Shown: positions 1 to 64,000 of the stretch, piece by piece
How positions within the stretch are numbered: the first letter of the stretch is position 1
Layout: every line of letters starts with the position of its first letter
Source: Solirubrobacteraceae bacterium
GTDB taxonomy: Bacteria > Actinomycetota > Thermoleophilia > Solirubrobacterales > Solirubrobacteraceae
Length of the DNA: 64,000 nt
Direction of reading: 5' to 3'
Assembly (NCBI GenBank): GCA_025449845.1
Contig: JANWIP010000003.1
Span: forward strand, 1-64,000
Made by a program: the position numbers and the translations under genes
Notes under the pieces: generated by a model
The model's database searches: none
Seen by the model: only the letters and a program-made list of their open reading frames with translations
What the model was told of the DNA's origin: nothing

Positions 1-71
1 ATCCGCAAAAGCACCTCAACGACCGCCGCACGCCCAGCGTCATAGATCGCTTCCGCCTCAACCCGCTCCAC
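1..71 (-). CDS. 5' fragment of a possible IS66-type transposase gene, cut by the window edge
   Basis: A minus-strand frame opening at a GTG at 71-69 runs off the left edge and encodes VERVEAEAIYDAGRAAVVE followed by VLLR. The pattern of an acidic stretch, 'IYDAGR' and then 'VVExLL' resembles the N-terminus of IS66-family transposases, where it precedes a coiled coil. Only about 23 residues are visible and there is no clear ribosome binding site, so this is a weak resemblance. No terminal inverted repeat can be seen between it and the tRNA. Confidence 0.28.
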   Translation of the reverse strand, partial: MERVEAEAIYDAGRAAVVEVLLR

Positions 72-155
72 ACACCCAGATTCGACGAACCGGAGTTATG
101 TCCCCCCAACCCCACTGAACGCTTACGAAAAACCATCGATTTGCAGGACTTTTCA

Positions 156-227
156 TGGGCCCGGCTGGTTTCGAACCAGCGACCTCTCGCGTGTGAAGCG
201 AGCGCTCTCCCGCTGAGCTACGGGCCC
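156..227 (-). tRNA. tRNA-Val (anticodon CAC)
   Basis: The reverse complement folds as a complete cloverleaf. The acceptor GGGCCCG pairs with CGGGCCC, the D arm is GCTC..GAGC, the anticodon stem is CTCGC/GCGAG around loop TTCACAC, and the T arm is GCTGG/CCAGC around TTCGAAA. The central triplet CAC reads valine GTG codons. The discriminator base is A and CCA is not encoded. The 100 bases to the next gene hold nothing recognisable. Confidence 0.96.
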
Positions 228-327
228 TCGGGCCCCCGATTCTATTGGCTTTGCCCTGCCACAGCCTCCCCCATGTTGAGGCAATAACCAGCTCAAGCGA
301 GCGGCACAAAAATGCCGATGCAAGAGG

Positions 328-1095
328 ATGCTGGCGCTGCCCGAAAGACGCATCCGCCTAACCCTGCTGCTGGCCTGCCTGGGAGCGCTGGCGTTCGCCT
401 TCCTGGCAACCCGCACCGATCTCCTGAAAGCAGCCGGTGGCCCCCCAACCGTCGCTCACGGAGCTGGCTGCGCCGGCGCCGCACCGCCGGTAGCGCACGT
501 TGCCGCCTCACAACTGCCCGAACTGCGAGCGCGCCTGGCGCGACTGGGCACCCCGCTCCACGGCCGCGTCTACGCGGAAGGGGCGATAACCGGCGAAAAC
601 GCCTGGTCAGACAACACACCGCTATCCATGAGCTCCCAGCCAGCAAGCGCGTCCCTGGCGGCAGGCTATGAGATGCGCTGGTGGGCGCGCAACGGCGACG
701 ATGTGGCAGCCGACGTCTTCGTGTTCAGCGGACCAGGCGAGGCGCAGGCCTTCCTCGGCCTGGCCGCCAGTACCCGCTGTCACGCAGGCAGCTCGGCACG
801 AGACGCGTCGTGGCCCCCCAACGCCCACAATCTCACGTGGATCAACCCGGATAGGTTCAGCGAGGAGGACGTGTATCTCCTGCGCGGCAGACGCGTCTAC
901 CGCGTGGTTGACGTGCGCCCACAAAAACCCGCAAGCCAGCCCCGCAGACGCCAGCAGCGGATCGCCTTCCTGATCGTCGACACCCTGGCGTGTCTGTTGC
1001 CCGAAGCAGAATGCCGCCTCGGCGACTATCGCATTGCGCCCCGCACCCGAACTCCCGTGCTGACAGCATCGCTGGATCGCCTCGACGGCGTGTAA
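328..1095 (+). CDS. Exported or membrane-anchored protein of unknown function
   Basis: A 255-residue protein. After a short basic start (residues about 6-10) comes a hydrophobic segment (LTLLLACLGALAFAFLA, about residues 11-28), a signal anchor or uncleaved signal. The rest is hydrophilic, alanine/arginine-rich and carries several cysteines, including one in 'GAGCAGA', one in 'STRCHAG' and two in the C-terminal block CLLPEAECRLGDY, so disulfides in an extracytoplasmic domain are possible. I do not recognise the family. It is convergent with the lipoprotein gene on the other strand, which ends 70 bases away. ATG 328 is the first start that keeps the whole hydrophobic segment. Confidence 0.6.
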   Translation: MLALPERRIRLTLLLACLGALAFAFLATRTDLLKAAGGPPTVAHGAGCAGAAPPVAHVAASQLPELRARLARLGTPLHGRVYAEGAITGENAWSDNTPLSMSSQPASASLAAGYEMRWWARNGDDVAADVFVFSGPGEAQAFLGLAASTRCHAGSSARDASWPPNAHNLTWINPDRFSEEDVYLLRGRRVYRVVDVRPQKPASQPRRRQQRIAFLIVDTLACLLPEAECRLGDYRIAPRTRTPVLTASLDRLDGV

Positions 1096-1164
1096 TCCTC
1101 GCGTACTCGGCGTGGGCTGCTAGGACGGCCGCTTCAGCCTCGCAGCCCCCTGGGCCGCGCCTGC

Positions 1165-1920
1165 TCAGCTCCCGGCGGCCGAAACGGGAGGCCTAGGCGT
1201 CAGCCGCGTAACCGCCGGGGAATAGAACCCAGCGAGCTGCCCGATGCGCGTGGACCGCAAGGCCCCCCCAAACGCGACGGCCCCCCCAAGCTGCGCATAG
1301 GCTTCCCGCATACGTTCCCCAATGACGCTGAGGTTGTAGTGCCCGTCGTAGACCCCGCCGATGTAGAGCGAGGCGTTGGCACGCACAAAGCGCAGAGCGG
1401 CAGGTGTGAGAGCAACTGAGGAAGTACCACCCGGCGCCGCACTGAGCGAGCTCTGCGACCCCGAGAGATGCTGGGCAGCCGCAAGCGTCATGGCCCACCC
1501 CCGCTGCGAGAGCTGTTCAAAAGAAAGCAGCAGCCCGGCGATGGCCGCGGCGGCCCCGGTGAGTTCGCCGGCATAGGAGATGAAGCGCGGAGTAGCAATC
1601 TGCTGAGTGCGAACAAGCGCATGCGCCATGAGCGCGCGCGAAGCCGGCGAGACCTGCATCGGCAACCCGGCGACGATGCCCGGCCAGGCAGCGCGGGCGG
1701 CAACGACCTCACGCCGGATCGAAGGCTCGGCCCCTAAGAGGCCGTGCGCGACAAGCGCCAGGTCCGCCCGTTGAACCCGCAGCTCACGCGGACTGCCGGA
1801 AGCAGCAGGCAGCTTCTTGGCGGCCCCGGCGGGAGCCCCGCTTGAGCTCCCACCGCCGCAGCCCGCACCCCCCAAGGCGGCAAAGCCAAGCGCCAGCAAG
1901 GCGAGCAAGACCCGCGACAC
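1165..1920 (-). CDS. Putative lipoprotein, function unknown
   Basis: 251 residues from a GTG start. The N-terminus is a lipoprotein signal: a leucine/alanine-rich core followed by 'LGGAGC', with lipidation expected at Cys21 and then a Gly/Ser linker. The mature part is alanine-rich and probably helical (for example 'AAAAIAGLLLSFEQLSQRG') and ends with a Pro/Ala tail. No catalytic motif stands out. It lies 86 bases downstream of the FKBP lipoprotein gene on the same strand, so the two may be cotranscribed and both act at the outer face of the membrane. The membrane location is inferred from the lipobox. Confidence 0.6.
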   Translation of the reverse strand: MSRVLLALLALGFAALGGAGCGGGSSSGAPAGAAKKLPAASGSPRELRVQRADLALVAHGLLGAEPSIRREVVAARAAWPGIVAGLPMQVSPASRALMAHALVRTQQIATPRFISYAGELTGAAAAIAGLLLSFEQLSQRGWAMTLAAAQHLSGSQSSLSAAPGGTSSVALTPAALRFVRANASLYIGGVYDGHYNLSVIGERMREAYAQLGGAVAFGGALRSTRIGQLAGFYSPAVTRLTPRPPVSAAGS

Positions 1921-2006
1921 AGCGCGGCGGCGACGGCGGCGACGGCGCGAAACGAGAACCCGGGCAGGTTGAATGAGCGAGAGTCTAGGTCGGGTCGAGG
2001 TCGCGT

Positions 2007-2588
2007 CTAGGCCGCGAGCAGGTCGACGACGAAGACCAAGGCCGAGTTAGGCGGGATGCTGGGAGGAGACCCCTGCACTCCGTAGCCGAGTTCGGAAGGA
2101 ATGATGAGCATGCGTCGCCCGCCGACCTTCATCCCGGCAACCCCCTGGTCCCAGCCCTTGATGACCTGCCCCTGCCCGAGCGCGAAGGTAAAAGGTTCCT
2201 TGCGCTTCCAGGAGGCATCGAATTCTTTGCCCCCCTTGTAGAGGACGCCGACGTAGTTGACGGTGACGGACTGCCCGGCCTTGGCTTCAGGCCCGCTGCC
2301 AACGATGAGTTCCTTGGTGATGAGCTTGGTAGGCGTGGGCCCCTTGGGCACGTTCACGACGGGCTCAGTGGCGAGCGGCCCGCTAGTAGGCGTAGTGGCG
2401 GCCGTGCTGGTAGCGGTGGCCTGCGTAAGAGTGGCCGGGGGCGGCGACTCGTTGCCGACGGTGATGGAGCTGGTGGACCCGGAGGAGCCGCAACCGGAGA
2501 CGGCAAAAGCGGCGCTGGCGCCGAGCGCCCCGACGGCAAGCAGAGCGCGAGAGCGCGAAGTGTGGGAGAAGAGGTTTGTGAAGTTCAT
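2007..2588 (-). CDS. FKBP-type peptidyl-prolyl cis-trans isomerase, lipoprotein
   Basis: 193 residues. An N-terminal signal with lipobox-like 'AVSGCGSSG' (Cys33) is followed by a Thr/Ala/Pro linker to about residue 85. The C-terminal 105 residues form one complete FKBP domain: GQSVTVNYVGVLYKGGKEFD, then 'FALGQGQVIKGWDQGVAGM', 'GGRRMLIIPSELGYG' and a closing 'NSALVFVVDLLA'. The aromatic and Asp residues of the active cleft are present, so the enzyme should be active and probably helps fold exported proteins. The start is ATG 2588; no strong ribosome binding site is visible. The upstream region on this strand is extremely G-rich. Confidence 0.92.
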   Translation of the reverse strand: MNFTNLFSHTSRSRALLAVGALGASAAFAVSGCGSSGSTSSITVGNESPPPATLTQATATSTAATTPTSGPLATEPVVNVPKGPTPTKLITKELIVGSGPEAKAGQSVTVNYVGVLYKGGKEFDASWKRKEPFTFALGQGQVIKGWDQGVAGMKVGGRRMLIIPSELGYGVQGSPPSIPPNSALVFVVDLLAA

Positions 2589-2649
2589 TGTGGCGGGCAG
2601 CCTAACCGAAGACGCGAGCTATGTGGGTGGTTGTCTCCGTTGCCTGGCA

Positions 2650-2745
2650 CGGTCAAGCCTCGCCCCCCAACTTCCACCCCTCACCCTCGCCCCCTACACC
2701 CCACCCTCACCCCACCCTCGCCCCCCAAACTCCACCTCCAACCTG
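2650..2745. repeat. C-rich low-complexity tract (G-rich on the minus strand)
   Basis: Runs of three to six C separated by one to four other bases, with repeated CCCCACCCTC-like units. On the minus strand this becomes closely spaced G-runs upstream of the FKBP gene, which could form G-quadruplexes. No convincing coding frame covers it. Confidence 0.6.
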
Positions 2746-2793
2746 CATCCCCGACGACTCACTCCAACCCGGCCCCACAACCCCTATGATCCC

Positions 2794-3075
2794 GAGTGGA
2801 CCGTGCTAGGCGGGGAGGTAGCGGTGCCCTGCACCCGCAATCCGCTCTAGCGGGGCTGAATTCCCCTCCAAGGGGTTCCGCCCCGGTCGCTCCGCGGCTT
2901 GGGGCGTCGATGGTTCGGGTCCCGCGCGGTGTCGGTCTGCGAACCAGGTCAGGTCCGGAAGGAAGCAGCCTTAAGCATCATCGGCAGGCGCAGCGGGAGT
3001 ACCCGGGCCGGAGCCGCAGGCCACGATCAGGCGATCGGAAGCGAGAATTTCAACGAGGGGTGCACGGTCCGCTTA
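2794..3075 (+). ncRNA. ffs: Signal recognition particle RNA, large bacterial type with Alu domain
   Basis: The SRP54-binding apical hairpin is unmistakable: GGTCAGGTCCGGAAGGAAGC at 2947-2966 followed by AGCC. Upstream, GTGCTAGGCGGGGAGGTAGC at 2803-2822 and the CCCTGCACCCGCAATCCGCT block that follows match the Alu-domain part of large-type SRP RNAs. The 5' segment AGTGGACCGTGC (2795-2806) pairs with GCACGGTCCGCT (3062-3073), closing a long rod of about 280 nt; the ends were set from this pairing. In many bacteria the SRP RNA sits just upstream of dnaX. Here a minus-strand membrane-protein gene separates the two. Confidence 0.92.
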
Positions 3076-3106
3076 TAGGCGGCGCCTGCTCATATGCAGT
3101 GCCCGC

Positions 3107-4603
3107 TCATCGGCAGCGCTGAAAGACCAACCAGGAGCGATTCCCGCCGGCGAGCGCAAAGCCGGCGGGCACGGCGGCGGTCAAAGGATGCGGGTCGAGC
3201 CGATCAAGGGTGTAGTCCTTTTCGACCTGCTTCGAAGCAGGGTCGACATAGATGCCACGCACGAGCGGCCGCACCTGAGCACTGAGCACGCGCGCGGGAC
3301 TGGCATCAAGGCGCAAGGCAAGCAGCGGGATAGGCCGGTGATTAGGCACACCGACAAGGCCGGCACAGCGCAAGGAGATGGTGTGCCGATCGACAAGCGC
3401 GACGAGATCGTCCTGGATGCTCTGTTGGCGGCGCAAACTGGCGAGTTCGCGATTGACGCTGCGGTACTGCGCAGGCGCGGAAACCAAGAGCAGCAAAACC
3501 AAGACCGCGCTGCCAGCCGACCACCAGCGGCGGCGGGGATCGCCGCGCGGCAGCTGCTGCCAGCCAAACACGGCGCCGCCGGCGAAGACGCAGAGCAGGG
3601 CAGCCCCAAGAAAGGCGTAGCGCGTGTTGATGGGCAAGCCAACGGAGGCGAAGGCGGCAAAGACAACAACGGCAAGCACGCCGGCAAGCGCCCCGAGCAG
3701 GACGCGCGGGCGCAGCCAGAGCAGCCCGAGGACGCCGCCAAAGGCAGCGGGAAGCAGCACGAAAGGCCCAAGGATCTCGCCGAGGCGCCGCGGGATGTAT
3801 TGAGGAACATTGGCGATCCCCGTCTTGCGCCCGAGCTCGGAGGCGGTGTGGCGCGTGTTGGTGAGCGACCAGAAGAGGTGGCCGGTAACGAGCAGGTCGC
3901 TGAGCATCCAGAGCAAGGGCGCGCTGGCAACGAGCGCGGCAAGCCCAAGCAGTCGCCGCGGCGAGACGCGCTGGCCCCAGGCGAGGTAGAGCCAAAAGAG
4001 CCCAGAGAAAACCCAGGCCTCGGGCCGCAGGAGGCCGGCAAAAGCAAGCAGCGTGAGGACGATCATGGGAGACCCACCCCCCCCACCCCTCGCCCCAGCG
4101 CCTTCCTCGCCCGACCCAACCTCCTCGCCTAGCCCACCCCGCGAGGACCCAACAAGCAGAGCGCAGAGCACGAGCAGGAGATAAGGCAGATCGACATAGG
4201 CGCGCACGCCGTCGGACAAAAGCGGCACGCGCGTGAGCAGCAGCAAAGCGGCAAGCACCCCCGCGGCACGCCCGAACCACAAGGCCCCGAGCCGGTAGAC
4301 AACCAAGCCACAGCCGGCCAAGGCAACAAAGCCAAGCGCAACGGTGACCCCCTCCATCCCCGCACCACCAAGCGGAGAGAGCACAAACCCAAGCCCCTCC
4401 ACCAAAGGATGCGGCGTAGGAGCAATGGGAATGCCGTACTGCGGCGTGTGCCCGCCGGCCAGCTGCTGCCCCCAAACAAGCGCGTAGAGCGTGTCGTAAT
4501 TAGCGAAGCCAACCCCCGTAACCAACCACAGCAAGAACCCCCCGAAGGCCACTGCAAAGGCCACGGCAAGCACCGAGAGCGGGCGCGGTAGACGCAAGGA
4601 CAC
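3107..4603 (-). CDS. Multi-spanning GT-C-fold glycosyltransferase-like membrane protein
   Basis: About 498 residues if started at GTG 4603. It begins with a hydrophobic segment (LSVLAVAFAVAFGGFLLWLV) followed by an extracellular-loop block 'YDTLYALVWGQQLAGGHTP', typical of GT39/ArnT-like lipid-linked sugar transferases, and then about ten further membrane segments with arginine-rich short loops. The C-terminal 120 residues are soluble and probably periplasmic. The specific substrate cannot be read. The frame stays open to 4888, but that would overlap dnaX on the other strand, and the extra residues are Pro/Ser/Cys-rich without homology character. It sits between the SRP RNA and dnaX, opposite to both. 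Confidence 0.72.
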   Translation of the reverse strand: MSLRLPRPLSVLAVAFAVAFGGFLLWLVTGVGFANYDTLYALVWGQQLAGGHTPQYGIPIAPTPHPLVEGLGFVLSPLGGAGMEGVTVALGFVALAGCGLVVYRLGALWFGRAAGVLAALLLLTRVPLLSDGVRAYVDLPYLLLVLCALLVGSSRGGLGEEVGSGEEGAGARGGGGGSPMIVLTLLAFAGLLRPEAWVFSGLFWLYLAWGQRVSPRRLLGLAALVASAPLLWMLSDLLVTGHLFWSLTNTRHTASELGRKTGIANVPQYIPRRLGEILGPFVLLPAAFGGVLGLLWLRPRVLLGALAGVLAVVVFAAFASVGLPINTRYAFLGAALLCVFAGGAVFGWQQLPRGDPRRRWWSAGSAVLVLLLLVSAPAQYRSVNRELASLRRQQSIQDDLVALVDRHTISLRCAGLVGVPNHRPIPLLALRLDASPARVLSAQVRPLVRGIYVDPASKQVEKDYTLDRLDPHPLTAAVPAGFALAGGNRSWLVFQRCR

Positions 4604-4644
4604 GAGGCGGACGCTATCCAGTGAGGCGGGGGCAATGAGCGCGG

Positions 4645-6501
4645 GTGGCGCGGGTAGACTCAGAGAGAGTGTCCGAGGAGCCAGAGCAGCAGAGATCGCT
4701 GTACCGCCGGCACCGCCCGAGGACGTTCGCGGACGTGGTAGGCCAAGAGGCGGTGGTGCGAACGTTGCGCAATGCGGTGGCGCAGAACAAGGTCCACCAC
4801 GCATACCTGTTCGTAGGCAGCCGCGGCACGGGCAAGACGTCGATGGCAAAGATCCTGGCGGCGTGCCTGAACTGCGAGCGAGGCCCAACGATCGAGCCGT
4901 GCGGCGAATGCGAATCGTGCAAGCGGATCATGGCGGCGACGTCGCTGGACGTGATCGAGATGGACGCGGCCTCAAATAACTCAGTGGAGGACATCCGCGA
5001 ACTACGCGAGAGCGTGGCATACGCGCCGGTGAGCGGCCGCAAGAAGGTGTACATCCTGGATGAGGCACACATGCTGAGCAGCGCAGCATGGAATGCGTTC
5101 CTGAAGACCCTGGAGGAGCCACCCCCCAACACCGTCTTCGTATTGGCCACAACGGAGGCAAACAAGGTCCCGGCAACGGTGGTGGACCGCTGCCATCGCT
5201 TCGACTTCCAGCGCCCGAGCATCGAGCAGCTGGCAGGCGTGGTACTGCGAGTGTCAGCCAAGGAGTCGATCGAGATCCCACCGGAGGCCGCGGCGGCGGT
5301 GGCGCGCTCGGCGACGGGCAGCTTCCGCGACGCGCTAGGCACGCTGGAGCAGCTGCTGACATACAGCGGCAGCAGCATCGCGCACGAGGACGTACTGGCG
5401 GTGCTCGGCGTGGCCGACGGCCAGCTTCTGGAAGAGACGATCGACGCGGTGAGTGCAGGCGACGCGGCAGCGGTGCTGCGAGCGGTGGCGACGTGCGCGG
5501 AACAGGGCAGGGACGCAAGCGCGTTGACAAACGACCTGGAGACGCGCACGCGCGAGCTGCTGATCGCGCACACGCTGGGCGAGATCCCGACGGAGCTGAA
5601 GCTGACCCCCGATCTGGACGAGCGCCTGCTGACCCAGGCGCAGCGCACCCCGGCGGCGACGCTGGTGCGCCTGCTGGAGTTGCTAGGCGCGGCGATGGAG
5701 GCAACGCGCGCAGGCGCAGACCCGCGCACGCAGCTGGAGCTAGCGCTGGTGAAGGCGGCAAGACCAGAGACAGACGCCTCCAGGCAGGCGCTGCTGGCAA
5801 GGCTTGAGCGTCTGGAGGCAAGTGCTGGGAAAGATTTTAAGGAGGGGTTGGGCCGCGTGAAGGGTGCCATGACGCCCTCAGCAGACCCACCGCCGCCACC
5901 ACCAACGGGGGCGCGAGAGCCAGCCACTGCAAGCGCGCCGCCCGAGGAGCCCAACGCCCCTATGCAAGATTCAACTGCCAAGTCGGCTGCGCCGGCAGCG
6001 GTTGCTCCAGCGGCTCCACCCACTGCCGAGCCGCCAGCAACGATCTCACCCCCCGCACCCGCACCCGATCCAGCAGCGGCCAGCTCGGTGGACTCACTGA
6101 AGGCCCTATGGCCCTCGGTGGTAGAAGCGATCATGAAGCCCAATGCGCTGCTGGCGCACGTGATCGCGGAGGCGCGCCCGGTGGGCCTGGAGGGCGATGA
6201 GCTGACGGTGGCCTTTGACTCCTCGGCCCCGTTTATGAAGAAGAAAGCCGAGGACCCGGACAACCGGATGGTGGTCTCGGCGGCGCTGCGCGAGCTGACA
6301 GGCCGGCGGCTGCGCCTGTCCTATGAGCTGCGCGAGCTGGAGTCAGCTCCGGGCGGAGGCCTGAGCGAGGAGGAGTGGGTGGCACGCTTCATCGAGGAGC
6401 TGGACGCGGAGGAGCTGGAGGGCCACCCGGCGGTCGCGGCAACCGACGCCGCCACCGCGGCCGCCACCCCGGCAAGCACGACACCGAGCGAGAAAGGCTG
6501 A
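4645..6501 (+). CDS. dnaX: DNA polymerase III subunits gamma/tau
   Basis: Clamp-loader ATPase of the replicative polymerase. Starting from GTG 4645 (GTG 4669 is an alternative) there is the conserved 'SLYRRHRPRTFADVVGQE' opening, Walker A 'GSRGTGKTS', the zinc module CLNCERGPTIEPCGECESC, Walker B 'ILDEAHMLS' and the sensor region 'ATTEANKVPATVVDRCHRF' with the SRC-type arginine. Domain III and a Pro/Ala-rich linker (about residues 410-480) precede a C-terminal tau-like domain. No A-rich slippery heptamer is evident, so only the full-length product is predicted. It is followed 8 bases later by the YbaB gene and then recR, a widespread replication/repair cluster. Confidence 0.97.
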   Translation: MARVDSERVSEEPEQQRSLYRRHRPRTFADVVGQEAVVRTLRNAVAQNKVHHAYLFVGSRGTGKTSMAKILAACLNCERGPTIEPCGECESCKRIMAATSLDVIEMDAASNNSVEDIRELRESVAYAPVSGRKKVYILDEAHMLSSAAWNAFLKTLEEPPPNTVFVLATTEANKVPATVVDRCHRFDFQRPSIEQLAGVVLRVSAKESIEIPPEAAAAVARSATGSFRDALGTLEQLLTYSGSSIAHEDVLAVLGVADGQLLEETIDAVSAGDAAAVLRAVATCAEQGRDASALTNDLETRTRELLIAHTLGEIPTELKLTPDLDERLLTQAQRTPAATLVRLLELLGAAMEATRAGADPRTQLELALVKAARPETDASRQALLARLERLEASAGKDFKEGLGRVKGAMTPSADPPPPPPTGAREPATASAPPEEPNAPMQDSTAKSAAPAAVAPAAPPTAEPPATISPPAPAPDPAAASSVDSLKALWPSVVEAIMKPNALLAHVIAEARPVGLEGDELTVAFDSSAPFMKKKAEDPDNRMVVSAALRELTGRRLRLSYELRELESAPGGGLSEEEWVARFIEELDAEELEGHPAVAATDAATAAATPASTTPSEKG

Positions 6502-6509
6502 GCAAGAGG

Positions 6510-6848
6510 ATGCCACCACCAAGAAAGCCGAACATGCAGCAGATGATGGCGCAGGTCCAGAAGATGCAGCGAGATATGGCGACAGTGCAGGAGGAGCTGA
6601 AGCAGGAAACGGTAGACGCCAGCGCAGGCGGCGGGATGGTGACGGTGACGGTCAGCGGCGACCTGGTGATACAGGCGGTGAAGATCGACCCCTCGGCGGT
6701 GGACCCGGACGACGTGGAGATGCTGAGCGACATCATCCTGGCGGCGGCCAATGAGGCACTGCGCGCAGCACAGGAGCTGGCAGGCAAGCGCATGGAGGGC
6801 ATCACGGGCGGCATGGACCTAGGCGGCATGGGCCTGCCGGGCCTATAG
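6510..6848 (+). CDS. YbaB/EbfC family nucleoid-associated protein
   Basis: 112 residues from ATG 6510. The protein opens with PPPRKPNMQQMMAQVQKMQR, a methionine/glutamine-rich helix typical of the family, followed by 'ASAGGGMVTVTVSGDLVIQA' and a second helix 'LSDIILAAANEALRAAQEL', ending in a Gly/Met tail. Family members are small dimeric DNA-binding proteins, usually encoded between dnaX and recR as here. The frame is open further upstream inside dnaX, but family length and an AAAGG 12 bases ahead favour ATG 6510. Confidence 0.93.
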   Translation: MPPPRKPNMQQMMAQVQKMQRDMATVQEELKQETVDASAGGGMVTVTVSGDLVIQAVKIDPSAVDPDDVEMLSDIILAAANEALRAAQELAGKRMEGITGGMDLGGMGLPGL

Positions 6849-6887
6849 GGAAACATTGCGCACGCTCCCCGCCGCGACGGCACCATC

Positions 6888-7502
6888 ATGACCTCGACCT
6901 CCTTCGCCCCCCCGGTGCAGCGCCTGGTGACAGAGCTGTCAAAGCTCCCAGGCATCGGCCAGCGCACAGCACAGCGCCTGGCCTTCCACGTGCTGCGCGC
7001 CTCAGACGAGGACGCACTAGGCCTGGCGGAGGCGATCAAAGAGGTGAAAGAAAAGATCGGCCTGTGCGAGGTGTGCTTCAACTTGACCGATGAAGCACGC
7101 TGCCGCATCTGCCAGGACAGCCGCCGCGACCAGAGCGTGATCTGCGTGGTGGAGGAGCCAGGCGATGTGATCCCGATGGAGCGCACACACGAGTACCACG
7201 GCTCCTACCACGTGCTAGGCGGAGCGCTGAGCCCAATCGACGGCATCGACCCAGAGGACCTGAAGGTCGCGGAGCTGTTCAAGCGCATCGAGCCCCCAGC
7301 AGAGGTGCGCGAGGTGGTGCTGGCAACAAACCCGACGACGACAGGCGAGGCGACGGCACTGCATATAGCCCAGGTCCTACGCGAGCGCCACCCTGAGCTG
7401 AAGGTGACGCGCCTGGCAAGCGGCCTGCCAGTGGGATCGGACCTGGAGTACGCGGACGAGGTGACGCTGGGCAAGGCGTTGGCGGGTCGGCGGGCGTTGT
7501 AG
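6888..7502 (+). CDS. recR: Recombination mediator protein RecR
   Basis: 204 residues, normal family length. Domains in order: helix-hairpin-helix 'LSKLPGIGQRTAQRLAFHVL', a four-cysteine zinc motif CEVCFNLTDEARCRIC (about residues 63-78), a Toprim domain with 'VICVVEEPGDVIPMERTHEY', and the C-terminal 'RLASGLPVGSDLEYADEVTL' block. RecR acts with RecF/RecO in loading RecA on gapped DNA. It is third in the dnaX-ybaB-recR set, 39 bases after the YbaB gene. Confidence 0.97.
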   Translation: MTSTSFAPPVQRLVTELSKLPGIGQRTAQRLAFHVLRASDEDALGLAEAIKEVKEKIGLCEVCFNLTDEARCRICQDSRRDQSVICVVEEPGDVIPMERTHEYHGSYHVLGGALSPIDGIDPEDLKVAELFKRIEPPAEVREVVLATNPTTTGEATALHIAQVLRERHPELKVTRLASGLPVGSDLEYADEVTLGKALAGRRAL

Positions 7503-7557
7503 CGCTGACTGCACGTCGCGCGAGAGTTGCATCCCAGGCGTTGCGTAGGCTCGGCGC

Positions 7558-7791
7558 GTGGCTCGATTCCCCTCCTTGAAGGCGAAGAGGCTGCTGCGCA
7601 TCCTGACCTCGGAGCCGCTGAGTTACCGGGTCACCCGTCAGTCGGGGTCGCATCGCCGCCTGCAAGCCGATGGATACCCTGCCCTGACGTGGGCGTTCCA
7701 CGATGGACGGACCCTGGCGCCGAGTGAGGTGCGTCGTATCCTGGTCAATCATGTGGGCCTTGCGGAAGACGAGGCTCTGCGGCTACTCTGA
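7558..7791 (+). CDS. hicA: HicA-like toxin (type II toxin-antitoxin mRNA interferase)
   Basis: 77 residues from GTG 7558. The sequence has the short HicA dsRBD-like fold: an N-terminal 'KAKRLLRIL' helix, 'SGSHRRLQADG' with the catalytic histidine in the family's G-S-H-R-R context, a central strand region and a C-terminal 'LAPSEVRRILVNHVGL'. HicA toxins cleave mRNA during translation and are neutralised by HicB. The stop overlaps the next start as TGATG, implying translational coupling. The TA assignment comes from motif and pairing. Confidence 0.8.
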   Translation: MARFPSLKAKRLLRILTSEPLSYRVTRQSGSHRRLQADGYPALTWAFHDGRTLAPSEVRRILVNHVGLAEDEALRLL

Positions 7792-8030
7792 TGAGAGGGA
7801 TCATGGACACCATTCGCATCCTGCATCACCAGGCCCCAGGCTACGGCTGGAGCTTCGAGTCTCCGGACATCCCGGGCCTGACAGGGGGCACTGAGACCTA
7901 CGACGCGGCAAAGGCCGAGGAGGCAGCCAGGTTCGCCTTGGTCTGCGCTGCCGACGAGCAGGGTCTCCCGGCACCCGCCGATCTGACTTTTGAGCACTAC
8001 GTCCCAGCGGGCGTGGCCGTCGCCGCGTAA
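7791..8030 (+). CDS. hicB: HicB-like antitoxin
   Basis: 79 residues from ATG 7791; ATG 7803, behind GAGAGG, is a possible shorter start. It contains 'GYGWSFESPDIPGLTGGTET' followed by a helix of small and acidic residues 'DAAKAEEAARFALVCAAD', the degenerate RNase H-like fold of HicB antitoxins. No C-terminal DNA-binding domain is visible, so autoregulation may need another factor. It directly follows the HicA-like gene and ends 34 bases before aspartate kinase. Confidence 0.75.
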   Translation: MRGIMDTIRILHHQAPGYGWSFESPDIPGLTGGTETYDAAKAEEAARFALVCAADEQGLPAPADLTFEHYVPAGVAVAA

Positions 8031-8064
8031 CGAGGTAAATCTCCCAAGCAATATCCTGCCGGCC

Positions 8065-9333
8065 GTGAGCGAACTGGTGGTGATGAAGTTCGGCGGTACG
8101 TCGGTGTCTGACGCCGAGCGGATCAAGCGCGCGGCGCGGCGGATCGTAGCGAAGCGCGAGGCGGGCCACGGCGTGGTGGCGGTGCTGAGCGCGCGCGGCA
8201 AGACGACGGATGAGCTGATCGCGATGGCGGAGGAGGTCTCGGCCACGCCGGACCCGCGCGAGATGGACATGCTGCTCTCGACAGGCGAGCGGATCTCATG
8301 CGCGCTGTGCGCGATGGCGATCAACGATCTCGGGCACCGGGCGATATCGCTGACGGGTTCGCAGGCGGGGATCGTGACGGACGAGTCTCATACGAAGGCG
8401 CGCATCATCGATGTGCGGGCGGAGCGGATCGAGGCGGCGCTGCAGGAGGATCACATCGTGCTGGTGGCGGGCTTTCAGGGAATGTCGGAGGCCCGCGATG
8501 TGACGACGCTGGGCCGCGGCGGCTCGGACACCACGGCGGTGGCGGTGGCAGCGGCGCTCAAAGCCCGCGAATGCGAGATCTATACGGACGTGGATGGCGT
8601 GTTCAGCGCCGACCCGCGCCTGGTCGCAGACGCACGCCTACTCCCGCAGGTGTCCTTCGAGGAGATGCTTGAGATGGCGGCCTCAGGCGCGGGCGTGTTG
8701 CAGCTGCGCTCGGTGGAGTACGCGCGCAATCACGGCGTGAGGATTCACTGTCGCTCCTCATTCACGGACAAGCCCGGTACGGTTGTGGTCGGCGAGGCCG
8801 ACACGATGGAGCAGCCACTGATAACAGCCGTGACGCATTCGACCAGCGAGGCACGCCTTACGCTGGCGGGAGTACCGGATGAGCCAGGCGCGGCGGCGCG
8901 CATCTTCGCGGCGCTGGCGGAGGCGAATGTGAACGTGGACATGATCGTGCAGAACGAACCGACGAGCGCGGGCGGCCTGGCGGAGATCTCCTTCACGGTG
9001 CCGCGCGAAGACTTCTCCGTGGCGAGCAAGGCGCTGGAGGGTCTACGCGGCGAGGCCTATACGGAGCTGGTGGCGCACGCGGAGATGGGCAAGGTGTCGA
9101 TCGTGGGCGCGGGGATGCGCAGCCATCCGGGGGTGGCGGCGAAGGTCTTCGCGACGCTGGCGGCGGAGGAGATCAACATCGACATGATCTCGACGTCGCC
9201 GATCAAGATCTCCTGCGTGATCCCACGCGAGGGCGTGGAGCGGGCGGTGAGCGCGTTGCATGCGGCCTTCGAACTCTCGGGCCCGGGTACAGTGGGCGTG
9301 GAGCAGCCGTTCAGCCCACGCGGCGCTGCATAA
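8065..9333 (+). CDS. lysC: Aspartate kinase (monofunctional, two ACT domains)
   Basis: 422 residues from GTG 8065. This makes the first step of the lysine/threonine/methionine branch, phosphorylating aspartate. The N-terminal kinase motif 'VMKFGGTSVSDAERIKRAAR' is present, as is the 'TLGRGGSDTTAVAVAAALKA' substrate/ATP region. Two ACT regulatory domains follow from about residue 265 ('LTLAGVPDEPGAAARIFAAL' and 'VGAGMRSHPGVAAKVFATLA'), suggesting feedback control by lysine and/or threonine. The longer frame from 7990 would overlap hicB, and only the GTG at 8065 gives the family's usual N-terminus. Confidence 0.95.
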   Translation: MSELVVMKFGGTSVSDAERIKRAARRIVAKREAGHGVVAVLSARGKTTDELIAMAEEVSATPDPREMDMLLSTGERISCALCAMAINDLGHRAISLTGSQAGIVTDESHTKARIIDVRAERIEAALQEDHIVLVAGFQGMSEARDVTTLGRGGSDTTAVAVAAALKARECEIYTDVDGVFSADPRLVADARLLPQVSFEEMLEMAASGAGVLQLRSVEYARNHGVRIHCRSSFTDKPGTVVVGEADTMEQPLITAVTHSTSEARLTLAGVPDEPGAAARIFAALAEANVNVDMIVQNEPTSAGGLAEISFTVPREDFSVASKALEGLRGEAYTELVAHAEMGKVSIVGAGMRSHPGVAAKVFATLAAEEINIDMISTSPIKISCVIPREGVERAVSALHAAFELSGPGTVGVEQPFSPRGAA

Positions 9334-9399
9334 GGCTCGCGGAATTCGATCCTATGAAAACTGTTCCCTACTGTAAGGGTAGGCCGACGGATGGCTGCC

Positions 9400-9531
9400 A
9401 GGCGCCCAAATCTAGGAATTTGGCCTCCTTGGAGACTGCGACCCCTCGAGGGGCTTGCATCTTGCGAGCAAACCTGCAACCTTTCCGTACTTGAAGTGAT
9501 GGGCACGAGGGGTGCCTAGGTCTCGAGAGAC
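9400..9531 (+). promoter_or_regulatory. Hairpin-rich leader upstream of the sugar transferase gene
   Basis: Within the 256-base gap after aspartate kinase there are at least four to five short inverted repeats: CCAAAT/ATTTGG (9406-9423), CCCCTCGAGGGG (9442-9453), GCTTGC/GCGAGC (9453-9470, with a wobble pair), GGCAC/GTGCC (9502-9516) and GTCTCGAGAGAC (9520-9531). Such density suggests a structured 5' leader. It matches no riboswitch class I can name. Confidence 0.4.
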
Positions 9532-9589
9532 ACCTGAAGCCTGCGGGGGCTGACGGGGAGAAGCGCAAGCAAGGAGGCGGACGGGCAGC

Positions 9590-11245
9590 ATGAGTCGCGA
9601 CATCGGCAGCAGTACCGAGGTCCCTGAAGAGCAATTTGTGCCCGGAGGGCGCAGGCAGCCGCCGGGGGTTCAGGCAGCCGCCGGAGCGCACGCGCAAGGT
9701 GCGGGGCAGTCGGTGTTGGGTGAGGACACGTGGACGAGGGGGGCCCCACGTGGGGTGAAGGGGCTGGGGGGCCTACCGAGCCGGGGAGCGAGGGCAAGGG
9801 CAGCGGGAGCGCGCGCGGTACGTAGGCGCCCGGGGGGCGGGCCGCAGATCACCGAGACACGGGGTCCCGCGGCAAGCATGCGCCGCGACGCGCTTTTCCG
9901 CCGCGCCCTGCTGATGGCCGATGTGGTGGCGGTGACGGGCGCGTTCGTGCTGACGGTGGGCCTGTCCTCGCGCTCGCTGCAGCTGACGTGGGCGTGCGCG
10001 CTGGCGCTGCCGATCCTGCTGGTGTGCGCGAAGCTGTTCGGCCTTTACGACCGCGACGAAACGCTGTTGCGCAAGACGACGCTGGATGAGGCGCCGAAGC
10101 TGCTGCATGTGGCGACGCTGTGTGCGCTGGTGGCGTGGCTGGCGGGCGGCATGCTGGTGACGGGCACGCTGGACCGCCACGAGGCGCTGTTCCTGTGGCT
10201 GGCGCTGGCGGGGCTGCTGATCGCCTGCCGCACGGTGGCGCGCAGGCTGGCGCTGCGCGCGGCGCCGACGGAGCGATGTCTGTTCATCGGCGATGAGGTC
10301 TCGGCGAAGGCGATCCGCGGCAAGTTCGGGGGTCACGGGGGAGTGAAGGCGCAGATGGTGGCGCAGATCGACTTGGATAAGACGGGGCCGTGGTCGGCGA
10401 ACTCGGTCGCGGCGCCGCGCCTGTCAGAGATCAGCGATCTGGCGTGTAAGCAAGATGTGCACCGCGCGATCATCGCGCCGCGCAGCGCCGATGCGGGAGA
10501 GATGCTGGATCTGGTGCGTACGCTGAAGGCGATCGGCGTGCGCGTGAGCGTGGTGCCGCGCCTGCTGGAGGTCGTGGGCAGCTCGGTGGAGTTCGATGAC
10601 CTGCACGGCATTACCGTGATGGGGGTAAGGCGCTTCGATCTAACGCGCAGCTCAGCGAAGGTCAAGCGGGTGTTCGATCTGGTGGGCGCCTCGCTGGGCC
10701 TACTGGCGGTGACGCCGCTGATGCTGGCGGCGGCGATCATGATCAAACTGGACAGCCGCGGCCCGGTGTTTTTCCGTCAATTGCGCGTGGGCCAACACGG
10801 CGAGCGCTTTTACATGCTGAAGTTCCGCACGATGGTGCCGGAGGCGGAGGCGATGAAGGACTCCTTGCGCCACCGCAATGAAGCGCAGGAGGGCCTGTTC
10901 AAGATCGCGGATGACCCGCGTGTGACACGCGTAGGCAAATTCCTACGCAAGACGGCCTTGGATGAGCTGCCGCAACTCTTGAATATCGTCAAAGGCGAGA
11001 TGAGCCTGGTCGGCCCGCGGCCGCTGGTGATCGAGGAGGATCAGCGCATCGAGGGCTGGTACCGCCGCCGTCTGGAGTTGATGCCAGGGATGACGGGTCA
11101 CTGGCAGATACTGGGTCCCGCGCGAGTGCCGCTGAGCGAGATGGTGGCGATCGACTACCTCTACGTGGCCAATTGGTCGTTGTGGACGGACGTCAAGATC
11201 TTGCTGCGCACGGTGCCGCACGTGCTGGGCCGCCGCGGACTGTAG
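9590..11245 (+). CDS. Exopolysaccharide polyprenyl-phosphate sugar-1-phosphate transferase
   Basis: 551 residues. This membrane enzyme transfers a sugar-1-phosphate from a nucleotide sugar to undecaprenyl phosphate, the first step of polysaccharide repeat assembly. Residues 1-96 are Gly/Arg-rich and probably disordered. Four hydrophobic segments follow, then a Rossmann-like central domain ('[19 protein letters not shown]'), and the C-terminal catalytic domain with its hairpin '[19 protein letters not shown]', 'FYMLKFRTM' and the signature '[19 protein letters not shown]' plus 'PRPL'. A GGAGG 14-18 bases upstream supports ATG 9590; ATG 9878 would remove the disordered stretch. Confidence 0.93.
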
Positions 11246-11379
11246 GCGGGGCGTCGGGCGCGGCGAGGAGGTCGCGCGGCCTGAGCGGTCATGTCTCCTT
11301 GCGCGGCGACGCGGCAGGCGGCAAGCACCAGCAGCGAGATGCTGAGCCAGGCAAGCGGAATCAAGACCAAAAGCAGCAT
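11161..11379 (-). CDS. Small single-span membrane protein, copy 1
   Basis: 72 residues. One hydrophobic helix at the very start (LLLVLIPLAWLSISLLVLAA) is followed by 'CRVAAQGDMTAQAARPP' and a basic Pro/Arg tail. The upstream CTGGGAGAAGT puts a good GGGAG ribosome binding site before ATG 11379. The last 85 bases overlap the 3' end of the sugar transferase gene on the opposite strand. It follows the CAP-domain gene by about 115 bases. Two similar small proteins occur at 22525-22743 and 23095-23409: each has a Trp near residue 10, a 'VLA' core and then Ala/Arg and Gly/Ser residues. Function unknown. Confidence 0.5.
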   Translation of the reverse strand: MLLLVLIPLAWLSISLLVLAACRVAAQGDMTAQAARPPRRARRPAYSPRRPSTCGTVRSKILTSVHNDQLAT

Positions 11380-11494
11380 ACTTCTCCCAGGTAGGTGTTC
11401 GAGAAGAACGAGTTCATACCTCCATCGGCTATTTACCCGCGATGCTTGAAGCTCAACGGGGAGGAGTCGATTGGGCGTCCAGCGGAGCTTCGGC

Positions 11495-12307
11495 TCAGCG
11501 CGTGATGACGCCGAACTCCTGCGAATAGACAGCCCCGGGCTGGCCGCCGCCAAGCGAAGGGGGCACGGCGGGAGCAACCCCGATGGCCGTGTCCTGATAG
11601 TCGTTTTCGAGAATATTGGCGAGATGCTCGGGCGAGGCCAGCCAGGCGGCGACGATGGCCTTGGGCGTTGAGAGTGTGAGCGTGCCCCAGGCGATGTTCT
11701 CACCGATCGTGTAGCCGTCGTGCGATGAGGGCACGTAGCCGGTCTCCTGCACGCGCTGCAGCGGCGTGAGCCCGCTCGGCGCGATGTGCGCAAAGTAGTC
11801 CTGGGAAACCATTTCCTGGCTGTGTTCGAGGGCGGCTTCTTCAAGCAGCGCATTTCCTCGCAGCGGCAGCTCGGCGTTACGCGCACGCTCCTGGTTGACG
11901 AGGCAGAGGGCCGCGGCGGCGACGATCTGCAGATTGCCGGGGTTGGGCGTAAGTTCGGTGTTCTGGCAAGGCGCGGCAAGCACGCTTGCGATCAGCGCGG
12001 CATTGGACTGCGGAGCCTGCTGCGCGGGGGAGCGGCGAGCAGCGGTGGGGTGCCCATGGCCATGGCTGTGCGGATGCTGACGCCGGCGGCTGCTGTGCGC
12101 GCGGGCCTGCTTGCCACAACTGTGCGCGGGGTGGTGCTTGGCATGCCGAGGCGGACGGCAGATGCGGTGAGTACCGCGCTTGACGGCGGCTCCGGCGGGG
12201 GCTGCCGTGGCGAGCGAGGCGAGGAGGCAGAGGGCGAAGGTGAGGAGAATGGAGAGAGGAGCGCACCCAAAGGGCACATGCGGGGAGCGGCGGATGCCTG
12301 GGGCCAT
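11495..12307 (-). CDS. Secreted CAP-domain (SCP/PR-1-like) protein
   Basis: 270 residues. The signal peptide (hydrophobic 'LSILLTFALCLLASLATAAPAGA') is followed by a basic, histidine-rich linker to about residue 95. The CAP domain then shows 'LCLVNQERARNAELPLRGNA', 'EHSQEMVSQDYFAHIAPSG', 'GENIAWGT' and 'AWLASPEHLANILENDYQD', covering the cavity histidines and glutamates of the family. CAP proteins are secreted; the molecular role of the bacterial members is poorly defined. Four cysteines near the junction with the linker may form disulfides. Confidence 0.88.
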   Translation of the reverse strand: MAPGIRRSPHVPFGCAPLSILLTFALCLLASLATAAPAGAAVKRGTHRICRPPRHAKHHPAHSCGKQARAHSSRRRQHPHSHGHGHPTAARRSPAQQAPQSNAALIASVLAAPCQNTELTPNPGNLQIVAAAALCLVNQERARNAELPLRGNALLEEAALEHSQEMVSQDYFAHIAPSGLTPLQRVQETGYVPSSHDGYTIGENIAWGTLTLSTPKAIVAAWLASPEHLANILENDYQDTAIGVAPAVPPSLGGGQPGAVYSQEFGVITR

Positions 12308-12411
12308 GCTTCGCTATCGGCGGCCGTTGGCTGACGCTGAGGCTTGGAGGGTCGATCTGGACGGGAATAGGTGCACACACCCATGCCCGCGCGCCCTTAT
12401 GCTGCAAGGCG

Positions 12412-12810
12412 ATGAAGCGTCCGTGGACCCTCGTGGCACTGGTGCTGGCGGTGGGCCTGGCAGGCTCGATCGTGGCCTTGAGAGGCCACGAAAGCAATCC
12501 GGCGTTCGTCGCGGCGCAACAGAACCTGACGCCGGTGGCCTCGGTGGCACTGGAGCGGCTGCTGTTGACGACGAGCGATCCGCGCCCGCGCTTCAGCGGC
12601 CGCGCGCATCAGGTGCATTGCGCGACGAGCGTGCATACGGCCCTGGGCAATCCGTGGACGTGCGTGGTGGCCTATCAGCGCCAGCCGAAGGTGCGCTACC
12701 GCGTGATGGTCCACTCGGACCGCTCGATACAGGGCTCAGGTCAGCCCGAGGGAGCGCCGGTCAGGGGCGCTTTGGTTGTGCACGGCTGCTGCGTCGCGCA
12801 GACGCCGTAA
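12412..12810 (+). CDS. Small exported protein of unknown function
   Basis: 132 residues with an N-terminal hydrophobic segment (TLVALVLAVGLAGSIVAL, about residues 6-23). A short predicted extracellular domain follows with 'VHCATSVHTALGNPWTCVVA', where two cysteines bracket a compact region, and the protein ends in '...VVHGCCVAQTP' with an adjacent Cys pair. It resembles small secreted domains in which disulfides stabilise beta strands, but I do not recognise it. It is transcribed toward the ECF sigma gene, which ends about 75 bases away on the opposite strand. Confidence 0.6.
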   Translation: MKRPWTLVALVLAVGLAGSIVALRGHESNPAFVAAQQNLTPVASVALERLLLTTSDPRPRFSGRAHQVHCATSVHTALGNPWTCVVAYQRQPKVRYRVMVHSDRSIQGSGQPEGAPVRGALVVHGCCVAQTP

Positions 12811-12886
12811 GAGCCAGTTCAACTCAGTACGGCCTTTTCTTGAGCCTGGGCGTTGTGGCTATCGACCCAACCCCTGGTGCCGCGCG

Positions 12887-13465
12887 TCAGTTCAGCTCGT
12901 CGCGGAGCTTCTTGAGGGCCCGGTAGATGCGTCCCTCGATGGCGCTCTCGCCCTCGCCGAGGACGTTGGCGACTTCGCGCAGTTTGAGATCGGCGCCGAA
13001 GCGCAACGCCAAGGCCTCGCGCTCCTCGTCGCTGAGCATGGCGAGCGCCCTTTGCAGCTCGTCGCGGTGTTCGACGGCGGCCATGCCAGGGTCGGGCAGC
13101 TCCTGAGGGCTACCGGCGCCGACGTGTTGCAGGAGGCGGTCCTCGTGCACCTGCCGGCGGGCGTGGTCGCGTAGAAGGTTCAAGGCGATGGTGTAGAGCC
13201 AGCGCCGCTCGCTGCCGCGGCGAGGGTCGAAGCGCTGGCGGGAGCGCATGACGCGCTCGAAGGTCTCGGAGAGGAGGTCCTCGGCAAGGACGCGGTCGCC
13301 GGTGCGGTAGGCGAGGAAGGAGAAGAGACGGCCTGAGTGTTCCTCGAAGAGCCGCTCGAAGGTGTCGGAGCGCATGCGGCCCCCCATTCTGCCTGTTATT
13401 GCCGGCCGCGGTGCCGAGCGGGAGCGCGATGCGTCTTGCGGAGAGCCTGTCATTTCGTGCGCCAT
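12887..13465 (-). CDS. ECF-type RNA polymerase sigma factor
   Basis: 192 residues from ATG 13465, which is preceded by AAGGAAGG at ideal distance; an upstream TTG at 13492 is less likely. Sigma region 2 runs 'FERLFEEHSGRLFSFLAYRT' and 'VLAEDLLSETFERVMRSRQR'. Region 4 has 'LSDEEREALALRFGADLKLR' and the helix-turn-helix 'EVANVLGEGESAIEGRIYRA'. There are no regions 1 or 3, as expected for the extracytoplasmic-function group. The upstream cotranscribed gene encodes a one-helix membrane protein that may control it. Confidence 0.93.
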   Translation of the reverse strand: MAHEMTGSPQDASRSRSAPRPAITGRMGGRMRSDTFERLFEEHSGRLFSFLAYRTGDRVLAEDLLSETFERVMRSRQRFDPRRGSERRWLYTIALNLLRDHARRQVHEDRLLQHVGAGSPQELPDPGMAAVEHRDELQRALAMLSDEEREALALRFGADLKLREVANVLGEGESAIEGRIYRALKKLRDELN

Positions 13466-13498
13466 CGGGATCCTTCCTTGGTCATCGATCAAACGCCT

Positions 13499-13527
13499 GG
13501 GGCTCCGGGAGTTGTTCCCGGAGCCCC
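13499..13527. terminator. Strong inverted repeat between the membrane protein and sigma factor genes
   Basis: GGGGCTCCGGGA (13499-13510) and TCCCGGAGCCCC (13516-13527) form a perfect 12-bp stem around a 5-base loop. There is no long T-run on either side. It lies just upstream of the ECF gene on the minus strand, so it may be a terminator or attenuator separating the two transcripts. Confidence 0.6.
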
Positions 13528-13647
13528 AATGCGATTTGGACGGCTACTGCCTGCCTGCACCTTTGGGTGTCCTGCCTGTGCCCTTTGGGTGCCTGTGCCT
13601 TGTTTGTTCGTGCTCTACTTGCTTACCGACCTGTGCGTCCTAACCCC

Positions 13648-14388
13648 TTAGGTGCAGAGGTGGTAGGTGTGGGACTCCGTGACGACCTTGCCCGAGCTGA
13701 GGGTCACCGTGACCGAGACCGTGGTGGGGCCCGTGCCGCAAGGCAGGTTGGCCAGCACGATGTTGGCGGAGGCCTTCTTACCGGAGAGCGTCTTGAGGTG
13801 CTTGCCGTTGACGCTGATGGACACGCGACGCAGCTTGCCCTTGTGCTTGACGTGGATGCTCAAGCGACGGCTGCTGGTCTTGGCCTTCTTGACCGATGTG
13901 CCGGCGACACCAAGAGCGGCGCTCTCGGAAGCGGTGACGGTGGTCGTCCCACTGTTGTAGTTGTTGACGATGTTGTTGACGGTGTTACCGCTGTTGTTGA
14001 AGCTGTTGTTGTTGCAGTTGAAGTTGCCGCTGCCGTTGCCGTTTTCGTTGCCATTACCTTCGCCGTTGCCATTGCCGTTGTTGCTGCCGTTGCCGTTACC
14101 GCAGGCGATGGTCGTGGAGCTGTACTGGGCGGAGGCTGCGTTGCCGGCGGCACCGCCACTGCCACCAGCGGCGAGGACGCCTCCGGTGCCGGCGGCCATC
14201 AGGCCGACGGTCAGGGCTGCCACGACGAGGCGGCGCGGGTTGGCACGGCCGGTCGCAGCCTTGGCGCGCGACATGGCGCTCAGCTTGATCTGGTCCAGCT
14301 CGAGCGGGCTGGCCTCAGGCCGCTCGGCGCGCATGCGCTCTGCGATCCCGTCCAACTCGGGGTCGTGCTTCTCGTTCTTACGCCGCAT
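13648..14388 (-). CDS. One-helix membrane protein with SPLELD cytoplasmic motif; candidate anti-sigma partner
   Basis: 246 residues from ATG 14388, which has GAGGAG five bases upstream. The N-terminal 45 residues are charged and carry 'DPELDGIAERMRAERPEASP' followed by 'LELDQIKLSAMSRA'. A single hydrophobic helix (LVVAALTVGLMAAGTGGVLAA) follows. The outer part has an unusual Asn/Gly repeat tract (alternating N and G, then N-rich) and a C-terminal beta-rich domain rich in Lys, Ser and Val with one Cys near each end. The order of a short cytoplasmic segment, one span and an outer domain next to an ECF gene is the layout of membrane anti-sigma factors, but no known anti-sigma domain is visible, so this role is inferred. 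Confidence 0.68.
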   Translation of the reverse strand: MRRKNEKHDPELDGIAERMRAERPEASPLELDQIKLSAMSRAKAATGRANPRRLVVAALTVGLMAAGTGGVLAAGGSGGAAGNAASAQYSSTTIACGNGNGSNNGNGNGEGNGNENGNGSGNFNCNNNSFNNSGNTVNNIVNNYNSGTTTVTASESAALGVAGTSVKKAKTSSRRLSIHVKHKGKLRRVSISVNGKHLKTLSGKKASANIVLANLPCGTGPTTVSVTVTLSSGKVVTESHTYHLCT

Positions 14389-14542
14389 TTCGTCTCCTCG
14401 TAGGTTTCGCAGGGGGAAAGCCGTCATAGGCCCATACGAACGAGCAATTGGTTTTCCTACAGGGAGATCGCGGAAGCATTGCGCCTGCGTACCCAGAGCC
14501 GTACCGCGTCGCTTCGCCCTACCGGCGCGGCTCAGCGTGGCA

Positions 14543-16615
14543 TCAGAGGTTCATGATCGAGAACTTGCCCGAGAGCAGAGCCTGGCGGCGCAGGGCCGGC
14601 GCGAGCGCTTCCCACTGGCGCGGGCCGCCGTGGCTGAGGCGGTGGTAGGTCGTGTGCATCAGGGGCTCCACGGGGTTCAGCGCGATCGCGCGCCGCGCGG
14701 CCGCGAGCGGGCTCTTGCCTGCCGCTGCTTGCGCGATGGCCAACAGGTACCAGTCTTCCCAGCTCTGAGGCTCGTAGACGACGGTCTTGGCCATCGCCGT
14801 CACCGCAGCGGGGGCGAAGCCCTGCTGCAGGTCGCAGACGCCCACGATCGCATACGCCTGAGGACGCTCGGCGCCCAGCGACAGCGAGGAGAGCGCTTCG
14901 CGCCTGGCAGGGGCGCATTCGCCGCGCTGCAGCTCGCGCCCGGCGTGCTGTAGGCGCGCGTAGGAGGTGCTCACCAGCAGCGGAGCCACGGCCACCAGGA
15001 GCCAGCCGAGCGCCACCACGGCGCGCCCGGCGGGCAGGCCGCGCATCCCCGCCTTGCCATCGCGCGGCCTGGCCAGGGCGAGGCCGGCGAGGATGAAGAC
15101 GGGCAGCGTCACCGCCGGCATCTGCCAGTCCCAGTCGAGGATCTGGTGCAGCGCCCACGCCAGCACCACCGCGAAGAGCGCCGCGTAGATGCCGCGGTCG
15201 GGGCCGCGGATGCGCAGCGCGAGGCCGACGAGGATGCCGCCGACCACGAGCACCATCAGCACGCCGCCCACCAACCCCAGCTCGGCGAGGCTTTGCAGAT
15301 AGAGGGAGTGGGCGTCGGTCACATACAGCGCGTGTTCGCGCACCTGCGGGTAGTACTGCTGATAGGTGCCCGCGCCGCTGCCTTTGAGCTTGTGCGCGCG
15401 GTAGATATCGAGCGCCGCCGTCCACAGCGGCAGGCGGCCGTTGTTGGCGGGGTCCGAGAGCCGTTCGCGCGTCTGCGTCACCTTGGCCTCGTTGGTGCCG
15501 TTGACGAACTTGGAGTACTCCTTGTGCGCCGCCCCACCCGCGCCCAGTGCCAGCGCGAAGACCAGCGCCAGCACTGCGACCGCCAGGCCGATACCCACGC
15601 GCACCTTCTGTCGCGGGGGGTGCTTGACCGGCCCTAGCCGCGCGATCTGGCGATCCACGGGCACGAGCGCCAGGCGCAGCACGCCAGCGGCCAACATGCA
15701 CAGTCCCACAACGATCGCCACATGGCGCCCTTGGGAGATGGCCAATGGGCCGGTGGCCTTCACGCTGGCCAGCGCCGTGGCGTCCCAGGCCGATTTCATT
15801 GCGACGGCCGTCGGCGGTACCGTCGCGAGCAGCGCCGTGGGCAGCGTGTGCAAGCGCGTGAGCAGGCAGTAGGCCACGAACCCCACGGCGGCCACTCCCA
15901 GCGAGCCGCGCGAGAAGGTCAGCAGCAGCGTGGCTCCGAGCGCCGGCAGCAGCATCGCGCTGAGCGCGCGCACGCTCCAATGCTCCTTGGGGTCGGCCGT
16001 CAGATGGAAGCCCAGAATGAGCGCCATCGCCGCCACCATGCCCTCGGCGTTCCAATAGGTCAGGGGGTAGTTGAGGCGATTGGCGAAGAAGTTGCTGGTG
16101 GTCGGCCAGGTATGGGGGAGGACGCGCGAGATCAGACCGATTACGCAGATGGCGCCCATCCCTGCCAGCAGCGCGCGCATCAACCAGCTCATGCGCGCGC
16201 GCGTGTATCTAAGCGCTCCGAATAGCGCCAGCGCCAGCACGTACAGCAGCAGACGGTCATAGGCATCCAGCACGCGCGCTGTCGCATGCGCCCACAGCGC
16301 TGAGCTGAGCGCCCAGGCCGCCAGCAGCGTGAGGGCGCCCAGCGGTAGCGCCAGCGCGCGGCTATAGCCCTCAAAGGGGCGTTCCGCGAGCAAGGTGCGC
16401 AGCACGAGCGCCTGCACGAACACGATCGCGACCACCCCGGGCGCGCTGGGGAAGTAGCCGCCGGCTTTGAAGGCCAGATAGATGACTGCCGCTGGCGCGA
16501 GCAGCACCAGCCCCGCCAGGCCGATCGTCTCCAGCGGCTCGCGCCGCTGCGCGATAGCCACGGGGACCACCTCTGGCGACGCCGCGCTGCCCCGCCCGAG
16601 CGCTTGCGTTGACAC
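14543..16615 (-). CDS. O-antigen ligase-like (Wzy_C family) membrane protein with C-terminal repeat domain
   Basis: 690 residues from GTG 16615. About 12 membrane segments are followed by a soluble C-terminal region. Landmarks are 'NRLNYPLTYWNAEGMVAAM' and 'LLLTFSRGSLGVAAVGFVAY', the conserved 'SRG' block of the family, and the long outer loop containing 'TYQQYYPQVREHALYVTDAH' followed by 'SLYLQSLAELGLVG', equivalent to the H-x-x-x-Q-x-x-x-E-x-G signature. From about residue 560 the sequence becomes helical and TPR-like. Enzymes of this type polymerise or ligate lipid-linked glycans outside the cell membrane; the acceptor cannot be predicted. Confidence 0.88.
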   Translation of the reverse strand: MSTQALGRGSAASPEVVPVAIAQRREPLETIGLAGLVLLAPAAVIYLAFKAGGYFPSAPGVVAIVFVQALVLRTLLAERPFEGYSRALALPLGALTLLAAWALSSALWAHATARVLDAYDRLLLYVLALALFGALRYTRARMSWLMRALLAGMGAICVIGLISRVLPHTWPTTSNFFANRLNYPLTYWNAEGMVAAMALILGFHLTADPKEHWSVRALSAMLLPALGATLLLTFSRGSLGVAAVGFVAYCLLTRLHTLPTALLATVPPTAVAMKSAWDATALASVKATGPLAISQGRHVAIVVGLCMLAAGVLRLALVPVDRQIARLGPVKHPPRQKVRVGIGLAVAVLALVFALALGAGGAAHKEYSKFVNGTNEAKVTQTRERLSDPANNGRLPLWTAALDIYRAHKLKGSGAGTYQQYYPQVREHALYVTDAHSLYLQSLAELGLVGGVLMVLVVGGILVGLALRIRGPDRGIYAALFAVVLAWALHQILDWDWQMPAVTLPVFILAGLALARPRDGKAGMRGLPAGRAVVALGWLLVAVAPLLVSTSYARLQHAGRELQRGECAPARREALSSLSLGAERPQAYAIVGVCDLQQGFAPAAVTAMAKTVVYEPQSWEDWYLLAIAQAAAGKSPLAAARRAIALNPVEPLMHTTYHRLSHGGPRQWEALAPALRRQALLSGKFSIMNL

Positions 16616-16627
16616 AGTCGCTGGAGA

Positions 16628-16954
16628 CTACCGCAGCGCCGCAAACAGTCCGGAACGGTCGTCTTCCGCTCCGGGGGCTACGCGAGGCAGGAAGGACAGC
16701 ATGATCTCACGGCGCGCTCTGACGCCGTTTGGGCCGCGTTCGATCAGCTCCAGCTTTGTCAGCGCATCCGTTCCATCTTGCGCCAGCGCAGGCGGAAGGG
16801 AAGTCCGGGCGACGTGGCGGCACTTGGAGTGCGCTTCTCCAATGTGGTTCCAGAGCCGCCAGGGAGCTTGCTTGAGATCGAGACGGAATGTGATCCACGG
16901 ATGGGTCTTGAGATATTCCCTCGACATGTCCGTATCATTGTCCGGCAATATCAC
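16628..16954 (-). pseudogene. Remnant of a Fic-family protein (N-terminal part only)
   Basis: The 108-codon frame (GTG 16954, or ATG 16927) contains 'HPWITFRLDLKQAPWRLW' and 'IGEAHSKCRHVARTSLPPAL'. This matches the N-terminal region seen in actinobacterial Fic proteins: a W-x-x-L-G-E-x-x-S-K-C-x-H-x-A block before the catalytic domain. After that the similarity stops. There is no inhibitory or catalytic HPFxxGNGR motif in this or neighbouring frames before the next gene. It is therefore read as a truncated gene; an intact short protein is possible. It lies 12 bases upstream of the O-antigen-ligase gene on the same strand. Confidence 0.5.
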
Positions 16955-17112
16955 CGAATAAGTCCTTCATTTGCAGGAAGTTTATGATTATGGCACGCTT
17001 TTTGACCCTCTGTATGTCCCTCCATAGGGGTGTTCAGATGTCCGTTCGTGCGGAACGCGCGAAACGCCAGCCGCCGCAAATTGGCTCATCCAGCGAAGGC
17101 TATGCGTGCGAC

Positions 17113-18492
17113 CTAGCGCAGCGTGCGCAGCGGATAGAGGTGCAGGAAGCCATACATCAACGCCACGGTCCATCCCAGCGTGGCCGACAGCGGCATGCGC
17201 TTGGGACTGAACAGCCGCGCGGTCACCAGATACACCCCCGGCAGCACCACCACCATGTAGTAGATGTAGCTGATGCGCCCCGACAGCAGGCTCTCAAGCG
17301 CAAAGGGCACGAACGTACCGAGGCACCAGCAGGCCCCCAGGGCAGCCACGCCATCCCCCTTGCGCCAGGCGGCCGCCACGGCAGCGAACAGCGCGGGAAT
17401 GGCCATGAAGATGATGAACGGATTGATGACGCCGCGGAAGTAGACCGTCGCGTGGCTGGCCACGAGATGGCCGTTGGCCACCGAGTTCACGGCAACCTTG
17501 GCGTAGTCGATGGCGTGTTCGTTGAGCAGCCATTGCCAGGGTGAGGAGGTGATGCCGACTTCGTGGGGCTTGGCCTGCAGCAGCTGCGCATAGTGGTACA
17601 TGTGAAAGAGATGCGTGAAAGGGCTGCCGGCGTAGGTGACGTGGTTGATGGGGTCATAACCGGGCACCAGCACATCAAGCAGCCACAGCAACCCCAGTAG
17701 GCTCACCGCGCCGCTGGCGAAGAACAGACCCATGGTGCGCCAGCCCCGCCCGATCTGCGCCTGGGGCAGCACGACGCCATCGCCATCGCCATCGTCGTGG
17801 CGATCCCTGCGTCGTGCCCACCTCCTACGCGTGAAGCGCAGGGCCTCCAGTAATGCCACCACGACAACGAGCAGCAGCGCCTCTTCCTTCATGCAGCCCG
17901 CCACCCCGAGCGCCATCCCCGCTCCTAGCCACCACCCCCGCAGATACAGCGCCATCGCCACCAGCATCATCGAAACCGCGTAGATGTCGAGCGTGGCGAT
18001 GCGCCCATGCACGAGCAGCAGGTTGTCAAGCGACATCACCCCCACCGCGCCAACTGCCAACCACGCTCCGCCTCCCGCGGATCGCACCATGGCGAACAGC
18101 GCAACCATCCCAATTAACCCAAACAACACGCTCCCGATTCGCCAGCCCCTAGCGTTATCGCCAAAGACCTTGATGCCCGCGGCAATCACCAGCTTGGCCA
18201 GCTGCGGGTGCTCTCCATTCGGGTCCTCGCCCTTAGGTGCCCCGTGATAGGGCGCGCCCGCCGGCGGTTCGATGTGATCGATCACCCGCGCGGCGTTGAC
18301 GTAGTAGTTCTCGTCGAAGATCAAAGTGTGCACGTCCCTCTGCTTGCAGGGACTGGTACAGGGCTGCCCCAGATGCAGCACGCGCGCGTACAGCGACAGC
18401 ACCAGGATCAGCGAAAGCACCACTGTCGGCGCCAGGGGGTCGGCCAGTAGGCGTTGGGCTTGTGCCCAGCCCCGGCGCATCGGCGTCAACAT
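17113..18492 (-). CDS. Dolichyl/polyprenyl-phosphate-mannose-protein mannosyltransferase (PMT family)
   Basis: 459 residues, about 11 membrane spans. The first outer loop carries the catalytic acidic pair in 'IFDENYYVNAARVIDH' and the block 'GEDPNGEHPQLAKLVIAAG', both characteristic of actinobacterial protein O-mannosyltransferases. 'LLLVHGRIATLDIYAVSMML' is also a family landmark. The enzyme transfers mannose from a polyprenyl phosphate carrier to Ser/Thr residues of exported proteins. One internal cytoplasmic loop is strongly charged (RHDDGDGDG). It is 50 bases downstream of the nucleotide-sugar dehydrogenase gene on the same strand. Confidence 0.93.
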   Translation of the reverse strand: MLTPMRRGWAQAQRLLADPLAPTVVLSLILVLSLYARVLHLGQPCTSPCKQRDVHTLIFDENYYVNAARVIDHIEPPAGAPYHGAPKGEDPNGEHPQLAKLVIAAGIKVFGDNARGWRIGSVLFGLIGMVALFAMVRSAGGGAWLAVGAVGVMSLDNLLLVHGRIATLDIYAVSMMLVAMALYLRGWWLGAGMALGVAGCMKEEALLLVVVVALLEALRFTRRRWARRRDRHDDGDGDGVVLPQAQIGRGWRTMGLFFASGAVSLLGLLWLLDVLVPGYDPINHVTYAGSPFTHLFHMYHYAQLLQAKPHEVGITSSPWQWLLNEHAIDYAKVAVNSVANGHLVASHATVYFRGVINPFIIFMAIPALFAAVAAAWRKGDGVAALGACWCLGTFVPFALESLLSGRISYIYYMVVVLPGVYLVTARLFSPKRMPLSATLGWTVALMYGFLHLYPLRTLR

Positions 18493-18542
18493 GCGCGCAG
18501 GACGTTACCTCACTGACAGAAATCTGCGGCTCGGGATGCGCC

Positions 18543-19805
18543 CTACAAACGCACGACGTTCGCCGCTGGCGCCCCGCCCCGCGTGACCCCACGCAGATCC
18601 ACGACGACGCGAGCGCGCTGCGCGACCATGCCGTGATCCACGCCTGGATGCGCGGTGACGATCACGACGAGATCGGCATCCCCGAGCAGCTGCTCCAGCG
18701 GCACGCTTGAGAGATCGAACTCGGTTAGCGAAGGCACATGCGGGTCGTGATAGCTGACCTCGGCCCCCTGCGCCCGCAACAGCGAGATGATCTTGAGCGC
18801 GGGCGACTCGCGGATATCCCCGACCCCCGGCTTGTAGCTGACCCCAAGCACGCCAACGCGAGCCCCTTTCAAGGGCAACCCGGCCTGGTTGAGCGCCCGC
18901 TGCACCTTGGCGGCGCAGTGATAGGGCATCTGCTGGTTGACCTTCCCCGCGAGCTCGATGAACTCGGTGCTCATGTCGAACTCGCGCGCGCGCCAGCTCA
19001 GATAGAAGGGATCGACCGGCAGACAGTGCCCCCCCATCCCCGGCCCAGGCTCGAAGCGCATGAACCCATAAGGCTTTGTGGCTGCCGCCTCGACGACCTC
19101 CCAGATGTCGATCCCCATGCGGTCGGTGAGCATCGCGAGCTCGTTGACGAGCGCGATGTTGACGGAGCGAAAGATGTTCTCGAGCAGCTTGGTCAGCTCG
19201 GCGGCCTCGGGCGTGGAGACGGGCACGAGCTGATCGCAGATCAGCCCATAGAGCTCGTGCGCCCGCTGCGCGCAGCCCTCGGTGAGTCCGCCGATGACCT
19301 TGGGCGTATTGCGCAAGGTGTAGTCGGTGCGCCCCGGATCGACGCGCTCGGGGGAGAAGGCCAGATGGAAGTCCCGCCCGGCGGCCAGCCCGGACTCCTC
19401 CAGCAGCGGCAGTACGCGCTCGCGCGTGGTGCCGGGGTAGGTGGTGGACTCAAGCACGACGAGCTGTCCGGCTTGCAGCACATCGGCGAGCGCCCGCGTG
19501 GAGTCCACGAGCGGCCCGAGGTCGGGCTCGCGGTTGGGCGTCAGCGGCGTGGGCACGCACACGAGCACCGCATCGGCCTTGGCCAGGTCGGCATAGCGCG
19601 TGGAGGCGTGGATGCGCGCGCCGATCTCGCCACCGCGCTCAAGCAGCTCCGAGGGCACATCCTCGATGTAGCTCTCGCCCGCGTTGATCGCCTGCACCTT
19701 GCGGGAGTCGACGTCGACGGCGATGACCTCGCAACCCTCTTGCGCGAAGGCGACCGCGAGCGGCAGCCCCACGTAGCCCAGCCCGATCACGCCGACCGTG
19801 GTCAT
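18543..19805 (-). CDS. Nucleotide sugar 6-dehydrogenase (UDP-GlcNAc/UDP-ManNAc dehydrogenase type)
   Basis: 420 residues. NAD-binding Rossmann motif 'VGVIGLGYVGLPLAVAFA' at the start, 'VLVCVPTPL' and 'LESTTYPGTT' in the first domain, then 'GPGMGGHCLPVDPFYLSW' with the catalytic cysteine, and a C-terminal domain with 'VGVLGVSYKPGVGDIRESP'. It oxidises C6 of a UDP-N-acetylhexosamine to the uronic acid. The 'GGHCLPVDP' version points to the WecC/WbpA branch rather than UDP-glucose dehydrogenase. A Gfo/Idh dehydrogenase and a 2-epimerase about 31 kb away could continue the pathway. Confidence 0.93.
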   Translation of the reverse strand: MTTVGVIGLGYVGLPLAVAFAQEGCEVIAVDVDSRKVQAINAGESYIEDVPSELLERGGEIGARIHASTRYADLAKADAVLVCVPTPLTPNREPDLGPLVDSTRALADVLQAGQLVVLESTTYPGTTRERVLPLLEESGLAAGRDFHLAFSPERVDPGRTDYTLRNTPKVIGGLTEGCAQRAHELYGLICDQLVPVSTPEAAELTKLLENIFRSVNIALVNELAMLTDRMGIDIWEVVEAAATKPYGFMRFEPGPGMGGHCLPVDPFYLSWRAREFDMSTEFIELAGKVNQQMPYHCAAKVQRALNQAGLPLKGARVGVLGVSYKPGVGDIRESPALKIISLLRAQGAEVSYHDPHVPSLTEFDLSSVPLEQLLGDADLVVIVTAHPGVDHGMVAQRARVVVDLRGVTRGGAPAANVVRL

Positions 19806-20031
19806 TCCTCGCAGAGCCTAGAGGTTGGCGCGGGCGGGGTGTGACGAGCGTGTTGCGAGGACCGAAGGCGCGGCCAACAGGCTGGAGAAGGCGGCCAACA
19901 CGCTAGGGCTGATGCGGTGAGGGCTGCATGCGGCCTGCATGCCACCCACCTTGGACTCGCCGGCCGCTCAAGGACTGTCGTTCAAGGTGGCGTTCTACGA
20001 GATGTGGGTTTCCCCGGTTGAAGACCGCCCA

Positions 20032-20301
20032 ATGCCACCAAACGCCCACAACAACTCCACGAAGCTCGCCACCCAGCTCATCAAGGCCCAAGAAGCCGCT
20101 GATCTGCAAAACGTCGACGTCCGCACGGTCCACGGATGGATCGAGCAGGATCGGATTCCCTACATCGAACTTCCCGGCCCGGGTAAAAGGCCGACGTATC
20201 GAATCCCGCTCCAGGGTCTGCTGAGCTCTCTCTCGGGCACCTACGATCTGGCCGCGGACGTTGAGGCGCTCTACCAAGACGCGCCGGCCGAAACGGGCTA
20301 G
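20032..20301 (+). CDS. Small helix-turn-helix (excisionase-like) DNA-binding protein
   Basis: About 89 residues from ATG 20032; an in-frame ATG at 19939 would add 31 residues. The core 'QEAADLQNVDVRTVHGWIEQ' followed by 'DRIPYIELPG' and 'TYRIPLQGLLSSL' is the winged-HTH pattern of excisionase/MerR-like DNA-binding domains: a helix-turn-helix, then a wing ending in a Tyr-Arg pair. Such proteins occur both as mobile-element excisionases and as stand-alone regulators. No integrase is nearby. No good ribosome binding site precedes either start. Confidence 0.6.
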   Translation: MPPNAHNNSTKLATQLIKAQEAADLQNVDVRTVHGWIEQDRIPYIELPGPGKRPTYRIPLQGLLSSLSGTYDLAADVEALYQDAPAETG

Positions 20302-20461
20302 CTGTAGTTCCTGAGTAGGTTGGTCTATCCGGGCCCCCTTGGAGGCTGAGAGCTCCGCTGCCCGAGATCTGTCCAAAGGGTTGTCAAAGGAGCGCCAGGG
20401 GAGCTGTGCGAGCCACGCGATCGGCACCCTTCGAAGAGGCGGGCGATGAGCCGAGAGCGCG

Positions 20462-21103
20462 CTACATCTCAAAGGCGGTGCGCCCACCAACCTCGACGAG
20501 TTCTTCCAGGAGCGCGCGCCCATCGCCGATGAGAGGCCCGCCATGGGCGAGCAGCAGGTGCTGGAAGTCGAGCTGATCGAGTAGCCGCTGGCAGGAGTCA
20601 AGCAGCCCCTGCTTGGTGCCAGGAGGGTCGTCCATGAGCGAGTCGGGGACGAACCCAAGCAGCCCGTGCTGCCCGTGAGGTCCGCCGAGCACGACGCCGT
20701 CGGCGATCAGCAAGGCATCGAAAGCCGGCAGGAACAGCGCCGTGTCATCGGGGCAGATGGCTCCCATCTCATAGGCCAGTACACCCCCCGGGAGCTGCTG
20801 GCCCACGGCAAACCCCTGGACGGGCTGATCGGCACTGAACTCATGCAGCCCGAGGCGGTCGCAGTAGACGGGGCAGTCATAGCGCTCGGCCAGCAGCCCG
20901 GCGTGGCGGTAGTGGTGGCGGTTAGAGAGCAGCACCGCGGCAGGCTGATGCGAGCGCGCGGCAAACCAGTCGAGCCCCTGCTCGGGAGGCAGCAGCGGAT
21001 CGATGGCAACGCCGGAGGGGTCGAGCCAGTAGGAGGACACCTCGACGTGGATGGTGGGGTGCCGGGCGGTCCAGTGAAAGAGGCCGGGAAGGATCTGCTC
21101 CAT
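20462..21103 (-). CDS. MBL-fold metallo-hydrolase-like protein
   Basis: 213 residues from ATG 21103. It begins 'MEQILPGLFHWTARHPTIHV' and contains 'VSSYWLDPSGVAIDPLLP', 'VLLSNRHHYRHAGLLAERYD' and 'LAHGGPLIGDGRALLEELVE'. This follows the layout of small MBL-fold proteins, but the metal motif is NRHHYRHA instead of the canonical HxHxDH, so metal binding may be partial or altered. A frameshifted second copy of the gene lies at 22917-23290. Function unknown. Confidence 0.72.
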   Translation of the reverse strand: MEQILPGLFHWTARHPTIHVEVSSYWLDPSGVAIDPLLPPEQGLDWFAARSHQPAAVLLSNRHHYRHAGLLAERYDCPVYCDRLGLHEFSADQPVQGFAVGQQLPGGVLAYEMGAICPDDTALFLPAFDALLIADGVVLGGPHGQHGLLGFVPDSLMDDPPGTKQGLLDSCQRLLDQLDFQHLLLAHGGPLIGDGRALLEELVEVGGRTAFEM

Positions 21104-21198
21104 GGCTTGAGGCTGACGATAGCGCCCGCACCGAAAAGCCGAGGTAGTGCGAAATCGCATTTGTGCCACGCCTTACGGCACAATTGGGGTCCGACCCC

Positions 21199-22332
21199 TT
21201 ATGCCTCGGAAGACGCCTCATCGTGAGTGCCGCCGCCGCTCGGCGTGCGACCGGAGCCCTCGAGGATGCCTGAGAGCTCGCTGGCGAGGTGAGGCAGCTC
21301 GGGCAGCGCCGGTTGCAGCTCGGAAGGCGGAGTGTCGGTGAAGGTCACCTCCGAGGTGGTGTAGCGAGCGACGGCGACAGGAGAATGGATGCCACGGAGG
21401 GCCCATTCGGTGACGGTGCTGGCACGGCCGGGGCAGAGCACGAGGCCGATGGAGGCCTCATCGCCGGGCTGGCGCTCGAGCTCGTCGACGGCGTTGAGAT
21501 AGAAGTTCATCTTCCCAGCGAACTCAGGCTTGAAGTCCTCGATCTTGAGGTCGACGACGACGAAGCGCCGCAAGATGTAGTTGTAGAAGAGGAGGTCGAG
21601 GAAGAATTCTTCGGCGCGCCCGGTCTCCCGATCGCGGATGCGTAAGGGGAACTGCCGCCCGGCAAGCGCGAAACCGCGCCCCATCTCCAGGAGAAAAGAC
21701 TGGACGTTGTTGAGCAGCGCCAGCTCGAGATCGCGCTCCTTCGCCTGCTGAGAGAGCGCAAGGAACTCGAAGTTGTAGGGGTCTTTGAGAGCATCGCGCA
21801 CCAACTGGGAGTGCGGCTGCGGGAGGGCGTGCTCGAAGCTTGAGAGCGTGCTGCCTTGGCGCCCGCGCAGGTCGCTGGCGATCTGCGCCTCTAGCACCTT
21901 GCGCGACCAGCTGTTCTCAAGCGCCTGCGCCGCGTACCAAAGGCGAGCCGCAGGCTCATCGAGCTTGTCGAGCAGGCAGCGAATATGCCCCCACGGCAAT
22001 TGTCCCACAGCCTGTGGGACAATTTGGCTGTCTGGCCAGCTGGCGGCGAATTGGCGCATGTAATGCAGGTTGCTGCGCGAGAGTCCCTTCATCTCAGGGA
22101 AGTCGCGACGGAGGTCTGTGGCAAGGCGGTCAATGACCCTGGCGCCCCACCCCTCGCGGCCCTCGCGCAGCAGGATGTCGTGCCCGATGTCCCAGTAGAG
22201 GCCGATGAGCTCGCTGTTGACGGCAAGCGCGGCACGGGTACGCGAGGCGGCGATGCGGGCCTGGATGCCGGCGAGGCACTGGGAATAGTCGTCAAGCAGC
22301 CGCGGGGCAGAGGAAGCGAGGGCCTTGCTCAT
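21199..22332 (-). CDS. DUF1016 (YhcG-type) PDDEXK nuclease domain protein
   Basis: 377 residues from ATG 22332, behind GGGAGC. The N-terminal DUF1016 domain shows 'LIGLYWDIGHDILLREGREG', 'GLSRSNLHYMRQFAASWPD' and 'LPWGHIRCLLDKL'. The C-terminal nuclease core runs 'FFLDLLFYNYILRRFVVVDL' with 'KIEDFKPEFAGKMNFYLNAV' and 'SIGLVLCPG', giving the D...D-x-K arrangement of PDDEXK enzymes. Family members are often found near restriction or mobile DNA, and their biological role is poorly defined. The C-terminus is Gly/Ser-rich. It is 95 bases upstream of the MBL gene on the same strand. Confidence 0.88.
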   Translation of the reverse strand: MSKALASSAPRLLDDYSQCLAGIQARIAASRTRAALAVNSELIGLYWDIGHDILLREGREGWGARVIDRLATDLRRDFPEMKGLSRSNLHYMRQFAASWPDSQIVPQAVGQLPWGHIRCLLDKLDEPAARLWYAAQALENSWSRKVLEAQIASDLRGRQGSTLSSFEHALPQPHSQLVRDALKDPYNFEFLALSQQAKERDLELALLNNVQSFLLEMGRGFALAGRQFPLRIRDRETGRAEEFFLDLLFYNYILRRFVVVDLKIEDFKPEFAGKMNFYLNAVDELERQPGDEASIGLVLCPGRASTVTEWALRGIHSPVAVARYTTSEVTFTDTPPSELQPALPELPHLASELSGILEGSGRTPSGGGTHDEASSEA

Positions 22333-22482
22333 GCGTGCTCCCGAAGCGAGGCGTACGCAGAAGAGCCGCAATGGGGCAGGCCACGAGAGGGGGAGGTGCG
22401 GAGAGGCATGGATCGCCAAGAGTAAGCACGACTGGCGATGCTTCTCTGGAGAGGGCCCGGGAGGGCCGGGTTGAGTTGGAGG

Positions 22483-22499
22483 GGCCGGCAGGGCCGGCC
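22483..22499. terminator. Short GC-rich hairpin downstream of a small membrane protein gene
   Basis: GGCCGGC (22483-22489) and GCCGGCC (22493-22499) form a perfect 7-bp stem. It sits just past the stop of the minus-strand small protein gene ending at 22525. There is no T-run, so termination is only suggested. Confidence 0.35.
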
Positions 22500-22524
22500 T
22501 TGTGTGGGCCGCGAGGTGCGGGGG

Positions 22525-22743
22525 CTAGCGGCCGCTTATGACTTGATGCGGGTCTTGGATGAGAGACGCCGGGTGGGGCTGCGCGTCGGTCTCATGGGGT
22601 GGCACGGATGATGCGGTAAGTGGCTCCGGGAAAGAGGAGTCCGGCCGGTGGCCCGATGCGCGCGCGGCGGAGAGGCGGAGCGCCAGGACGAGTAGCAGCA
22701 GGCCGGCACACCAGACGAGGACGACCACAAGGAGAAGCGACAT
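22525..22743 (-). CDS. Small single-span membrane protein, copy 2
   Basis: 72 residues from ATG 22743. It starts 'MSLLLVVVLVWCAGLLLLVL' followed by 'ALRLSAARASGHRPD' and a polar Pro/Ser/His tail. The helix, the Trp at residue 11 and the following Ala/Arg segment match the other two small proteins described at 11161-11379 and 23095-23409. No ribosome binding site is obvious. It is followed on the same strand by the DUF1016 nuclease gene. Function unknown. Confidence 0.5.
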   Translation of the reverse strand: MSLLLVVVLVWCAGLLLLVLALRLSAARASGHRPDSSFPEPLTASSVPPHETDAQPHPASLIQDPHQVISGR

Positions 22744-22916
22744 GGCGAGGATCAGGCTGCCGACGGCAGCCTATGGCCGCGGGTGCGGGCGCGGTTTGGA
22801 TCGGGCCGACGTGAAGCAGGGCGAGTATGGCTCGCGCTCATGTAACCCCCAATGAAAGGCGACGTACCAGGATGTCTAGCTGCGCGAGATTAGCACAACA
22901 GTTCCGACTGTGTGGC

Positions 22917-23290
22917 TTATGATTTTGGGCGACAGACGGGGCGGCTGCGAGCGGAATCGCCCATTCCCCCAATCGCCCATTCCCCTGGACAGGCCTGCCA
23001 CGGCGACGAGCAGGTGTTGGAGTAAAGGTCGTCGAGCAGGCGCCGGCAGGCGACGCGCTCGGCAAAGAGCTGTGCGTGGCGCAGGTGGTGGCGGTTAGGG
23101 CGGACGACGACGGCCGATGACTGGGCGCGAGAGGCAAACCAGTTGAGCCCCTCGTCCGAAAGGAGGGGGTCGAAGGCGACGCCCACTGCGTCGAACCAGT
23201 AGCTGGAGACCTCGATGTAGATCTGGGGGTGGCGGGCCGTCCGGTAAAAAGGCCGGGAAGGAGCTCGTGGGGGGATACGAGAGTTGCCCA
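22917..23290 (-). pseudogene. Frameshifted, truncated second copy of the MBL-fold gene
   Basis: The frame opens with 'ELLPGLF', then a one-base deletion near 23243-23250 moves the match to another frame reading 'YRTARHPQIYIEVSSYWFDA', 'VGVAFDPLLSDEGLNWFASR' and 'VVRPNRHHLRHAQLFAERVA'. These align one-for-one with the intact gene at 20462-21103 (LPGLFHWTARHP, VSSYWLDPSGVAIDPLL, NRHHYRHAGLLAERY). After this the C-terminal half is missing and the sequence ends in a 16-base tandem repeat (22965-22996). Confidence 0.82.
22965..22996. repeat. 16-bp tandem repeat in the degraded MBL copy
   Basis: AATCGCCCATTCCCCC is followed directly by AATCGCCCATTCCCCT, two copies with one difference. It lies at the point where the pseudogene loses similarity to its intact relative. 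Confidence 0.8.
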
Positions 23291-23409
23291 TAGCGGCGGG
23301 CACCAGGGGCGTGGCGTGTGAGGTCGCCACGGCGGGCGGCGAGGCAGAGCGCCAGGACGAACAGCAGAATGGTGGCCCAGAGGGCGGCGAGAATCGGCAG
23401 AACAAGCAC
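23095..23409 (-). CDS. Small single-span membrane protein, copy 3 (C-terminal part possibly spurious)
   Basis: The frame opens at GTG 23409 and encodes 'LVLPILAALWATILLFVLAL' followed by 'CLAARRGDLTRHAPGARR', again a helix with Trp at residue 11 and an Ala/Arg-rich exit. The rest of the 104-codon frame overlaps the degraded MBL gene in another frame and is unlikely to be selected, so the real protein may be shorter or the gene decaying. No ribosome binding site is visible. The 310 bases from here to the phosphoesterase start contain no clear gene. Confidence 0.38.
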   Translation of the reverse strand: MLVLPILAALWATILLFVLALCLAARRGDLTRHAPGARRYGQLSYPPTSSFPAFLPDGPPPPDLHRGLQLLVRRSGRRLRPPPFGRGAQLVCLSRPVIGRRRPP

Positions 23410-23720
23410 GGTAAGGAGATTGTACAGATTGTTGATTGATTATGTGTGGAATACTCATCTTGCAGAGTCCACCGCGCATGATGGAGGGGGCGCGGAGATA
23501 GCCGAGCGCCATGGCCGGGGGCGACTGGTCATCCCCGAGCCTCTATCGCGACGCCATCTCGCCGGCCGCCGGTGATCGAAGAACGAAGGAAGTCTGTACG
23601 GTCAATCATGATCTCCCCTGGTTGCGGTGATCAGACCGCAACCCGTCGCGGGTGCAGGTGTTGACGTGAGCGGGTATGTGCCGCTCCTGGCAGGAGACAA
23701 TCGATAGGGAGGGGACGGAT

Positions 23721-25496
23721 ATGCGTAGGGCGTTGGCGGTGATCGCGGCAACTATGGCGGTGCTGGGGTTGGGTTTCGGGGGAGCGTCCGCTGCCGTGGC
23801 GGCCGAAGGTATCCGCAAGATCCAGCACGTGGTGGTGATCATGCAGGAGAACCGCTCGTTCGACCAGTACTTCGGGACGTATCCGGGGGCCAATGGGATT
23901 CCGGCTGGGGTTTGCGTGCGAGACCCGCTCAACGGTGGGTGCGTGAAGCCGTTTCACGATGGAAGCGACAAGAACTACGGGGGGCCCCACGGCGCCTATT
24001 CGGCCAACGCCGATATCAATGGCGGCAAGATGGATGGGTTCGTGGACCAAGCCGAGCATGGCCAGCACTGTGGGGGCACAGAACCGGCGTGCAGCCCGTG
24101 CAGTCAGGAAACAGCTGGTGCCTGCGTTGATGTGATGGGCTATCACGACGCACGCGAGATCCCGAATTACTGGACATACGCCCAGAACTATGTCCTGCAG
24201 GACCGCATGTTCGAGTCGGCTCTGTCCTGGAGCCTGCCGGAGCACCTTTTCTTGACTTCCGCGTGGTCAGCGGCGTGCCCGGACGGGGATCCCAACCCGA
24301 TGGACTGTACGTCCTCGCTCGGCCTGACTCGCCCCGAAGCCGATCCGAACGTGTCATACGCATGGACCGACATCACATATCTGCTGCACAGGGCAGGCGT
24401 TAGTTGGGGCTACTACGTGTTCAAAGGCTCAGAGCCCGATTGTGAGTCCGACGAAGCGACGAGCTGCGCACCCGTGCGGCAGGGTCCTGTGACACCTGGC
24501 ATCTGGAACCCGCTGCCCAACTTCACCGATGTCAAGCAGGATGGCCAGCTGGGCAACATCCAGACGCTCACCAACTTCTATACGGCGGTGCACAATCAGG
24601 GCAGCTGCGGGTTGCCCAATGTCTCGTGGCTCGATCCCAACGGCACGGTGTCCGAGCATCCTCCGGGGCTGGTGTCTGCCGGCCAGGCATATGTGACAAC
24701 GCTGATCAACGCGATCATGCGCAGTCCGTGCTGGGGCAGTACGGCCATCTTCCTCTCCTGGGATGACTGGGGCGGATTTTACGATCACGTCACGCCCCCG
24801 GGCATCGATCAGAACGGCTACGGCCTGCGCGTGCCGGGCCTCGTCATCAGCCCCTACGCGAGGGCCGGCTACATCGATCACCAGCAGCTCAGCCATGACG
24901 CATATCTGAAGTTCATCGAGGATGACTTCTTGGGCGGGCAGCGGCTTGACCCGGCCACCGACGGCCGTCCCGACCCCCGCCCGGATGTGCGCGAAAACCT
25001 GCCGGGCCTCGGGAGCCTGCTAAGCGACTTCAACTTCAACCAGCAGCCGCGCCCACCGCTGATCCTGCCCGCGCATCCGGCCTCCGGCCCTGCCTCCACT
25101 CCGCAGGGCGGCTCAACCACATCAGCTGGCGCGCCACCTCTGCCGAGTCTGAACCTGCAACTGGTTGCGTCGGTTGCGCCGCGTCAGGACCTGCGCCTGC
25201 ACCATGGTCGTGTGTATCTGCAGGTGAGCTGCAACATGGCCTGCTCGCTGGATGCTCGTGGGCATCTGAATCTCACCCATCGCCACAGGCATCTCGGGCT
25301 GCGCCGTGTGCGAACGATGCTCATGGGCGGTCATGATGAACGCATCGGCCTGGCGCTATCGCGGAGGAACCTGGCCGCGGTGCGACGCACGCTGCACAGG
25401 GGGAGGGCGGTGACGGCGTCGATCGCCGTGGACGCTACGGGGATCGATGGATTGCGGCAGAGCTACAGCGTCAGTGTGGTGCTCAGCTACCGCTGA
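23721..25496 (+). CDS. Secreted phosphoesterase (phospholipase C / acid phosphatase-like family)
   Basis: 591 residues from ATG 23721, preceded by GGGAGGGG. The signal peptide ([20 protein letters not shown]) ends about residue 28. The domain starts with '[20 protein letters not shown]', the metal-binding hallmark of the phosphoesterase family, and later has '[19 protein letters not shown]' and '[20 protein letters not shown]'. Several cysteines in the first 170 residues could form disulfides. The C-terminal 130 residues form a separate domain with His/Arg-rich strands. It should hydrolyse phosphodiesters or monoesters outside the cell; the substrate is unknown. Confidence 0.92.
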
Positions 25497-25505
25497 GGGT
25501 GTGGC

Positions 25506-26867
25506 CTACGTTGTCGAGACCAGCCCAGAGTTCAAGCGCTTGATGCGCCTAAGCCCGCACAGGTAGACAGCCCAGCAAGCGACCACAAACAGTGCAAACG
25601 CAATCACCATGCTCCCCAGTGCTGCGGCCAGAAAGATCGCTCCAGAGGCTACTGCCGCGATCGACAAGGAGTTGAACGCGAGAAATCTGCCTTCGCCATG
25701 AGCGACGAGCACGCCCTCGGCTAAACCATATAAAACGCGAGCCGGACCAGCGAGCAGCGCCAGAGCGAGATACACGGCGCTCTCGGCGTACGCGGGCTCC
25801 CCCAGTGAGTCAAACAGCCATTCCACAACCGGTGTCAGAAATACGATCAGCGCCCCAAGCACAAAGGGAACGATTACGATCAAATGCTCCCGCCGTGAGA
25901 TCGTTATGTTTTTATCCCCTTTGTTCAGTGCTCGGGTGGCGTGAGGAATCACGGCACTGACAATGACCGACCCCATGCGCAGTGGAATTGAAAGAAGCAC
26001 AAGGGCAACATCGACTATGGCCACAACAGTGTAGGAGTTAAGCGCCGCTGCCAAGCGTACTGTGAGTGGCAGGATCGCAATGCCCACGGTCGCCGCGCCA
26101 AGCCACATCGAAAAGCCCAGTAACTGGCGAGTGCTGGGCACGGCAATAAGCCCATTCTTCGTGAGGGTCACGGGGCTGGATGCTCGACGAGGGTCCGTCC
26201 GCATCGTAAGCGAGATCCCCGCGATAAGACCAATGACGTTGCCCAAACAAAAGACTCCAAATGCGGACAATGGAGTAACGCTGAGTCCAGACGCTAATAG
26301 AACTAGGAGCAGAACGACTTCACCAGCGCCACCGATAGGCATGATCGAGGTCGCTGAACCAATCCGCCCACGTCCTCGCAGGATACCTGTGGTGATTACC
26401 GCATACACAAGACAGGAAAGGCCGATTGCCCCGTACACAAAAGCCAATGATGAGTTGAGAATGATGCTTGAGGCGGCCGCGACAACCGCTGCGGCGATCA
26501 ACGTCGGCCAAACTCCAGCTCGGAACGCGGAGCGCACGATCGCGGAATCGTCCGCGGGAGCGATGGCTGCAATGTAACGCGCGACTCCATTGGGCAGACC
26601 GCTGGCGCCGATGATCCAGACAATGTTGTAGATACTCAGAATCAGCGATAGACGACCATAGGCTGCCGGCACGAGCACAGTGATAAGAATGCTCCGGAAG
26701 ACGAGTTGGGCGGCGACGGTGCCCATACTTCCGGCTCCAAGCAGCACGACGTCACGACGGACGCGTCGCCAGATCGTCGGAGGCGAGGAACTGGCAGGTG
26801 GGGGGTCTCCGCCAGCAAGCTCAGGCCTCCTCAACGAGGTGTCGATGTCCTTTTCGACGGCCTGCAT
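25506..26867 (-). CDS. Polysaccharide flippase (Wzx/MATE-like)
   Basis: 453 residues with about 12 to 14 membrane spans. After a polar 30-residue start come 'VVLLGAGSMGTVAAQLVFRS' and 'AYGRLSLILSIYNIVWIIG', typical of oligosaccharide flippases, and later 'LLSIPLRMGSVIVSAVIPHA'. The protein probably moves lipid-linked sugar units across the membrane for the surrounding exopolysaccharide genes. It converges with the phosphoesterase gene (9 bases between stops) and diverges from the sulfotransferase gene across 255 bases. Confidence 0.9.
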   Translation of the reverse strand: MQAVEKDIDTSLRRPELAGGDPPPASSSPPTIWRRVRRDVVLLGAGSMGTVAAQLVFRSILITVLVPAAYGRLSLILSIYNIVWIIGASGLPNGVARYIAAIAPADDSAIVRSAFRAGVWPTLIAAAVVAAASSIILNSSLAFVYGAIGLSCLVYAVITTGILRGRGRIGSATSIMPIGGAGEVVLLLVLLASGLSVTPLSAFGVFCLGNVIGLIAGISLTMRTDPRRASSPVTLTKNGLIAVPSTRQLLGFSMWLGAATVGIAILPLTVRLAAALNSYTVVAIVDVALVLLSIPLRMGSVIVSAVIPHATRALNKGDKNITISRREHLIVIVPFVLGALIVFLTPVVEWLFDSLGEPAYAESAVYLALALLAGPARVLYGLAEGVLVAHGEGRFLAFNSLSIAAVASGAIFLAAALGSMVIAFALFVVACWAVYLCGLRRIKRLNSGLVSTT

Positions 26868-27075
26868 AGGCGCCAGCTTATGACATCACCGGCCGAGCCT
26901 GCACAAAGAGGCCCTCCCAGACGGCCGGTCAGTCCCACCATGCCGCTGGTTGGCGACCGGTAAGGGCAGAGTTTATGGGCCCCGCATGTCAATCGCCTGG
27001 GTGCTGGGCGTCGGCAGTGGGCAGACAGAGGTTGGGCTTGTTCAAGCGTGGCCAGGGCGCCAGATAGGATGTCTA

Positions 27076-27106
27076 GGCTCATCGAACCGGCTCATCGAAC
27101 CGGCTC
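27076..27106. repeat. 13-bp tandem repeat upstream of the sulfotransferase
   Basis: GGCTCATCGAACC occurs twice in direct succession (27076-27088, 27089-27101) followed by GGCTC. It lies 17 bases before the predicted start, so it may affect the leader of this gene. Confidence 0.7.
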
Positions 27107-27122
27107 TTGTAGACTCGCGCGG

Positions 27123-28133
27123 ATGGTTGCTCAGCTTGATTCCAAATTTCTCCGCGTCGCACCAGGCAGAGCTGCCTCGCGGCTTGTTGGCTATTCATTC
27201 TTTGAGGGTCGACCGGTCACTACAGCTGGACGCTGGTGGAATCCAGTCGTGTTTGCCAACCTGCGCCTCGCTGCGGGTCGCGTAGGTAAGCAAGTCGATC
27301 GCCCGACGTTTATCGTTGGGATGGGCAGGAGTGGCACTACCCTTCTGGGCCGGATCCTCGCTGCGCATCCGAGCGTAGGCTTTCTCAATGAGCCCAAGGC
27401 CATGTGGCATGTGGTAAGGGACGATGAGGACATCATCGGCTCCTACGCACCGCCTCACACAGGACGATTGTACCTTGGCGCCGAGGATGCCGATGACGAA
27501 GCAGCCAGACGTGCCCATGCATTGTTTGCCTGGTACCTAAGAGCCAGCCACTCGAAGCGAATCGTGGACAAGTATCCCGAGCTCATTTTTCGTCACGCCT
27601 TCGTTCGCTCCATCTTCCCAGATGCCCGCTTCCTGATAGCGGTGCGGTCGCCTTGGTCGACACTCAAATCAGTCGCTTGGTGGTCGGACTCGCATGCGAC
27701 CAACGGCGCGGACTGGTGGGGTGTGAGAGATCAGAAGTGGAATATCCTCTGGACGCAGGGCGTGATCCAAAGGTCGAGTAACTCGGACCTTGTGACCCTG
27801 GATCTCGCCGATGAGACCAATAACCACGTCCGTGCCGCGATCGAGTGGATAGTGACGATGCGTGAGGCGATCTCACTCGCTGCGGTCGATCCGCTTGCTC
27901 AGGTCATCCGCTACGAGGAGCTTGTCCGGCACCCGCAAGAGACGGTTCGTGAGATGCTGAGCTTCTGCGAGCTGCCGGCGAGTTCACGCACGGAGGCTTA
28001 CGCCGATTCGATTGTTACGGCGCCGGAGGGCAACGGTGATAAACATGCGTCTTCTGCGCATCTGCCCGAGGCACTGGTGAGCGCGATCGAAGAGACTTGG
28101 GTTCGACTCAACGCGATTGACCTGACGCCATGA
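27123..28133 (+). CDS. Sulfotransferase family protein
   Basis: 336 residues from ATG 27123. The PAPS-binding loop is 'FIVGMGRSGTTLLGRILAAH' (5'-phosphosulfate loop G-R-S-G-T-T). 'FRHAFVRSIFPDARFLIAVR' and 'SPWSTLKSVAWW' supply the strand and loop that normally bind the 3'-phosphate. The C-terminal 'VIRYEELVRHPQETVREMLS' is typical for the fold. It should transfer sulfate from PAPS to a hydroxyl, probably on a glycan given the neighbours. No ribosome binding site is obvious. An APS kinase gene lies 11 kb away in the same locus. Confidence 0.9.
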   Translation: MVAQLDSKFLRVAPGRAASRLVGYSFFEGRPVTTAGRWWNPVVFANLRLAAGRVGKQVDRPTFIVGMGRSGTTLLGRILAAHPSVGFLNEPKAMWHVVRDDEDIIGSYAPPHTGRLYLGAEDADDEAARRAHALFAWYLRASHSKRIVDKYPELIFRHAFVRSIFPDARFLIAVRSPWSTLKSVAWWSDSHATNGADWWGVRDQKWNILWTQGVIQRSSNSDLVTLDLADETNNHVRAAIEWIVTMREAISLAAVDPLAQVIRYEELVRHPQETVREMLSFCELPASSRTEAYADSIVTAPEGNGDKHASSAHLPEALVSAIEETWVRLNAIDLTP

Positions 28134-28187
28134 GCGGCGATTGCTATTCAACGCGATTGACCAGACGCCATGAGCGGCGATTGCGAT
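28108..28187. repeat. 40-bp tandem duplication of the sulfotransferase 3' end
   Basis: The 40 bases covering the last codons and stop of the sulfotransferase gene (28108-28147) are repeated next to it (28148-28187) with a few differences. The second copy repeats the end 'NAID-TP' with its own TGA, and is not needed for the open frame. Confidence 0.9.
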
Positions 28188-28189
28188 TA

Positions 28190-29251
28190 CTACACGGCGC
28201 TTGACGTTGAGCGGCTCTGTACTCCCAGGTCGGCATAGAGCTTTGATAGCCGATGTACGGTGGTGTTGTGATCTTGATCTGATCGCTTGCTTCTGCCGTT
28301 TGAACGCTGGTGAGAACCCAGGACCTCGACGAGGGCGGCACCGATCTCTGCGGGATCATGACTGCAGACTGCTGAGGGCGAGACGTCCGCAAGCGTCTCC
28401 CTGACGTCGGCAACGTCTGTTGCGACTATCGGAAGATTGCACATGAGTGCCTCCTTGACGACGACGGGGCTGCCCTCGGCCATGGAAGTCAGCAGCAGGC
28501 AGTCAGCGGCGTTCATCATTATTGGAATCGAAGCTGGCGGAAGATTCTCTGCGATCGCCAGCCGGATGGGCCCAAGATTCGCTTCCGCATGTTTGACGGC
28601 AGCGCGAGCAAGATCAATCCTCTTGCGTGGCTCGTAGGGCTTGGTTGCTGCGAATAACGCGATACGCTCGGTGTCGTCCCAGCCCAACTGACGACGCGCA
28701 TCGCTTCGGTCCATTGGAAAGAAACGTTCGGAATCCACACCGCAGTGAATGATAGTGTCGTGTGACCGAGCGTGTGAGGGAAGTCGGTCGTGCATCTCAC
28801 CTGACTGCGTGACGGTCGCAGAGAAAAGCCCGGCCTGATGGCGGATGACAAATGACCGTATACGGCTCTCGCGCGAGACGGGACCGTCGTCGCTCTTATA
28901 CCCAAGGACGTCATCGCCGTGGTATGTGGCAACCATCGGTCGCATGAGAAAAAACCTCGCTACCAGAGCCATCTCACCGCCATGAACATGAACCAGTCGA
29001 TAGCGTCGCCGTCGAAAGATGCTGAACCACAGAAAAAGAAGTGCTGCACGTAGATAAACCATCTTCGACATGTAGCCGCGGACGTAGAGCACATCGCATC
29101 GAAGGCCTGTCTCTCGCAAGGTCTCGACCTGGCGCTCGACAAACACGCCATAGGCAGGGCGGGATGGCTCGGGCCACATGTTGGTGACCACAAGCATGTC
29201 GGCGTGCGGATCGCGCCGCACAAATTCAAATGGTTGGAGGCCTGTGGTCAT
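28190..29251 (-). CDS. Family 4-type glycosyltransferase
   Basis: About 353 residues from ATG 29251. The frame is open to 29593, but the extra part is unlike a glycosyltransferase and reaches the divergent gene. N-terminal 'MLVVTNMWPEPSRPAYGVFV' and 'RLVHVHGGEMALVARFFLM' form the first Rossmann domain. The second has 'IALFAATKPYEPRKRIDLAR', 'ADCLLLTSMAEGSPVVVKEA' and 'LMCNLPIVATDVADVRE', with the E-x7-E nucleotide-sugar motif. It probably adds a sugar to the exopolysaccharide repeat. The region from here to the next gene (29252-29564, 313 bases) contains no recognisable gene and must hold two divergent promoters. Confidence 0.9.
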   Translation of the reverse strand: MTTGLQPFEFVRRDPHADMLVVTNMWPEPSRPAYGVFVERQVETLRETGLRCDVLYVRGYMSKMVYLRAALLFLWFSIFRRRRYRLVHVHGGEMALVARFFLMRPMVATYHGDDVLGYKSDDGPVSRESRIRSFVIRHQAGLFSATVTQSGEMHDRLPSHARSHDTIIHCGVDSERFFPMDRSDARRQLGWDDTERIALFAATKPYEPRKRIDLARAAVKHAEANLGPIRLAIAENLPPASIPIMMNAADCLLLTSMAEGSPVVVKEALMCNLPIVATDVADVRETLADVSPSAVCSHDPAEIGAALVEVLGSHQRSNGRSKRSDQDHNTTVHRLSKLYADLGVQSRSTSSAV

Positions 29252-29564
29252 CACATCTGTTTGTGCGTGCTTGTGGCGTCGCGCACGAGAGGCTAGCAAG
29301 GGTAGCGAGCTTGGGGAGATCGTCGCGGCCGGCGATTTGGCGGATCGGTGCTCGGCCTTCGCGTATCCCAACGGCCGGATCTGAAGCGCAACTCCCCGAC
29401 AGCGAGCAGCGAGCGCTTGCGGTTGTGGTTGGGCCATCGAAGGCACCAGCTGTGTGCGTCGTCCGTGCCAAGTGGCGCCAAACCAGCTAGGATGCCGCCT
29501 CCTGACATCAGCCATTGACCCCGAATCGGCTCTGCCTTCCGACATTGACAACCGTCTATCAGCC

Positions 29565-30716
29565 ATGAAGAAGACAGTGCGCATCCTCGGCACTCACGGG
29601 GTGCCTGCGGCCTACGGAGGCTTCGAGACAGCTGCTGAGAACGTCGCGCGATTCCTGGCATCGCGCGATTGGCGAGTCATCGTGTATTGCCAGGTGGATG
29701 GCACGGGGCCACTGCGAGAAGACACGTGGAATGGGCTTGAGCGAGTGATCATCCCGGTCGATGTGCCTGGCTGGAGGGGGACCTCCAAGTTCGACTTACT
29801 GTCCATTCGGCATGCAGTGAAGTCCAATGATCTCTGCCTGACGTTCGGCTACAACACCGCGATCTTCAATCTTCTCCAACGTGCCAAGAAGATCCCGAAC
29901 GTCATCAACATGGATGGAATCGAGTGGTCACGCTCGCGATGGGGATTCTTTCGGCAGGCGATCCTCTACACCAACGAGCGCATCGCATGTTTCGTCGGCA
30001 ACCATCTGATCGCCGATCATCCAGAGATCGAGAAGTTTCTTCTGACGCGTGCTCCTCGTCGCAAGTTGACAACGATCACGTACGGAGCGGACCCAGTGGC
30101 CGACGCCCCAGTGGGGGCACCCGTGTCACGCGGCCTTGAACCGGGTCGATACTTGACCTTGATCTGTCGCCCCATTCCTGAGAACTCGATTGCCGAGTTG
30201 GTCGAGGGGTTCTCGAGACGGCCGCGTGGATACAAGCTCGCGCTGCTTGGTGAGTACACGCCGGACACGGATCCCTATCACCACCAGATCCACAGCTCAG
30301 CCAGCGACGAGGTCGTCTTCTTGGGCGCGATCTACGACAAGGCAGAAGTCGAGGCGTTGCGCTTCCATTCCGCGGCCTATCTGCATGGGCATACCGTGGG
30401 TGGGACCAACCCTTCTTTGGTGGAGGCGATGGCGGCCGGCAACCCAGTGATTGCGCACGACAATCCCTACAATCGTTGGGTGGCCCAGGACGCTGCGGTG
30501 TACTTTTCAACCGCGGACGACGTATCGCGCTGTCTCGACGAGATGCTCACCTCGCCCGCGCAAATGGAGCAGATGCGCGCCGCAAGCCGAGGCCGTCACG
30601 AAGCCGAGTTCACGTGGGAGCACGTGGCAGGACAGTATGAGCAACTGCTGCTCCGCTTCCTCCCAGATGTAGATGCGCGCTCCCCAGAGCCAGTGGCATT
30701 GGAGTTCTCGTCGTGA
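29565..30716 (+). CDS. DUF1972/rhamnosyltransferase-type glycosyltransferase
   Basis: 383 residues from ATG 29565. It opens 'VRILGTHGVPAAYGGFETAA' followed by 'ENVARFL', the diagnostic GT4 subgroup start (DUF1972), and has 'VINMDGIEWSRSRWGFFRQA'. The C-terminal domain has 'YLHGHTVGGTNPSLVEAMAA', the donor-binding motif. Members add rhamnose or related sugars in capsule and O-antigen clusters; the sugar is not determinable here. It overlaps the next gene by four bases (GTGA), so the two are translationally coupled. Confidence 0.9.
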   Translation: MKKTVRILGTHGVPAAYGGFETAAENVARFLASRDWRVIVYCQVDGTGPLREDTWNGLERVIIPVDVPGWRGTSKFDLLSIRHAVKSNDLCLTFGYNTAIFNLLQRAKKIPNVINMDGIEWSRSRWGFFRQAILYTNERIACFVGNHLIADHPEIEKFLLTRAPRRKLTTITYGADPVADAPVGAPVSRGLEPGRYLTLICRPIPENSIAELVEGFSRRPRGYKLALLGEYTPDTDPYHHQIHSSASDEVVFLGAIYDKAEVEALRFHSAAYLHGHTVGGTNPSLVEAMAAGNPVIAHDNPYNRWVAQDAAVYFSTADDVSRCLDEMLTSPAQMEQMRAASRGRHEAEFTWEHVAGQYEQLLLRFLPDVDARSPEPVALEFSS

Positions 30717-31810
30717 TCAAGGTTGCTGTCGTCGGGCTCGGCAAGATGGGGCTCTCGCACCACGCGATGATCAACGCGCACCCGGAGGTGGAGATGGTCG
30801 GAATCTGCGACTCCTCCAGTTACGTGCTCGGAGTGCTGAAGAAGTACACCGGCGTCGCGACCTACAACGATTTCGATGCCATGCTGGAGAAGGTCGACTT
30901 GGACGCGGTGGTGATCGCCACGCCGTCGAGCTCCCACGCACGCATGGTTCGCGCCGCCCTCGATCGAGGTCTGCATGTCTTCTGTGAGAAGCCGTTTACG
31001 CTCAGCGCGCAAGATGCTGAGGAGCTCGCCGCCCTAAGCAGAGAAAAGGACCTCGTCACCCAGGTGGGCTACCACAACCGTTTCGTCGGCGCCTTCTGTG
31101 AGGTCAAGAGACTCCTGGACGCCGGCGCTATCGGAACGGTGACGCATGTCCTCGGCGAGGCCTACGGGCCGGTGGTGCTGAAGCCCAAGGGTGGCACCTG
31201 GCGAAGCCAGCGAACAGAGGGTGGAGGCTGCCTTTACGATTATGCCGCGCACGCCATTGACTTGGTGAACTGGTATCTAGGCGAGCCATTGGGCGTAGGC
31301 GGTACGGTCCTTGGACGTGTGTTCTCCGGAGAAACAGACGACGAGGTCTTCAGCACTCTTTACTTCCCAGAGGGAAAGACGGCCCAGATCTCGGTCAATT
31401 GGTCCGATGAGTCATACCGGAAGATGACCACGCGCATCACTCTCTGGGGTACCGCAGGGCGTATTTACGCAGACCGGCAGGAATGTCAGGTCTATCTGAG
31501 GGACACCGCGCAGCGTCCCGAGGGGTATGGGGAGGGTTGGAACGTCCGCTACACCACCGATCTGACGGAGCCGGTCTGGTTCTATCTGCGAGGTGAGGAG
31601 TACAGCGCGCAAATTGACTCGTTTGTCCAGCGCGTGAAAGAGCGACGGACAGACGGGGTGAACAGCTTCCAGAGCGCGGCGCTCACCGACAAGGTGATCT
31701 CGATGATCGTCACGGATGCCGAGAAGGGTGCGTCGACCCTTGCCGAGGGCGTCACCGCCGAGTCAACACGTGCGACGCGACCAAAACGACGTCGCTTTTG
31801 GCGGCGCTGA
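30713..31810 (+). CDS. Gfo/Idh/MocA family NAD(P)-dependent sugar oxidoreductase
   Basis: 365 residues from GTG 30713. The Rossmann domain begins 'VAVVGLGKMGLSHHAMINAH', followed by 'VVIATPSSSHARMVRAALDR' and the catalytic 'VFCEKPFTLS'. The C-terminal alpha/beta domain has 'YDYAAHAIDLVNWYLGEP', with the substrate-facing Asp and His residues of the family. The C-terminus ends in a very basic tail (RPKRRRFWRR). It probably oxidises or dehydrates a nucleotide sugar for the surrounding locus and is followed by an aldo/keto-reductase-like protein. Confidence 0.9.
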   Translation: MIKVAVVGLGKMGLSHHAMINAHPEVEMVGICDSSSYVLGVLKKYTGVATYNDFDAMLEKVDLDAVVIATPSSSHARMVRAALDRGLHVFCEKPFTLSAQDAEELAALSREKDLVTQVGYHNRFVGAFCEVKRLLDAGAIGTVTHVLGEAYGPVVLKPKGGTWRSQRTEGGGCLYDYAAHAIDLVNWYLGEPLGVGGTVLGRVFSGETDDEVFSTLYFPEGKTAQISVNWSDESYRKMTTRITLWGTAGRIYADRQECQVYLRDTAQRPEGYGEGWNVRYTTDLTEPVWFYLRGEEYSAQIDSFVQRVKERRTDGVNSFQSAALTDKVISMIVTDAEKGASTLAEGVTAESTRATRPKRRRFWRR

Positions 31811-31831
31811 CATGCACATGTGGAGATGTTC

Positions 31832-32698
31832 ATGATGGATCGACTGCTCTTTGGCGATAACCAGTTCTTTGGCGTGAATCACATGTCCGAGGAGAAGGCG
31901 CGAGCACAGGCACTGCGCTTCCAGGAGATCGAGGCCGTCATCGACGTGCTTGACGCGGCTTATGACGAGGGCATAAGGACCTTCATGTGCACTACGCATG
32001 AGCGCATTTCGCTTGTTTGTGACCATGTGCGGGCGCATCCAGACCGATACCCCGATTACACTTTCTACCCGGGTATGCCCTATGCCCACAAGTACGCCAA
32101 CGCGGTGACGGAGAGCGGAATGCTCGGCGCGGTCAAGCGGTTTCTTCCCGATGAGGGGCTGATGGATGCAGCGATACGCGGCACCACTTCGGTGGCCAAG
32201 AAGGACATCGAGGGCATCACGACGCTGTTGATCGATGCCGAGATGAAGATGTTCCAAGGGCTTTCTACTCCGGTCATCTTTCTTCAGAACGTGGTCGTCG
32301 ACCTCCTGCTGGGCCTCGGGTTCAAAGAGGCGTTTCGCATCTTTGCGGACCATGTAAAGAGCCGATACGACGCCGAGCCTGGATTCATCACCATGAATAT
32401 GCCCGCGCTGCTCGATGTGCTTGAAGAGCTCCAGATCGACAACCCGATCATCTGCTCCAACATCAATAAGATCGGCTTCCGCATGTGTGGCGGCTCGGCG
32501 GCCTACGAAGCGGCGTTGCGAGAGCGCCAATTCCGCGCCGTCGCAATGTCCGTCTTCGCCTCAGGGGCGATACCCGCACGGGAGGCCATCGAGTGGGTGT
32601 GCGCACAGCCGAACATCGCATCGATTGTCTTTGGTGCCTCGAGCAAGGCAAACATCCGCGGCACGCGGGAGTTGGTCTCGGAGTTTTGGCAAGATTAG
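31832..32698 (+). CDS. Aldo/keto-reductase-like TIM-barrel protein
   Basis: 288 residues from ATG 31832, six bases after GGAG. It begins 'RLLFGDNQFFGVNH', which recalls the G-T-x-x-F-G start of aldo/keto reductases but lacks a clear catalytic Asp-Tyr-Lys-His set. The end 'AIEWVCAQPNIASIVFGASS' followed by 'KANIRGTREL' is the AKR-like NADP-binding end. Between them is 'HERISLVCDHVRAHPDRYPD'. It follows the Gfo/Idh gene by 21 bases and precedes the polymerase by 7, so it is likely part of the sugar pathway. Catalysis is unproven. Confidence 0.6.
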   Translation: MMDRLLFGDNQFFGVNHMSEEKARAQALRFQEIEAVIDVLDAAYDEGIRTFMCTTHERISLVCDHVRAHPDRYPDYTFYPGMPYAHKYANAVTESGMLGAVKRFLPDEGLMDAAIRGTTSVAKKDIEGITTLLIDAEMKMFQGLSTPVIFLQNVVVDLLLGLGFKEAFRIFADHVKSRYDAEPGFITMNMPALLDVLEELQIDNPIICSNINKIGFRMCGGSAAYEAALRERQFRAVAMSVFASGAIPAREAIEWVCAQPNIASIVFGASSKANIRGTRELVSEFWQD

Positions 32699-32705
32699 TC
32701 CTCAG

Positions 32706-34226
32706 ATGCGAACACTTGCCATCACCTCACCGAAGCGCCATCAGCTAAACGCTGAGCTATTCGCCGTCAGCGTTTGCGGGTGCTTCTTGGTGCTCGTCGC
32801 TGGTGCCGCGGCAGCATCCGGCTATGGGGTCTTGGTTGCCGGCGCCACGGTCGGCTTGACCCTCTGTGCGACCGCGACGGTCGTCTACAGCCGCGATCCG
32901 GTTCTCGTGCTCATCTGGCTTTGGCTGTTCGAGGTCTTCAATGTACCCATATCGGCTGCTGTCGGATATGGCTCGCCGGCGGGAGAAGCGGTACGCCAGG
33001 GTAATGAGGTCTTTGTATTGCTGTTCGTTGGCCTGACGGTGTTGCGAACGATGCGTACCAAGACACGCCTGCCTCCCCTTCGGTTCATACTCCCCGGTCT
33101 TGGTGTGGCGTTGTTCGGAGTGTTGGGGGCGGTTCTCCACAATGTCCCAATTACGGTGGTTGCTCTTGGCGGCTGGTTGGGGCTCAAGCTGTGGCTCATG
33201 ATTGGGATCACTCTGTTGCTTCCATGGAAGCCACGCGATGCTACGCGAGTTTACTCCGTCCTGACCAAGGTAGGCGTGGTGGTTGCGATCTTGGGATTTG
33301 TGGACTATTTGACGCACGGGGCTCTATCGCGCGCGCTTCACACCTCGATCGCCCTTACTGGAACTGACGCCGGGCGCGCGGAAGCGGTTCACTCTATCTT
33401 TGCCCATCCTGGCGAATACAGCCTGTTCATGAGCTTGCTCTTTGCGTTCGCATTCACACGGTTCGCGGTGAAGCGCGGCAGGTCTGATTTGATACTGGCG
33501 TTGTTGTTCGCTGGTTCAGTCATGCTGTCGTTGCGTCTCAAGGGCTTTCTATCGCTTGCGGCGGTGGCTGTGATCGTTGCGCTTGTTCAGGCGGCAGTGA
33601 ATAATCGTGGCGCCATAACCATTCTGCTGGTAGGCTCATTGCTGGTGATTGCTGGTTACAGCCTTGAGGGCAATGTCATCGCGCATCAGGTTGCCCACTA
33701 CACCTCGTCTTCTGAAACGTCTGCTCGCAGGCTGCTCTACTCAGGTGGCGAGCGGATGGCCAACGACAATTTTCCGCTAGGGGTCGGATTTGGGCGATTC
33801 GCCAGTTATCCATCCCGGCTGTATTACAGCCCGGTTTATGCTCAGTATGAATTGAGTTCCTATTACGGTCTCTCGCGGTCCTTCCCGAACTTCATCGACG
33901 ATACATCGTGGCCGAGTGTCGTCGGCGAGACGGGGTGGGGTGGTCTTATAATTTATTTGATTGGAATCATATTTCTGATTTTGGCTGTCATCGGGCGCCT
34001 GCGTGGACCCACTGGGAACGTAGAGTTCATGCCGCTCGCGGCCCTCTGTGCGATAGCTGTGCTCCTGGTCGACTCTCTTGGAGACCCCACGTTGTTCAAC
34101 TGGCTCGCGACGACCACCTTCGCCATGATCGTCGGCCCGGCGTTGATCGCAACCGGCGATCAGCTGGGCTCCGAGGGCAGTTCTTCGGCTGAGCAAGCGC
34201 CTGACACGGCATCGAGGGGCTTATGA
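32706..34226 (+). CDS. O-antigen polymerase/ligase-like membrane protein
   Basis: 506 residues from ATG 32706, about 12 membrane spans. Landmarks are 'FAHPGEYSLFMSLLFAFAFT', 'VMLSLRLKGFLSLAAVAVIV' and the long outer loop with 'NDNFPLGVGFGRFASYPSRL' and 'SWPSVVGETGWGGLIIYLIG', equivalent to the H-x-x-E-x-G block of Wzy-type polymerases. It probably polymerises or ligates the repeat unit outside the membrane. The 207 bases after it (34227-34433) contain no convincing gene. Confidence 0.82.
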   Translation: MRTLAITSPKRHQLNAELFAVSVCGCFLVLVAGAAAASGYGVLVAGATVGLTLCATATVVYSRDPVLVLIWLWLFEVFNVPISAAVGYGSPAGEAVRQGNEVFVLLFVGLTVLRTMRTKTRLPPLRFILPGLGVALFGVLGAVLHNVPITVVALGGWLGLKLWLMIGITLLLPWKPRDATRVYSVLTKVGVVVAILGFVDYLTHGALSRALHTSIALTGTDAGRAEAVHSIFAHPGEYSLFMSLLFAFAFTRFAVKRGRSDLILALLFAGSVMLSLRLKGFLSLAAVAVIVALVQAAVNNRGAITILLVGSLLVIAGYSLEGNVIAHQVAHYTSSSETSARRLLYSGGERMANDNFPLGVGFGRFASYPSRLYYSPVYAQYELSSYYGLSRSFPNFIDDTSWPSVVGETGWGGLIIYLIGIIFLILAVIGRLRGPTGNVEFMPLAALCAIAVLLVDSLGDPTLFNWLATTTFAMIVGPALIATGDQLGSEGSSSAEQAPDTASRGL

Positions 34227-34433
34227 GCTGGTCGGGTTCGATGGCCATCGCACTCTTCCCAGCGGGCAGAGTGCGCCGGCTTTCTGTCTCTGGGAAGTTC
34301 CGCGAGGCATCTCAAAGACGCAAGAGTTCGGATAGTCTACAATTGCGCGCCGAGTGGCAGCATGCTGCGGAACCGCGGATGCCTGAGTCCGTGGATGCAA
34401 GGAAGCCCAGCCGCATGAGAGGATACAACCTAG

Positions 34434-36050
34434 GTGCAGCAGGATTCTGAGGGACCCAATCTTGAGCGGGCGCTAGGCGTTCTGCGTCGGCGGTCGCTGC
34501 TGATCGTTCTGTGCTTGGTGGCTGCTGCCGGCGTCTCGTATGGGCTTTCCAAGCAACAGACCAAGAAGTACACCGCGACGGCCTCGCTGGTCTTCAATAA
34601 CAACCAGACCAACCAGCAGGCGGCTGGCCTGCAGGCGGTGACGATCAACAACCAGGTGGCCCAGCAGAACACCAACGTCAAGTTGGTCGAGCTGGGCAAC
34701 ATGGCTGCCAAGACAGCGGCGAAGCTCGGCACCGGGCTGACCGAAGGCAAGGTCCGCGAAAACGTCAGTGTGAGCGCCCAGGGCGAATCGAACATCGTTG
34801 ATGTGTCGGCCACAGCGGACTCGCCGGCGTTGGCGGCCGGCATCGCCAACACGTACACGACGATCTTCGTAAACGAGCAGCAGAACGCCAATCACGCCTA
34901 TTACGCATCCGCATTGGCCCTCGTCAACAAGCAGCTCACAACGCTTCCCGCCAAGGAGCGGGTCAGTCCCGCCGGGATCGCTCTGGCGAGTCGTGCCCAG
35001 TCCCTTGGGGTGCTGGCCGAATTGCGCTCCGGCAATGTCCAGGTCGCCCAGGCAGCGACGGTCCCCACTTCACCCTCCTCACCCAAGGTGGCGCGGAACA
35101 CCGTCCTCGGAGCTGTGCTCGGTCTTCTTGTCGGCCTTGGTTTGGCACTGCTGCTGGAGCGCTTGGATCGGCGCATCAGGGAGCCCAAGGATCTGGAGTC
35201 CATCTACGGCCTTCCTCTCCTTGGGGTCGTCCCTGAGAGCGCGGCACTCTCGCGCTCCTCCCGACGTGGCGGTGACTCCCAGGGCATCCTGCCATCGGGC
35301 GAGGCCGAGGCCTTCCACTTGATCCGGGCGCATCTGCGCTACTTCAATGTCGATCGCGATCTGCGCACGCTGCTCGTGGCGTCCGCGGCACCAGGCGATG
35401 GGAAGACGACGGTGGCACGCCATCTAGCTGCCGCGGCGGGCACACTGGGCTCGCGTGTGCTGCTCGTGGAGTGCGATCTACGGCGTCCCACGGTGGCTCA
35501 GCAACTCGACCTCCCGACCGGTCCTGGGCTCTCCGATGTACTCATAGGTGCGGTCGCCATGAGCGAGGCCGTCCAGTCGATCGATCTCGACGCGCCGTCC
35601 GATGTCGTAGCCAAGCGGCGGATCCTCAACGTGCTTGTGGCCGGCGCTACGCTTCCCCCCAATCCGGCGGAGCTGATAGAGAGCCACGCGATGGAGGCTG
35701 TGCTTCAGCAGGCCAAGGCCACCTACGACCTCGTGGTGATTGACACTCCGCCGCTGACGGCGGTATCGGATGCTTTCCCGTTGCTGCGCAAGGTGGACGG
35801 CGTGATAATCGTCGGCCGCGTGGGCCGCAACCGCCGCGACATCGCGGAACGCCTGCACGAGACCCTGACCGGCGCTGGTGCTCCCCTCTTGGGGGTGGTC
35901 GCCAATGGCGTGAAGGGGAGCGGTCAGGGCTCATACGCGTACGCGTATGACTACGCGCCGGTCAATCCCAAAGCGCGACCACCATCAGCTCCTTCGTCTC
36001 CCTCGGCCAATGGCGGACCATCATCCGACGTGCCGGCAGGACGGACCTGA
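34434..36050 (+). CDS. Wzc-type polysaccharide chain-length regulator and tyrosine autokinase
   Basis: 538 residues from GTG 34434, with GAGAGGA upstream. The N-terminal Wzz-like domain has a span (LLIVLCLVAAAGVSYGLS), a long outer region ('TASLVFNNNQTNQQ', 'NIVDVSATADSPALAAGIAN') and a second span near 'NTVLGAVLGLLVGLGLALLL'. The cytoplasmic kinase has Walker A 'SAAPGDGKTTVARHLAAAAG', Walker A' 'VLLVECDLRRPTV' and Walker B 'LVVIDTPPL'. The tail 'GSYAYAYDYAP' is the tyrosine cluster expected to be autophosphorylated. It should control length and export of the polymer made by the surrounding genes. Confidence 0.94.
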   Translation: MQQDSEGPNLERALGVLRRRSLLIVLCLVAAAGVSYGLSKQQTKKYTATASLVFNNNQTNQQAAGLQAVTINNQVAQQNTNVKLVELGNMAAKTAAKLGTGLTEGKVRENVSVSAQGESNIVDVSATADSPALAAGIANTYTTIFVNEQQNANHAYYASALALVNKQLTTLPAKERVSPAGIALASRAQSLGVLAELRSGNVQVAQAATVPTSPSSPKVARNTVLGAVLGLLVGLGLALLLERLDRRIREPKDLESIYGLPLLGVVPESAALSRSSRRGGDSQGILPSGEAEAFHLIRAHLRYFNVDRDLRTLLVASAAPGDGKTTVARHLAAAAGTLGSRVLLVECDLRRPTVAQQLDLPTGPGLSDVLIGAVAMSEAVQSIDLDAPSDVVAKRRILNVLVAGATLPPNPAELIESHAMEAVLQQAKATYDLVVIDTPPLTAVSDAFPLLRKVDGVIIVGRVGRNRRDIAERLHETLTGAGAPLLGVVANGVKGSGQGSYAYAYDYAPVNPKARPPSAPSSPSANGGPSSDVPAGRT

Positions 36051-36125
36051 GCAAACGATGGCCGTGGGGGTGCTCAAACGTGGAGCGCACCGCTACTTCC
36101 GGCCGAGCTGAGGGTTGATGCTGGC

Positions 36126-37115
36126 ATGAGAGGTCAGGACAAGCTTGAGGCGGGACGGCGGGCGCGCTGGGGGTTGCGCCCGCTAGTCGCGTTGAGCCTG
36201 CTGGTTGGCGCCCTTGTTTATGCGGCATCTGCGGGGGCTGCTGCGATTCCGCCGGGGACTAACAATGTGTCCTCGACGAGCGTGACCTTTTCCTCGGCGG
36301 TGGTGTTCGGCGATGTCTATCCCCGTGGCCTTGTAACCAACTACTACTTCCAGTATGGAAAGACGACTGGCTATGGTGCTCAGACTCCGCTGGCTCCGGC
36401 CGGCAACGGGACTGTCCCGCTCAGAGTGAGCCAGCTGATCAGCGGTCTGCAGCCCGCCACCACCTACCACTTTCGACTGGTTACCACGAACCCGGCAGGC
36501 ACAGGCACGAGCAACGACCACACCTTTACCACCCCCAAGGTTCCCCTCTCTCTGCAGATAGCCGGTGTCCCGAACCCGGTCCCGTTCGGCAACCCGTTCC
36601 TGGTGGAGGGCACGCTGAGCGGCACAGGCAGCGCAAACCACGCGGTGGTGCTCCAGGCAAACCTGTTCCCCTTCACAGCGGGCTTCAGGCAGGTCGGCAA
36701 CCCCGAGCTGACGAGCGCCACGGGCGGCTTCTCCTTCCCGGTGGTAGGCCTGAACGAAAACGCCCAGCTGCGCGTGCAGACGATCGGGGGCCCACTGGTG
36801 ACGAGCCCGGTAGTCACGGAGAACGTGGCAGTACTGGTGACGTTCCACGCCCGTCGCACCCATCGCCATGGTCGCTGGCGCCTGTACGGCACGGTGACGC
36901 CGGCTGAGGCGGGCGCGCTGGTCGGCTTCCAGCGCTTGGTACCGGGAGGCCGTACGGTCAACCAGGGTGGAACCGTGGTGAGGTCGGGCAGTGCGACCAC
37001 ATCGCACTTCTCCCGCACGGTGCGGGTACGCCGTGGCGGCGTGTATCGGGCGCTGGTGCAGGTCGCGGACGGCGCGCATGTGTCCGCGTACAGCGCACCA
37101 GTGCTGATTCGCTAG
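36126..37115 (+). CDS. Secreted fibronectin-like protein, paralogue 1
   Basis: 329 residues. The signal peptide (LVALSLLVGALVYAASAGA) ends about residue 38. A fibronectin III-like domain follows with 'NYYFQYGKTTGYGAQTPLAP' and 'LQPATTYHFRLVTTNPAGTG', then a second beta domain ('VPFGNPFLVEGTLSGTG') and a His/Arg-rich third domain 'FHARRTHRHGRWRLYGTVTP'. The arrangement repeats in the gene at 38194. Both are probably surface or matrix proteins of the exopolysaccharide region; no enzymatic motif is present. It begins 75 bases after the tyrosine kinase gene. Confidence 0.82.
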   Translation: MRGQDKLEAGRRARWGLRPLVALSLLVGALVYAASAGAAAIPPGTNNVSSTSVTFSSAVVFGDVYPRGLVTNYYFQYGKTTGYGAQTPLAPAGNGTVPLRVSQLISGLQPATTYHFRLVTTNPAGTGTSNDHTFTTPKVPLSLQIAGVPNPVPFGNPFLVEGTLSGTGSANHAVVLQANLFPFTAGFRQVGNPELTSATGGFSFPVVGLNENAQLRVQTIGGPLVTSPVVTENVAVLVTFHARRTHRHGRWRLYGTVTPAEAGALVGFQRLVPGGRTVNQGGTVVRSGSATTSHFSRTVRVRRGGVYRALVQVADGAHVSAYSAPVLIR

Positions 37116-37160
37116 CCGTAGCCTGGCAGAGAACCACTGCCTCAGACAAAGACTGCCTCA

Positions 37161-37193
37161 GAGCTGGGCCTGCTCGACGAGCAGGCCCAGCTC
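37161..37193. terminator. Perfect 16-bp inverted repeat
   Basis: GAGCTGGGCCTGCTCG (37161-37176), a single A, and CGAGCAGGCCCAGCTC (37178-37193) pair without mismatch. It lies 46 bases after the first fibronectin-like gene and before the methyltransferase gene, so it is a likely terminator, though without a clear T-run. Confidence 0.7.
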
Positions 37194-37221
37194 ATCTCAG
37201 GCAGCCACCAGGCTCTGACTC

Positions 37222-37995
37222 GTGCCCGCAATGCCGGCAGGCAAGAAATCATCTAGGATGTCGAACTCTGGATCTTTATCCTCGGATTTGTTCCCACGCC
37301 TCGAAATAGTGGACGTCTCCAATCAATACACCGACGGAAGTTATGCCACCAGACACCCCACCTGGCATGTTGCCGATTCGCCTTGGAAAGCGGACCAGAT
37401 ACTGCGCATGCTCGACGGCGCGTCCGTGGAGAGCATCTGCGAGGTAGGCTGTGGTGCGGGTGAGATCCTGCGCCAACTTCACGACCGACTGCCAGACGTT
37501 TCACAGCTAGTCGGCTATGAGATAGCGGAGGCTCCGCTGGCAATGGCTTCCAGTCGGACTAGCGACCGTCTTGCTTTTAGGCTCAAGGATGCAGCTATCG
37601 ATGATGAGCAGTTTGATCTGATGCTTATCATGGACGTGATCGAGCACGTCCCCGACCCGATCGCCTTTCTTAGCTCATTGCGGTTCAAGGCTAAGCGGAC
37701 CTTCCTGCACGTGCCGTTGGAGCTTTCGGTTCAGAGTGTGCTCCGCCGAGATAAACTTATAAAGAGCAGAGCGAAATCGGGCCACATTCACTACTTCACG
37801 CCTGAGACGGCCATCGCCACCGTAGAAGATGCTGGCTACGTGGTACATCGGCACCTGTTCACGCGGTCATTCGATCTCCCACCCCAATCCGTCAAAGCGT
37901 ATCTCGCTAGAATCCCGCGAAATTTAATGCCTCAAGCAATGACTATCCGCATTTTGGGAGGCTATTCCATGCTAATCGACGCTTCTGTGCAATAG
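37222..37995 (+). CDS. Class I SAM-dependent methyltransferase
   Basis: Up to 257 residues; GTG 37222, ATG 37231 and ATG 37258 are all possible starts. SAM-binding motif I is 'ICEVGCGAGEILRQL', followed by 'VGYEIAEAPLAMA', 'DEQFDLMLIMDVIEHVPDP' and the motif region 'RTFLHVPLEL'. 'HIHYFTPETAIATVEDAGY' is typical of sugar- or small-molecule methyltransferases. The bases in this gene are AT-richer than in its flanking neighbours, so it may have come in separately between the two fibronectin-like genes. The substrate is unknown. Confidence 0.82.
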   Translation: MPAMPAGKKSSRMSNSGSLSSDLFPRLEIVDVSNQYTDGSYATRHPTWHVADSPWKADQILRMLDGASVESICEVGCGAGEILRQLHDRLPDVSQLVGYEIAEAPLAMASSRTSDRLAFRLKDAAIDDEQFDLMLIMDVIEHVPDPIAFLSSLRFKAKRTFLHVPLELSVQSVLRRDKLIKSRAKSGHIHYFTPETAIATVEDAGYVVHRHLFTRSFDLPPQSVKAYLARIPRNLMPQAMTIRILGGYSMLIDASVQ

Positions 37996-38193
37996 TCCTT
38001 GTAATGCACGGGTCTTTGGGTAGCTTGCGTGTCGCGTCGAGTGTCGGGACACCATCCGGCGAAGCCCGAAATGCAGCCCGATTTCCACGATTAGCGTTGA
38101 GGAAAGCGGGCAGTTAGCGGCTACGGTAATCGGCCAAATGAGAAGTCAGGCCCATAACCACTACCCGAGAGATAACCAGAGGGGGTTCGCAGC

Positions 38194-39186
38194 ATGAGGA
38201 CACGAAACGCACTGAAGGTGGGACGACAAGCACACGGGGGACGGCGCTTCCTGCTCGTAATAGCCCTGCTGTCAGCAACATGCGCATCCGCGGCACTGGC
38301 GCAGGCAGCCGCAGCAGCAACACCAACGATCAGCTCAGTGTTCTCCACCGGCGTGACGTTCTCGACGGCGACGCTGAAGGGCAACGTCAATCCCCAGGGC
38401 CAGGCGACGAACTACTACTTCCAGTACGGGAAGACGAGCGGCTACGGAGCCCAGACCCCGCTGGCACCCGCCGGCAGCGGAACGATCCCGGTCAAGGTGA
38501 GCCAGCAGATCGGCGGCCTAGAGTCGCTGACCATATACCACTACCGGCTGGTGGCGACGAGCCCGGCAGGCACGAGCACGAGCCCCGACCACTCATTCAA
38601 GACCCCGAAGATCCCGTTGTCGTTGCAGATGGCGGGCGTTCCCAACCCGGTGCCGTTCGGCGAACCGTTCATCGTGGAGGGCGCGCTGGCAGGCACAGGC
38701 GGCGCGAACCACGCGATCGTGCTGCAGGCGAACGCGTTCCCGTTCACGGCAGGCTTCAAGCAGGTCGGCAATCCGGAGCTGACGAACGCGATGGGCGGCT
38801 TCTCCTTCCCAGTGTTAGGCCTGAGCGAGAACGCCCAGCTGCGGGTGCAGACGATCGGGGGCCCACTGGTGACGAGCCCGGTAGTCACGGAGAACGTGGC
38901 AGTACTGGTGACGTTCCACGCCCGTCGCACCCATCGCCATGGCCGCTGGCGCCTGTACGGCACGGTGACGCCGGCTGAGGCGGGCGCGCTGGTCGGCTTC
39001 CAGCGCCTGGTCCCAGGCGGCCGCACGGTAAACGCTGGCGGCACGGTGGTGCGCTCGTCCACCTCGACGGTGTCGAGCTTCTCGCGGACGGTGCGGATAC
39101 GCCATCGCGGCGTGTATCGAGCGCTGGTGCAGGTGGCAGACGGCGCGCACGTGTCCGCGTACAGCGCGCCGGTGCTGATCCGCTAA
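38194..39186 (+). CDS. Secreted fibronectin-like protein, paralogue 2
   Basis: 330 residues from ATG 38194, with GGGGG upstream. Signal peptide up to about residue 44. The same three-part plan as the gene at 36126: 'TNYYFQYGKTSGYGAQTPL', 'LESLTIYHYRLVATSPAGTS', 'VPFGEPFIVEGALAGTGGAN' and 'FHARRTHRHGRWRLYGTVTP'. The segment 38845-39006 is nearly identical in DNA to 36774-36935 although the rest has drifted. Expected to be secreted or surface-bound. Two inverted repeats follow the stop. Confidence 0.82.
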   Translation: MRTRNALKVGRQAHGGRRFLLVIALLSATCASAALAQAAAAATPTISSVFSTGVTFSTATLKGNVNPQGQATNYYFQYGKTSGYGAQTPLAPAGSGTIPVKVSQQIGGLESLTIYHYRLVATSPAGTSTSPDHSFKTPKIPLSLQMAGVPNPVPFGEPFIVEGALAGTGGANHAIVLQANAFPFTAGFKQVGNPELTNAMGGFSFPVLGLSENAQLRVQTIGGPLVTSPVVTENVAVLVTFHARRTHRHGRWRLYGTVTPAEAGALVGFQRLVPGGRTVNAGGTVVRSSTSTVSSFSRTVRIRHRGVYRALVQVADGAHVSAYSAPVLIR

Positions 39187-39225
39187 GCAGCTGGTCGCGG
39201 AGGCGAGAGCGGGAAAAGGATGAGA

Positions 39226-39246
39226 GGGCCGCCAGGGAGGCGGCCC
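39226..39246. terminator. Hairpin after the second fibronectin-like gene
   Basis: GGGCCGCC (39226-39233) and GGCGGCCC (39239-39246) form an 8-bp perfect stem about 40 bases after the stop. A GC-rich terminator-like structure without a T-run. Confidence 0.5.
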
Positions 39247-39328
39247 GTGGTGGCCGCCCTGTGGGTGCCCTAAAGGTGGGCGAAGAGCGCAGGCGACAGC
39301 ATAAGCGCGCAGCAGAAGCCTGAGATCA

Positions 39329-39368
39329 ATACGAGCGGGGGCGTCGGAAGAAGGCGCCCCCGTTCGTA
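39329..39368. terminator. Long inverted repeat upstream of the APS kinase gene
   Basis: ATACGAGCGGGGGCG (39329-39343) pairs with CGCCCCCGTTCGTAT (39354-39368) with one wobble pair and a loop of ten bases. It sits 93 bases before the APS kinase start. It could terminate upstream transcription or act as a leader element. Confidence 0.5.
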
Positions 39369-39460
39369 TAAGCACGTAAGCTGTGAGCCGAAGTCCGGCT
39401 AGACGGAGCGATGCTGGACAGAGCTAGCGGTATGCGGGTACATTTCCTAGGAGGCCCTGG

Positions 39461-40207
39461 ATGAGCCAAATCAGACCTACTCCCCCCGTCAGCACCCTGC
39501 CGCTGAACGGCAATGCCCCCAGCGAGGTGGCCCAGGACGCGGACACCCCCGCGGAAGAAGGCTGTCTGCCCCAGGACGCGGCAGCACAGGGCAAGACGGC
39601 CCACAGCCCCAACGTACGCTGGCAACGCACGGCAATGACGCGCGGGCGCCGCTGGCAGTCCCTAGGCCACCACGGCGCAACGATCTGGTTCACGGGCCTA
39701 CCGGCAGCAGGCAAGTCAACGATCGCAGGCGCGGTGGAGGAGCACATGGTGTGCGCCGGCCGCCCGGCCTTCCTGCTGGACGGCGACAACCTGCGCCACG
39801 GCCTGAACGGCGACCTGGGCTTCGACGAGGACGCGCGCCGCGAGAACGTGCGCCGCACAGCCCACGTAGCCCGCCTGCTGGCAGAGTCGGGCACGGTGGC
39901 CCTGGTGAGCCTGGTGAGCCCCTACGCGTGCGACCGCGAAGAGGCAGCAGACCTGCACGCGGCGGTGGAGCTTCCCTTCCTGGAGATCTTCGTAAGCGCT
40001 CCCTTGGCGCTATGCGAGCAGCGAGACCCCAAGGGCCTGTACGCCCGCGCGCGCGCAGGCAGCCTGAGCGGCCTGACAGGCGTGGACGCCCCTTACGAGG
40101 CTCCGCAGGACCCTGCCCTGGTGCTGCACAGCGGCCAGGAGAGCGTGCACGAGGCCGTGGCTCGCGTGATGCAGACCCTCACAGCAGCCCTACCCCCTCT
40201 GCGATAG
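39461..40207 (+). CDS. cysC: Adenylylsulfate (APS) kinase
   Basis: 248 residues. TAGGAGG stands seven bases before ATG 39461. The first 60 residues are a non-conserved extension rich in Pro, Ala and Gln. The kinase begins at 'ATIWFTGLPAAGKSTIAGAV' (Walker A) and has 'FLLDGDNLRHGLNGDLGF', 'ENVRRTAHVARLLAESG' and 'GLYARARAGSLSGLTGVDAP'. It phosphorylates APS to PAPS, the sulfate donor. No sulfate adenylyltransferase (cysD/N) is nearby, so APS must come from elsewhere. PAPS would feed the sulfotransferase of this locus. Confidence 0.95.
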   Translation: MSQIRPTPPVSTLPLNGNAPSEVAQDADTPAEEGCLPQDAAAQGKTAHSPNVRWQRTAMTRGRRWQSLGHHGATIWFTGLPAAGKSTIAGAVEEHMVCAGRPAFLLDGDNLRHGLNGDLGFDEDARRENVRRTAHVARLLAESGTVALVSLVSPYACDREEAADLHAAVELPFLEIFVSAPLALCEQRDPKGLYARARAGSLSGLTGVDAPYEAPQDPALVLHSGQESVHEAVARVMQTLTAALPPLR

Positions 40208-40256
40208 CCTCGCTTCGGCTGGCGGCACGCCCCCGGGTGATCGCCCGCTCGGTATT

Positions 40257-40329
40257 GCGTAGTTTCCACGTACGCGGGGCCAGAAAGGTCGCGTAGTTCC
40301 GCGTGCCCTGGAAGCGGTACCGCGTAGTT
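40257..40329. repeat. Three spaced copies of GCGTAGTT
   Basis: GCGTAGTT occurs at 40257-40264, 40291-40298 and 40322-40329, each followed by T/C-rich bases (GCGTAGTTTCC, GCGTAGTTCC, GCGTAGTTTTCC), at 34- and 31-base spacing. It lies in the 455-base gap (40208-40662) without a gene, which also holds the promoter candidate below. It could be an operator array. Confidence 0.55.
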
Positions 40330-40455
40330 TTCCCCTTGACAAATCTGGGCGTTTGTTTCCGACTTGCGCTAGATCTCCGCAGCCAGAATTCAAGAATCCA
40401 TAAGGGTCTTCCCTCTAGATACCCCGATAGCTAGATGTATTTATTTCGGAGACCC

Positions 40456-40485
40456 TTGACGCCGAATATTGGAATCGCCAATACT
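40456..40485 (+). promoter_or_regulatory. Candidate sigma70-type promoter
   Basis: TTGACG at 40456-40461 and AATACT at 40480-40485 are separated by 18 bases, close to the consensus. A second TTGACA at 40336 lacks a good -10. The next gene starts at 40663, so the leader would be about 170 bases. Confidence 0.4.
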
Positions 40486-40662
40486 GACCCGGCCATCGCC
40501 CAAACCGGCCCACTCGGCGGAAACCAGCGTGGGCATCACATAGACCTCCCACCGGCCAGTTCGCCGTCTCAAGGCTCGGCTGGCGGGGCGTCGCCCGAGG
40601 AATCAGCAAGACCAATCCAACCATCATCCCGGCCGAAGGCCGGAGGAAGGAACGCAGTTCCT

Positions 40663-41349
40663 ATGTTAAAAGTAAGATTCGCGCTCCTAGGCGCACTTAC
40701 GCTCTTCATGTTCAGTGGGGTCATGACGTCGGTAGCATCGGCGTCCGGGCCGTTCTTTCATGTGGGCGGAACCAAGCTAAGCGGTACTAAGCAAATTAAA
40801 CTGCAGTCCAAAGGCTCGGCCGTATTTAAATCACCAAGCGTCAAACTGGAAATTGAATGCAACAACAGCGTCTCGGAAGGAGCAACCATCGAAGGTGGCG
40901 GTGAAACTCAAGGCCAAGCTAAAGGCCGGGTTAGTTTTTCTAGCTGCAAAGTACTCTCGCCTAAAACAGAATGCGAAGTAAATCAGCCGATTGTGACCAA
41001 CCAACTGAAATCATATTTGGCGATTTCGGTTAAACCTGTGACACAAACAAAAGATGTAGAGGTATTTGAACCATCGCAGGGAGTGCAGTTTACCGAATTA
41101 ACGTTAACTAAATGCTCTCTAACCACGGTGGGAGTTACCGGGAGCATCGCTGCTGAACTAATACCAGTTGGAGTAGAAGGACAAGAAGGCCTGGTCGTAT
41201 ATCCTGCCACGGCTATTACCGAAGTCAATCACGAAGGGGTAGCCAAGAAAGTAAAGTTTGAAACAGTCGGCGTTACGGATAGCTTCGTTGCAGCTTACGG
41301 AGCCAGGTTGGCAACATTCCCGGAAAAGTTTGGTATATTTGAACAATAA
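40663..41349 (+). CDS. AT-richer exported protein of unknown function
   Basis: 228 residues from ATG 40663, with GGAGGAAGG 12 bases before. The signal peptide (FALLGALTLFMFSGVMTSVA) ends around residue 30. The mature protein is Thr/Lys/Val-rich with beta-strand character: 'FHVGGTKLSGTKQIKLQSKG', 'LEIECNNSVSEGATIEGGG', several spaced cysteines, and the end 'ATFPEKFGIFEQ'. Codons are notably AT-richer (AAA, GAA, ATT, TTA) than in the GC-rich surroundings, suggesting foreign origin or unusual expression. I do not recognise a family. A 3' relic of a second copy follows. Confidence 0.65.
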   Translation: MLKVRFALLGALTLFMFSGVMTSVASASGPFFHVGGTKLSGTKQIKLQSKGSAVFKSPSVKLEIECNNSVSEGATIEGGGETQGQAKGRVSFSSCKVLSPKTECEVNQPIVTNQLKSYLAISVKPVTQTKDVEVFEPSQGVQFTELTLTKCSLTTVGVTGSIAAELIPVGVEGQEGLVVYPATAITEVNHEGVAKKVKFETVGVTDSFVAAYGARLATFPEKFGIFEQ

Positions 41350-41387
41350 CTAAATAGGCTGATAATGTAGCCACAGTCCAGTTGTGG

Positions 41388-41420
41388 CCCGGCAGGCGAT
41401 TTTTTGCAACGTCTGCCGGG
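41388..41420. terminator. Inverted repeat after the AT-richer gene
   Basis: CCCGGCAGGCG (41388-41398) pairs with CGTCTGCCGGG (41410-41420) with one wobble; the loop contains TTTTTT. It lies 39 bases after the stop. A terminator-like element. Confidence 0.5.
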
Positions 41421-41430
41421 GCACAAAAAG

Positions 41431-41466
41431 ATATTCCCCGAAAAGTTTGGAATTTTTGAACAATGA
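41431..41466 (+). pseudogene. 3'-end relic of a second copy of the AT-richer gene
   Basis: ATATTCCCCGAAAAGTTTGG followed by AATTTTTGAACAATGA reads 'IFPEKFGIFEQ*', the same C-terminal peptide and stop as the gene at 40663-41349 ('TFPEKFGIFEQ*'), with nearly the same DNA. No upstream part of a gene is joined to it, so it looks like the leftover end of a tandem copy. The region 41350-41706 otherwise holds two hairpins (the one above, and CTCCAGCAG/CTGCTGGAG at 41498-41533) and no gene. Confidence 0.75.
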
Positions 41467-41706
41467 TGTAGGTTGCTTTGATCCCTTTCTGTACTGCCTC
41501 CAGCAGTCCGTCCTTGTCAGCGGGCTGCTGGAGAATAACCGGGAGATATTCCAGTGCATGGCACGCAACCTCAAGTTGGAGACACACCATGCAGATGGTG
41601 GCTGAACCTGATTATGTACGCCAGCAGGGGCGTGGCCGGCGCATCTATCCGGAAAGCAGCGCGAGCGGTGGGCTCGTGGAGTCCGTCTGGGAGAGGATTT
41701 AGAGCT

Positions 41707-43911
41707 ATGAGGCGGAAGCCCTTTGCGAACCTTGTCTTTGTTGTGCTCTTATCCTTGCTCATCGGCAGCATGCTCGGTGCGGGATCTGCCGACGGATCTT
41801 CCGGGTGTCCGAATCGAGCATTGACTGGCTTTCAGGCGTTTCTGCCCGACTGCAGAGCTTATGAGATGGTCACTCCGCCCTATAAGGAGGGTTTCCCGTT
41901 CCTTACAGATGAAGTATCTGAGGATGGGTCGCAGGTGCTCGTCGAATCCTTTGGGAATCTACTGACCCCCGAAGATAAGACTCCTGATGGCACGGGTCCG
42001 CTCCTGCATGCCTACCGACTGGTGCGTACTGACGTTGGCTGGAAGTCGATGCCGGTGGATGCGCCATTCTCCACGTTCGCTGACATCGAAGTGGAGAGCC
42101 TGAGCCCCGACTTTGGCACCAGTACATGGTCCGCAAGCGCACAAGGCGAATCGTCAGCTGATATCTATCTCGATCTTCCCAGTGGTCTAGTACGTGTAGG
42201 GCCCGCCGGTCCGCCTGGAGCTTTGGAAAGCTCGCTTCGGTTCGCTGGAGGGTCCGAAGATCTGCGTCATGCACTGTTCTTTGTTCATTCTCCGAAGGTG
42301 GGTCTGGAAGAAGAACATCTCTGGCCGGGAGACACCACGCATCCGGACCGTCGGCCTTCGCTCTATGAATATGCTGGCACTGGCCTCTCCGAACCGAGCT
42401 TGGTGGGCGTCAAGAATCAGACATCGGTGTCGGAAACCGCAAAGCTCGAGAGTAAGACTTACATCAATCAGGCGGCGGAACTGATAAGCAATTGCGGTAC
42501 GGTCCTGGGCAGCTATCCGGAAGGCGATACCTACAACGCGATCGGGGCGGATGGGAAAACGGTCTTCTTCACGTCAGAGGAATGCGGCGGTACACCACCG
42601 GTGAATGAACTCTATGCCCGGATCGGCGGGGAAAAGACGGTGGCGATCTCCGAGCCGCCTATGTCTATTCAGGGCCGGGATTGCACGACGGAAGAATGCA
42701 TGATGGCTGAGAATGTGTCCAGCAACCGGAAAGCCGCTGTCTTCGCGGGCGCGTCGCTGGATGGGTCGAGAGTTTTCTTCTCCACGAACCAGCCACTGGT
42801 GAACGCTGATACGGACAACGGGCCCGATCTCTACGAGGAGGACATCAGTGGACATACGGTGACAAGACTGGTCCAGGTCTCGCGCGGCGGGGTCGGCGAT
42901 CCGACCCCAGGAGTGGGTGCAAACGTGCTGGGTGTGGCCCGCGTCTCCGAGGACGGCTCGCACGTCTACTTTGTTGCGCGTGGCGTCCTAGCGGGCGCGA
43001 ACGGTAGAGGGAAGTTTCCCATGGTGGGCGAACCGAATCTGTATGTGTCAGTGCGCGAATGCGCCGGTGGGGGCAGTGTCTGCGGGAACCCTGTGGAACA
43101 TACCTCCTTCATCGGCACGCTGTCAGGCGCCGACGCAGCGGACTGGAACCCCATTAACAGACGGCCTGCGCAGGCGACGCCCGATGGACGTTTTCTGGTG
43201 TTCCAGAGCGCCGCCGACCTGACACCCGATGAGGAAGGCGAACCGGAGGCCGGGCAGGTGTTCGAGTACGACGCTGACACCGGGATACTCACGCGGGTGT
43301 CGCGGGGACAGAATGGCTACAACTCGGACGGGAATTCCAGTGTGTACCCGGCCACGATCCCCGTTCAGGTCTACGAAGTCGACTTACCGGATACGCGCTT
43401 CACGCACTTGGCGGTGTCTGCTGACGGCTCTCGTGTCTTCTTCACGAGTTCGAACTCTCTTACACCGCAGGCTTTGGCAGGCGTCGCCAGCGTGTACGAG
43501 TATCACGATGAACAGGTCAGCCTGATCTCAGATGGCCACGATGTCGTCGTGCTCTCTGAAGGCAGCGCCACCCGATTGATCGGGACCGACGAGTCGGGAC
43601 GCAATGTCTTCTTCACGAGCGCGGATCGGCTAGTGCCTCAGGATCGCGATACCTGGCTGGATCTCTACGACGCTCGCATGGAAGGTGGATTCACGCCGCC
43701 GGCGATATCGGCGCCATGTTTTGGGGATCCCTGTCAGGGTTCTGGCAGTGCTGCGCCATTGTTGGTCGGCCCCGGTGTGCCCGCCGGCGCCGGGGAAGCT
43801 CCCGTCGGAGCTGGCACGCACCCGAAGGCAAAGGTCGTGAAGAAGAAAGCCAGGAAGCGGAAGCACACGGGGAGAGCGCATAAGCGGGCACGAGGAAGGG
43901 GCAAGCGATGA
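41707..43911 (+). CDS. Secreted beta-propeller protein with polybasic C-terminus
   Basis: 734 residues from ATG 41707, with GGGAGAGGA upstream. The signal/anchor (LVFVVLLSLLIGSMLGAG) is followed by 'CPNRALTGFQAFLPDCRAYE', a start seen in a large thermoleophilial family. Propeller-type repeats follow: 'SEDGSQVLVESF', 'GADGKTVFFTSE', 'SLDGSRVFFSTN', 'SEDGSHVYFVAR', 'TPDGRFLVFQSA', 'SADGSRVFFTSS' and 'DESGRNVFFTSA', seven in all, each a TolB/PD40-like blade. The C-terminal 30 residues are almost all Lys/Arg/His. The stop overlaps the next start (ATGA), so the two are coupled. Function unknown; probably surface binding. Confidence 0.85.
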   Translation: MRRKPFANLVFVVLLSLLIGSMLGAGSADGSSGCPNRALTGFQAFLPDCRAYEMVTPPYKEGFPFLTDEVSEDGSQVLVESFGNLLTPEDKTPDGTGPLLHAYRLVRTDVGWKSMPVDAPFSTFADIEVESLSPDFGTSTWSASAQGESSADIYLDLPSGLVRVGPAGPPGALESSLRFAGGSEDLRHALFFVHSPKVGLEEEHLWPGDTTHPDRRPSLYEYAGTGLSEPSLVGVKNQTSVSETAKLESKTYINQAAELISNCGTVLGSYPEGDTYNAIGADGKTVFFTSEECGGTPPVNELYARIGGEKTVAISEPPMSIQGRDCTTEECMMAENVSSNRKAAVFAGASLDGSRVFFSTNQPLVNADTDNGPDLYEEDISGHTVTRLVQVSRGGVGDPTPGVGANVLGVARVSEDGSHVYFVARGVLAGANGRGKFPMVGEPNLYVSVRECAGGGSVCGNPVEHTSFIGTLSGADAADWNPINRRPAQATPDGRFLVFQSAADLTPDEEGEPEAGQVFEYDADTGILTRVSRGQNGYNSDGNSSVYPATIPVQVYEVDLPDTRFTHLAVSADGSRVFFTSSNSLTPQALAGVASVYEYHDEQVSLISDGHDVVVLSEGSATRLIGTDESGRNVFFTSADRLVPQDRDTWLDLYDARMEGGFTPPAISAPCFGDPCQGSGSAAPLLVGPGVPAGAGEAPVGAGTHPKAKVVKKKARKRKHTGRAHKRARGRGKR

Positions 43912-46900
43912 TCACGAATTTGAAATATTACTTGCATTCCATCTCATTGACAGCGGCCTGTGGCTTATGCATCATGACTCTGGCCTGCGTGGCGTCCCCC
44001 CGCGTCGCGCAGGCCGCCCCCTCCGCGGGATGGCTGATCTCCTCGGTCGCGCAGCCGACGAACTTCGCGACCACGGACAACACACTGTGCACCAGCGCAT
44101 TGCTCTCGTTTTGCGACCGATATATCGTGACCGTCACCAACGTCGGAAGCGCCGCGGCGGGCGAACCGGAACACGGGCCGGTAGTCATCGCCGACACATT
44201 GCCACCGGGCCTCAGGGCGGTCGGGATGAGTGGCGCCAATCTGGAGGATGGTATACGTCTGGAAAATAATGGTATGGGCTGGACGTGCACCGTGTCCAAC
44301 ACCACCTGCACCTATACCGGACAGGTGGACCCAGGCAGCACGCTGGTTGTCTACGTGGAAGTGGAAGTGGCCTCCGCGGTGCACAGCATCACGAATTTCA
44401 CGCGGGTGTCGGGCGGTGGCGCTCCGCCGATTGCTACGAGTGAACCGCTGACGCTGCCGAACACCGTGGATGGGCCACCGGCCGCCTTCGGGATCTCGGC
44501 CTTTGGGGTCGAAGCGCACGATCTGGACGGGCTGCTGGACACCCTGGCAGGCGATCATCCGTATGGCCTCACCAGCACGGTGAACTTCAACACGGCCATC
44601 ACGGCAGAGCCGAATGGAGTGCTCGTACCTGGAAGCGTAGAGCCTCCCAAGGATCTGGCTGTCTACCTGCCGTTAGGTTTCATTGGCAATCCCACTGCGG
44701 CGGCACAGTGCACCGAGATACAGCTGAGCGAAGGTGGGAACCTCAGTTCCGATTGCCCTCTGGCAAGTCGCGTGGGCACGTTCGTACTCTTCGATGAAAA
44801 TATCGTCTCTGGCACCGTGGTACCCGCGGGAGGAGGTGCGGATTCACCCATTTACAATATGGTGCCCCAGGGGGGTTACCCTGCGCAGTTCGGCTTCAAG
44901 ATCACCGGCATCCCGATCCCGCTGTACGCAAGCGTCGTGCACACACCCTCCGGCTATGCTCTGCGTGTCACCACTCCTGGCATACCCACGTCGCTCCACA
45001 TCGAGGGCGCCGCCGTCACCTTCTTCGGTAACCCCAAGGAAGCCGACGGCGAACCCAATAACTCCCAGGCCTTCTTCACAAACCCCGACAATTGCAGCGC
45101 CGGACCCCTGACCGCCAAGGTCCAGGCCGACTCCTGGGAGTCCCCTGGCCAGTGGGTCACCGCCGAATCCGTTGCCTACCCCCGGCTCACTGGCTGCAAC
45201 CTCCTCCAGTTCGAACCCACAGTCGAGCTGCACCCCGAAGTAACCCAGTCCGAAGCCCCATCAGGCTACGAAATCAAGATCAAGGTCCCCCAGAGCCAGG
45301 AGCGCTTCCCGATCCTGGCCACCCCCCAGCTGAAGGACGTCACGATGACGCTCCCCGAAGGCATGGCGATCTCCCCCGGCGGAGGCGATGGCCTGACCGG
45401 TTGCGAAGCCACAGGCCCCCACGGCATCGACATGCCCAACGGCGACAGCACCCCATTCGACGTAGGCACCGGCGAAGAAATCGGCCAGGAAGGCATGACG
45501 CAGCTTTCCCCGGGCCACTGCCCCCAGTCCTCGCAGATCGGCACGGTGCAGATCGTGACTCCGGTCCTGAAGAATCCCCTAGAGGGCCACCTATACATCG
45601 CCCGGCCCAAGTGCGGCGGCCCGAACCAGTCGCCGTGCACAGCCGCGGATGCCACCAACGGAAACCTCTTCGGCCTATACCTGGAAGCTGGCAGCGAAGA
45701 ACTGGGCTCCGTGGTCAAGCTCGCCGGAAGCGTCTCGGTGAACCCAACGACAGGCCGCATAACCGCGAAGTTCCTGGAAAACCCGCAGCTGCCCTTCAGC
45801 GAAGTAGCCATACAGATCAAGGGCGGCCCCCGAGCCCCCCTGGCCAACCCGCGTCAGTGCGGCCCCACAAGCGCCAACGCCGACCTGTCTCCGTGGAGCG
45901 CCCCCATAACCCCCGACGCCACCGTGGCAAGCCCCCCATTCGAAACGACTTGGGATGGCAACACGGCTCCCTGCCCGGCCACGCTCCCGTTCGCACCCAC
46001 ACTCTCAGCAGGCCCCGTAAATGTCTCGGCGGGCCACTTCAGCCCCTTCGCGCTGACGGTCACCCGCGGCGACCGCCAGCAGGACATCTCACGCCTACAG
46101 GTCACGATGCCGGTCGGCCTGCTCGGCATGATCTCCAAGGTGCCGCTGTGCGAAGAAACAGCGGCCAACCAGGGCACATGCGAAGAAAAGAGCAACATCG
46201 GCACGGTGCACGTAGCGGCCGGCTCTGGCTCGCACCCCCTGTGGGTGACGGGCAAGGTCTACCTGACGGGCCCTTACAACGGCGCCCCATTCGGCCTTTC
46301 GATCGTGGTCCCGGCGGTGGCGGGCCCGTTCAACCTGGGCAACGTGATCGTGCGTTCGAGGATCGACATCGATCCAAACACGAGCGCGGTTACGATCACG
46401 AGCGATCCCCTGTCGCAGTTCCGCGATGGCGTGCCCCTGCGCATCCAGACCTTGAACGTGACCGTGGAACGCGAAGGCGGCTTCCTCTTCAACCCGACGC
46501 ACTGCACGGGGATGCAGGTCGCGGCAACGGTGCAGTCCGCGCAGGGTGCATCGAGCAGCCTGACCTCGCCGGTAGGGCTGGAAGGCTGCGCGGGCCTTCC
46601 GTTCAAGCCCAGTTTCAAGGTCTCCACCGGCGCGGCCACCTCCAAGGCGCTGGGCGCCAGCCTCGACGTGAAGGTCACCTCGGGCGCGGGCCAGGCCAAC
46701 ATCGCGGGCGTCGCGGTGAAGCTGCCCAAGCAGCTGCCGGCGCGACTGACGACCATCCAGCACGCCTGCCTAGCTGCGACCTTCGCGAGCAACCCCGCGA
46801 ACTGTGACCCGAGTTCGTTGGTTGGTGTCGTTACCGCCACCACGCCAGTCCTGCCCGTCAAGCTCATCGGCCCTGCTTACCTGGTCTCCCACGGCGGCGC

Positions 46901-47234
46901 TGCCTTCCCTGATTTGGTGGTCGTTCTCCAGGGCGACGGTGTACGGATCAATCTGACCGGCAACATCAACATCTCCAAGGGCATCACCAGCAGCACCTTC
47001 GCAAGCGTCCCCGACGCCCCGATCGAATCCTTCGAGCTCAAGCTCCCGCGCGGCCCCCACAGCGCTCTGACGAGCAACGTCAGGGCGCTCTGTGGCCAGA
47101 AGCTCGCGATGCCCACGACGATCACCGGCCAGAACGGTGCCCAGCTGAAGCAGACCACGAAGATCGCGGTCACCGGCTGCCCGAAGGCCAAGAAGCGTGC
47201 TCCTGCCAAGAAGCGAGCGGCAGCCAAGCGGTAG
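43908..47234 (+). CDS. Large secreted DUF11-type repeat protein with polybasic C-terminus
   Basis: 1108 residues; ATG 43908 lies in the 4-base overlap with the previous stop. N-terminal hydrophobic segment (LTAACGLCIMTLACVA), then a DUF11-like domain ('DRYIVTVTNVGSAAAGEPEH', 'IADTLPPGLRAVGMSG'). Several repeats follow with 'CPLASRVGTF', 'CPQSSQIGTVQIVTPVLKNP', 'LPFSEVAIQIKGGPRAPLAN' and later 'CEEKSNIGTVHV', each a strand set with a conserved Cys. The protein ends in 'KAKKRAPAKKRAAAKR'. Likely a long cell-surface protein. The 111 bases after the stop contain no other gene. Confidence 0.85.
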   Translation: MITNLKYYLHSISLTAACGLCIMTLACVASPRVAQAAPSAGWLISSVAQPTNFATTDNTLCTSALLSFCDRYIVTVTNVGSAAAGEPEHGPVVIADTLPPGLRAVGMSGANLEDGIRLENNGMGWTCTVSNTTCTYTGQVDPGSTLVVYVEVEVASAVHSITNFTRVSGGGAPPIATSEPLTLPNTVDGPPAAFGISAFGVEAHDLDGLLDTLAGDHPYGLTSTVNFNTAITAEPNGVLVPGSVEPPKDLAVYLPLGFIGNPTAAAQCTEIQLSEGGNLSSDCPLASRVGTFVLFDENIVSGTVVPAGGGADSPIYNMVPQGGYPAQFGFKITGIPIPLYASVVHTPSGYALRVTTPGIPTSLHIEGAAVTFFGNPKEADGEPNNSQAFFTNPDNCSAGPLTAKVQADSWESPGQWVTAESVAYPRLTGCNLLQFEPTVELHPEVTQSEAPSGYEIKIKVPQSQERFPILATPQLKDVTMTLPEGMAISPGGGDGLTGCEATGPHGIDMPNGDSTPFDVGTGEEIGQEGMTQLSPGHCPQSSQIGTVQIVTPVLKNPLEGHLYIARPKCGGPNQSPCTAADATNGNLFGLYLEAGSEELGSVVKLAGSVSVNPTTGRITAKFLENPQLPFSEVAIQIKGGPRAPLANPRQCGPTSANADLSPWSAPITPDATVASPPFETTWDGNTAPCPATLPFAPTLSAGPVNVSAGHFSPFALTVTRGDRQQDISRLQVTMPVGLLGMISKVPLCEETAANQGTCEEKSNIGTVHVAAGSGSHPLWVTGKVYLTGPYNGAPFGLSIVVPAVAGPFNLGNVIVRSRIDIDPNTSAVTITSDPLSQFRDGVPLRIQTLNVTVEREGGFLFNPTHCTGMQVAATVQSAQGASSSLTSPVGLEGCAGLPFKPSFKVSTGAATSKALGASLDVKVTSGAGQANIAGVAVKLPKQLPARLTTIQHACLAATFASNPANCDPSSLVGVVTATTPVLPVKLIGPAYLVSHGGAAFPDLVVVLQGDGVRINLTGNINISKGITSSTFASVPDAPIESFELKLPRGPHSALTSNVRALCGQKLAMPTTITGQNGAQLKQTTKIAVTGCPKAKKRAPAKKRAAAKR

Positions 47235-47345
47235 GAACTCTCCGCTGCCGTTCGTAATATCAGTAGAGACCCTCACGTGCCCGCCCATCTTCGATGGCGC
47301 CCGCGTAGGACCAAGTTTCCCCCTAGGCAGGAGGAGGAAGGACCA

Positions 47346-47555
47346 ATGCGCTCCGCGGCAAGACCGCGCCATTACGTGGCGCGCCACTGGATTCTCATCC
47401 TAAGACCGATCCTGCGCTACAGCGCCACGCGCGACGCCTACGTGCTGCGTCTCATAGGCAAGTCCCGAGGCCCGGTGCTGCGCGTCAACCGCCGCCGCCG
47501 GCGCAGCCAGCCCTCCTTCGCCGGCCCCGATCGCCGCGGCGCCGGCATGGCGTAG
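47346..47555 (+). CDS. Small basic protein of unknown function
   Basis: 69 residues from ATG 47346, behind a strong GGAGGAAGG. It contains 'YVARHWILILRPILRYSATR' followed by 'DAYVLRLIGKSRGPVLRVN' and then a run of arginines. One amphipathic or hydrophobic helix and high basic charge suggest interaction with membrane lipids or nucleic acid. The strong ribosome site argues that it is really translated. It ends 24 bases before the convergent methyltransferase gene. Confidence 0.62.
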   Translation: MRSAARPRHYVARHWILILRPILRYSATRDAYVLRLIGKSRGPVLRVNRRRRRSQPSFAGPDRRGAGMA

Positions 47556-47579
47556 GCGCTGCCTACTCATCCCCGCCGC

Positions 47580-49163
47580 CTACCCATCCGCCGCCAGCAA
47601 CCCCACCCCCGCAAAGCGCTCCAGCACTGCCTCAAGTTCCTCCCGCGAAACCTTTTCCCTCGAAACCTCGCCCTCCGCAGCATCGCCCCCCGCCCCCAAC
47701 TCTCGCAGCACCCCGGCCCGATCCCGCTCGCCGTCCAGCAGCGCCAGCACCCGCTGCTCAAGCTCCCCTTCCAGACGCACGTTGGCATGCAGCAACGAGC
47801 TGACGGCAGGCAACCCCGCGGCCCCCTGCGCCCGCGCCAGCGGACTGGCCCGAGGCCGCTCCCCCGCACGGTTGACAAGCGGCGGCGCACACCCCTGCAG
47901 CATGACGATCTGCGCCAGATACGCTTCCAGCAGCACGACCCGCAGCCTGGCGCGCACCAACTCGTGCGGCACCTCATCCTCGGCGACCTCGCCCTCCGCA
48001 AGCTCATCGACCGCCGCGCCCTCCATCGCAGCGACCCCCCGCTCAAGCAGCTCCCCGAAACTGAGCGCCCGCGGCCAGGCCTCCTGAAGCGCCCCCATGG
48101 CGGCAAGCACCAAAGGCTCGGACGAGGTCATGGTGTATCCCTCGGGAGTCTCAAAAACACCATCCTGCTCGCCACCCCTGGCAGCCGAGTAAACAGCGAA
48201 CCCCTCAACCTGCGTGTCATCGAGCTCCCGACAAATGGGCGCATCGGCATGACACAAAAGCGTCTGCCTGAACATGCGGTTCTTGAAGAAATCAAGGTAC
48301 TGCTCGCGCACGACCACATCGTTCGGCAATCCAGCCATCAACCGCTCGGCGCTGTCCGGCACCTCCCGCATCTGACTCTCGAACAGATTGGCCTCGGACA
48401 AGAACGCAAGCCGATGCTGCTCGGCGTGCTCAACGAACTCATGAAAGTAGAACGGAGTGGATATCTCCGCCAGATCGTCGTGAAACAGAAGCGCATCGGT
48501 GTAGCGCAGCATGCGCCCCATGTGCTCGCGCAGCACCTGCGCATAGGGCGAAGGCTCCTCGATCGCCACGATCGTCTGCATCAGCTCCTGCGCCGCCCGC
48601 AGCTTGCGCTCGGGGTCGGAGATGTCGCGCACGTGATACCCGAGCACGTCCCGAGCCATGTCCCGCAGATAGCTGCCGGGATAGGCGTTGTAGCTGACAT
48701 AGGCGACCCCCATCGGCGCCAGATGGCGGCGCACCCCCGCCAACAGCGCGACCCGCACGCGCGGCGGGATCCACGAGTAAACCCCGTGACTGAGGACGTA
48801 GTCAAACCCGCCGCCAGCGACCCCCAACCCAGCCCCCTCAGCGACCCCTAGCTGATCCCCTTCAGGCAGCTCTTCGAGGTCCATGCACAACAGCTCGACG
48901 TTCCCCAAGCCGCCCTCCCGCGCAAGCCGGTTCCCCCGCTCAACGGCGGTCCCGGCAGCGTCGATGCCGACAAAGCGAGCCCCCGGCAGCGCCTGCGCAA
49001 GCGAGAGCAGGTTCCCCCCGTCACCGCACCCCAACTCCAGCACGCTGCTCTCAGCGGCAGCCGCGGGCCTCAGCCCGAACAATCTGGCGATCGCCTCCAG
49101 GCGCGCGGGATGCGTGGCCGGATAGGCGTACCCGGGGTACGCAAAGAGGTCGTAGCCGCTCAG
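47580..49163 (-). CDS. SAM-dependent methyltransferase with regulatory domain; probable non-standard start
   Basis: About 527 residues if read from CTG 49163. SAM motif I is 'VLELGCGDGGNLLSLAQALP', followed by 'FVGIDAAGTAVERG' and 'FDYVLSHGVYSWIPPRVRVA'. The 'STPFYFHEFVEHAEQHRLAF' block and C-terminal part match the methyltransferase regulatory domain of this family. The family's N-terminal block 'YDLFAYPGYAYPATHPARLE' followed by 'AIARLFGL' lies upstream of the first standard start (TTG 49082), in frame but with no ATG or GTG ahead of it. A CTG at 49163 overlaps the stop of the Hcp-like gene. Substrate unknown. Confidence 0.85.
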   Translation of the reverse strand: MSGYDLFAYPGYAYPATHPARLEAIARLFGLRPAAAAESSVLELGCGDGGNLLSLAQALPGARFVGIDAAGTAVERGNRLAREGGLGNVELLCMDLEELPEGDQLGVAEGAGLGVAGGGFDYVLSHGVYSWIPPRVRVALLAGVRRHLAPMGVAYVSYNAYPGSYLRDMARDVLGYHVRDISDPERKLRAAQELMQTIVAIEEPSPYAQVLREHMGRMLRYTDALLFHDDLAEISTPFYFHEFVEHAEQHRLAFLSEANLFESQMREVPDSAERLMAGLPNDVVVREQYLDFFKNRMFRQTLLCHADAPICRELDDTQVEGFAVYSAARGGEQDGVFETPEGYTMTSSEPLVLAAMGALQEAWPRALSFGELLERGVAAMEGAAVDELAEGEVAEDEVPHELVRARLRVVLLEAYLAQIVMLQGCAPPLVNRAGERPRASPLARAQGAAGLPAVSSLLHANVRLEGELEQRVLALLDGERDRAGVLRELGAGGDAAEGEVSREKVSREELEAVLERFAGVGLLAADG

Positions 49164-50116
49164 ATCTTGGCCTGCGCGTTGAGGTTGAAGCTGACGCTGC
49201 TGGGCCGACCGCCGCCAGTGATGACGGTCTCGGTGGCCTTGGCGAAGTTGAAGGTCACCTGCTCCAGAGGCGTGGCCTTGTTCGAAGCCTGCCCATCCTG
49301 AACGCTTGAGATGAGGACGTCGGTGAGATCGATCTTCAGGTAGTCCTGCTGACCTTTGCCGGCCTTGCGCGCGAACGACAGCTCTGCCTTGGCGATGTGC
49401 TTGCCGGTGGCTGAGGCCTCGAAGAGCAGCGGCGAGGCTTTATCGAGCGTCTTGGTGATGGTGAAGCTCTCGATCGTCTTGCCCGCGCCCCCGCCGCCCC
49501 CGCTCCCCTGCGCGCCGGTGTTGTGAGCGCCGAAGGAGAAGGAGTCGATCTCGATCTGGCCGCTGTGATGCTTGTCGGTGGACTCTCCCTTGATGCCGTC
49601 CAGCTTGAGGAAGGTCGTGCCGCCATTGTTGCTGAGGCCGAAGGTCGTATCGCCGATCAGCGGCGCACCGGGCGCGCCCTGCCCGCCGGCGGCGCCCTGC
49701 CCGCCCGCCGGTCCCTGGGGCCCAGTTGGCCCCTGTGGCCCGGCAGGTCCGCTCTGGTTCCAGGTGATCTGCTTCTCTTCCGGTTCGCACTGCGCCGCCG
49801 GGTTCGGAGTACCCTGCGCGCCGAGTGGATTGCTGAAGGTCTTGGGCAGGCTCGGATCGATCACGCGCAGCGAGCCGGGCGCCTCGGTGGCACCGTTGAT
49901 CGTAATGTTGTTCGGAGCGCCATTGGCATTCGTGATCGGGTTCGGGCTCGCGTAGCACCCCGTGATGGTGCCGTCCGCACCAGGAATCGACCCCACGGCA
50001 ATAGCCGCCCCGGCGCCCAAAGCAGCCGCCGTAGGCAGTGCAATCTTCAGCATCTGGCGCCCGCGCCAACGGCGCTGCACCTCGCGTGCGATCTCGTTTG
50101 CCTCGTGCTGGCTCAT
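49160..50116 (-). CDS. Exported Hcp-like domain protein with collagen-like stalk
   Basis: 318 residues. A short cytoplasmic start with 'EANEIAREVQRRWRGRQML' is followed by one hydrophobic segment ('IALPTAAALGAGAAIAVGS'). A linker and a collagen-like Gly-X-Y run ('GPAGPQGPTGPQGPAGGQ', then 'GAAGGQGAPGAP') come next. The C-terminal 160 residues match the Hcp tube-protein fold: 'FLKLDGIKGESTDKHHSGQI' 'EIDSFSFG', 'SFTITKTLDKASPLLFEASA' and 'DYLKIDLTDVLISSVQ'. Type VI secretion is not known in actinobacteria and no such genes lie nearby. This is probably an extracellular Hcp-like domain displayed on a stalk; its binding partner is unknown. Confidence 0.85.
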   Translation of the reverse strand: MSQHEANEIAREVQRRWRGRQMLKIALPTAAALGAGAAIAVGSIPGADGTITGCYASPNPITNANGAPNNITINGATEAPGSLRVIDPSLPKTFSNPLGAQGTPNPAAQCEPEEKQITWNQSGPAGPQGPTGPQGPAGGQGAAGGQGAPGAPLIGDTTFGLSNNGGTTFLKLDGIKGESTDKHHSGQIEIDSFSFGAHNTGAQGSGGGGGAGKTIESFTITKTLDKASPLLFEASATGKHIAKAELSFARKAGKGQQDYLKIDLTDVLISSVQDGQASNKATPLEQVTFNFAKATETVITGGGRPSSVSFNLNAQAKI

Positions 50117-50194
50117 CTCACTATGCCCCCCGGCTCGATTTCGAGGAATAAAGACTCAAGGCGGCGCAGGGACGCCACGTGCGAATGGTAACTA

Positions 50195-51208
50195 TCAGCC
50201 CCCCGGAAGGCTGTCAAGCGAAGTCAACGACTCTTGCAGACCCGCGAGCACACGCACGACGCGCAGCCCACTCTCCCCATCCGAGCGCGGCGTAGCCCCC
50301 GTGCGGATGCAGTCCAAGAAGTGCTCGCACTCCACGCGCAGCGGCTCGACATTACCGATGCGCGGCGAAAAGCTCTCGCCACTGCGCGCAACGTACTCCC
50401 CCCAACTGCGAGCGTCCTCATCGAACCCTTTGTCATAAACGGTCAGCTTCCCCTCCAGGCGCATGTCATCGAAGGTAGCCATGCGCCGCGCCCCCACAAC
50501 GGTCAGCCGCCGCTCCTTATGAGGATCAAGCCAAGACAGATGCAGATGCGCCACAACCCCCGAAGGAAAGCGCAGATAGCAGAACACGACATCCTCAACC
50601 CCCTCCCGCACATAGGAGCGCCCATGCGCGGTGCACTCAATCGGATCTTCATCAATCAGATGCAGCACGACCGAGACGTCATGCGCCCCCAGGCTCCAAA
50701 GCGCATTCTCATCCGCCCGCAGCTTGCCCAGATTGACTCGGTTGCCATAGAGATAAAAGAGCTCTCCCAACTCTCCCCCATCCACAAGCGCCTTGAGCTG
50801 AGCCACCGCGGGGTGGTACTCCAGCAGATGCCCGACCATCAACAGCCGCCCCGCCCGCGCGGCAGCATCGACGGCCATCTGCGCATCGGCGACGGTGGTG
50901 GCCAGGGGCTTCTCAACAAAACAGTGCTTCCCCGCTTCAAGCACACGGGTAGCAAGCGCGGCATGCGTGGGCACAGGCGTAGCCAGCACGATGGCATCCA
51001 GCTCCCCATCGCCAAGCAGCTCGCCGATATCGGCCGTCAACCGAGCCTCGGGCAGCGTCTGAGCCATCCGCAAGCGAGCCTCCTCGGAGGCGTCGCAAAG
51101 CCAGCTGACCTCGCACCCCGGAATGGAGCCGAAGTTGCGAGCCAGATTGGGCCCCCAGTACCCGAGCCCAACCACCCCGACCCGAATGGTCTCGTCATCA
51201 ACTCCCAT
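50195..51208 (-). CDS. Gfo/Idh/MocA oxidoreductase, WbpB/WlbA-like
   Basis: 337 residues from ATG 51208, eight bases after GGAGAG; a TTG at 51214 is less likely. 'VGVVGLGYWGPNLARNFGSI' is the Rossmann motif, 'CFVEKPLATTVADAQMAVDA' contains the catalytic Lys, and 'LGAHDVSVVLHLIDEDPIEC' supplies the sugar-binding residues. It resembles the UDP-N-acetylglucosaminuronate 3-dehydrogenase branch. The stop of the 2-epimerase gene is two bases upstream, so the two enzymes probably work in one nucleotide-sugar pathway. Confidence 0.88.
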   Translation of the reverse strand: MGVDDETIRVGVVGLGYWGPNLARNFGSIPGCEVSWLCDASEEARLRMAQTLPEARLTADIGELLGDGELDAIVLATPVPTHAALATRVLEAGKHCFVEKPLATTVADAQMAVDAAARAGRLLMVGHLLEYHPAVAQLKALVDGGELGELFYLYGNRVNLGKLRADENALWSLGAHDVSVVLHLIDEDPIECTAHGRSYVREGVEDVVFCYLRFPSGVVAHLHLSWLDPHKERRLTVVGARRMATFDDMRLEGKLTVYDKGFDEDARSWGEYVARSGESFSPRIGNVEPLRVECEHFLDCIRTGATPRSDGESGLRVVRVLAGLQESLTSLDSLPGG

Positions 51209-51210
51209 GC

Positions 51211-52284
51211 TCAAAGCTCTCCAATCGCAGCAACGCAGCGCTCAGCCGCATGCCCGTCGCCATACAGGGGCGCCCGCTCAAGGGGCGCCGCCCGCTCAAG
51301 CGCACGCAGAGCCGCCGCGAGATCGAGATCGACAAGCGTATTCCAGCCGCTCTCAACGGTCTCAACCCACTCAGTACTAGGCCGCAAGGTCACACAGGGC
51401 ACCCCCGCAAGGTACGCCTCCTTCTGGACACCCCCAGAGTCGGTGAGCATCGCGCGAGCCCCACACAGCAAAGCCGTGAACTCGGCATACCCAAGCGGCT
51501 CAGCCACATGCACCCCCTCAGCGCCTAGCAACCCCTCCCACAGCCCGGCCGCAAGCAGCCGCTCACGCGTGCGCGGATGTACCGGGAACACAACAGGCGT
51601 CCGCAATGCAATAGCGCACAAAAGCCGAAAAAGCTCCCCCAATCTCCCAGGGTCATCGACATTCCCGGCGCGATGAGCCGTCGCCAACACATACCCCCCC
51701 GGCTCAACCCCATATTCCCGCGCTACATCAGCCGTGCGCTCCCGCGCCCGAGGCTGCCAACGCAAAGCAACGTCCACCATGACGTCCCCAACCCCCACCG
51801 CCCGCCCGTCCGCCCCCTCCCGCAAAAGATTCTCGCGCCCCACCTCAGAACTGCAAAGCAGCAGACTGCTCAACCGATCGGTAGCAATGCGATTGACCTC
51901 CTCGGGCATCTCCAGGTCAAACGAGCGCATCCCCGCCTCGACATGCACAACAGGGACCCCAGCCACATCCCCCGCCCGAGCCCCGGCAAGCGTGGAATTC
52001 GTATCCCCATAAACAAGCAAGGCATCCGGCTCAACCTCAGCCAAAACCCCCGCCAAAGCCCCCACCATGCGCTCAACCTGCGAGGCATTGGACCCCCCAC
52101 CAATCCCAAGCTCAAGCTCAGGCCGAGCCAACCCCAACTCCCGAAAGAAAACCCCAGACAAGGCGTCGTCGTAATGCTGCCCAGTATGCACAAGCACCTC
52201 GTCATGCACCCCCCGCAAGACCCCCGAAACCGCGGCAGCCTTAACAAACTGCGGCCGGTTGCCAACCACAGTAAGCACCTTCAT
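51211..52284 (-). CDS. wecB: UDP-N-acetylglucosamine 2-epimerase (non-hydrolysing type)
   Basis: 357 residues. Motifs include 'VLTVVGNRPQFVKAAAVSGV', 'DALLVYGDTNSTLAGARAGD', 'VPVVHVEAGMRSFDLEMPEE', 'VLATAHRAGNVDDP' and 'AMLTDSGGVQKEAYLAGVPC'. These carry the catalytic Asp/Glu/His set of the family. It interconverts UDP-GlcNAc and UDP-ManNAc, or the related UDP-diacetamido-uronic acid (WbpI type); the sequence alone does not separate these. It follows the CCG-domain subunit of succinate dehydrogenase by 12 bases and precedes the Gfo/Idh gene. Confidence 0.9.
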   Translation of the reverse strand: MKVLTVVGNRPQFVKAAAVSGVLRGVHDEVLVHTGQHYDDALSGVFFRELGLARPELELGIGGGSNASQVERMVGALAGVLAEVEPDALLVYGDTNSTLAGARAGDVAGVPVVHVEAGMRSFDLEMPEEVNRIATDRLSSLLLCSSEVGRENLLREGADGRAVGVGDVMVDVALRWQPRARERTADVAREYGVEPGGYVLATAHRAGNVDDPGRLGELFRLLCAIALRTPVVFPVHPRTRERLLAAGLWEGLLGAEGVHVAEPLGYAEFTALLCGARAMLTDSGGVQKEAYLAGVPCVTLRPSTEWVETVESGWNTLVDLDLAAALRALERAAPLERAPLYGDGHAAERCVAAIGEL

Positions 52285-52296
52285 CGGTGCCGCCCC

Positions 52297-53199
52297 CTAT
52301 GCAGCAGCGCCAACGACGGAAGCAGACCAGTCAATAACCGAAGTAGGCCGCACAACATGCCGCCCCAACCCCAGCTCCCCAGCATCGACCCCCAAGGCCA
52401 AGCCAACCAACTGAGGCAGATGCAAAACCGGCACATCCAGATCCCGACCAACGGCCTTGGCAGCAAGCGGCTGCTGCAAATCCAAATTCAGATGACACAA
52501 AGGACAAGGCGTAACGAGGCAATCCGCTTCGGCATCCTTGGCATCCCCAAGATGCGTCCCGGCCTGCTTCAAAGAAGCCGCCTTATTCATGGTGATGATC
52601 GGAAACCCGCAGCACTTGCGCATGCCGGCATAGTCGATGACGGTCCCACCAAGCGCCTCGATGATCTGATGCAGGTAGTGATCCCGAGGATGATCGGCAT
52701 CGATCCCAAGCCGGTCGCGAGGCCGCACGATGTAGCAGCCGTAAAAAGGCCCAACCTTCAAGTTGGTAAGCGGCCGCTTGACAAGCCCCCGCAGATTCTC
52801 AAGCCCGATCTCCTCAACGAGCAGCCAAGAAAAGTTCTTGTTAGTAAGCCCCTTCTCGTACGAGAGCCCATCCGGAGCAAGCGTCTCATTGATATGCGAG
52901 CGGTACTCGGCAGAAGCGTCAAGCCGCTCCTGGCACTCGCTCTGCGCCCCCTGACAGGTGGAGCAGATGTTCATCATCAGCTCAGCCCCATCGACCTGCT
53001 GCGCGAGAGCGAAGGTGCGCGCGTTCAAGGTGTCGGCAAGCTCCTGGTTATGCTCGGCGATGACGCCGGCCCCGCAGCAGTTGGCCCGGTTCAGCTCAAC
53101 GAGCTCGATATCGAGCAAAGGAGCAACCTTGGCCATCGACCCATGCAGCTCAGGGGTGAAGCCGCGGCTGACGCAGCCGGGCCAGTAAGCAACCTTCAT
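52297..53199 (-). CDS. CCG-domain (heterodisulfide-reductase B-like) subunit of succinate dehydrogenase
   Basis: 300 residues, starting ATG 53199 in a four-base overlap (ATGA) with the sdhB stop. It begins 'VAYWPGCVSRGFTPELHGSM', and has two cysteine-rich CCG blocks: 'LNRANCCGAGVIAEHNQELA' with 'MNICSTCQGAQSECQER', and 'YAGMRKCCGFPIITMNKAAS' with 'LVTPCPLCHLNLDL'. This is the type E anchor subunit of some succinate:quinone reductases and heterodisulfide reductases, expected to bind Fe-S or zinc at the membrane. No SdhC/D haem anchor genes are nearby. Confidence 0.88.
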   Translation of the reverse strand: MKVAYWPGCVSRGFTPELHGSMAKVAPLLDIELVELNRANCCGAGVIAEHNQELADTLNARTFALAQQVDGAELMMNICSTCQGAQSECQERLDASAEYRSHINETLAPDGLSYEKGLTNKNFSWLLVEEIGLENLRGLVKRPLTNLKVGPFYGCYIVRPRDRLGIDADHPRDHYLHQIIEALGGTVIDYAGMRKCCGFPIITMNKAASLKQAGTHLGDAKDAEADCLVTPCPLCHLNLDLQQPLAAKAVGRDLDVPVLHLPQLVGLALGVDAGELGLGRHVVRPTSVIDWSASVVGAAA

Positions 53200-54314
53200 G
53201 ACGCAGTCGCCTCCTCTTCGTCCTCGCCGCTCACATAAAGATTCAGCTCGTAACGCGCGGGCCGCGACTCGACGGTCTCATAGATGCGCTTGACGCTGTC
53301 GAGGTCGGACTTGGGGATCTTGTGCCCGAAAATGGCGATCTTGGGATTGAGCTTCCTGCGCAAGAGCCCACGCACGACGACCGGCAGCGAAGAAAGCAGC
53401 TCCTTGCCCGCGGCAGGGTGGAACTTGGCAAACCAAGAGTTGCCCCCGTAGGAGCGAGGTATCAGCTCGGCCTCGTGCAGCAGGCCGTAGTCGCGGATGA
53501 GCGTGGTAATGGCCTGCTCATGGCGGTGCCCGTTGTTGACATCGACGATCTTCTCGTCGGAGCCGGCGATGCGCCGCAGGCGCATGATCTGCCCCATCGG
53601 GTTGACGCCCTTGGGACAGGCCTCGACGCACTTGAAGCAGTGCGTGCAGTCATAGATCCCGAGCGGGTCCTGAGATAGATCCTCCAGGCGCTCATGCCGC
53701 TCGGCATCGCGCGGGTCACCAACAAAGCGATAGGCCTTGGCCAGGGCGGCAGGCCCGATGAACCCGGGGTCAACCTCCATGGCAAGACAGTCCGAGACGC
53801 AGGCGCCGCACTGGATGCAGGCCATGGACTGCGTGACATCGACCATGGCCTCGCGCGGCACGAGGTACTCGCGCTCGGGCACAGGCTGCTTAGGCAGAAG
53901 CCAAGGTGTGACGCGCTGGACCTTCTTCCAGTGCACGGCATCCATGTCCACCACAAGATCCTTGATGACGGGCATGTTCCCCATCGGCTCGACCTCAATA
54001 ACCCCATCCGGCGAAGCAGCACGAGCATGATCCAGATGCGTATGACAGGCAAGCCCAGGTTCCCCATTGATGCGCACCCCGCAAGACCCGCAGATGGCGG
54101 CGCGGCAGGAACAGCGAATACCAATGGAGCCATCGAACTGCGCCTTGGCCTGCAAGATCCCCTCTAGCACGGAGCGGTGCGGCTCAAGCTCGACGGTGTG
54201 TTCATCCCAGTAAGGCGCCTCGCCGGACTCGGGGTTGTAGCGGCGCAGGCGCAAGGTGAACTGCTCAGGCGGCCGCCGCGTGTCGGCTCCGGTGGTGGTA
54301 TCGAGTGCGGCCAT
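53196..54314 (-). CDS. sdhB: Succinate dehydrogenase iron-sulfur subunit
   Basis: 372 residues from ATG 54314, overlapping the sdhA stop (TGATG) and preceded by GAGGAAG. The plant-type ferredoxin part binds [2Fe-2S] through 'CSCRAAICGSCGVRINGEPG' and 'LACH'. The C-terminal part binds two further clusters via 'CIQCGACVSDCLAMEVDP' and 'CTHCFKCVEACPKGVNPMGQ'. A long C-terminal extension of about 120 residues is present. It passes electrons from SdhA to the quinone side. Confidence 0.94.
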   Translation of the reverse strand: MAALDTTTGADTRRPPEQFTLRLRRYNPESGEAPYWDEHTVELEPHRSVLEGILQAKAQFDGSIGIRCSCRAAICGSCGVRINGEPGLACHTHLDHARAASPDGVIEVEPMGNMPVIKDLVVDMDAVHWKKVQRVTPWLLPKQPVPEREYLVPREAMVDVTQSMACIQCGACVSDCLAMEVDPGFIGPAALAKAYRFVGDPRDAERHERLEDLSQDPLGIYDCTHCFKCVEACPKGVNPMGQIMRLRRIAGSDEKIVDVNNGHRHEQAITTLIRDYGLLHEAELIPRSYGGNSWFAKFHPAAGKELLSSLPVVVRGLLRRKLNPKIAIFGHKIPKSDLDSVKRIYETVESRPARYELNLYVSGEDEEEATAS

Positions 54315-56020
54315 CAGTACTTCCTCTCCTCGGGCTGCCACTGGGTGATGGTGACGGGGGAGTAGGTGACCCCAGGCCCGTCGCCGTTGAGGCTGATGTC
54401 GATGTGCTTGAGCCAATCCTCGTCGTTGCGCTCAGGAAAGTCGGTGCGGAACTGCGCCCCCCGCGACTCCTTGCGCTCAAGCGAGGCAACGACGATCGCC
54501 TGCGCACAGTCGAGCATGTAGCCAAGCTCGATGGCCCCGAGGACATCCTGGTTAAAGACCGTGCCGCGATCGTCGATGTAGGCGGAGGAAGCCTCCTCCT
54601 GCAACCGCTTGACAACCTCCAGAGCCTGCTCCAGACCGGCCTGGTCGCGATACACCGCAACGTGCTGGTTCATGACATCGCCAAGCTCGCGCTTGATCTC
54701 CGAGACGCGGCGGGGGGGGGTGGGTCCCCCATCTCTTGGCCGGGCAACGATCCCGTCGATCATCTCCATGTCGGCGCGCAGCTGCGCATCAGAAGCGGAA
54801 GGCATCCCCATCCCGGCAGCGCGCGCGGCAGCATGCTCCCCGGAGCGACGCCCGAAGATCAAGGTGTCCAAAAGCGAGTTGGCCCCAAGCCGGTTGCCAC
54901 CATGCACCGACACGCAAGCAACCTCTCCGGCGGCATACAAACCGGGAATAGAGGTGGCCCCATTGATGTCGGTCTTGACGCCGCCCATGATGTAGTGCTG
55001 CCCGGGCCGGATCATGATCGGTTCACGCGTGATGTCGACGCCGGCGAAGTCCTTGCCGATGTTGACGATCTCGCGCAGGGCCTCAAGCGTGCGCTTGCGC
55101 GGCACCTTGGTGATATCCAGATAGATCCCTTCCCCGGACGGGCCGACACCCCTCCCCTCCAAAATCTCGGTCTGCTCGGCGCGCGAGACGACATCACGCG
55201 AGGCGAGCTCCATCTTGTTAGGCGCGTACTTCTCCATGAAGCGCTCGCCGTCGGCGTTCAACAGCACGGCCCCCTCGCCGCGGGCCCCCTCAGTAATCAA
55301 GAGCCCGTTCTCGACAAGCGTGGTGGGGTGGTACTGCACCATCTCCATATCCATCAGAGGCGCGCCGATGCGATAGGCCTGAGCGATGCCGTCGCCAGTG
55401 ACGATCAAGGCGTTGGTAGTGGGGTTGTAGACCTGCCCGGCGCCGCCGTTGGCAAGAATGGTGTTCTTGGCGTTGAAGACCTCCATGCGCCCAGAGCGAA
55501 CATCGCGCGCAACGACGCCGCAGCAGTTCCCAGCGTCATCCTGCAGCAAGGAGGTAACGAACCACTCCTCATAGCGATCGACCTGTTCGTGATGCTTCAT
55601 CAGCTGCTCGTAGAGAACGTGCAGAATCGCCTGCCCGGTGATGTCGGCGACATAGGCGGTGCGCTTCATGGAGGCCCCACCAAACGCGCGCAGGTCCATT
55701 TCGCCGCTGTCATTGCGATGGAAGGTGACGCCGATGTGCTCCAGGTGCATGACCTCAGCAGGCGCCTCGGAGCACATGATCTCAATCGCATCCTGATCGC
55801 CCAGGAAGTCCGATCCCTTCACCGTGTCATAGGCATGCGAGCGCCAATCATCGGCAATGGAGATGGCAGCGTTGATCCCCCCGGCAGCTGCAACGGAGTG
55901 CGAGCGGACAGGATGAACCTTGCTGAGAATGGCGACAGACCCCCCGGCCTGCGCGGCAGCCAAGGCGGCGCGCTGGCCGGCGAGACCGGCTCCGATGATC
56001 AAGACGTCGTGCTGAGGCAT
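54314..56020 (-). CDS. sdhA: Succinate dehydrogenase/fumarate reductase flavoprotein subunit
   Basis: 568 residues from ATG 56020. The FAD-binding start is 'DVLIIGAGLAGQRAALAAAQ'; 'VRSHSVAAAGGINAAISIAD' contains the expected covalent-FAD histidine (His41 here). 'VQYHPTTLVENGLLITEGA' and 'RGEGAVLLN' supply active-site His and Arg. The C-terminal domain has 'HGGNRLGANSLLDTLIFGR' and 'AQFRTDFPERNDEDWLKHID'. It oxidises succinate to fumarate in the TCA cycle. A site-2 protease gene ends 70 bases upstream on the same strand. Confidence 0.95.
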   Translation of the reverse strand: MPQHDVLIIGAGLAGQRAALAAAQAGGSVAILSKVHPVRSHSVAAAGGINAAISIADDWRSHAYDTVKGSDFLGDQDAIEIMCSEAPAEVMHLEHIGVTFHRNDSGEMDLRAFGGASMKRTAYVADITGQAILHVLYEQLMKHHEQVDRYEEWFVTSLLQDDAGNCCGVVARDVRSGRMEVFNAKNTILANGGAGQVYNPTTNALIVTGDGIAQAYRIGAPLMDMEMVQYHPTTLVENGLLITEGARGEGAVLLNADGERFMEKYAPNKMELASRDVVSRAEQTEILEGRGVGPSGEGIYLDITKVPRKRTLEALREIVNIGKDFAGVDITREPIMIRPGQHYIMGGVKTDINGATSIPGLYAAGEVACVSVHGGNRLGANSLLDTLIFGRRSGEHAAARAAGMGMPSASDAQLRADMEMIDGIVARPRDGGPTPPRRVSEIKRELGDVMNQHVAVYRDQAGLEQALEVVKRLQEEASSAYIDDRGTVFNQDVLGAIELGYMLDCAQAIVVASLERKESRGAQFRTDFPERNDEDWLKHIDISLNGDGPGVTYSPVTITQWQPEERKY

Positions 56021-56090
56021 GGGAAGGGCGCGAACTCTATTGGATCGGTGAGGGGCCCGGCTCGGCGGCCGGTGGCCGCCTGCGCCACCC

Positions 56091-57248
56091 TCATATGCCG
56101 GCGGCGGGACGCAACGCCTGGCGGATTTGGGCGACAGTGATGACCCCCTGCAGAACTCCATCCCCATCAACGGCAACCATGGCCCCAAGCCGCCCTAATC
56201 CCTCCGCACGCAGCAAGGACTCAAGCGTCTGGCTTTCCTCGATGCGCACGGGCAGATTGTCCTCCAGCACGTCCACCACCTGCAAAGCAGGCCGCCCGGC
56301 AGCAATCTCGGCGTTCAAGCGCTCGGAGCGAATCACCCCAAGAAAGTGCCTGGCCGGGTCAACGACGGCAAACCAAGGCCAGCGATAGCGCCCAAAGAAC
56401 TGCTCCTGCGCGTCGATCAGCCGCAGGTCGGCAGGAATCGTGACCGGCTGGCGGTCCATGACGTCGGCGACAGTGAGCCCCTCGATGCGTTTGCCCATCG
56501 AGCCCTGCACAACGGCCATCGAGGCCCCCTGGTAAATGAAGCCGGCAATGAGGATCAGCCAGATGCCGGAGATGGAGCCGGACAGTCCGAGCAGCGCCAT
56601 GCCGGCGGCGCCGAGCAGAATCGCGAACCCCTGCCCGGTCCTCCCGGTGGCGCGCGTGGCGCGGTTGCGATTGTCGGTAACGCGCCAAATCAAGGCATGC
56701 GCGATCTGCCCCCCGTCAAGCGGGAAAGCAGGCACGAGGTTGAGCACGAGCACGAGCACGTTGAGGCTGGCGACCCAGCTGAGCCAGACAAGCGCAGGCG
56801 TGGCATGCACGCCGGAGCGCCCCACGGCGACATCCACGAAGTGCCCACTGTCGGCCAAGGCATAGCCACCGGCAACGCTCAGGACGATGATGCCGAGCGT
56901 CACGAGCGGCCCGGCGGCGGCAACGCGAAACTCGGCGCCAGGACTCTCAAAGGTCCCGATCGTGCGCGTGATCCCCCCGAGCGCCCACAGCTCGATGCCG
57001 GCCACCTGCAAGCCGTTGCGCCGCGCCACGAGCGCATGCCCGAGCTCGTGCAGGATTAGCGAGACGAAAAACGACAGCACGCTGGCAACCGTCACCAGGT
57101 AGGCGGTGGCGCGCGAGCCCCCGAGCACTTCGTGAAAGTAATTGTAGAACAGGAAGATGTAGAGGAACAGGACCAGAAACCAGCTGATACCCACACCGAT
57201 GCGGATGCCGAAGAGGCGCACGAGATGGATGGATCCACGTGTGGGCAT
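56091..57248 (-). CDS. Site-2 protease (M50) with two CBS domains
   Basis: 385 residues from ATG 57248. About six membrane spans, with the zinc-binding 'ILHELGHALVARRNGLQVAG' and the second motif 'LNLVPAFPLDGGQIAHALIW', both intact. The C-terminal half has two CBS domains ('VADVMDRQPVTIPADLRLID' and 'VVDVLEDNLPVRIEESQTLE') that usually bind adenosyl nucleotides. It is an intramembrane protease that cleaves membrane-bound regulators such as anti-sigma factors; the target is unknown, but a membrane protein near an ECF sigma factor lies at 13648. Confidence 0.93.
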   Translation of the reverse strand: MPTRGSIHLVRLFGIRIGVGISWFLVLFLYIFLFYNYFHEVLGGSRATAYLVTVASVLSFFVSLILHELGHALVARRNGLQVAGIELWALGGITRTIGTFESPGAEFRVAAAGPLVTLGIIVLSVAGGYALADSGHFVDVAVGRSGVHATPALVWLSWVASLNVLVLVLNLVPAFPLDGGQIAHALIWRVTDNRNRATRATGRTGQGFAILLGAAGMALLGLSGSISGIWLILIAGFIYQGASMAVVQGSMGKRIEGLTVADVMDRQPVTIPADLRLIDAQEQFFGRYRWPWFAVVDPARHFLGVIRSERLNAEIAAGRPALQVVDVLEDNLPVRIEESQTLESLLRAEGLGRLGAMVAVDGDGVLQGVITVAQIRQALRPAAGI

Positions 57249-57384
57249 ATCTCTATGGTAGGGAGGGGGGAGGGCCGGTCCGTGCGGCACTGGCTGCCAG
57301 GCAGAAGATGCAGCGCGGCGCAGTGATTGTGCGCAGGGTTGCGCGGGGCGTTAGAGCTGCCAAGCCGCGCGCGTCGGCGCGCCT

Positions 57385-59088
57385 CTAGAGCTGAGGCCGG
57401 TTGCGCTCGATGATGGCCTCGAAATCGAGGCCGGCGGGCAGCGTGCCGTACTCAAGCCCGCAGTCACCGCCAAGCCGCGAGGCACAGAAGGCATCGGCAA
57501 CGGCGGGGTCGCCGTGACGCACGAGCAGCGATCCCTGCAGCGCAAGGGCCATCGACTCAACGACGCGCCGCGCGCGTGTCTCAAGCGTGGCGGGGTCGGA
57601 GAACTGCCCTTCAAGCTTGGCGATATGCGCATCGAGGCGAGCATCGCTCCCCTTGGCCTGCCCCACCTCGTGCAGGAAGACCTCAAGCGAACGAGGCGTA
57701 CGCACCAAAGCCCGCAGCACATCAAGGCTCATGACATTGCCGGAGCCCTCCCAGATGGAGGCGAGCGGAGCCTCGCGGTAGAGCCGCGGCATGCCGGACT
57801 CCTCGACATAACCGTTACCCCCAAGGCACTCAAGCGACTCGAAGGCGTGGTTGGGGGCGCGCTTGCACACCCAGTACTTACTGACGGCGGTGGCAAGCCG
57901 CTTGAAGAGATGGGCATCGCTCAAATCATCGCTGCCGGCCCCGCCCTCACCGCCGGCTTCGTCGTAGGCACGGGCAAGGCGCATGGCCAGCATGGTGGCG
58001 GCCTCGGACTCAAGCGAGAGGTCGGCAAGCACATTGCGCATCAGCGGCTGTTCGATTAGGCGCTTGCCAAAAGCGGAACGGTGAGCGGCGTGCCAGGTGG
58101 CGGCGATCACCCCGGCGCGCATGCCGGCAGCCCCACCGATGACGCAGTCAAGCCGCGTGTGGCCGACCATCTCAATGATCGTGGGCACCCCTCGCCCAGG
58201 CTCGCCGAGCATCCTGGCGAGGGCCCCATGGAATTCGACCTCAGAAGAGGCATTGGAGTGATTGCCGAGCTTGTCCTTGAGGCGCTGGATGTGAAAGGCG
58301 TTACGCGAACCATCAGGCAGCACACGCGGCATCAGAAAGCAGGACAGCCCATCGTCAGTCTGGGCGAGCACAAGGAAGATGTCCGACATCGGCGCGGAGC
58401 AGAACCACTTGTGCCCGGTGATCTCATACTCGGCCCCCGCGCCGCCACCATTCAGAGGCCGGGCAAAGGTGGTGTTGGCGCGCACGTCGGAGCCGCCCTG
58501 CTTCTCGGTCATGGCCATGCCGGAGATGGCGGAGCCCTTCTCGGCGGCGGGCACGAGCCGCGGGTCATAGGTGGTGGCCGTCACGAGTGGCTCCCACTCC
58601 GCCGCGAGGGCCGGCGTGGTGCGCAGCGCAGGCACGACAGCAAAGGTCATCGTGATCGGACAGGCGTAACCGGCCTCAGCCTGCATGGCGGTCATATAGA
58701 GCCCGGCACGAGCCACCTGAGGGAACGGTTCACGCGAGGTCCAAGGCAGAGAATGCAGCTCGTTTTCGACCCCCATGGCCATCAGGCGATGCCAGGCGGG
58801 ATGGAACTCGACCTCATCGATGCGGTTGCCGTAGCGGTCGTGGGTGCGCAGCACAGGCTTGTTCTCATTGGCCTGGCGGCCCCAATACTGCTGCGGCTTG
58901 CCGCCGACGAACTTGCCGAGCTCAGCGGCGCGCCCCATTGCCCAAGCGCCCCCCTCACGCTGCAGGGCCTCAACGAGCGGCAGGTTGCTGGAGAAGACAT
59001 CGACGCCCTCCAGCGGCGGAGGCTGATTGAAGACCTCATGCGTCTGCCAGGAGTCGCCCTGGCGCGGCGGATGCTCAGCGGTGGCCAT
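57385..59088 (-). CDS. AidB-like acyl-CoA dehydrogenase
   Basis: 567 residues from ATG 59088. Flavin-binding acyl-CoA dehydrogenase domains: '[20 protein letters not shown]', '[20 protein letters not shown]', '[20 protein letters not shown]' and '[20 protein letters not shown]'. The C-terminal region with '[20 protein letters not shown]' and '[20 protein letters not shown]' is typical of the AidB branch, which binds DNA in E. coli and is linked to the alkylation response; metabolic roles are also possible. Longer than ordinary acyl-CoA dehydrogenases. It diverges from the isocitrate dehydrogenase gene with 66 bases between starts. Confidence 0.9.
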
Positions 59089-59154
59089 CACCCTGAAGGT
59101 TACTCCCCCGCGATAGCATCGCCCCCCGCACGCGGCGAGACAAGGACCCTGGAC

Positions 59155-61370
<2,216 letters not shown>

Positions 61371-61374
61371 AGCA

Positions 61375-61410
61375 AAAGGGCGCCCGTGCCAGAGATCACG
61401 GGCGCCCTTT
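61375..61410. terminator. Bidirectional intrinsic terminator
   Basis: AAAGGGCGCCCGTG (61375-61388) and CACGGGCGCCCTTT (61397-61410) form a perfect 14-bp stem with an eight-base loop. TTTGATTTGCCTTT follows on the plus strand and AAAGC precedes, so it should end both the mdh transcript and the opposing AT-hook gene transcript. Confidence 0.88.
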
Positions 61411-61439
61411 GATTTGCCTTTACTGCTCCCCAGTGCGGG

Positions 61440-61997
61440 TTATGCCTTACTCCCCGGGTGCCACCCACGGCCCTGCTTGGCTACCTTCTTTTCCTGCTCC
61501 AGTCCGGGCAGGACGCGGTAGAGATAGTTCTGCTTGATCCCCATGCGAGCAGCGAGCTCGGGGATGGTCACACCAGGCTGCTCAGAGACGATGGCGAGCG
61601 CCTGCGCGGCACGCGTGCCACTGCCCTTGCGCCGTCCGGGCGGACGACCGCGCCGTGCGGGTGTCTTCTTGGTGGCGGTAGCCGTGGCGGCGGGCGCCTC
61701 AGCGGCGGCTGCAGCCTCGGTGTCCACCTTGCGCGGACGACCAGGCCCACGACCGCTGCCCTTAGGACGACCGGGCTTACGACCGCTGCCCTTGGGACGG
61801 CCAGGCTTACGACCGCTGCCCTTAGGACGACCGGGCCCACGGCGGGCGGGCGTCGCAACAGCGGCTGAGCTTGCACCACCGACGCCCTCCAGCGCGGAGG
61901 CGGCAGCCTCAAGGCGCTGATACTCATCTATCAGCGGCCGCAGCTCAGCCATCCGGCCTTGGATCTCCTGGCGCTTCTCATCGAGAAAGTCAGTCAC
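61440..61997 (-). CDS. AT-hook and winged-helix DNA-binding protein
   Basis: 185 residues from GTG 61997, seven bases after GAGGA. A coiled-coil start ('DEKRQEIQGRMAELRPLIDE') is followed by four tandem AT-hook units: GRPKGSGRKP, GRPKGSGRKP, GRPKGSGRGP and GRPRK, then a second 'RRGRPPGRRKGSG'. The C-terminal domain 'IVSEQPGVTIPELAARMGIK' with 'NYLYRVLPGLEQEKKVAKQG' is a winged-helix fold. It should bind AT-rich minor grooves and probably organises the nucleoid or regulates genes. Its DNA has three 30-base repeats. A CRP-like palindrome lies upstream. Confidence 0.85.
   Translation of the reverse strand: MTDFLDEKRQEIQGRMAELRPLIDEYQRLEAAASALEGVGGASSAAVATPARRGPGRPKGSGRKPGRPKGSGRKPGRPKGSGRGPGRPRKVDTEAAAAAEAPAATATATKKTPARRGRPPGRRKGSGTRAAQALAIVSEQPGVTIPELAARMGIKQNYLYRVLPGLEQEKKVAKQGRGWHPGSKA
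61740..61842. repeat. Three 30-base direct repeats coding for AT-hooks
   Basis: A unit containing CCACGACCGCTGCCC or TTACGACCGCTGCCC and then TTAGGACGACCGGG occurs three times with a few changes. It encodes the repeated GRPKGSGRKP peptide on the minus strand. Confidence 0.85.
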
Positions 61998-62023
61998 GTT
62001 TTGTTCCTCTTCACTTGAGCGAA

Positions 62024-62058
62024 TGTGATCTAGACCACATCATTATTTCCGATCGGAA
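62024..62058. promoter_or_regulatory. CRP/GlxR-like palindrome and adjacent 12-bp palindrome
   Basis: TGTGA-TCTAGA-CCACA at 62024-62039 differs from the CRP-family consensus TGTGA-N6-TCACA at one position. TTCCGATCGGAA at 62047-62058 is a perfect 12-bp palindrome. Both lie within 62 bases upstream of the AT-hook gene start on the minus strand, in an AT-richer stretch (61998-62220) without a gene. They are candidate operators. Confidence 0.45.
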
Positions 62059-62220
62059 TAAGAGAGGCACGGCTCGTCGGCCTGCGGCCGAGACTGCACA
62101 CCCTCTATGTCTCACCTTACACGAATACCCAATCTTGCCAACCGTATGCAAGGTTACGTCCATGTTAGAACGCGATTCAGACGACTATTTAGAGACGGTT
62201 AAGTGTCTTGACGCATGCTG

Positions 62221-62676
62221 CTAAGCGTCAGCACCCTCCAACAAGGCACGTAGGCGCTCAAGCGTACGCGTGGCCTCGCGTTCGGGCATACCCCCAACCA
62301 AGGCGCGACTGGCAAGCGCACCGATAGGCCCCAAAGGAGGACGGAAGTCATTGGCGTAATCAAAGCGAGTGCAACCATCTGCCAACCCCTCAAGCGTGTA
62401 CTCGGTACGGGCACGCGAGCGAGCCGGACCGCGGCCCTCCCAGACGGCCCGTTTTTCGCTCTGGCACTCGATAAGTCGCCAATGAACATCGAGGCTGACG
62501 CCGCGCAGATGCACGCGTTGATCCATCTCAAACCCAACCTGCACGGGCCCATCATCGGCATGGCGCAGGGCGCGGTGAATGGTGACCCAGTCCCCTAAAC
62601 GCGCGGGGTCCATGACCGTCTTCCACACCTCGGCGGGCGACGCGGCAATGCGAATCGATGCTGTGACGGTGCTCAT
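62221..62676 (-). CDS. SRPBCC (START-like) family protein
   Basis: 151 residues. The start 'VTASIRIAASPAEVWKTVMD' followed by 'PARLGDWVTIHRAL' is the common SRPBCC opening: a strand, then helices and a Trp. 'LEGLADGCTRFDYANDFRPP' and 'LGPIGALASRALVGGMPERE' complete the helix-grip fold, whose cavity binds a hydrophobic ligand. The ligand is unknown. It follows the NAD(P)-binding protein on the same strand by 42 bases. Confidence 0.85.
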   Translation of the reverse strand: MSTVTASIRIAASPAEVWKTVMDPARLGDWVTIHRALRHADDGPVQVGFEMDQRVHLRGVSLDVHWRLIECQSEKRAVWEGRGPARSRARTEYTLEGLADGCTRFDYANDFRPPLGPIGALASRALVGGMPEREATRTLERLRALLEGADA

Positions 62677-62718
62677 GCGCAGGTGACTGTACTCATGTCA
62701 TCTCGTACTGGCGCGAAC

Positions 62719-63648
62719 TCAGCGCGCGCGTAGCGGCTCGACGGCCTCCCACTCGGCCAAGGCGTGCTCGACGGCGGCATCGAATGAATGCAGCCGCACG
62801 CCGAGCAACTCAGGTGCGTGATCATCAGCAGGCAGCAGATCGCTGCCGAGGCTCTCCATCAGCGGCAAAACCAGCTCGGGGTCCTCGGAGGCAATGGCGG
62901 CGGCAACGCGCGCCGCGATCGGAGTAGCGCTCAGCGGCAGAGCGATGGCAGGACGCCCCACAAGCATGAGCTCAGCGATGCGCTCGATGATCGTTCCGTA
63001 ACTCAATACCTCAGGCCCGCCGATATCCAAGGCACGCCCGGCAACGGCCGGCACATGCGCGGCGGCAGCGAGCATGTCGGTGACATCGCGCGCATCGATG
63101 GGCTGTGTGCGATAGCGCTGCCAAGCCGGCAGGGTAAGCACGGGCATACGCTCGATGAGGCGCACGAGAAAGCGAAAAGAACGCGAGCCGGCACCGATCA
63201 CGATGGAGGCGCGCAGCGCAACAGAATCGGGCACGGCCTGCAGCAGAATGCTCTCGACCGCGAGGCGACTGGCGAGGTGACGCGATGCCGATTCGGCGCC
63301 TCCCCGCGGCAGCGGCCCGCCGAGGTAAACGATGCGCTTTACGCCTGCGGCGCGGGCGGCAGCAGCGAAGTTGACAGCGGCAAGGCGCTCCTGCTCAGGG
63401 AAGTCGCGCCCGGCGGCGCCATCCATGGAATGGATGAGGTAATAGGCAACCTCGATCTCCTCCAGTGCCTCCGTCAGCCCGGCGCCACTGATAACGTCGC
63501 CGCGCACAGTCTCGACGTGCCAGGCGATGGGGATACGCAGCCGGGCGGGGTCGCGCACGAAAGCCCGAAGCTGATGCCCATCGCGGCGCAGACGAGGGAT
63601 AAGCAGCGAGCCGGCGAAGCCAGAGGCGCCGGTAACGAGCACACGCAT
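62719..63648 (-). CDS. NAD(P)H-binding protein (atypical SDR / NmrA-like)
   Basis: 309 residues. 'VLVTGASGFAGSLLIPRLRR' is the Rossmann glycine motif, followed by 'RAFVRDPARLR' and 'VEVAYYLIHSMD'-like text ('EVAYYLIHSMDGAAGRDFPE'). 'VKRIVYLGGPLPRGGAESAS' matches the DUF2867 or NDUFA9-like group rather than a classical Tyr-Lys SDR. The C-terminal part is helical. It could be a redox sensor or isomerase; the substrate is unknown. It is divergent from the LhgO-like gene, with 37 bases between the two starts. Confidence 0.82.
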   Translation of the reverse strand: MRVLVTGASGFAGSLLIPRLRRDGHQLRAFVRDPARLRIPIAWHVETVRGDVISGAGLTEALEEIEVAYYLIHSMDGAAGRDFPEQERLAAVNFAAAARAAGVKRIVYLGGPLPRGGAESASRHLASRLAVESILLQAVPDSVALRASIVIGAGSRSFRFLVRLIERMPVLTLPAWQRYRTQPIDARDVTDMLAAAAHVPAVAGRALDIGGPEVLSYGTIIERIAELMLVGRPAIALPLSATPIAARVAAAIASEDPELVLPLMESLGSDLLPADDHAPELLGVRLHSFDAAVEHALAEWEAVEPLRAR

Positions 63649-63685
63649 ATGTGAGGATGATGACTGGTGTCAACTAAAAGTCCCA

Positions 63686-64000
63686 ATGGGTAGCGCGGAT
63701 GAGCGTCCCGGCCAGGCGCCGGTCCTGACCCCAGGATTGGCCTCCCAGCCCCCCACCCGCTGTGACGTGGCGATCGTCGGCGGCGGCATCCTGGGCCTGG
63801 CGGTCGCGCGTGAGTTACTGAGCCGCAAGCCGGATATGTCGCTGTGCGTGCTGGAGCGCGAGCAAGAGGTGGCAACCCACCAGACAGGCCACAACTCAGG
63901 CGTGGTGCACGCGGGCATCTATTACACCCCCGGCTCGCTGAAGGCGCGCCTGTGCGTGCAAGGCGCACGCGAGCTGTATGAGTACTGCAACGAGCGCGGG
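63686..64000 (+). CDS. L-2-hydroxyglutarate oxidase-like FAD protein (5' part, cut by window edge)
   Basis: From ATG 63686 the frame runs to the window end without a stop (105 codons). After a polar 26-residue start comes 'CDVAIVGGGILGLAVARELL', the FAD-binding glycine motif, and later 'QTGHNSGVVHAGIYYTPGSL' with 'KARLCVQGARELYEYC'. The N-S-G-V-V-H-A-G-I-Y-Y block is diagnostic of the LhgO family, which oxidises L-2-hydroxyglutarate and passes electrons to quinone. The rest of the gene lies outside. Confidence 0.88.
   Translation, partial: MGSADERPGQAPVLTPGLASQPPTRCDVAIVGGGILGLAVARELLSRKPDMSLCVLEREQEVATHQTGHNSGVVHAGIYYTPGSLKARLCVQGARELYEYCNERG

What the first reader, a model, noticed from the sequence alone, without database searches (positions are those of the whole stretch)
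49160..50116. Exported Hcp-like domain carried on a collagen-like stalk
Seen: one N-terminal membrane segment, a Gly-X-Y run and then a C-terminal domain that reads like the Hcp tube protein of type VI secretion. Known: Hcp forms hexameric rings and T6SS is not known from actinobacteria; collagen-like runs tend to trimerise. Inferred: a surface-displayed oligomeric ring on a stalk, used for adhesion or binding and not for injection. No T6SS genes are visible in the window.
Basis: partly seen in the sequence, partly recalled or inferred. Interest (0 to 1): 0.62.

Follow-up and report, generated by a model that had tools for sequence, protein, structure and literature searches.

The report
Stalked Hcp protein with methyltransferase partner
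A soil-type actinobacterium with no detectable type VI secretion system carries the tube-building Hcp domain on a short collagen-like stalk outside the cell, encoded in tight translational linkage with an enzyme resembling those that methylate bacterial surface adhesins, which suggests that an injection-machine part was turned into a modified surface protein.

Summary
The ORF at 49160-50116 is on the minus strand (318 aa). It has one N-terminal membrane segment, a two-cysteine module, ten Gly-X-Y triplets and a C-terminal Hcp domain (PF05638, E=4.8e-38; 47% identical to a tube protein inside a true T6SS cluster). The genome has one Hcp and no detectable TssC, TssK, VgrG or phage-type sheath. 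The architecture recurs in at least 15 other Thermoleophilia genomes. Two of these carry two tandem Hcp domains after the collagen run; three chains would then supply six Hcp domains.

PKMT relatives methylate surface adhesins (OmpB; the trimeric adhesin AtaA). It follows the stalked Hcp directly in five genomes with at least four different flanks, always in the -1 register with an NTGA stop/start overlap. Four of the five use CTG; three have no canonical start at all.

Most likely this is an exported, oligomeric, Hcp-headed surface protein, lysine-methylated before export and used for binding. Hexamerisation, methylation and adhesion are inferred. Structure prediction failed because the permitted alignment was too shallow. 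New variant of known kinds.

The parts
49160..50116 (-). stalked Hcp gene, 318 aa plus stop
   Evidence: ATG-to-TGA ORF; GC3 pattern; orthologues in the same and other genera
49982..50050 (-). hydrophobic export/anchor segment, residues 23-45 (LKIALPTAAALGAGAAIAVGSIP), preceded by basic residues; signal anchor or cleaved signal peptide, not decided
   Evidence: sequence; relatives end the segment in AAA or AYA-like motifs
49751..49978 (-). two-cysteine module, residues 47-122 (GCY...LRVIDP...C..EE..ITWNQSGP)
   Evidence: C54, C110 and N120 invariant in 7 stalked proteins; same module without Hcp in a Nocardioidaceae collagen-like protein (L046)
49661..49750 (-). collagen-like stalk, residues 123-152, ten Gly-X-Y triplets
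   Evidence: 0 of 100,000 shuffles reach 10
49163..49660 (-). C-terminal head, residues 153-318; Hcp domain proper at 169-295 (49232-49612)
   Evidence: PF05638 4.8e-38, TIGR03344 2.9e-18, 1y12 2.4e-25
49160..49163 (-). CTGA stop/start overlap: TGA of the Hcp gene overlaps the proposed CTG start of the methyltransferase
   Evidence: -1 register and NTGA in 5 of 5 stalked Hcp-PKMT pairs; no ATG/GTG/TTG is available in that frame in three of them
47580..49163 (-). PKMT-type protein-lysine methyltransferase, 527 aa if read from the CTG (500 aa from the first canonical start, TTG at 49082)
   Evidence: PF13649, PF10119 5.7e-20, PF21782 PKMT_2nd 1.3e-11; Rickettsia PKMT1 9.2e-52 and PKMT2 2.9e-50; adjacency in 5 genomes

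Best explanation
This is a domesticated Hcp: an exported surface protein, not a secretion-tube part. A hydrophobic N-terminal segment takes the chain through the cytoplasmic membrane; a disulphide-capable module and a ten-triplet collagen-like rod lift the C-terminal Hcp domain off the cell. Collagen runs trimerise, so the Hcp heads are presented in multiples of three and most likely assemble into rings (two stalk trimers per hexamer here; one trimer per pseudo-hexamer in relatives with two tandem Hcp domains). The ring serves as a multivalent binding head. The next gene, started at the Hcp stop codon (CTGA), makes a PKMT-type methyltransferase that methylates lysines of the newly made Hcp protein in the cytoplasm before export, as PKMT and KmtA do for the adhesins OmpB and AtaA. 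Shown: domain anatomy, absence of tested T6SS parts, recurrence, conserved linkage and NTGA overlap. Inferred: trimer/ring, methylation of this substrate, binding role.
For: Hcp domain and stalk. One Hcp in the genome, no TssC, contractile sheath, VgrG or TssK. Same architecture in at least 15 other Thermoleophilia genomes, including same-genus orthologues. Two proteins of genus g17 have collagen followed by two Hcp domains. PKMT downstream in window, G186, G722, G726 and G665, and after an unstalked Hcp in G041. Flanks differ: sdh/CCG side in window and G186, prfA in G722, GGDEF-HD in G726, cyclase/AAA in G665, so the pair moves or persists as a unit. PKMT in 4 of 4 Hcp+ and 1 of 22 Hcp- genomes of the genus (Fisher 3e-4 before correcting for kinship); the exception G712 has a short Hcp C-terminus-like relic (VSVLISGNAKI*) just before its PKMT. 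PKMT is rare in the class (8 of 299). PKMTs act on surface adhesins (PMC11784438).
Against: No experiment. No usable structure. Ten triplets is short for a stable triple helix without a separate trimerising part. Not all stalked Hcps have the PKMT (G280, G680, G740 and others do not). PKMT homologues also occur without any Hcp (G011, G178, second copy in G665) and beside a contractile-injection locus (g15), so their substrates vary. Lysine richness of the head is a general Hcp trait and does not support methylation specifically. Nothing directly shows adhesion.
Confidence: 0.55

Rival explanations
1. Surface Hcp display as in the best explanation, but the methyltransferase has another substrate; the two genes are merely co-transcribed.
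For: Stalked Hcps exist without PKMT; PKMT relatives exist without Hcp; lysine content is not specific.
Against: Adjacency kept in five genomes with at least four flanks, always with the -1 NTGA overlap; a third setting with an unstalked Hcp (G041) and a probable one with a divergent exported Hcp-like protein (G700: Pfam E=0.0018, below cut-off; profile comparison probability 90); relic Hcp end in G712.
Confidence: 0.25
2. The Hcp is still part of an injection device: an unrecognised T6SS or contractile system of this lineage uses it as tube or tip.
For: The head is a typical Hcp, 47% identical to a T6SS tube protein beside tssB/tssC. Some Solirubrobacteraceae have contractile-injection loci, and a PKMT paralogue sits beside them.
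Against: TssC, TssK, VgrG and phage-type sheath are not detected in G000 (the E. coli control rings in each). A tube protein tethered outside by a membrane segment and collagen cannot stack in a cytoplasmic sheath. In the g15 genomes the injection tube is a gp19-type protein, not the stalked Hcp. G000 is 92.6% complete, so a missed locus is possible but unlikely.
Confidence: 0.05
3. The Hcp head is a monomeric or trimeric carbohydrate/protein-binding domain; the ring geometry was lost.
For: Heads of several stalked relatives are very divergent and have long branches (L017, L018, L058); collagen alone would dictate trimers.
Against: The window head keeps the full-length Hcp pattern including the glycine-rich loop GGGGGAGK; tandem-Hcp relatives fit six domains per trimer.
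Confidence: 0.12
4. Programmed -1 frameshifting at the Hcp end makes an Hcp-methyltransferase fusion instead of a re-initiated second protein.
For: -1 register in 5 of 5 and no canonical start codon in three genomes.
Against: No slippery heptamer is visible at the junction (AAG ATC TGA); a fusion would export a SAM-dependent enzyme, where there is no SAM; NTGA overlaps are a standard re-initiation signal (general knowledge).
Confidence: 0.03

Closest known systems
Hcp / TssD, T6SS tube protein (PF05638, TIGR03344; e.g. PA0085, PDB 1y12)
   Same: The head is a member of the family by sequence over its whole length.
   Different: Exported with a membrane segment and collagen-like stalk; no sheath, baseplate or spike genes detected; coupled to a methyltransferase.
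Bacterial collagen-like proteins (Scl1/Scl2 of Streptococcus pyogenes, Lcl of Legionella, Bucl of Burkholderia)
   Same: Exported chain with an uninterrupted Gly-X-Y run joined to a globular domain; those studied are surface binding proteins (PMC11162425 for Lcl, abstract only).
   Different: Very short run (10 triplets), below the Pfam Collagen cut-off; Hcp head; no LPXTG anchor seen.
Outer-membrane protein lysine methyltransferases: Rickettsia PKMT1/PKMT2 and Acinetobacter KmtA (PMC11784438)
   Same: Neighbour matches PKMT1 at 9e-52 over 295 residues, has the PF10119 and PKMT_2nd domains, and aligns an Asp (VGID) and a His (LSHGV) at the places of the AdoMet-binding Asp102 and His146; substrates of the known enzymes are surface adhesins, one of them a trimer.
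   Different: Actinobacterial, start codon overlapping the stop of a stalked Hcp; substrate not tested.
VgrG spike trimers
   Same: Two Hcp-like domains per chain times three chains, the arithmetic also offered by the tandem-Hcp collagen proteins of genus g17 (from general knowledge).
   Different: No sequence relation to VgrG was sought for the stalk proteins; collagen, not a beta-helix, would do the trimerising.

Membership tests
Hcp (PF05638) domain family | profile match above the curated cut-off over the full domain | tested here: met
   130.8 bits vs 23.5, positions 1-126 of 129
Hcp (PF05638) domain family | hexameric ring that stacks into tubes | not testable with these tools
   monomer predictor only; models unusable
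Type VI secretion system | contractile sheath TssC (VipB) | tested here: not met
   PF05943 absent in G000 and in 23 of the 24 other Hcp+ genomes
Type VI secretion system | baseplate TssK and spike VgrG | tested here: not met
   PF05936 absent, PF05954 absent
Type VI secretion system | membrane complex TssJLM | not tested
Extracellular contractile injection system | phage-type sheath | tested here: not met
   PF04984 absent in G000
Bacterial collagen-like protein | export signal plus uninterrupted Gly-X-Y run | tested here: met
   10 triplets, 0 of 100,000 shuffles; hydrophobic segment 23-45
Bacterial collagen-like protein | Pfam Collagen score above cut-off | tested here: not met
   17.9 of 27.2 bits; met by relatives with longer runs
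Bacterial collagen-like protein | triple-helical trimer | not testable with these tools
   needs circular dichroism or structure
PKMT-type protein lysine methyltransferase (neighbour gene) | PKMT domain set and AdoMet residues | tested here: met
   PF13649 + PF10119 + PF21782; PKMT1 alignment with conserved Asp and His (residues named in PMC11784438)
PKMT-type protein lysine methyltransferase (neighbour gene) | methylates a surface protein | not testable with these tools
   needs mass spectrometry

The most novel reading that the evidence does not exclude
Hcp was freed from type VI secretion in Solirubrobacteraceae and their kin and became the head of a lysine-methylated, collagen-stalked surface ring. 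Dedicated PKMT enzymes, translated from a CTG codon overlapping the Hcp stop, modify it, and PKMT relatives may be general modifiers of Hcp-fold/tube-fold proteins (they also sit beside contractile-injection tube genes in one genus).
Probability: 0.35. Interest if true: 0.8.

Novelty: new variant of a known kind. Interest (0 to 1): 0.62.

Why it matters
Hcp is known as the tube of a contractile weapon. A clade of presumably single-membrane actinobacteria that shows it outside the cell on a collagen-like rod, in fixed linkage with a surface-protein methyltransferase, would be a case of a phage-tail fold domesticated for display. It extends PKMT-type adhesin methylation, so far reported for Gram-negative bacteria in the paper read here, to actinobacteria, with an obvious candidate substrate. 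It also warns that annotating Hcp as 'type VI secretion' in genome surveys is wrong for such proteins, and it gives a start codon (CTG) that gene callers miss.

Tried and rejected
(2) Three viral-contig scans for more relatives found none. (3) Lysine enrichment as a sign of PKMT substrate: the head has 9% Lys and 1% Arg, but ordinary T6SS and unstalked Hcps are the same, so it was dropped. (4) Single origin of all stalked heads: the tree needs 8 changes and the AU test gives p=0.046 against one clade, but long branches make this weak; one versus several fusions stays open, though the four same-genus heads form one clade (99/100). (5) Other copies of the stalk in the own genome: no convincing hit (L035 and L037 are unrelated large exported proteins). 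(6) Hcp on plasmids and phages: only proteobacterial-type T6SS Hcps and a few unannotated phage records match, never the stalk. (7) PADLOC: only a generic methyltransferase match (mad2). (8) Literature: no paper in the held library combines Hcp with a collagen-like protein as one molecule, or Hcp with Thermoleophilia, judged from titles, abstracts and term counts.

Full report
1. Observation. The ORF named in the finding is real but lies on the minus strand: 50116 down to 49160, 318 aa. From N to C it has a basic start, one hydrophobic segment (23-45), a module with two invariant cysteines (C54, C110), ten uninterrupted Gly-X-Y triplets (123-152), and an Hcp domain (169-295). The Gly run is far beyond chance: 100,000 shuffles of the protein reached at most 8. 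The Hcp assignment is not in doubt: PF05638 4.8e-38, TIGR03344 above its cut-off, 1y12 (PA0085) 2.4e-25, and 47% identity over residues 169-295 to the Hcp in a Sphingomonas tssB-tssC-hcp-tssE-tssF-tssG cluster.

2. No secretion machine. The assembly (G000, 3.27 Mb, 36 contigs, 92.6% complete) holds a single Hcp. TssC, phage-type sheath, VgrG and TssK are absent; each search found its target in the E. coli control. Of 25 Hcp-bearing genomes in the class only G102 (76% complete, 5% contaminated) has TssC, beside its Hcp. TssB, TssE/F/G and TssJLM were not searched.

3. Distribution. Hcp occurs in 25 of 299 sampled genomes of the class, 8 of 396 of the phylum sample and 18 of 146 of the family. 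Reading the proteins shows three kinds: unstalked (L003-L011, L039, L040, L049 and others), exported without stalk (L016, L020, L052, L054, L060, L061 and others), and stalked (L001, L002, L012, L014, L017, L018, L021, L047, L048, L050, L051, L055, L056, L058, L064, with L022 cut at its start). Two proteins of genus g17 (L076, L077; 5' ends cut by contig ends) have a collagen run followed by two Hcp domains. Three such chains carry six Hcp domains, the number in an Hcp ring; this is arithmetic, not a structure. A genome scan with names places two relatives in Solirubrobacteraceae MAGs (L044, whose contig length equals that of G186:C27, and L045), and finds the stalk module with a long collagen run and no Hcp in a Nocardioidaceae MAG (L046). 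The window genome is of the same genus as G186.

4. The partner gene. The gene immediately downstream (47580-49082 in the ORF list) is a methyltransferase with the PKMT domain set, closest among solved structures to Rickettsia PKMT1 and PKMT2 (9.2e-52, 2.9e-50). The AdoMet-contacting Asp102 and His146 of PKMT1 (named in PMC11784438) align with Asp in VGID and His in LSHGV; I matched the numbering by counting along the alignment. It follows the stalked Hcp in the window, G186, G722, G726 and G665, and an unstalked Hcp in G041, a different family. The flanks differ: sdh/CCG genes upstream in window and G186, prfA downstream in G722, a GGDEF-HD gene upstream in G726, a cyclase/AAA gene nearby in G665. 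In G700 the PKMT follows a membrane-anchored protein with a weak Hcp resemblance (Pfam 0.0018, below cut-off; profile comparison probability 90, E 1.7e-6). PKMT is present in 4 of 4 Hcp+ and 1 of 22 Hcp- genomes of the genus (Fisher p=3e-4, not corrected for kinship); the exception, G712, reads ...VSVLISGNAKI* just before its PKMT, resembling the Hcp end ...VSFNLNAQAKI*, so it probably lost the Hcp. PKMT is rare in the class (8 of 299).

5. The junction. The conserved PKMT N-terminus (SGYDLFAYPGYAYPATHPARLEAIARLFGL) begins at the Hcp stop codon in the -1 register. The overlap is CTGA in window, G186, G722 and G726, and TTGA in G665. In window, G722 and G726 no ATG, GTG or TTG exists in that frame between the preceding stop codon and the conserved motif. 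So either CTG is the start, by termination-reinitiation, or the frame is reached by slippage; no slippery heptamer is visible. In G041 and G700 the PKMT has a canonical start within about 10 nt after the Hcp stop. Tight linkage is thus a property of all seven pairs, the NTGA overlap of the five stalked ones. The same genus supplies four of these five, so they are not independent.

6. Mechanism. OM PKMTs are known to methylate surface adhesins: OmpB of Rickettsia, and the trimeric autotransporter adhesin AtaA by KmtA in Acinetobacter Tol 5, where loss of KmtA changed surface amount and adhesion (PMC11784438). A PKMT translationally linked with an exported, probably trimeric protein fits the same logic: methylation in the cytoplasm before export. 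I therefore favour a methylated, multivalent surface binding protein. Steps shown: anatomy, recurrence, missing T6SS parts, linkage, start/stop overlap. Steps inferred: trimerisation, ring, methylation of this substrate, binding.

7. Limits. Structure prediction failed for lack of permitted relatives. Tree support among stalked heads is poor, so the number of fusion events is unknown. Anchor versus cleaved signal peptide is undecided. PKMT substrates vary: homologues in g15 genomes lie beside a Pvc16-sheath-gp19 tube locus, which hints at, but does not show, a taste for tube-fold proteins. The literature search covers only the held open-access library.

Noticed in passing
L118, L119, L120, L121, L122 (genus g15): PKMT homologues (31-36% overall) lie divergently beside an extracellular contractile injection locus with Pvc16_N, phage-type sheath and gp19-type tube protein; Pfam was run on L118 only, the others by matching sequence.
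   Followed up: partly
L076:2567-3655, L077:4475-5590 (minus): Collagen-like run followed by two tandem Hcp domains in one chain; both 5' ends are cut by contig ends.
   Followed up: partly
L113 (G712:C231) about 5940-6030: Short Hcp C-terminus-like relic before a PKMT that is also partly duplicated (truncated copy at 4061-4498): probable recent loss of the Hcp.
   Followed up: partly
L124 (G102:C156): TssC (VipB, 4.6e-139) next to Hcp on an 8.4 kb contig of a 76% complete Thermoleophilia MAG: contamination or a real actinobacterial T6SS.
   Followed up: no
L069:8541-9755 and L078:4221-5473: Two PKMT-less stalked Hcps (G280, G680) are followed, with one or two ORFs between, by a PrmA-like protein methyltransferase; may be housekeeping synteny.
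   Followed up: partly
L071 (G726:C160) 2928-4339: The PKMT is split by a frame change in this genome (assembly error or pseudogene); its Hcp head is also on a long branch.
   Followed up: no
L086 (G041) 1-9030: Beside the unstalked Hcp-PKMT pair lie a second divergent Hcp and a 2598-aa protein with a lipase-like stretch (GHSTAG-like).
   Followed up: no
window 43908-47234 (+): 1108-aa exported DUF11-like protein with at least two large relatives elsewhere in the genome (L035, L037).
   Followed up: no
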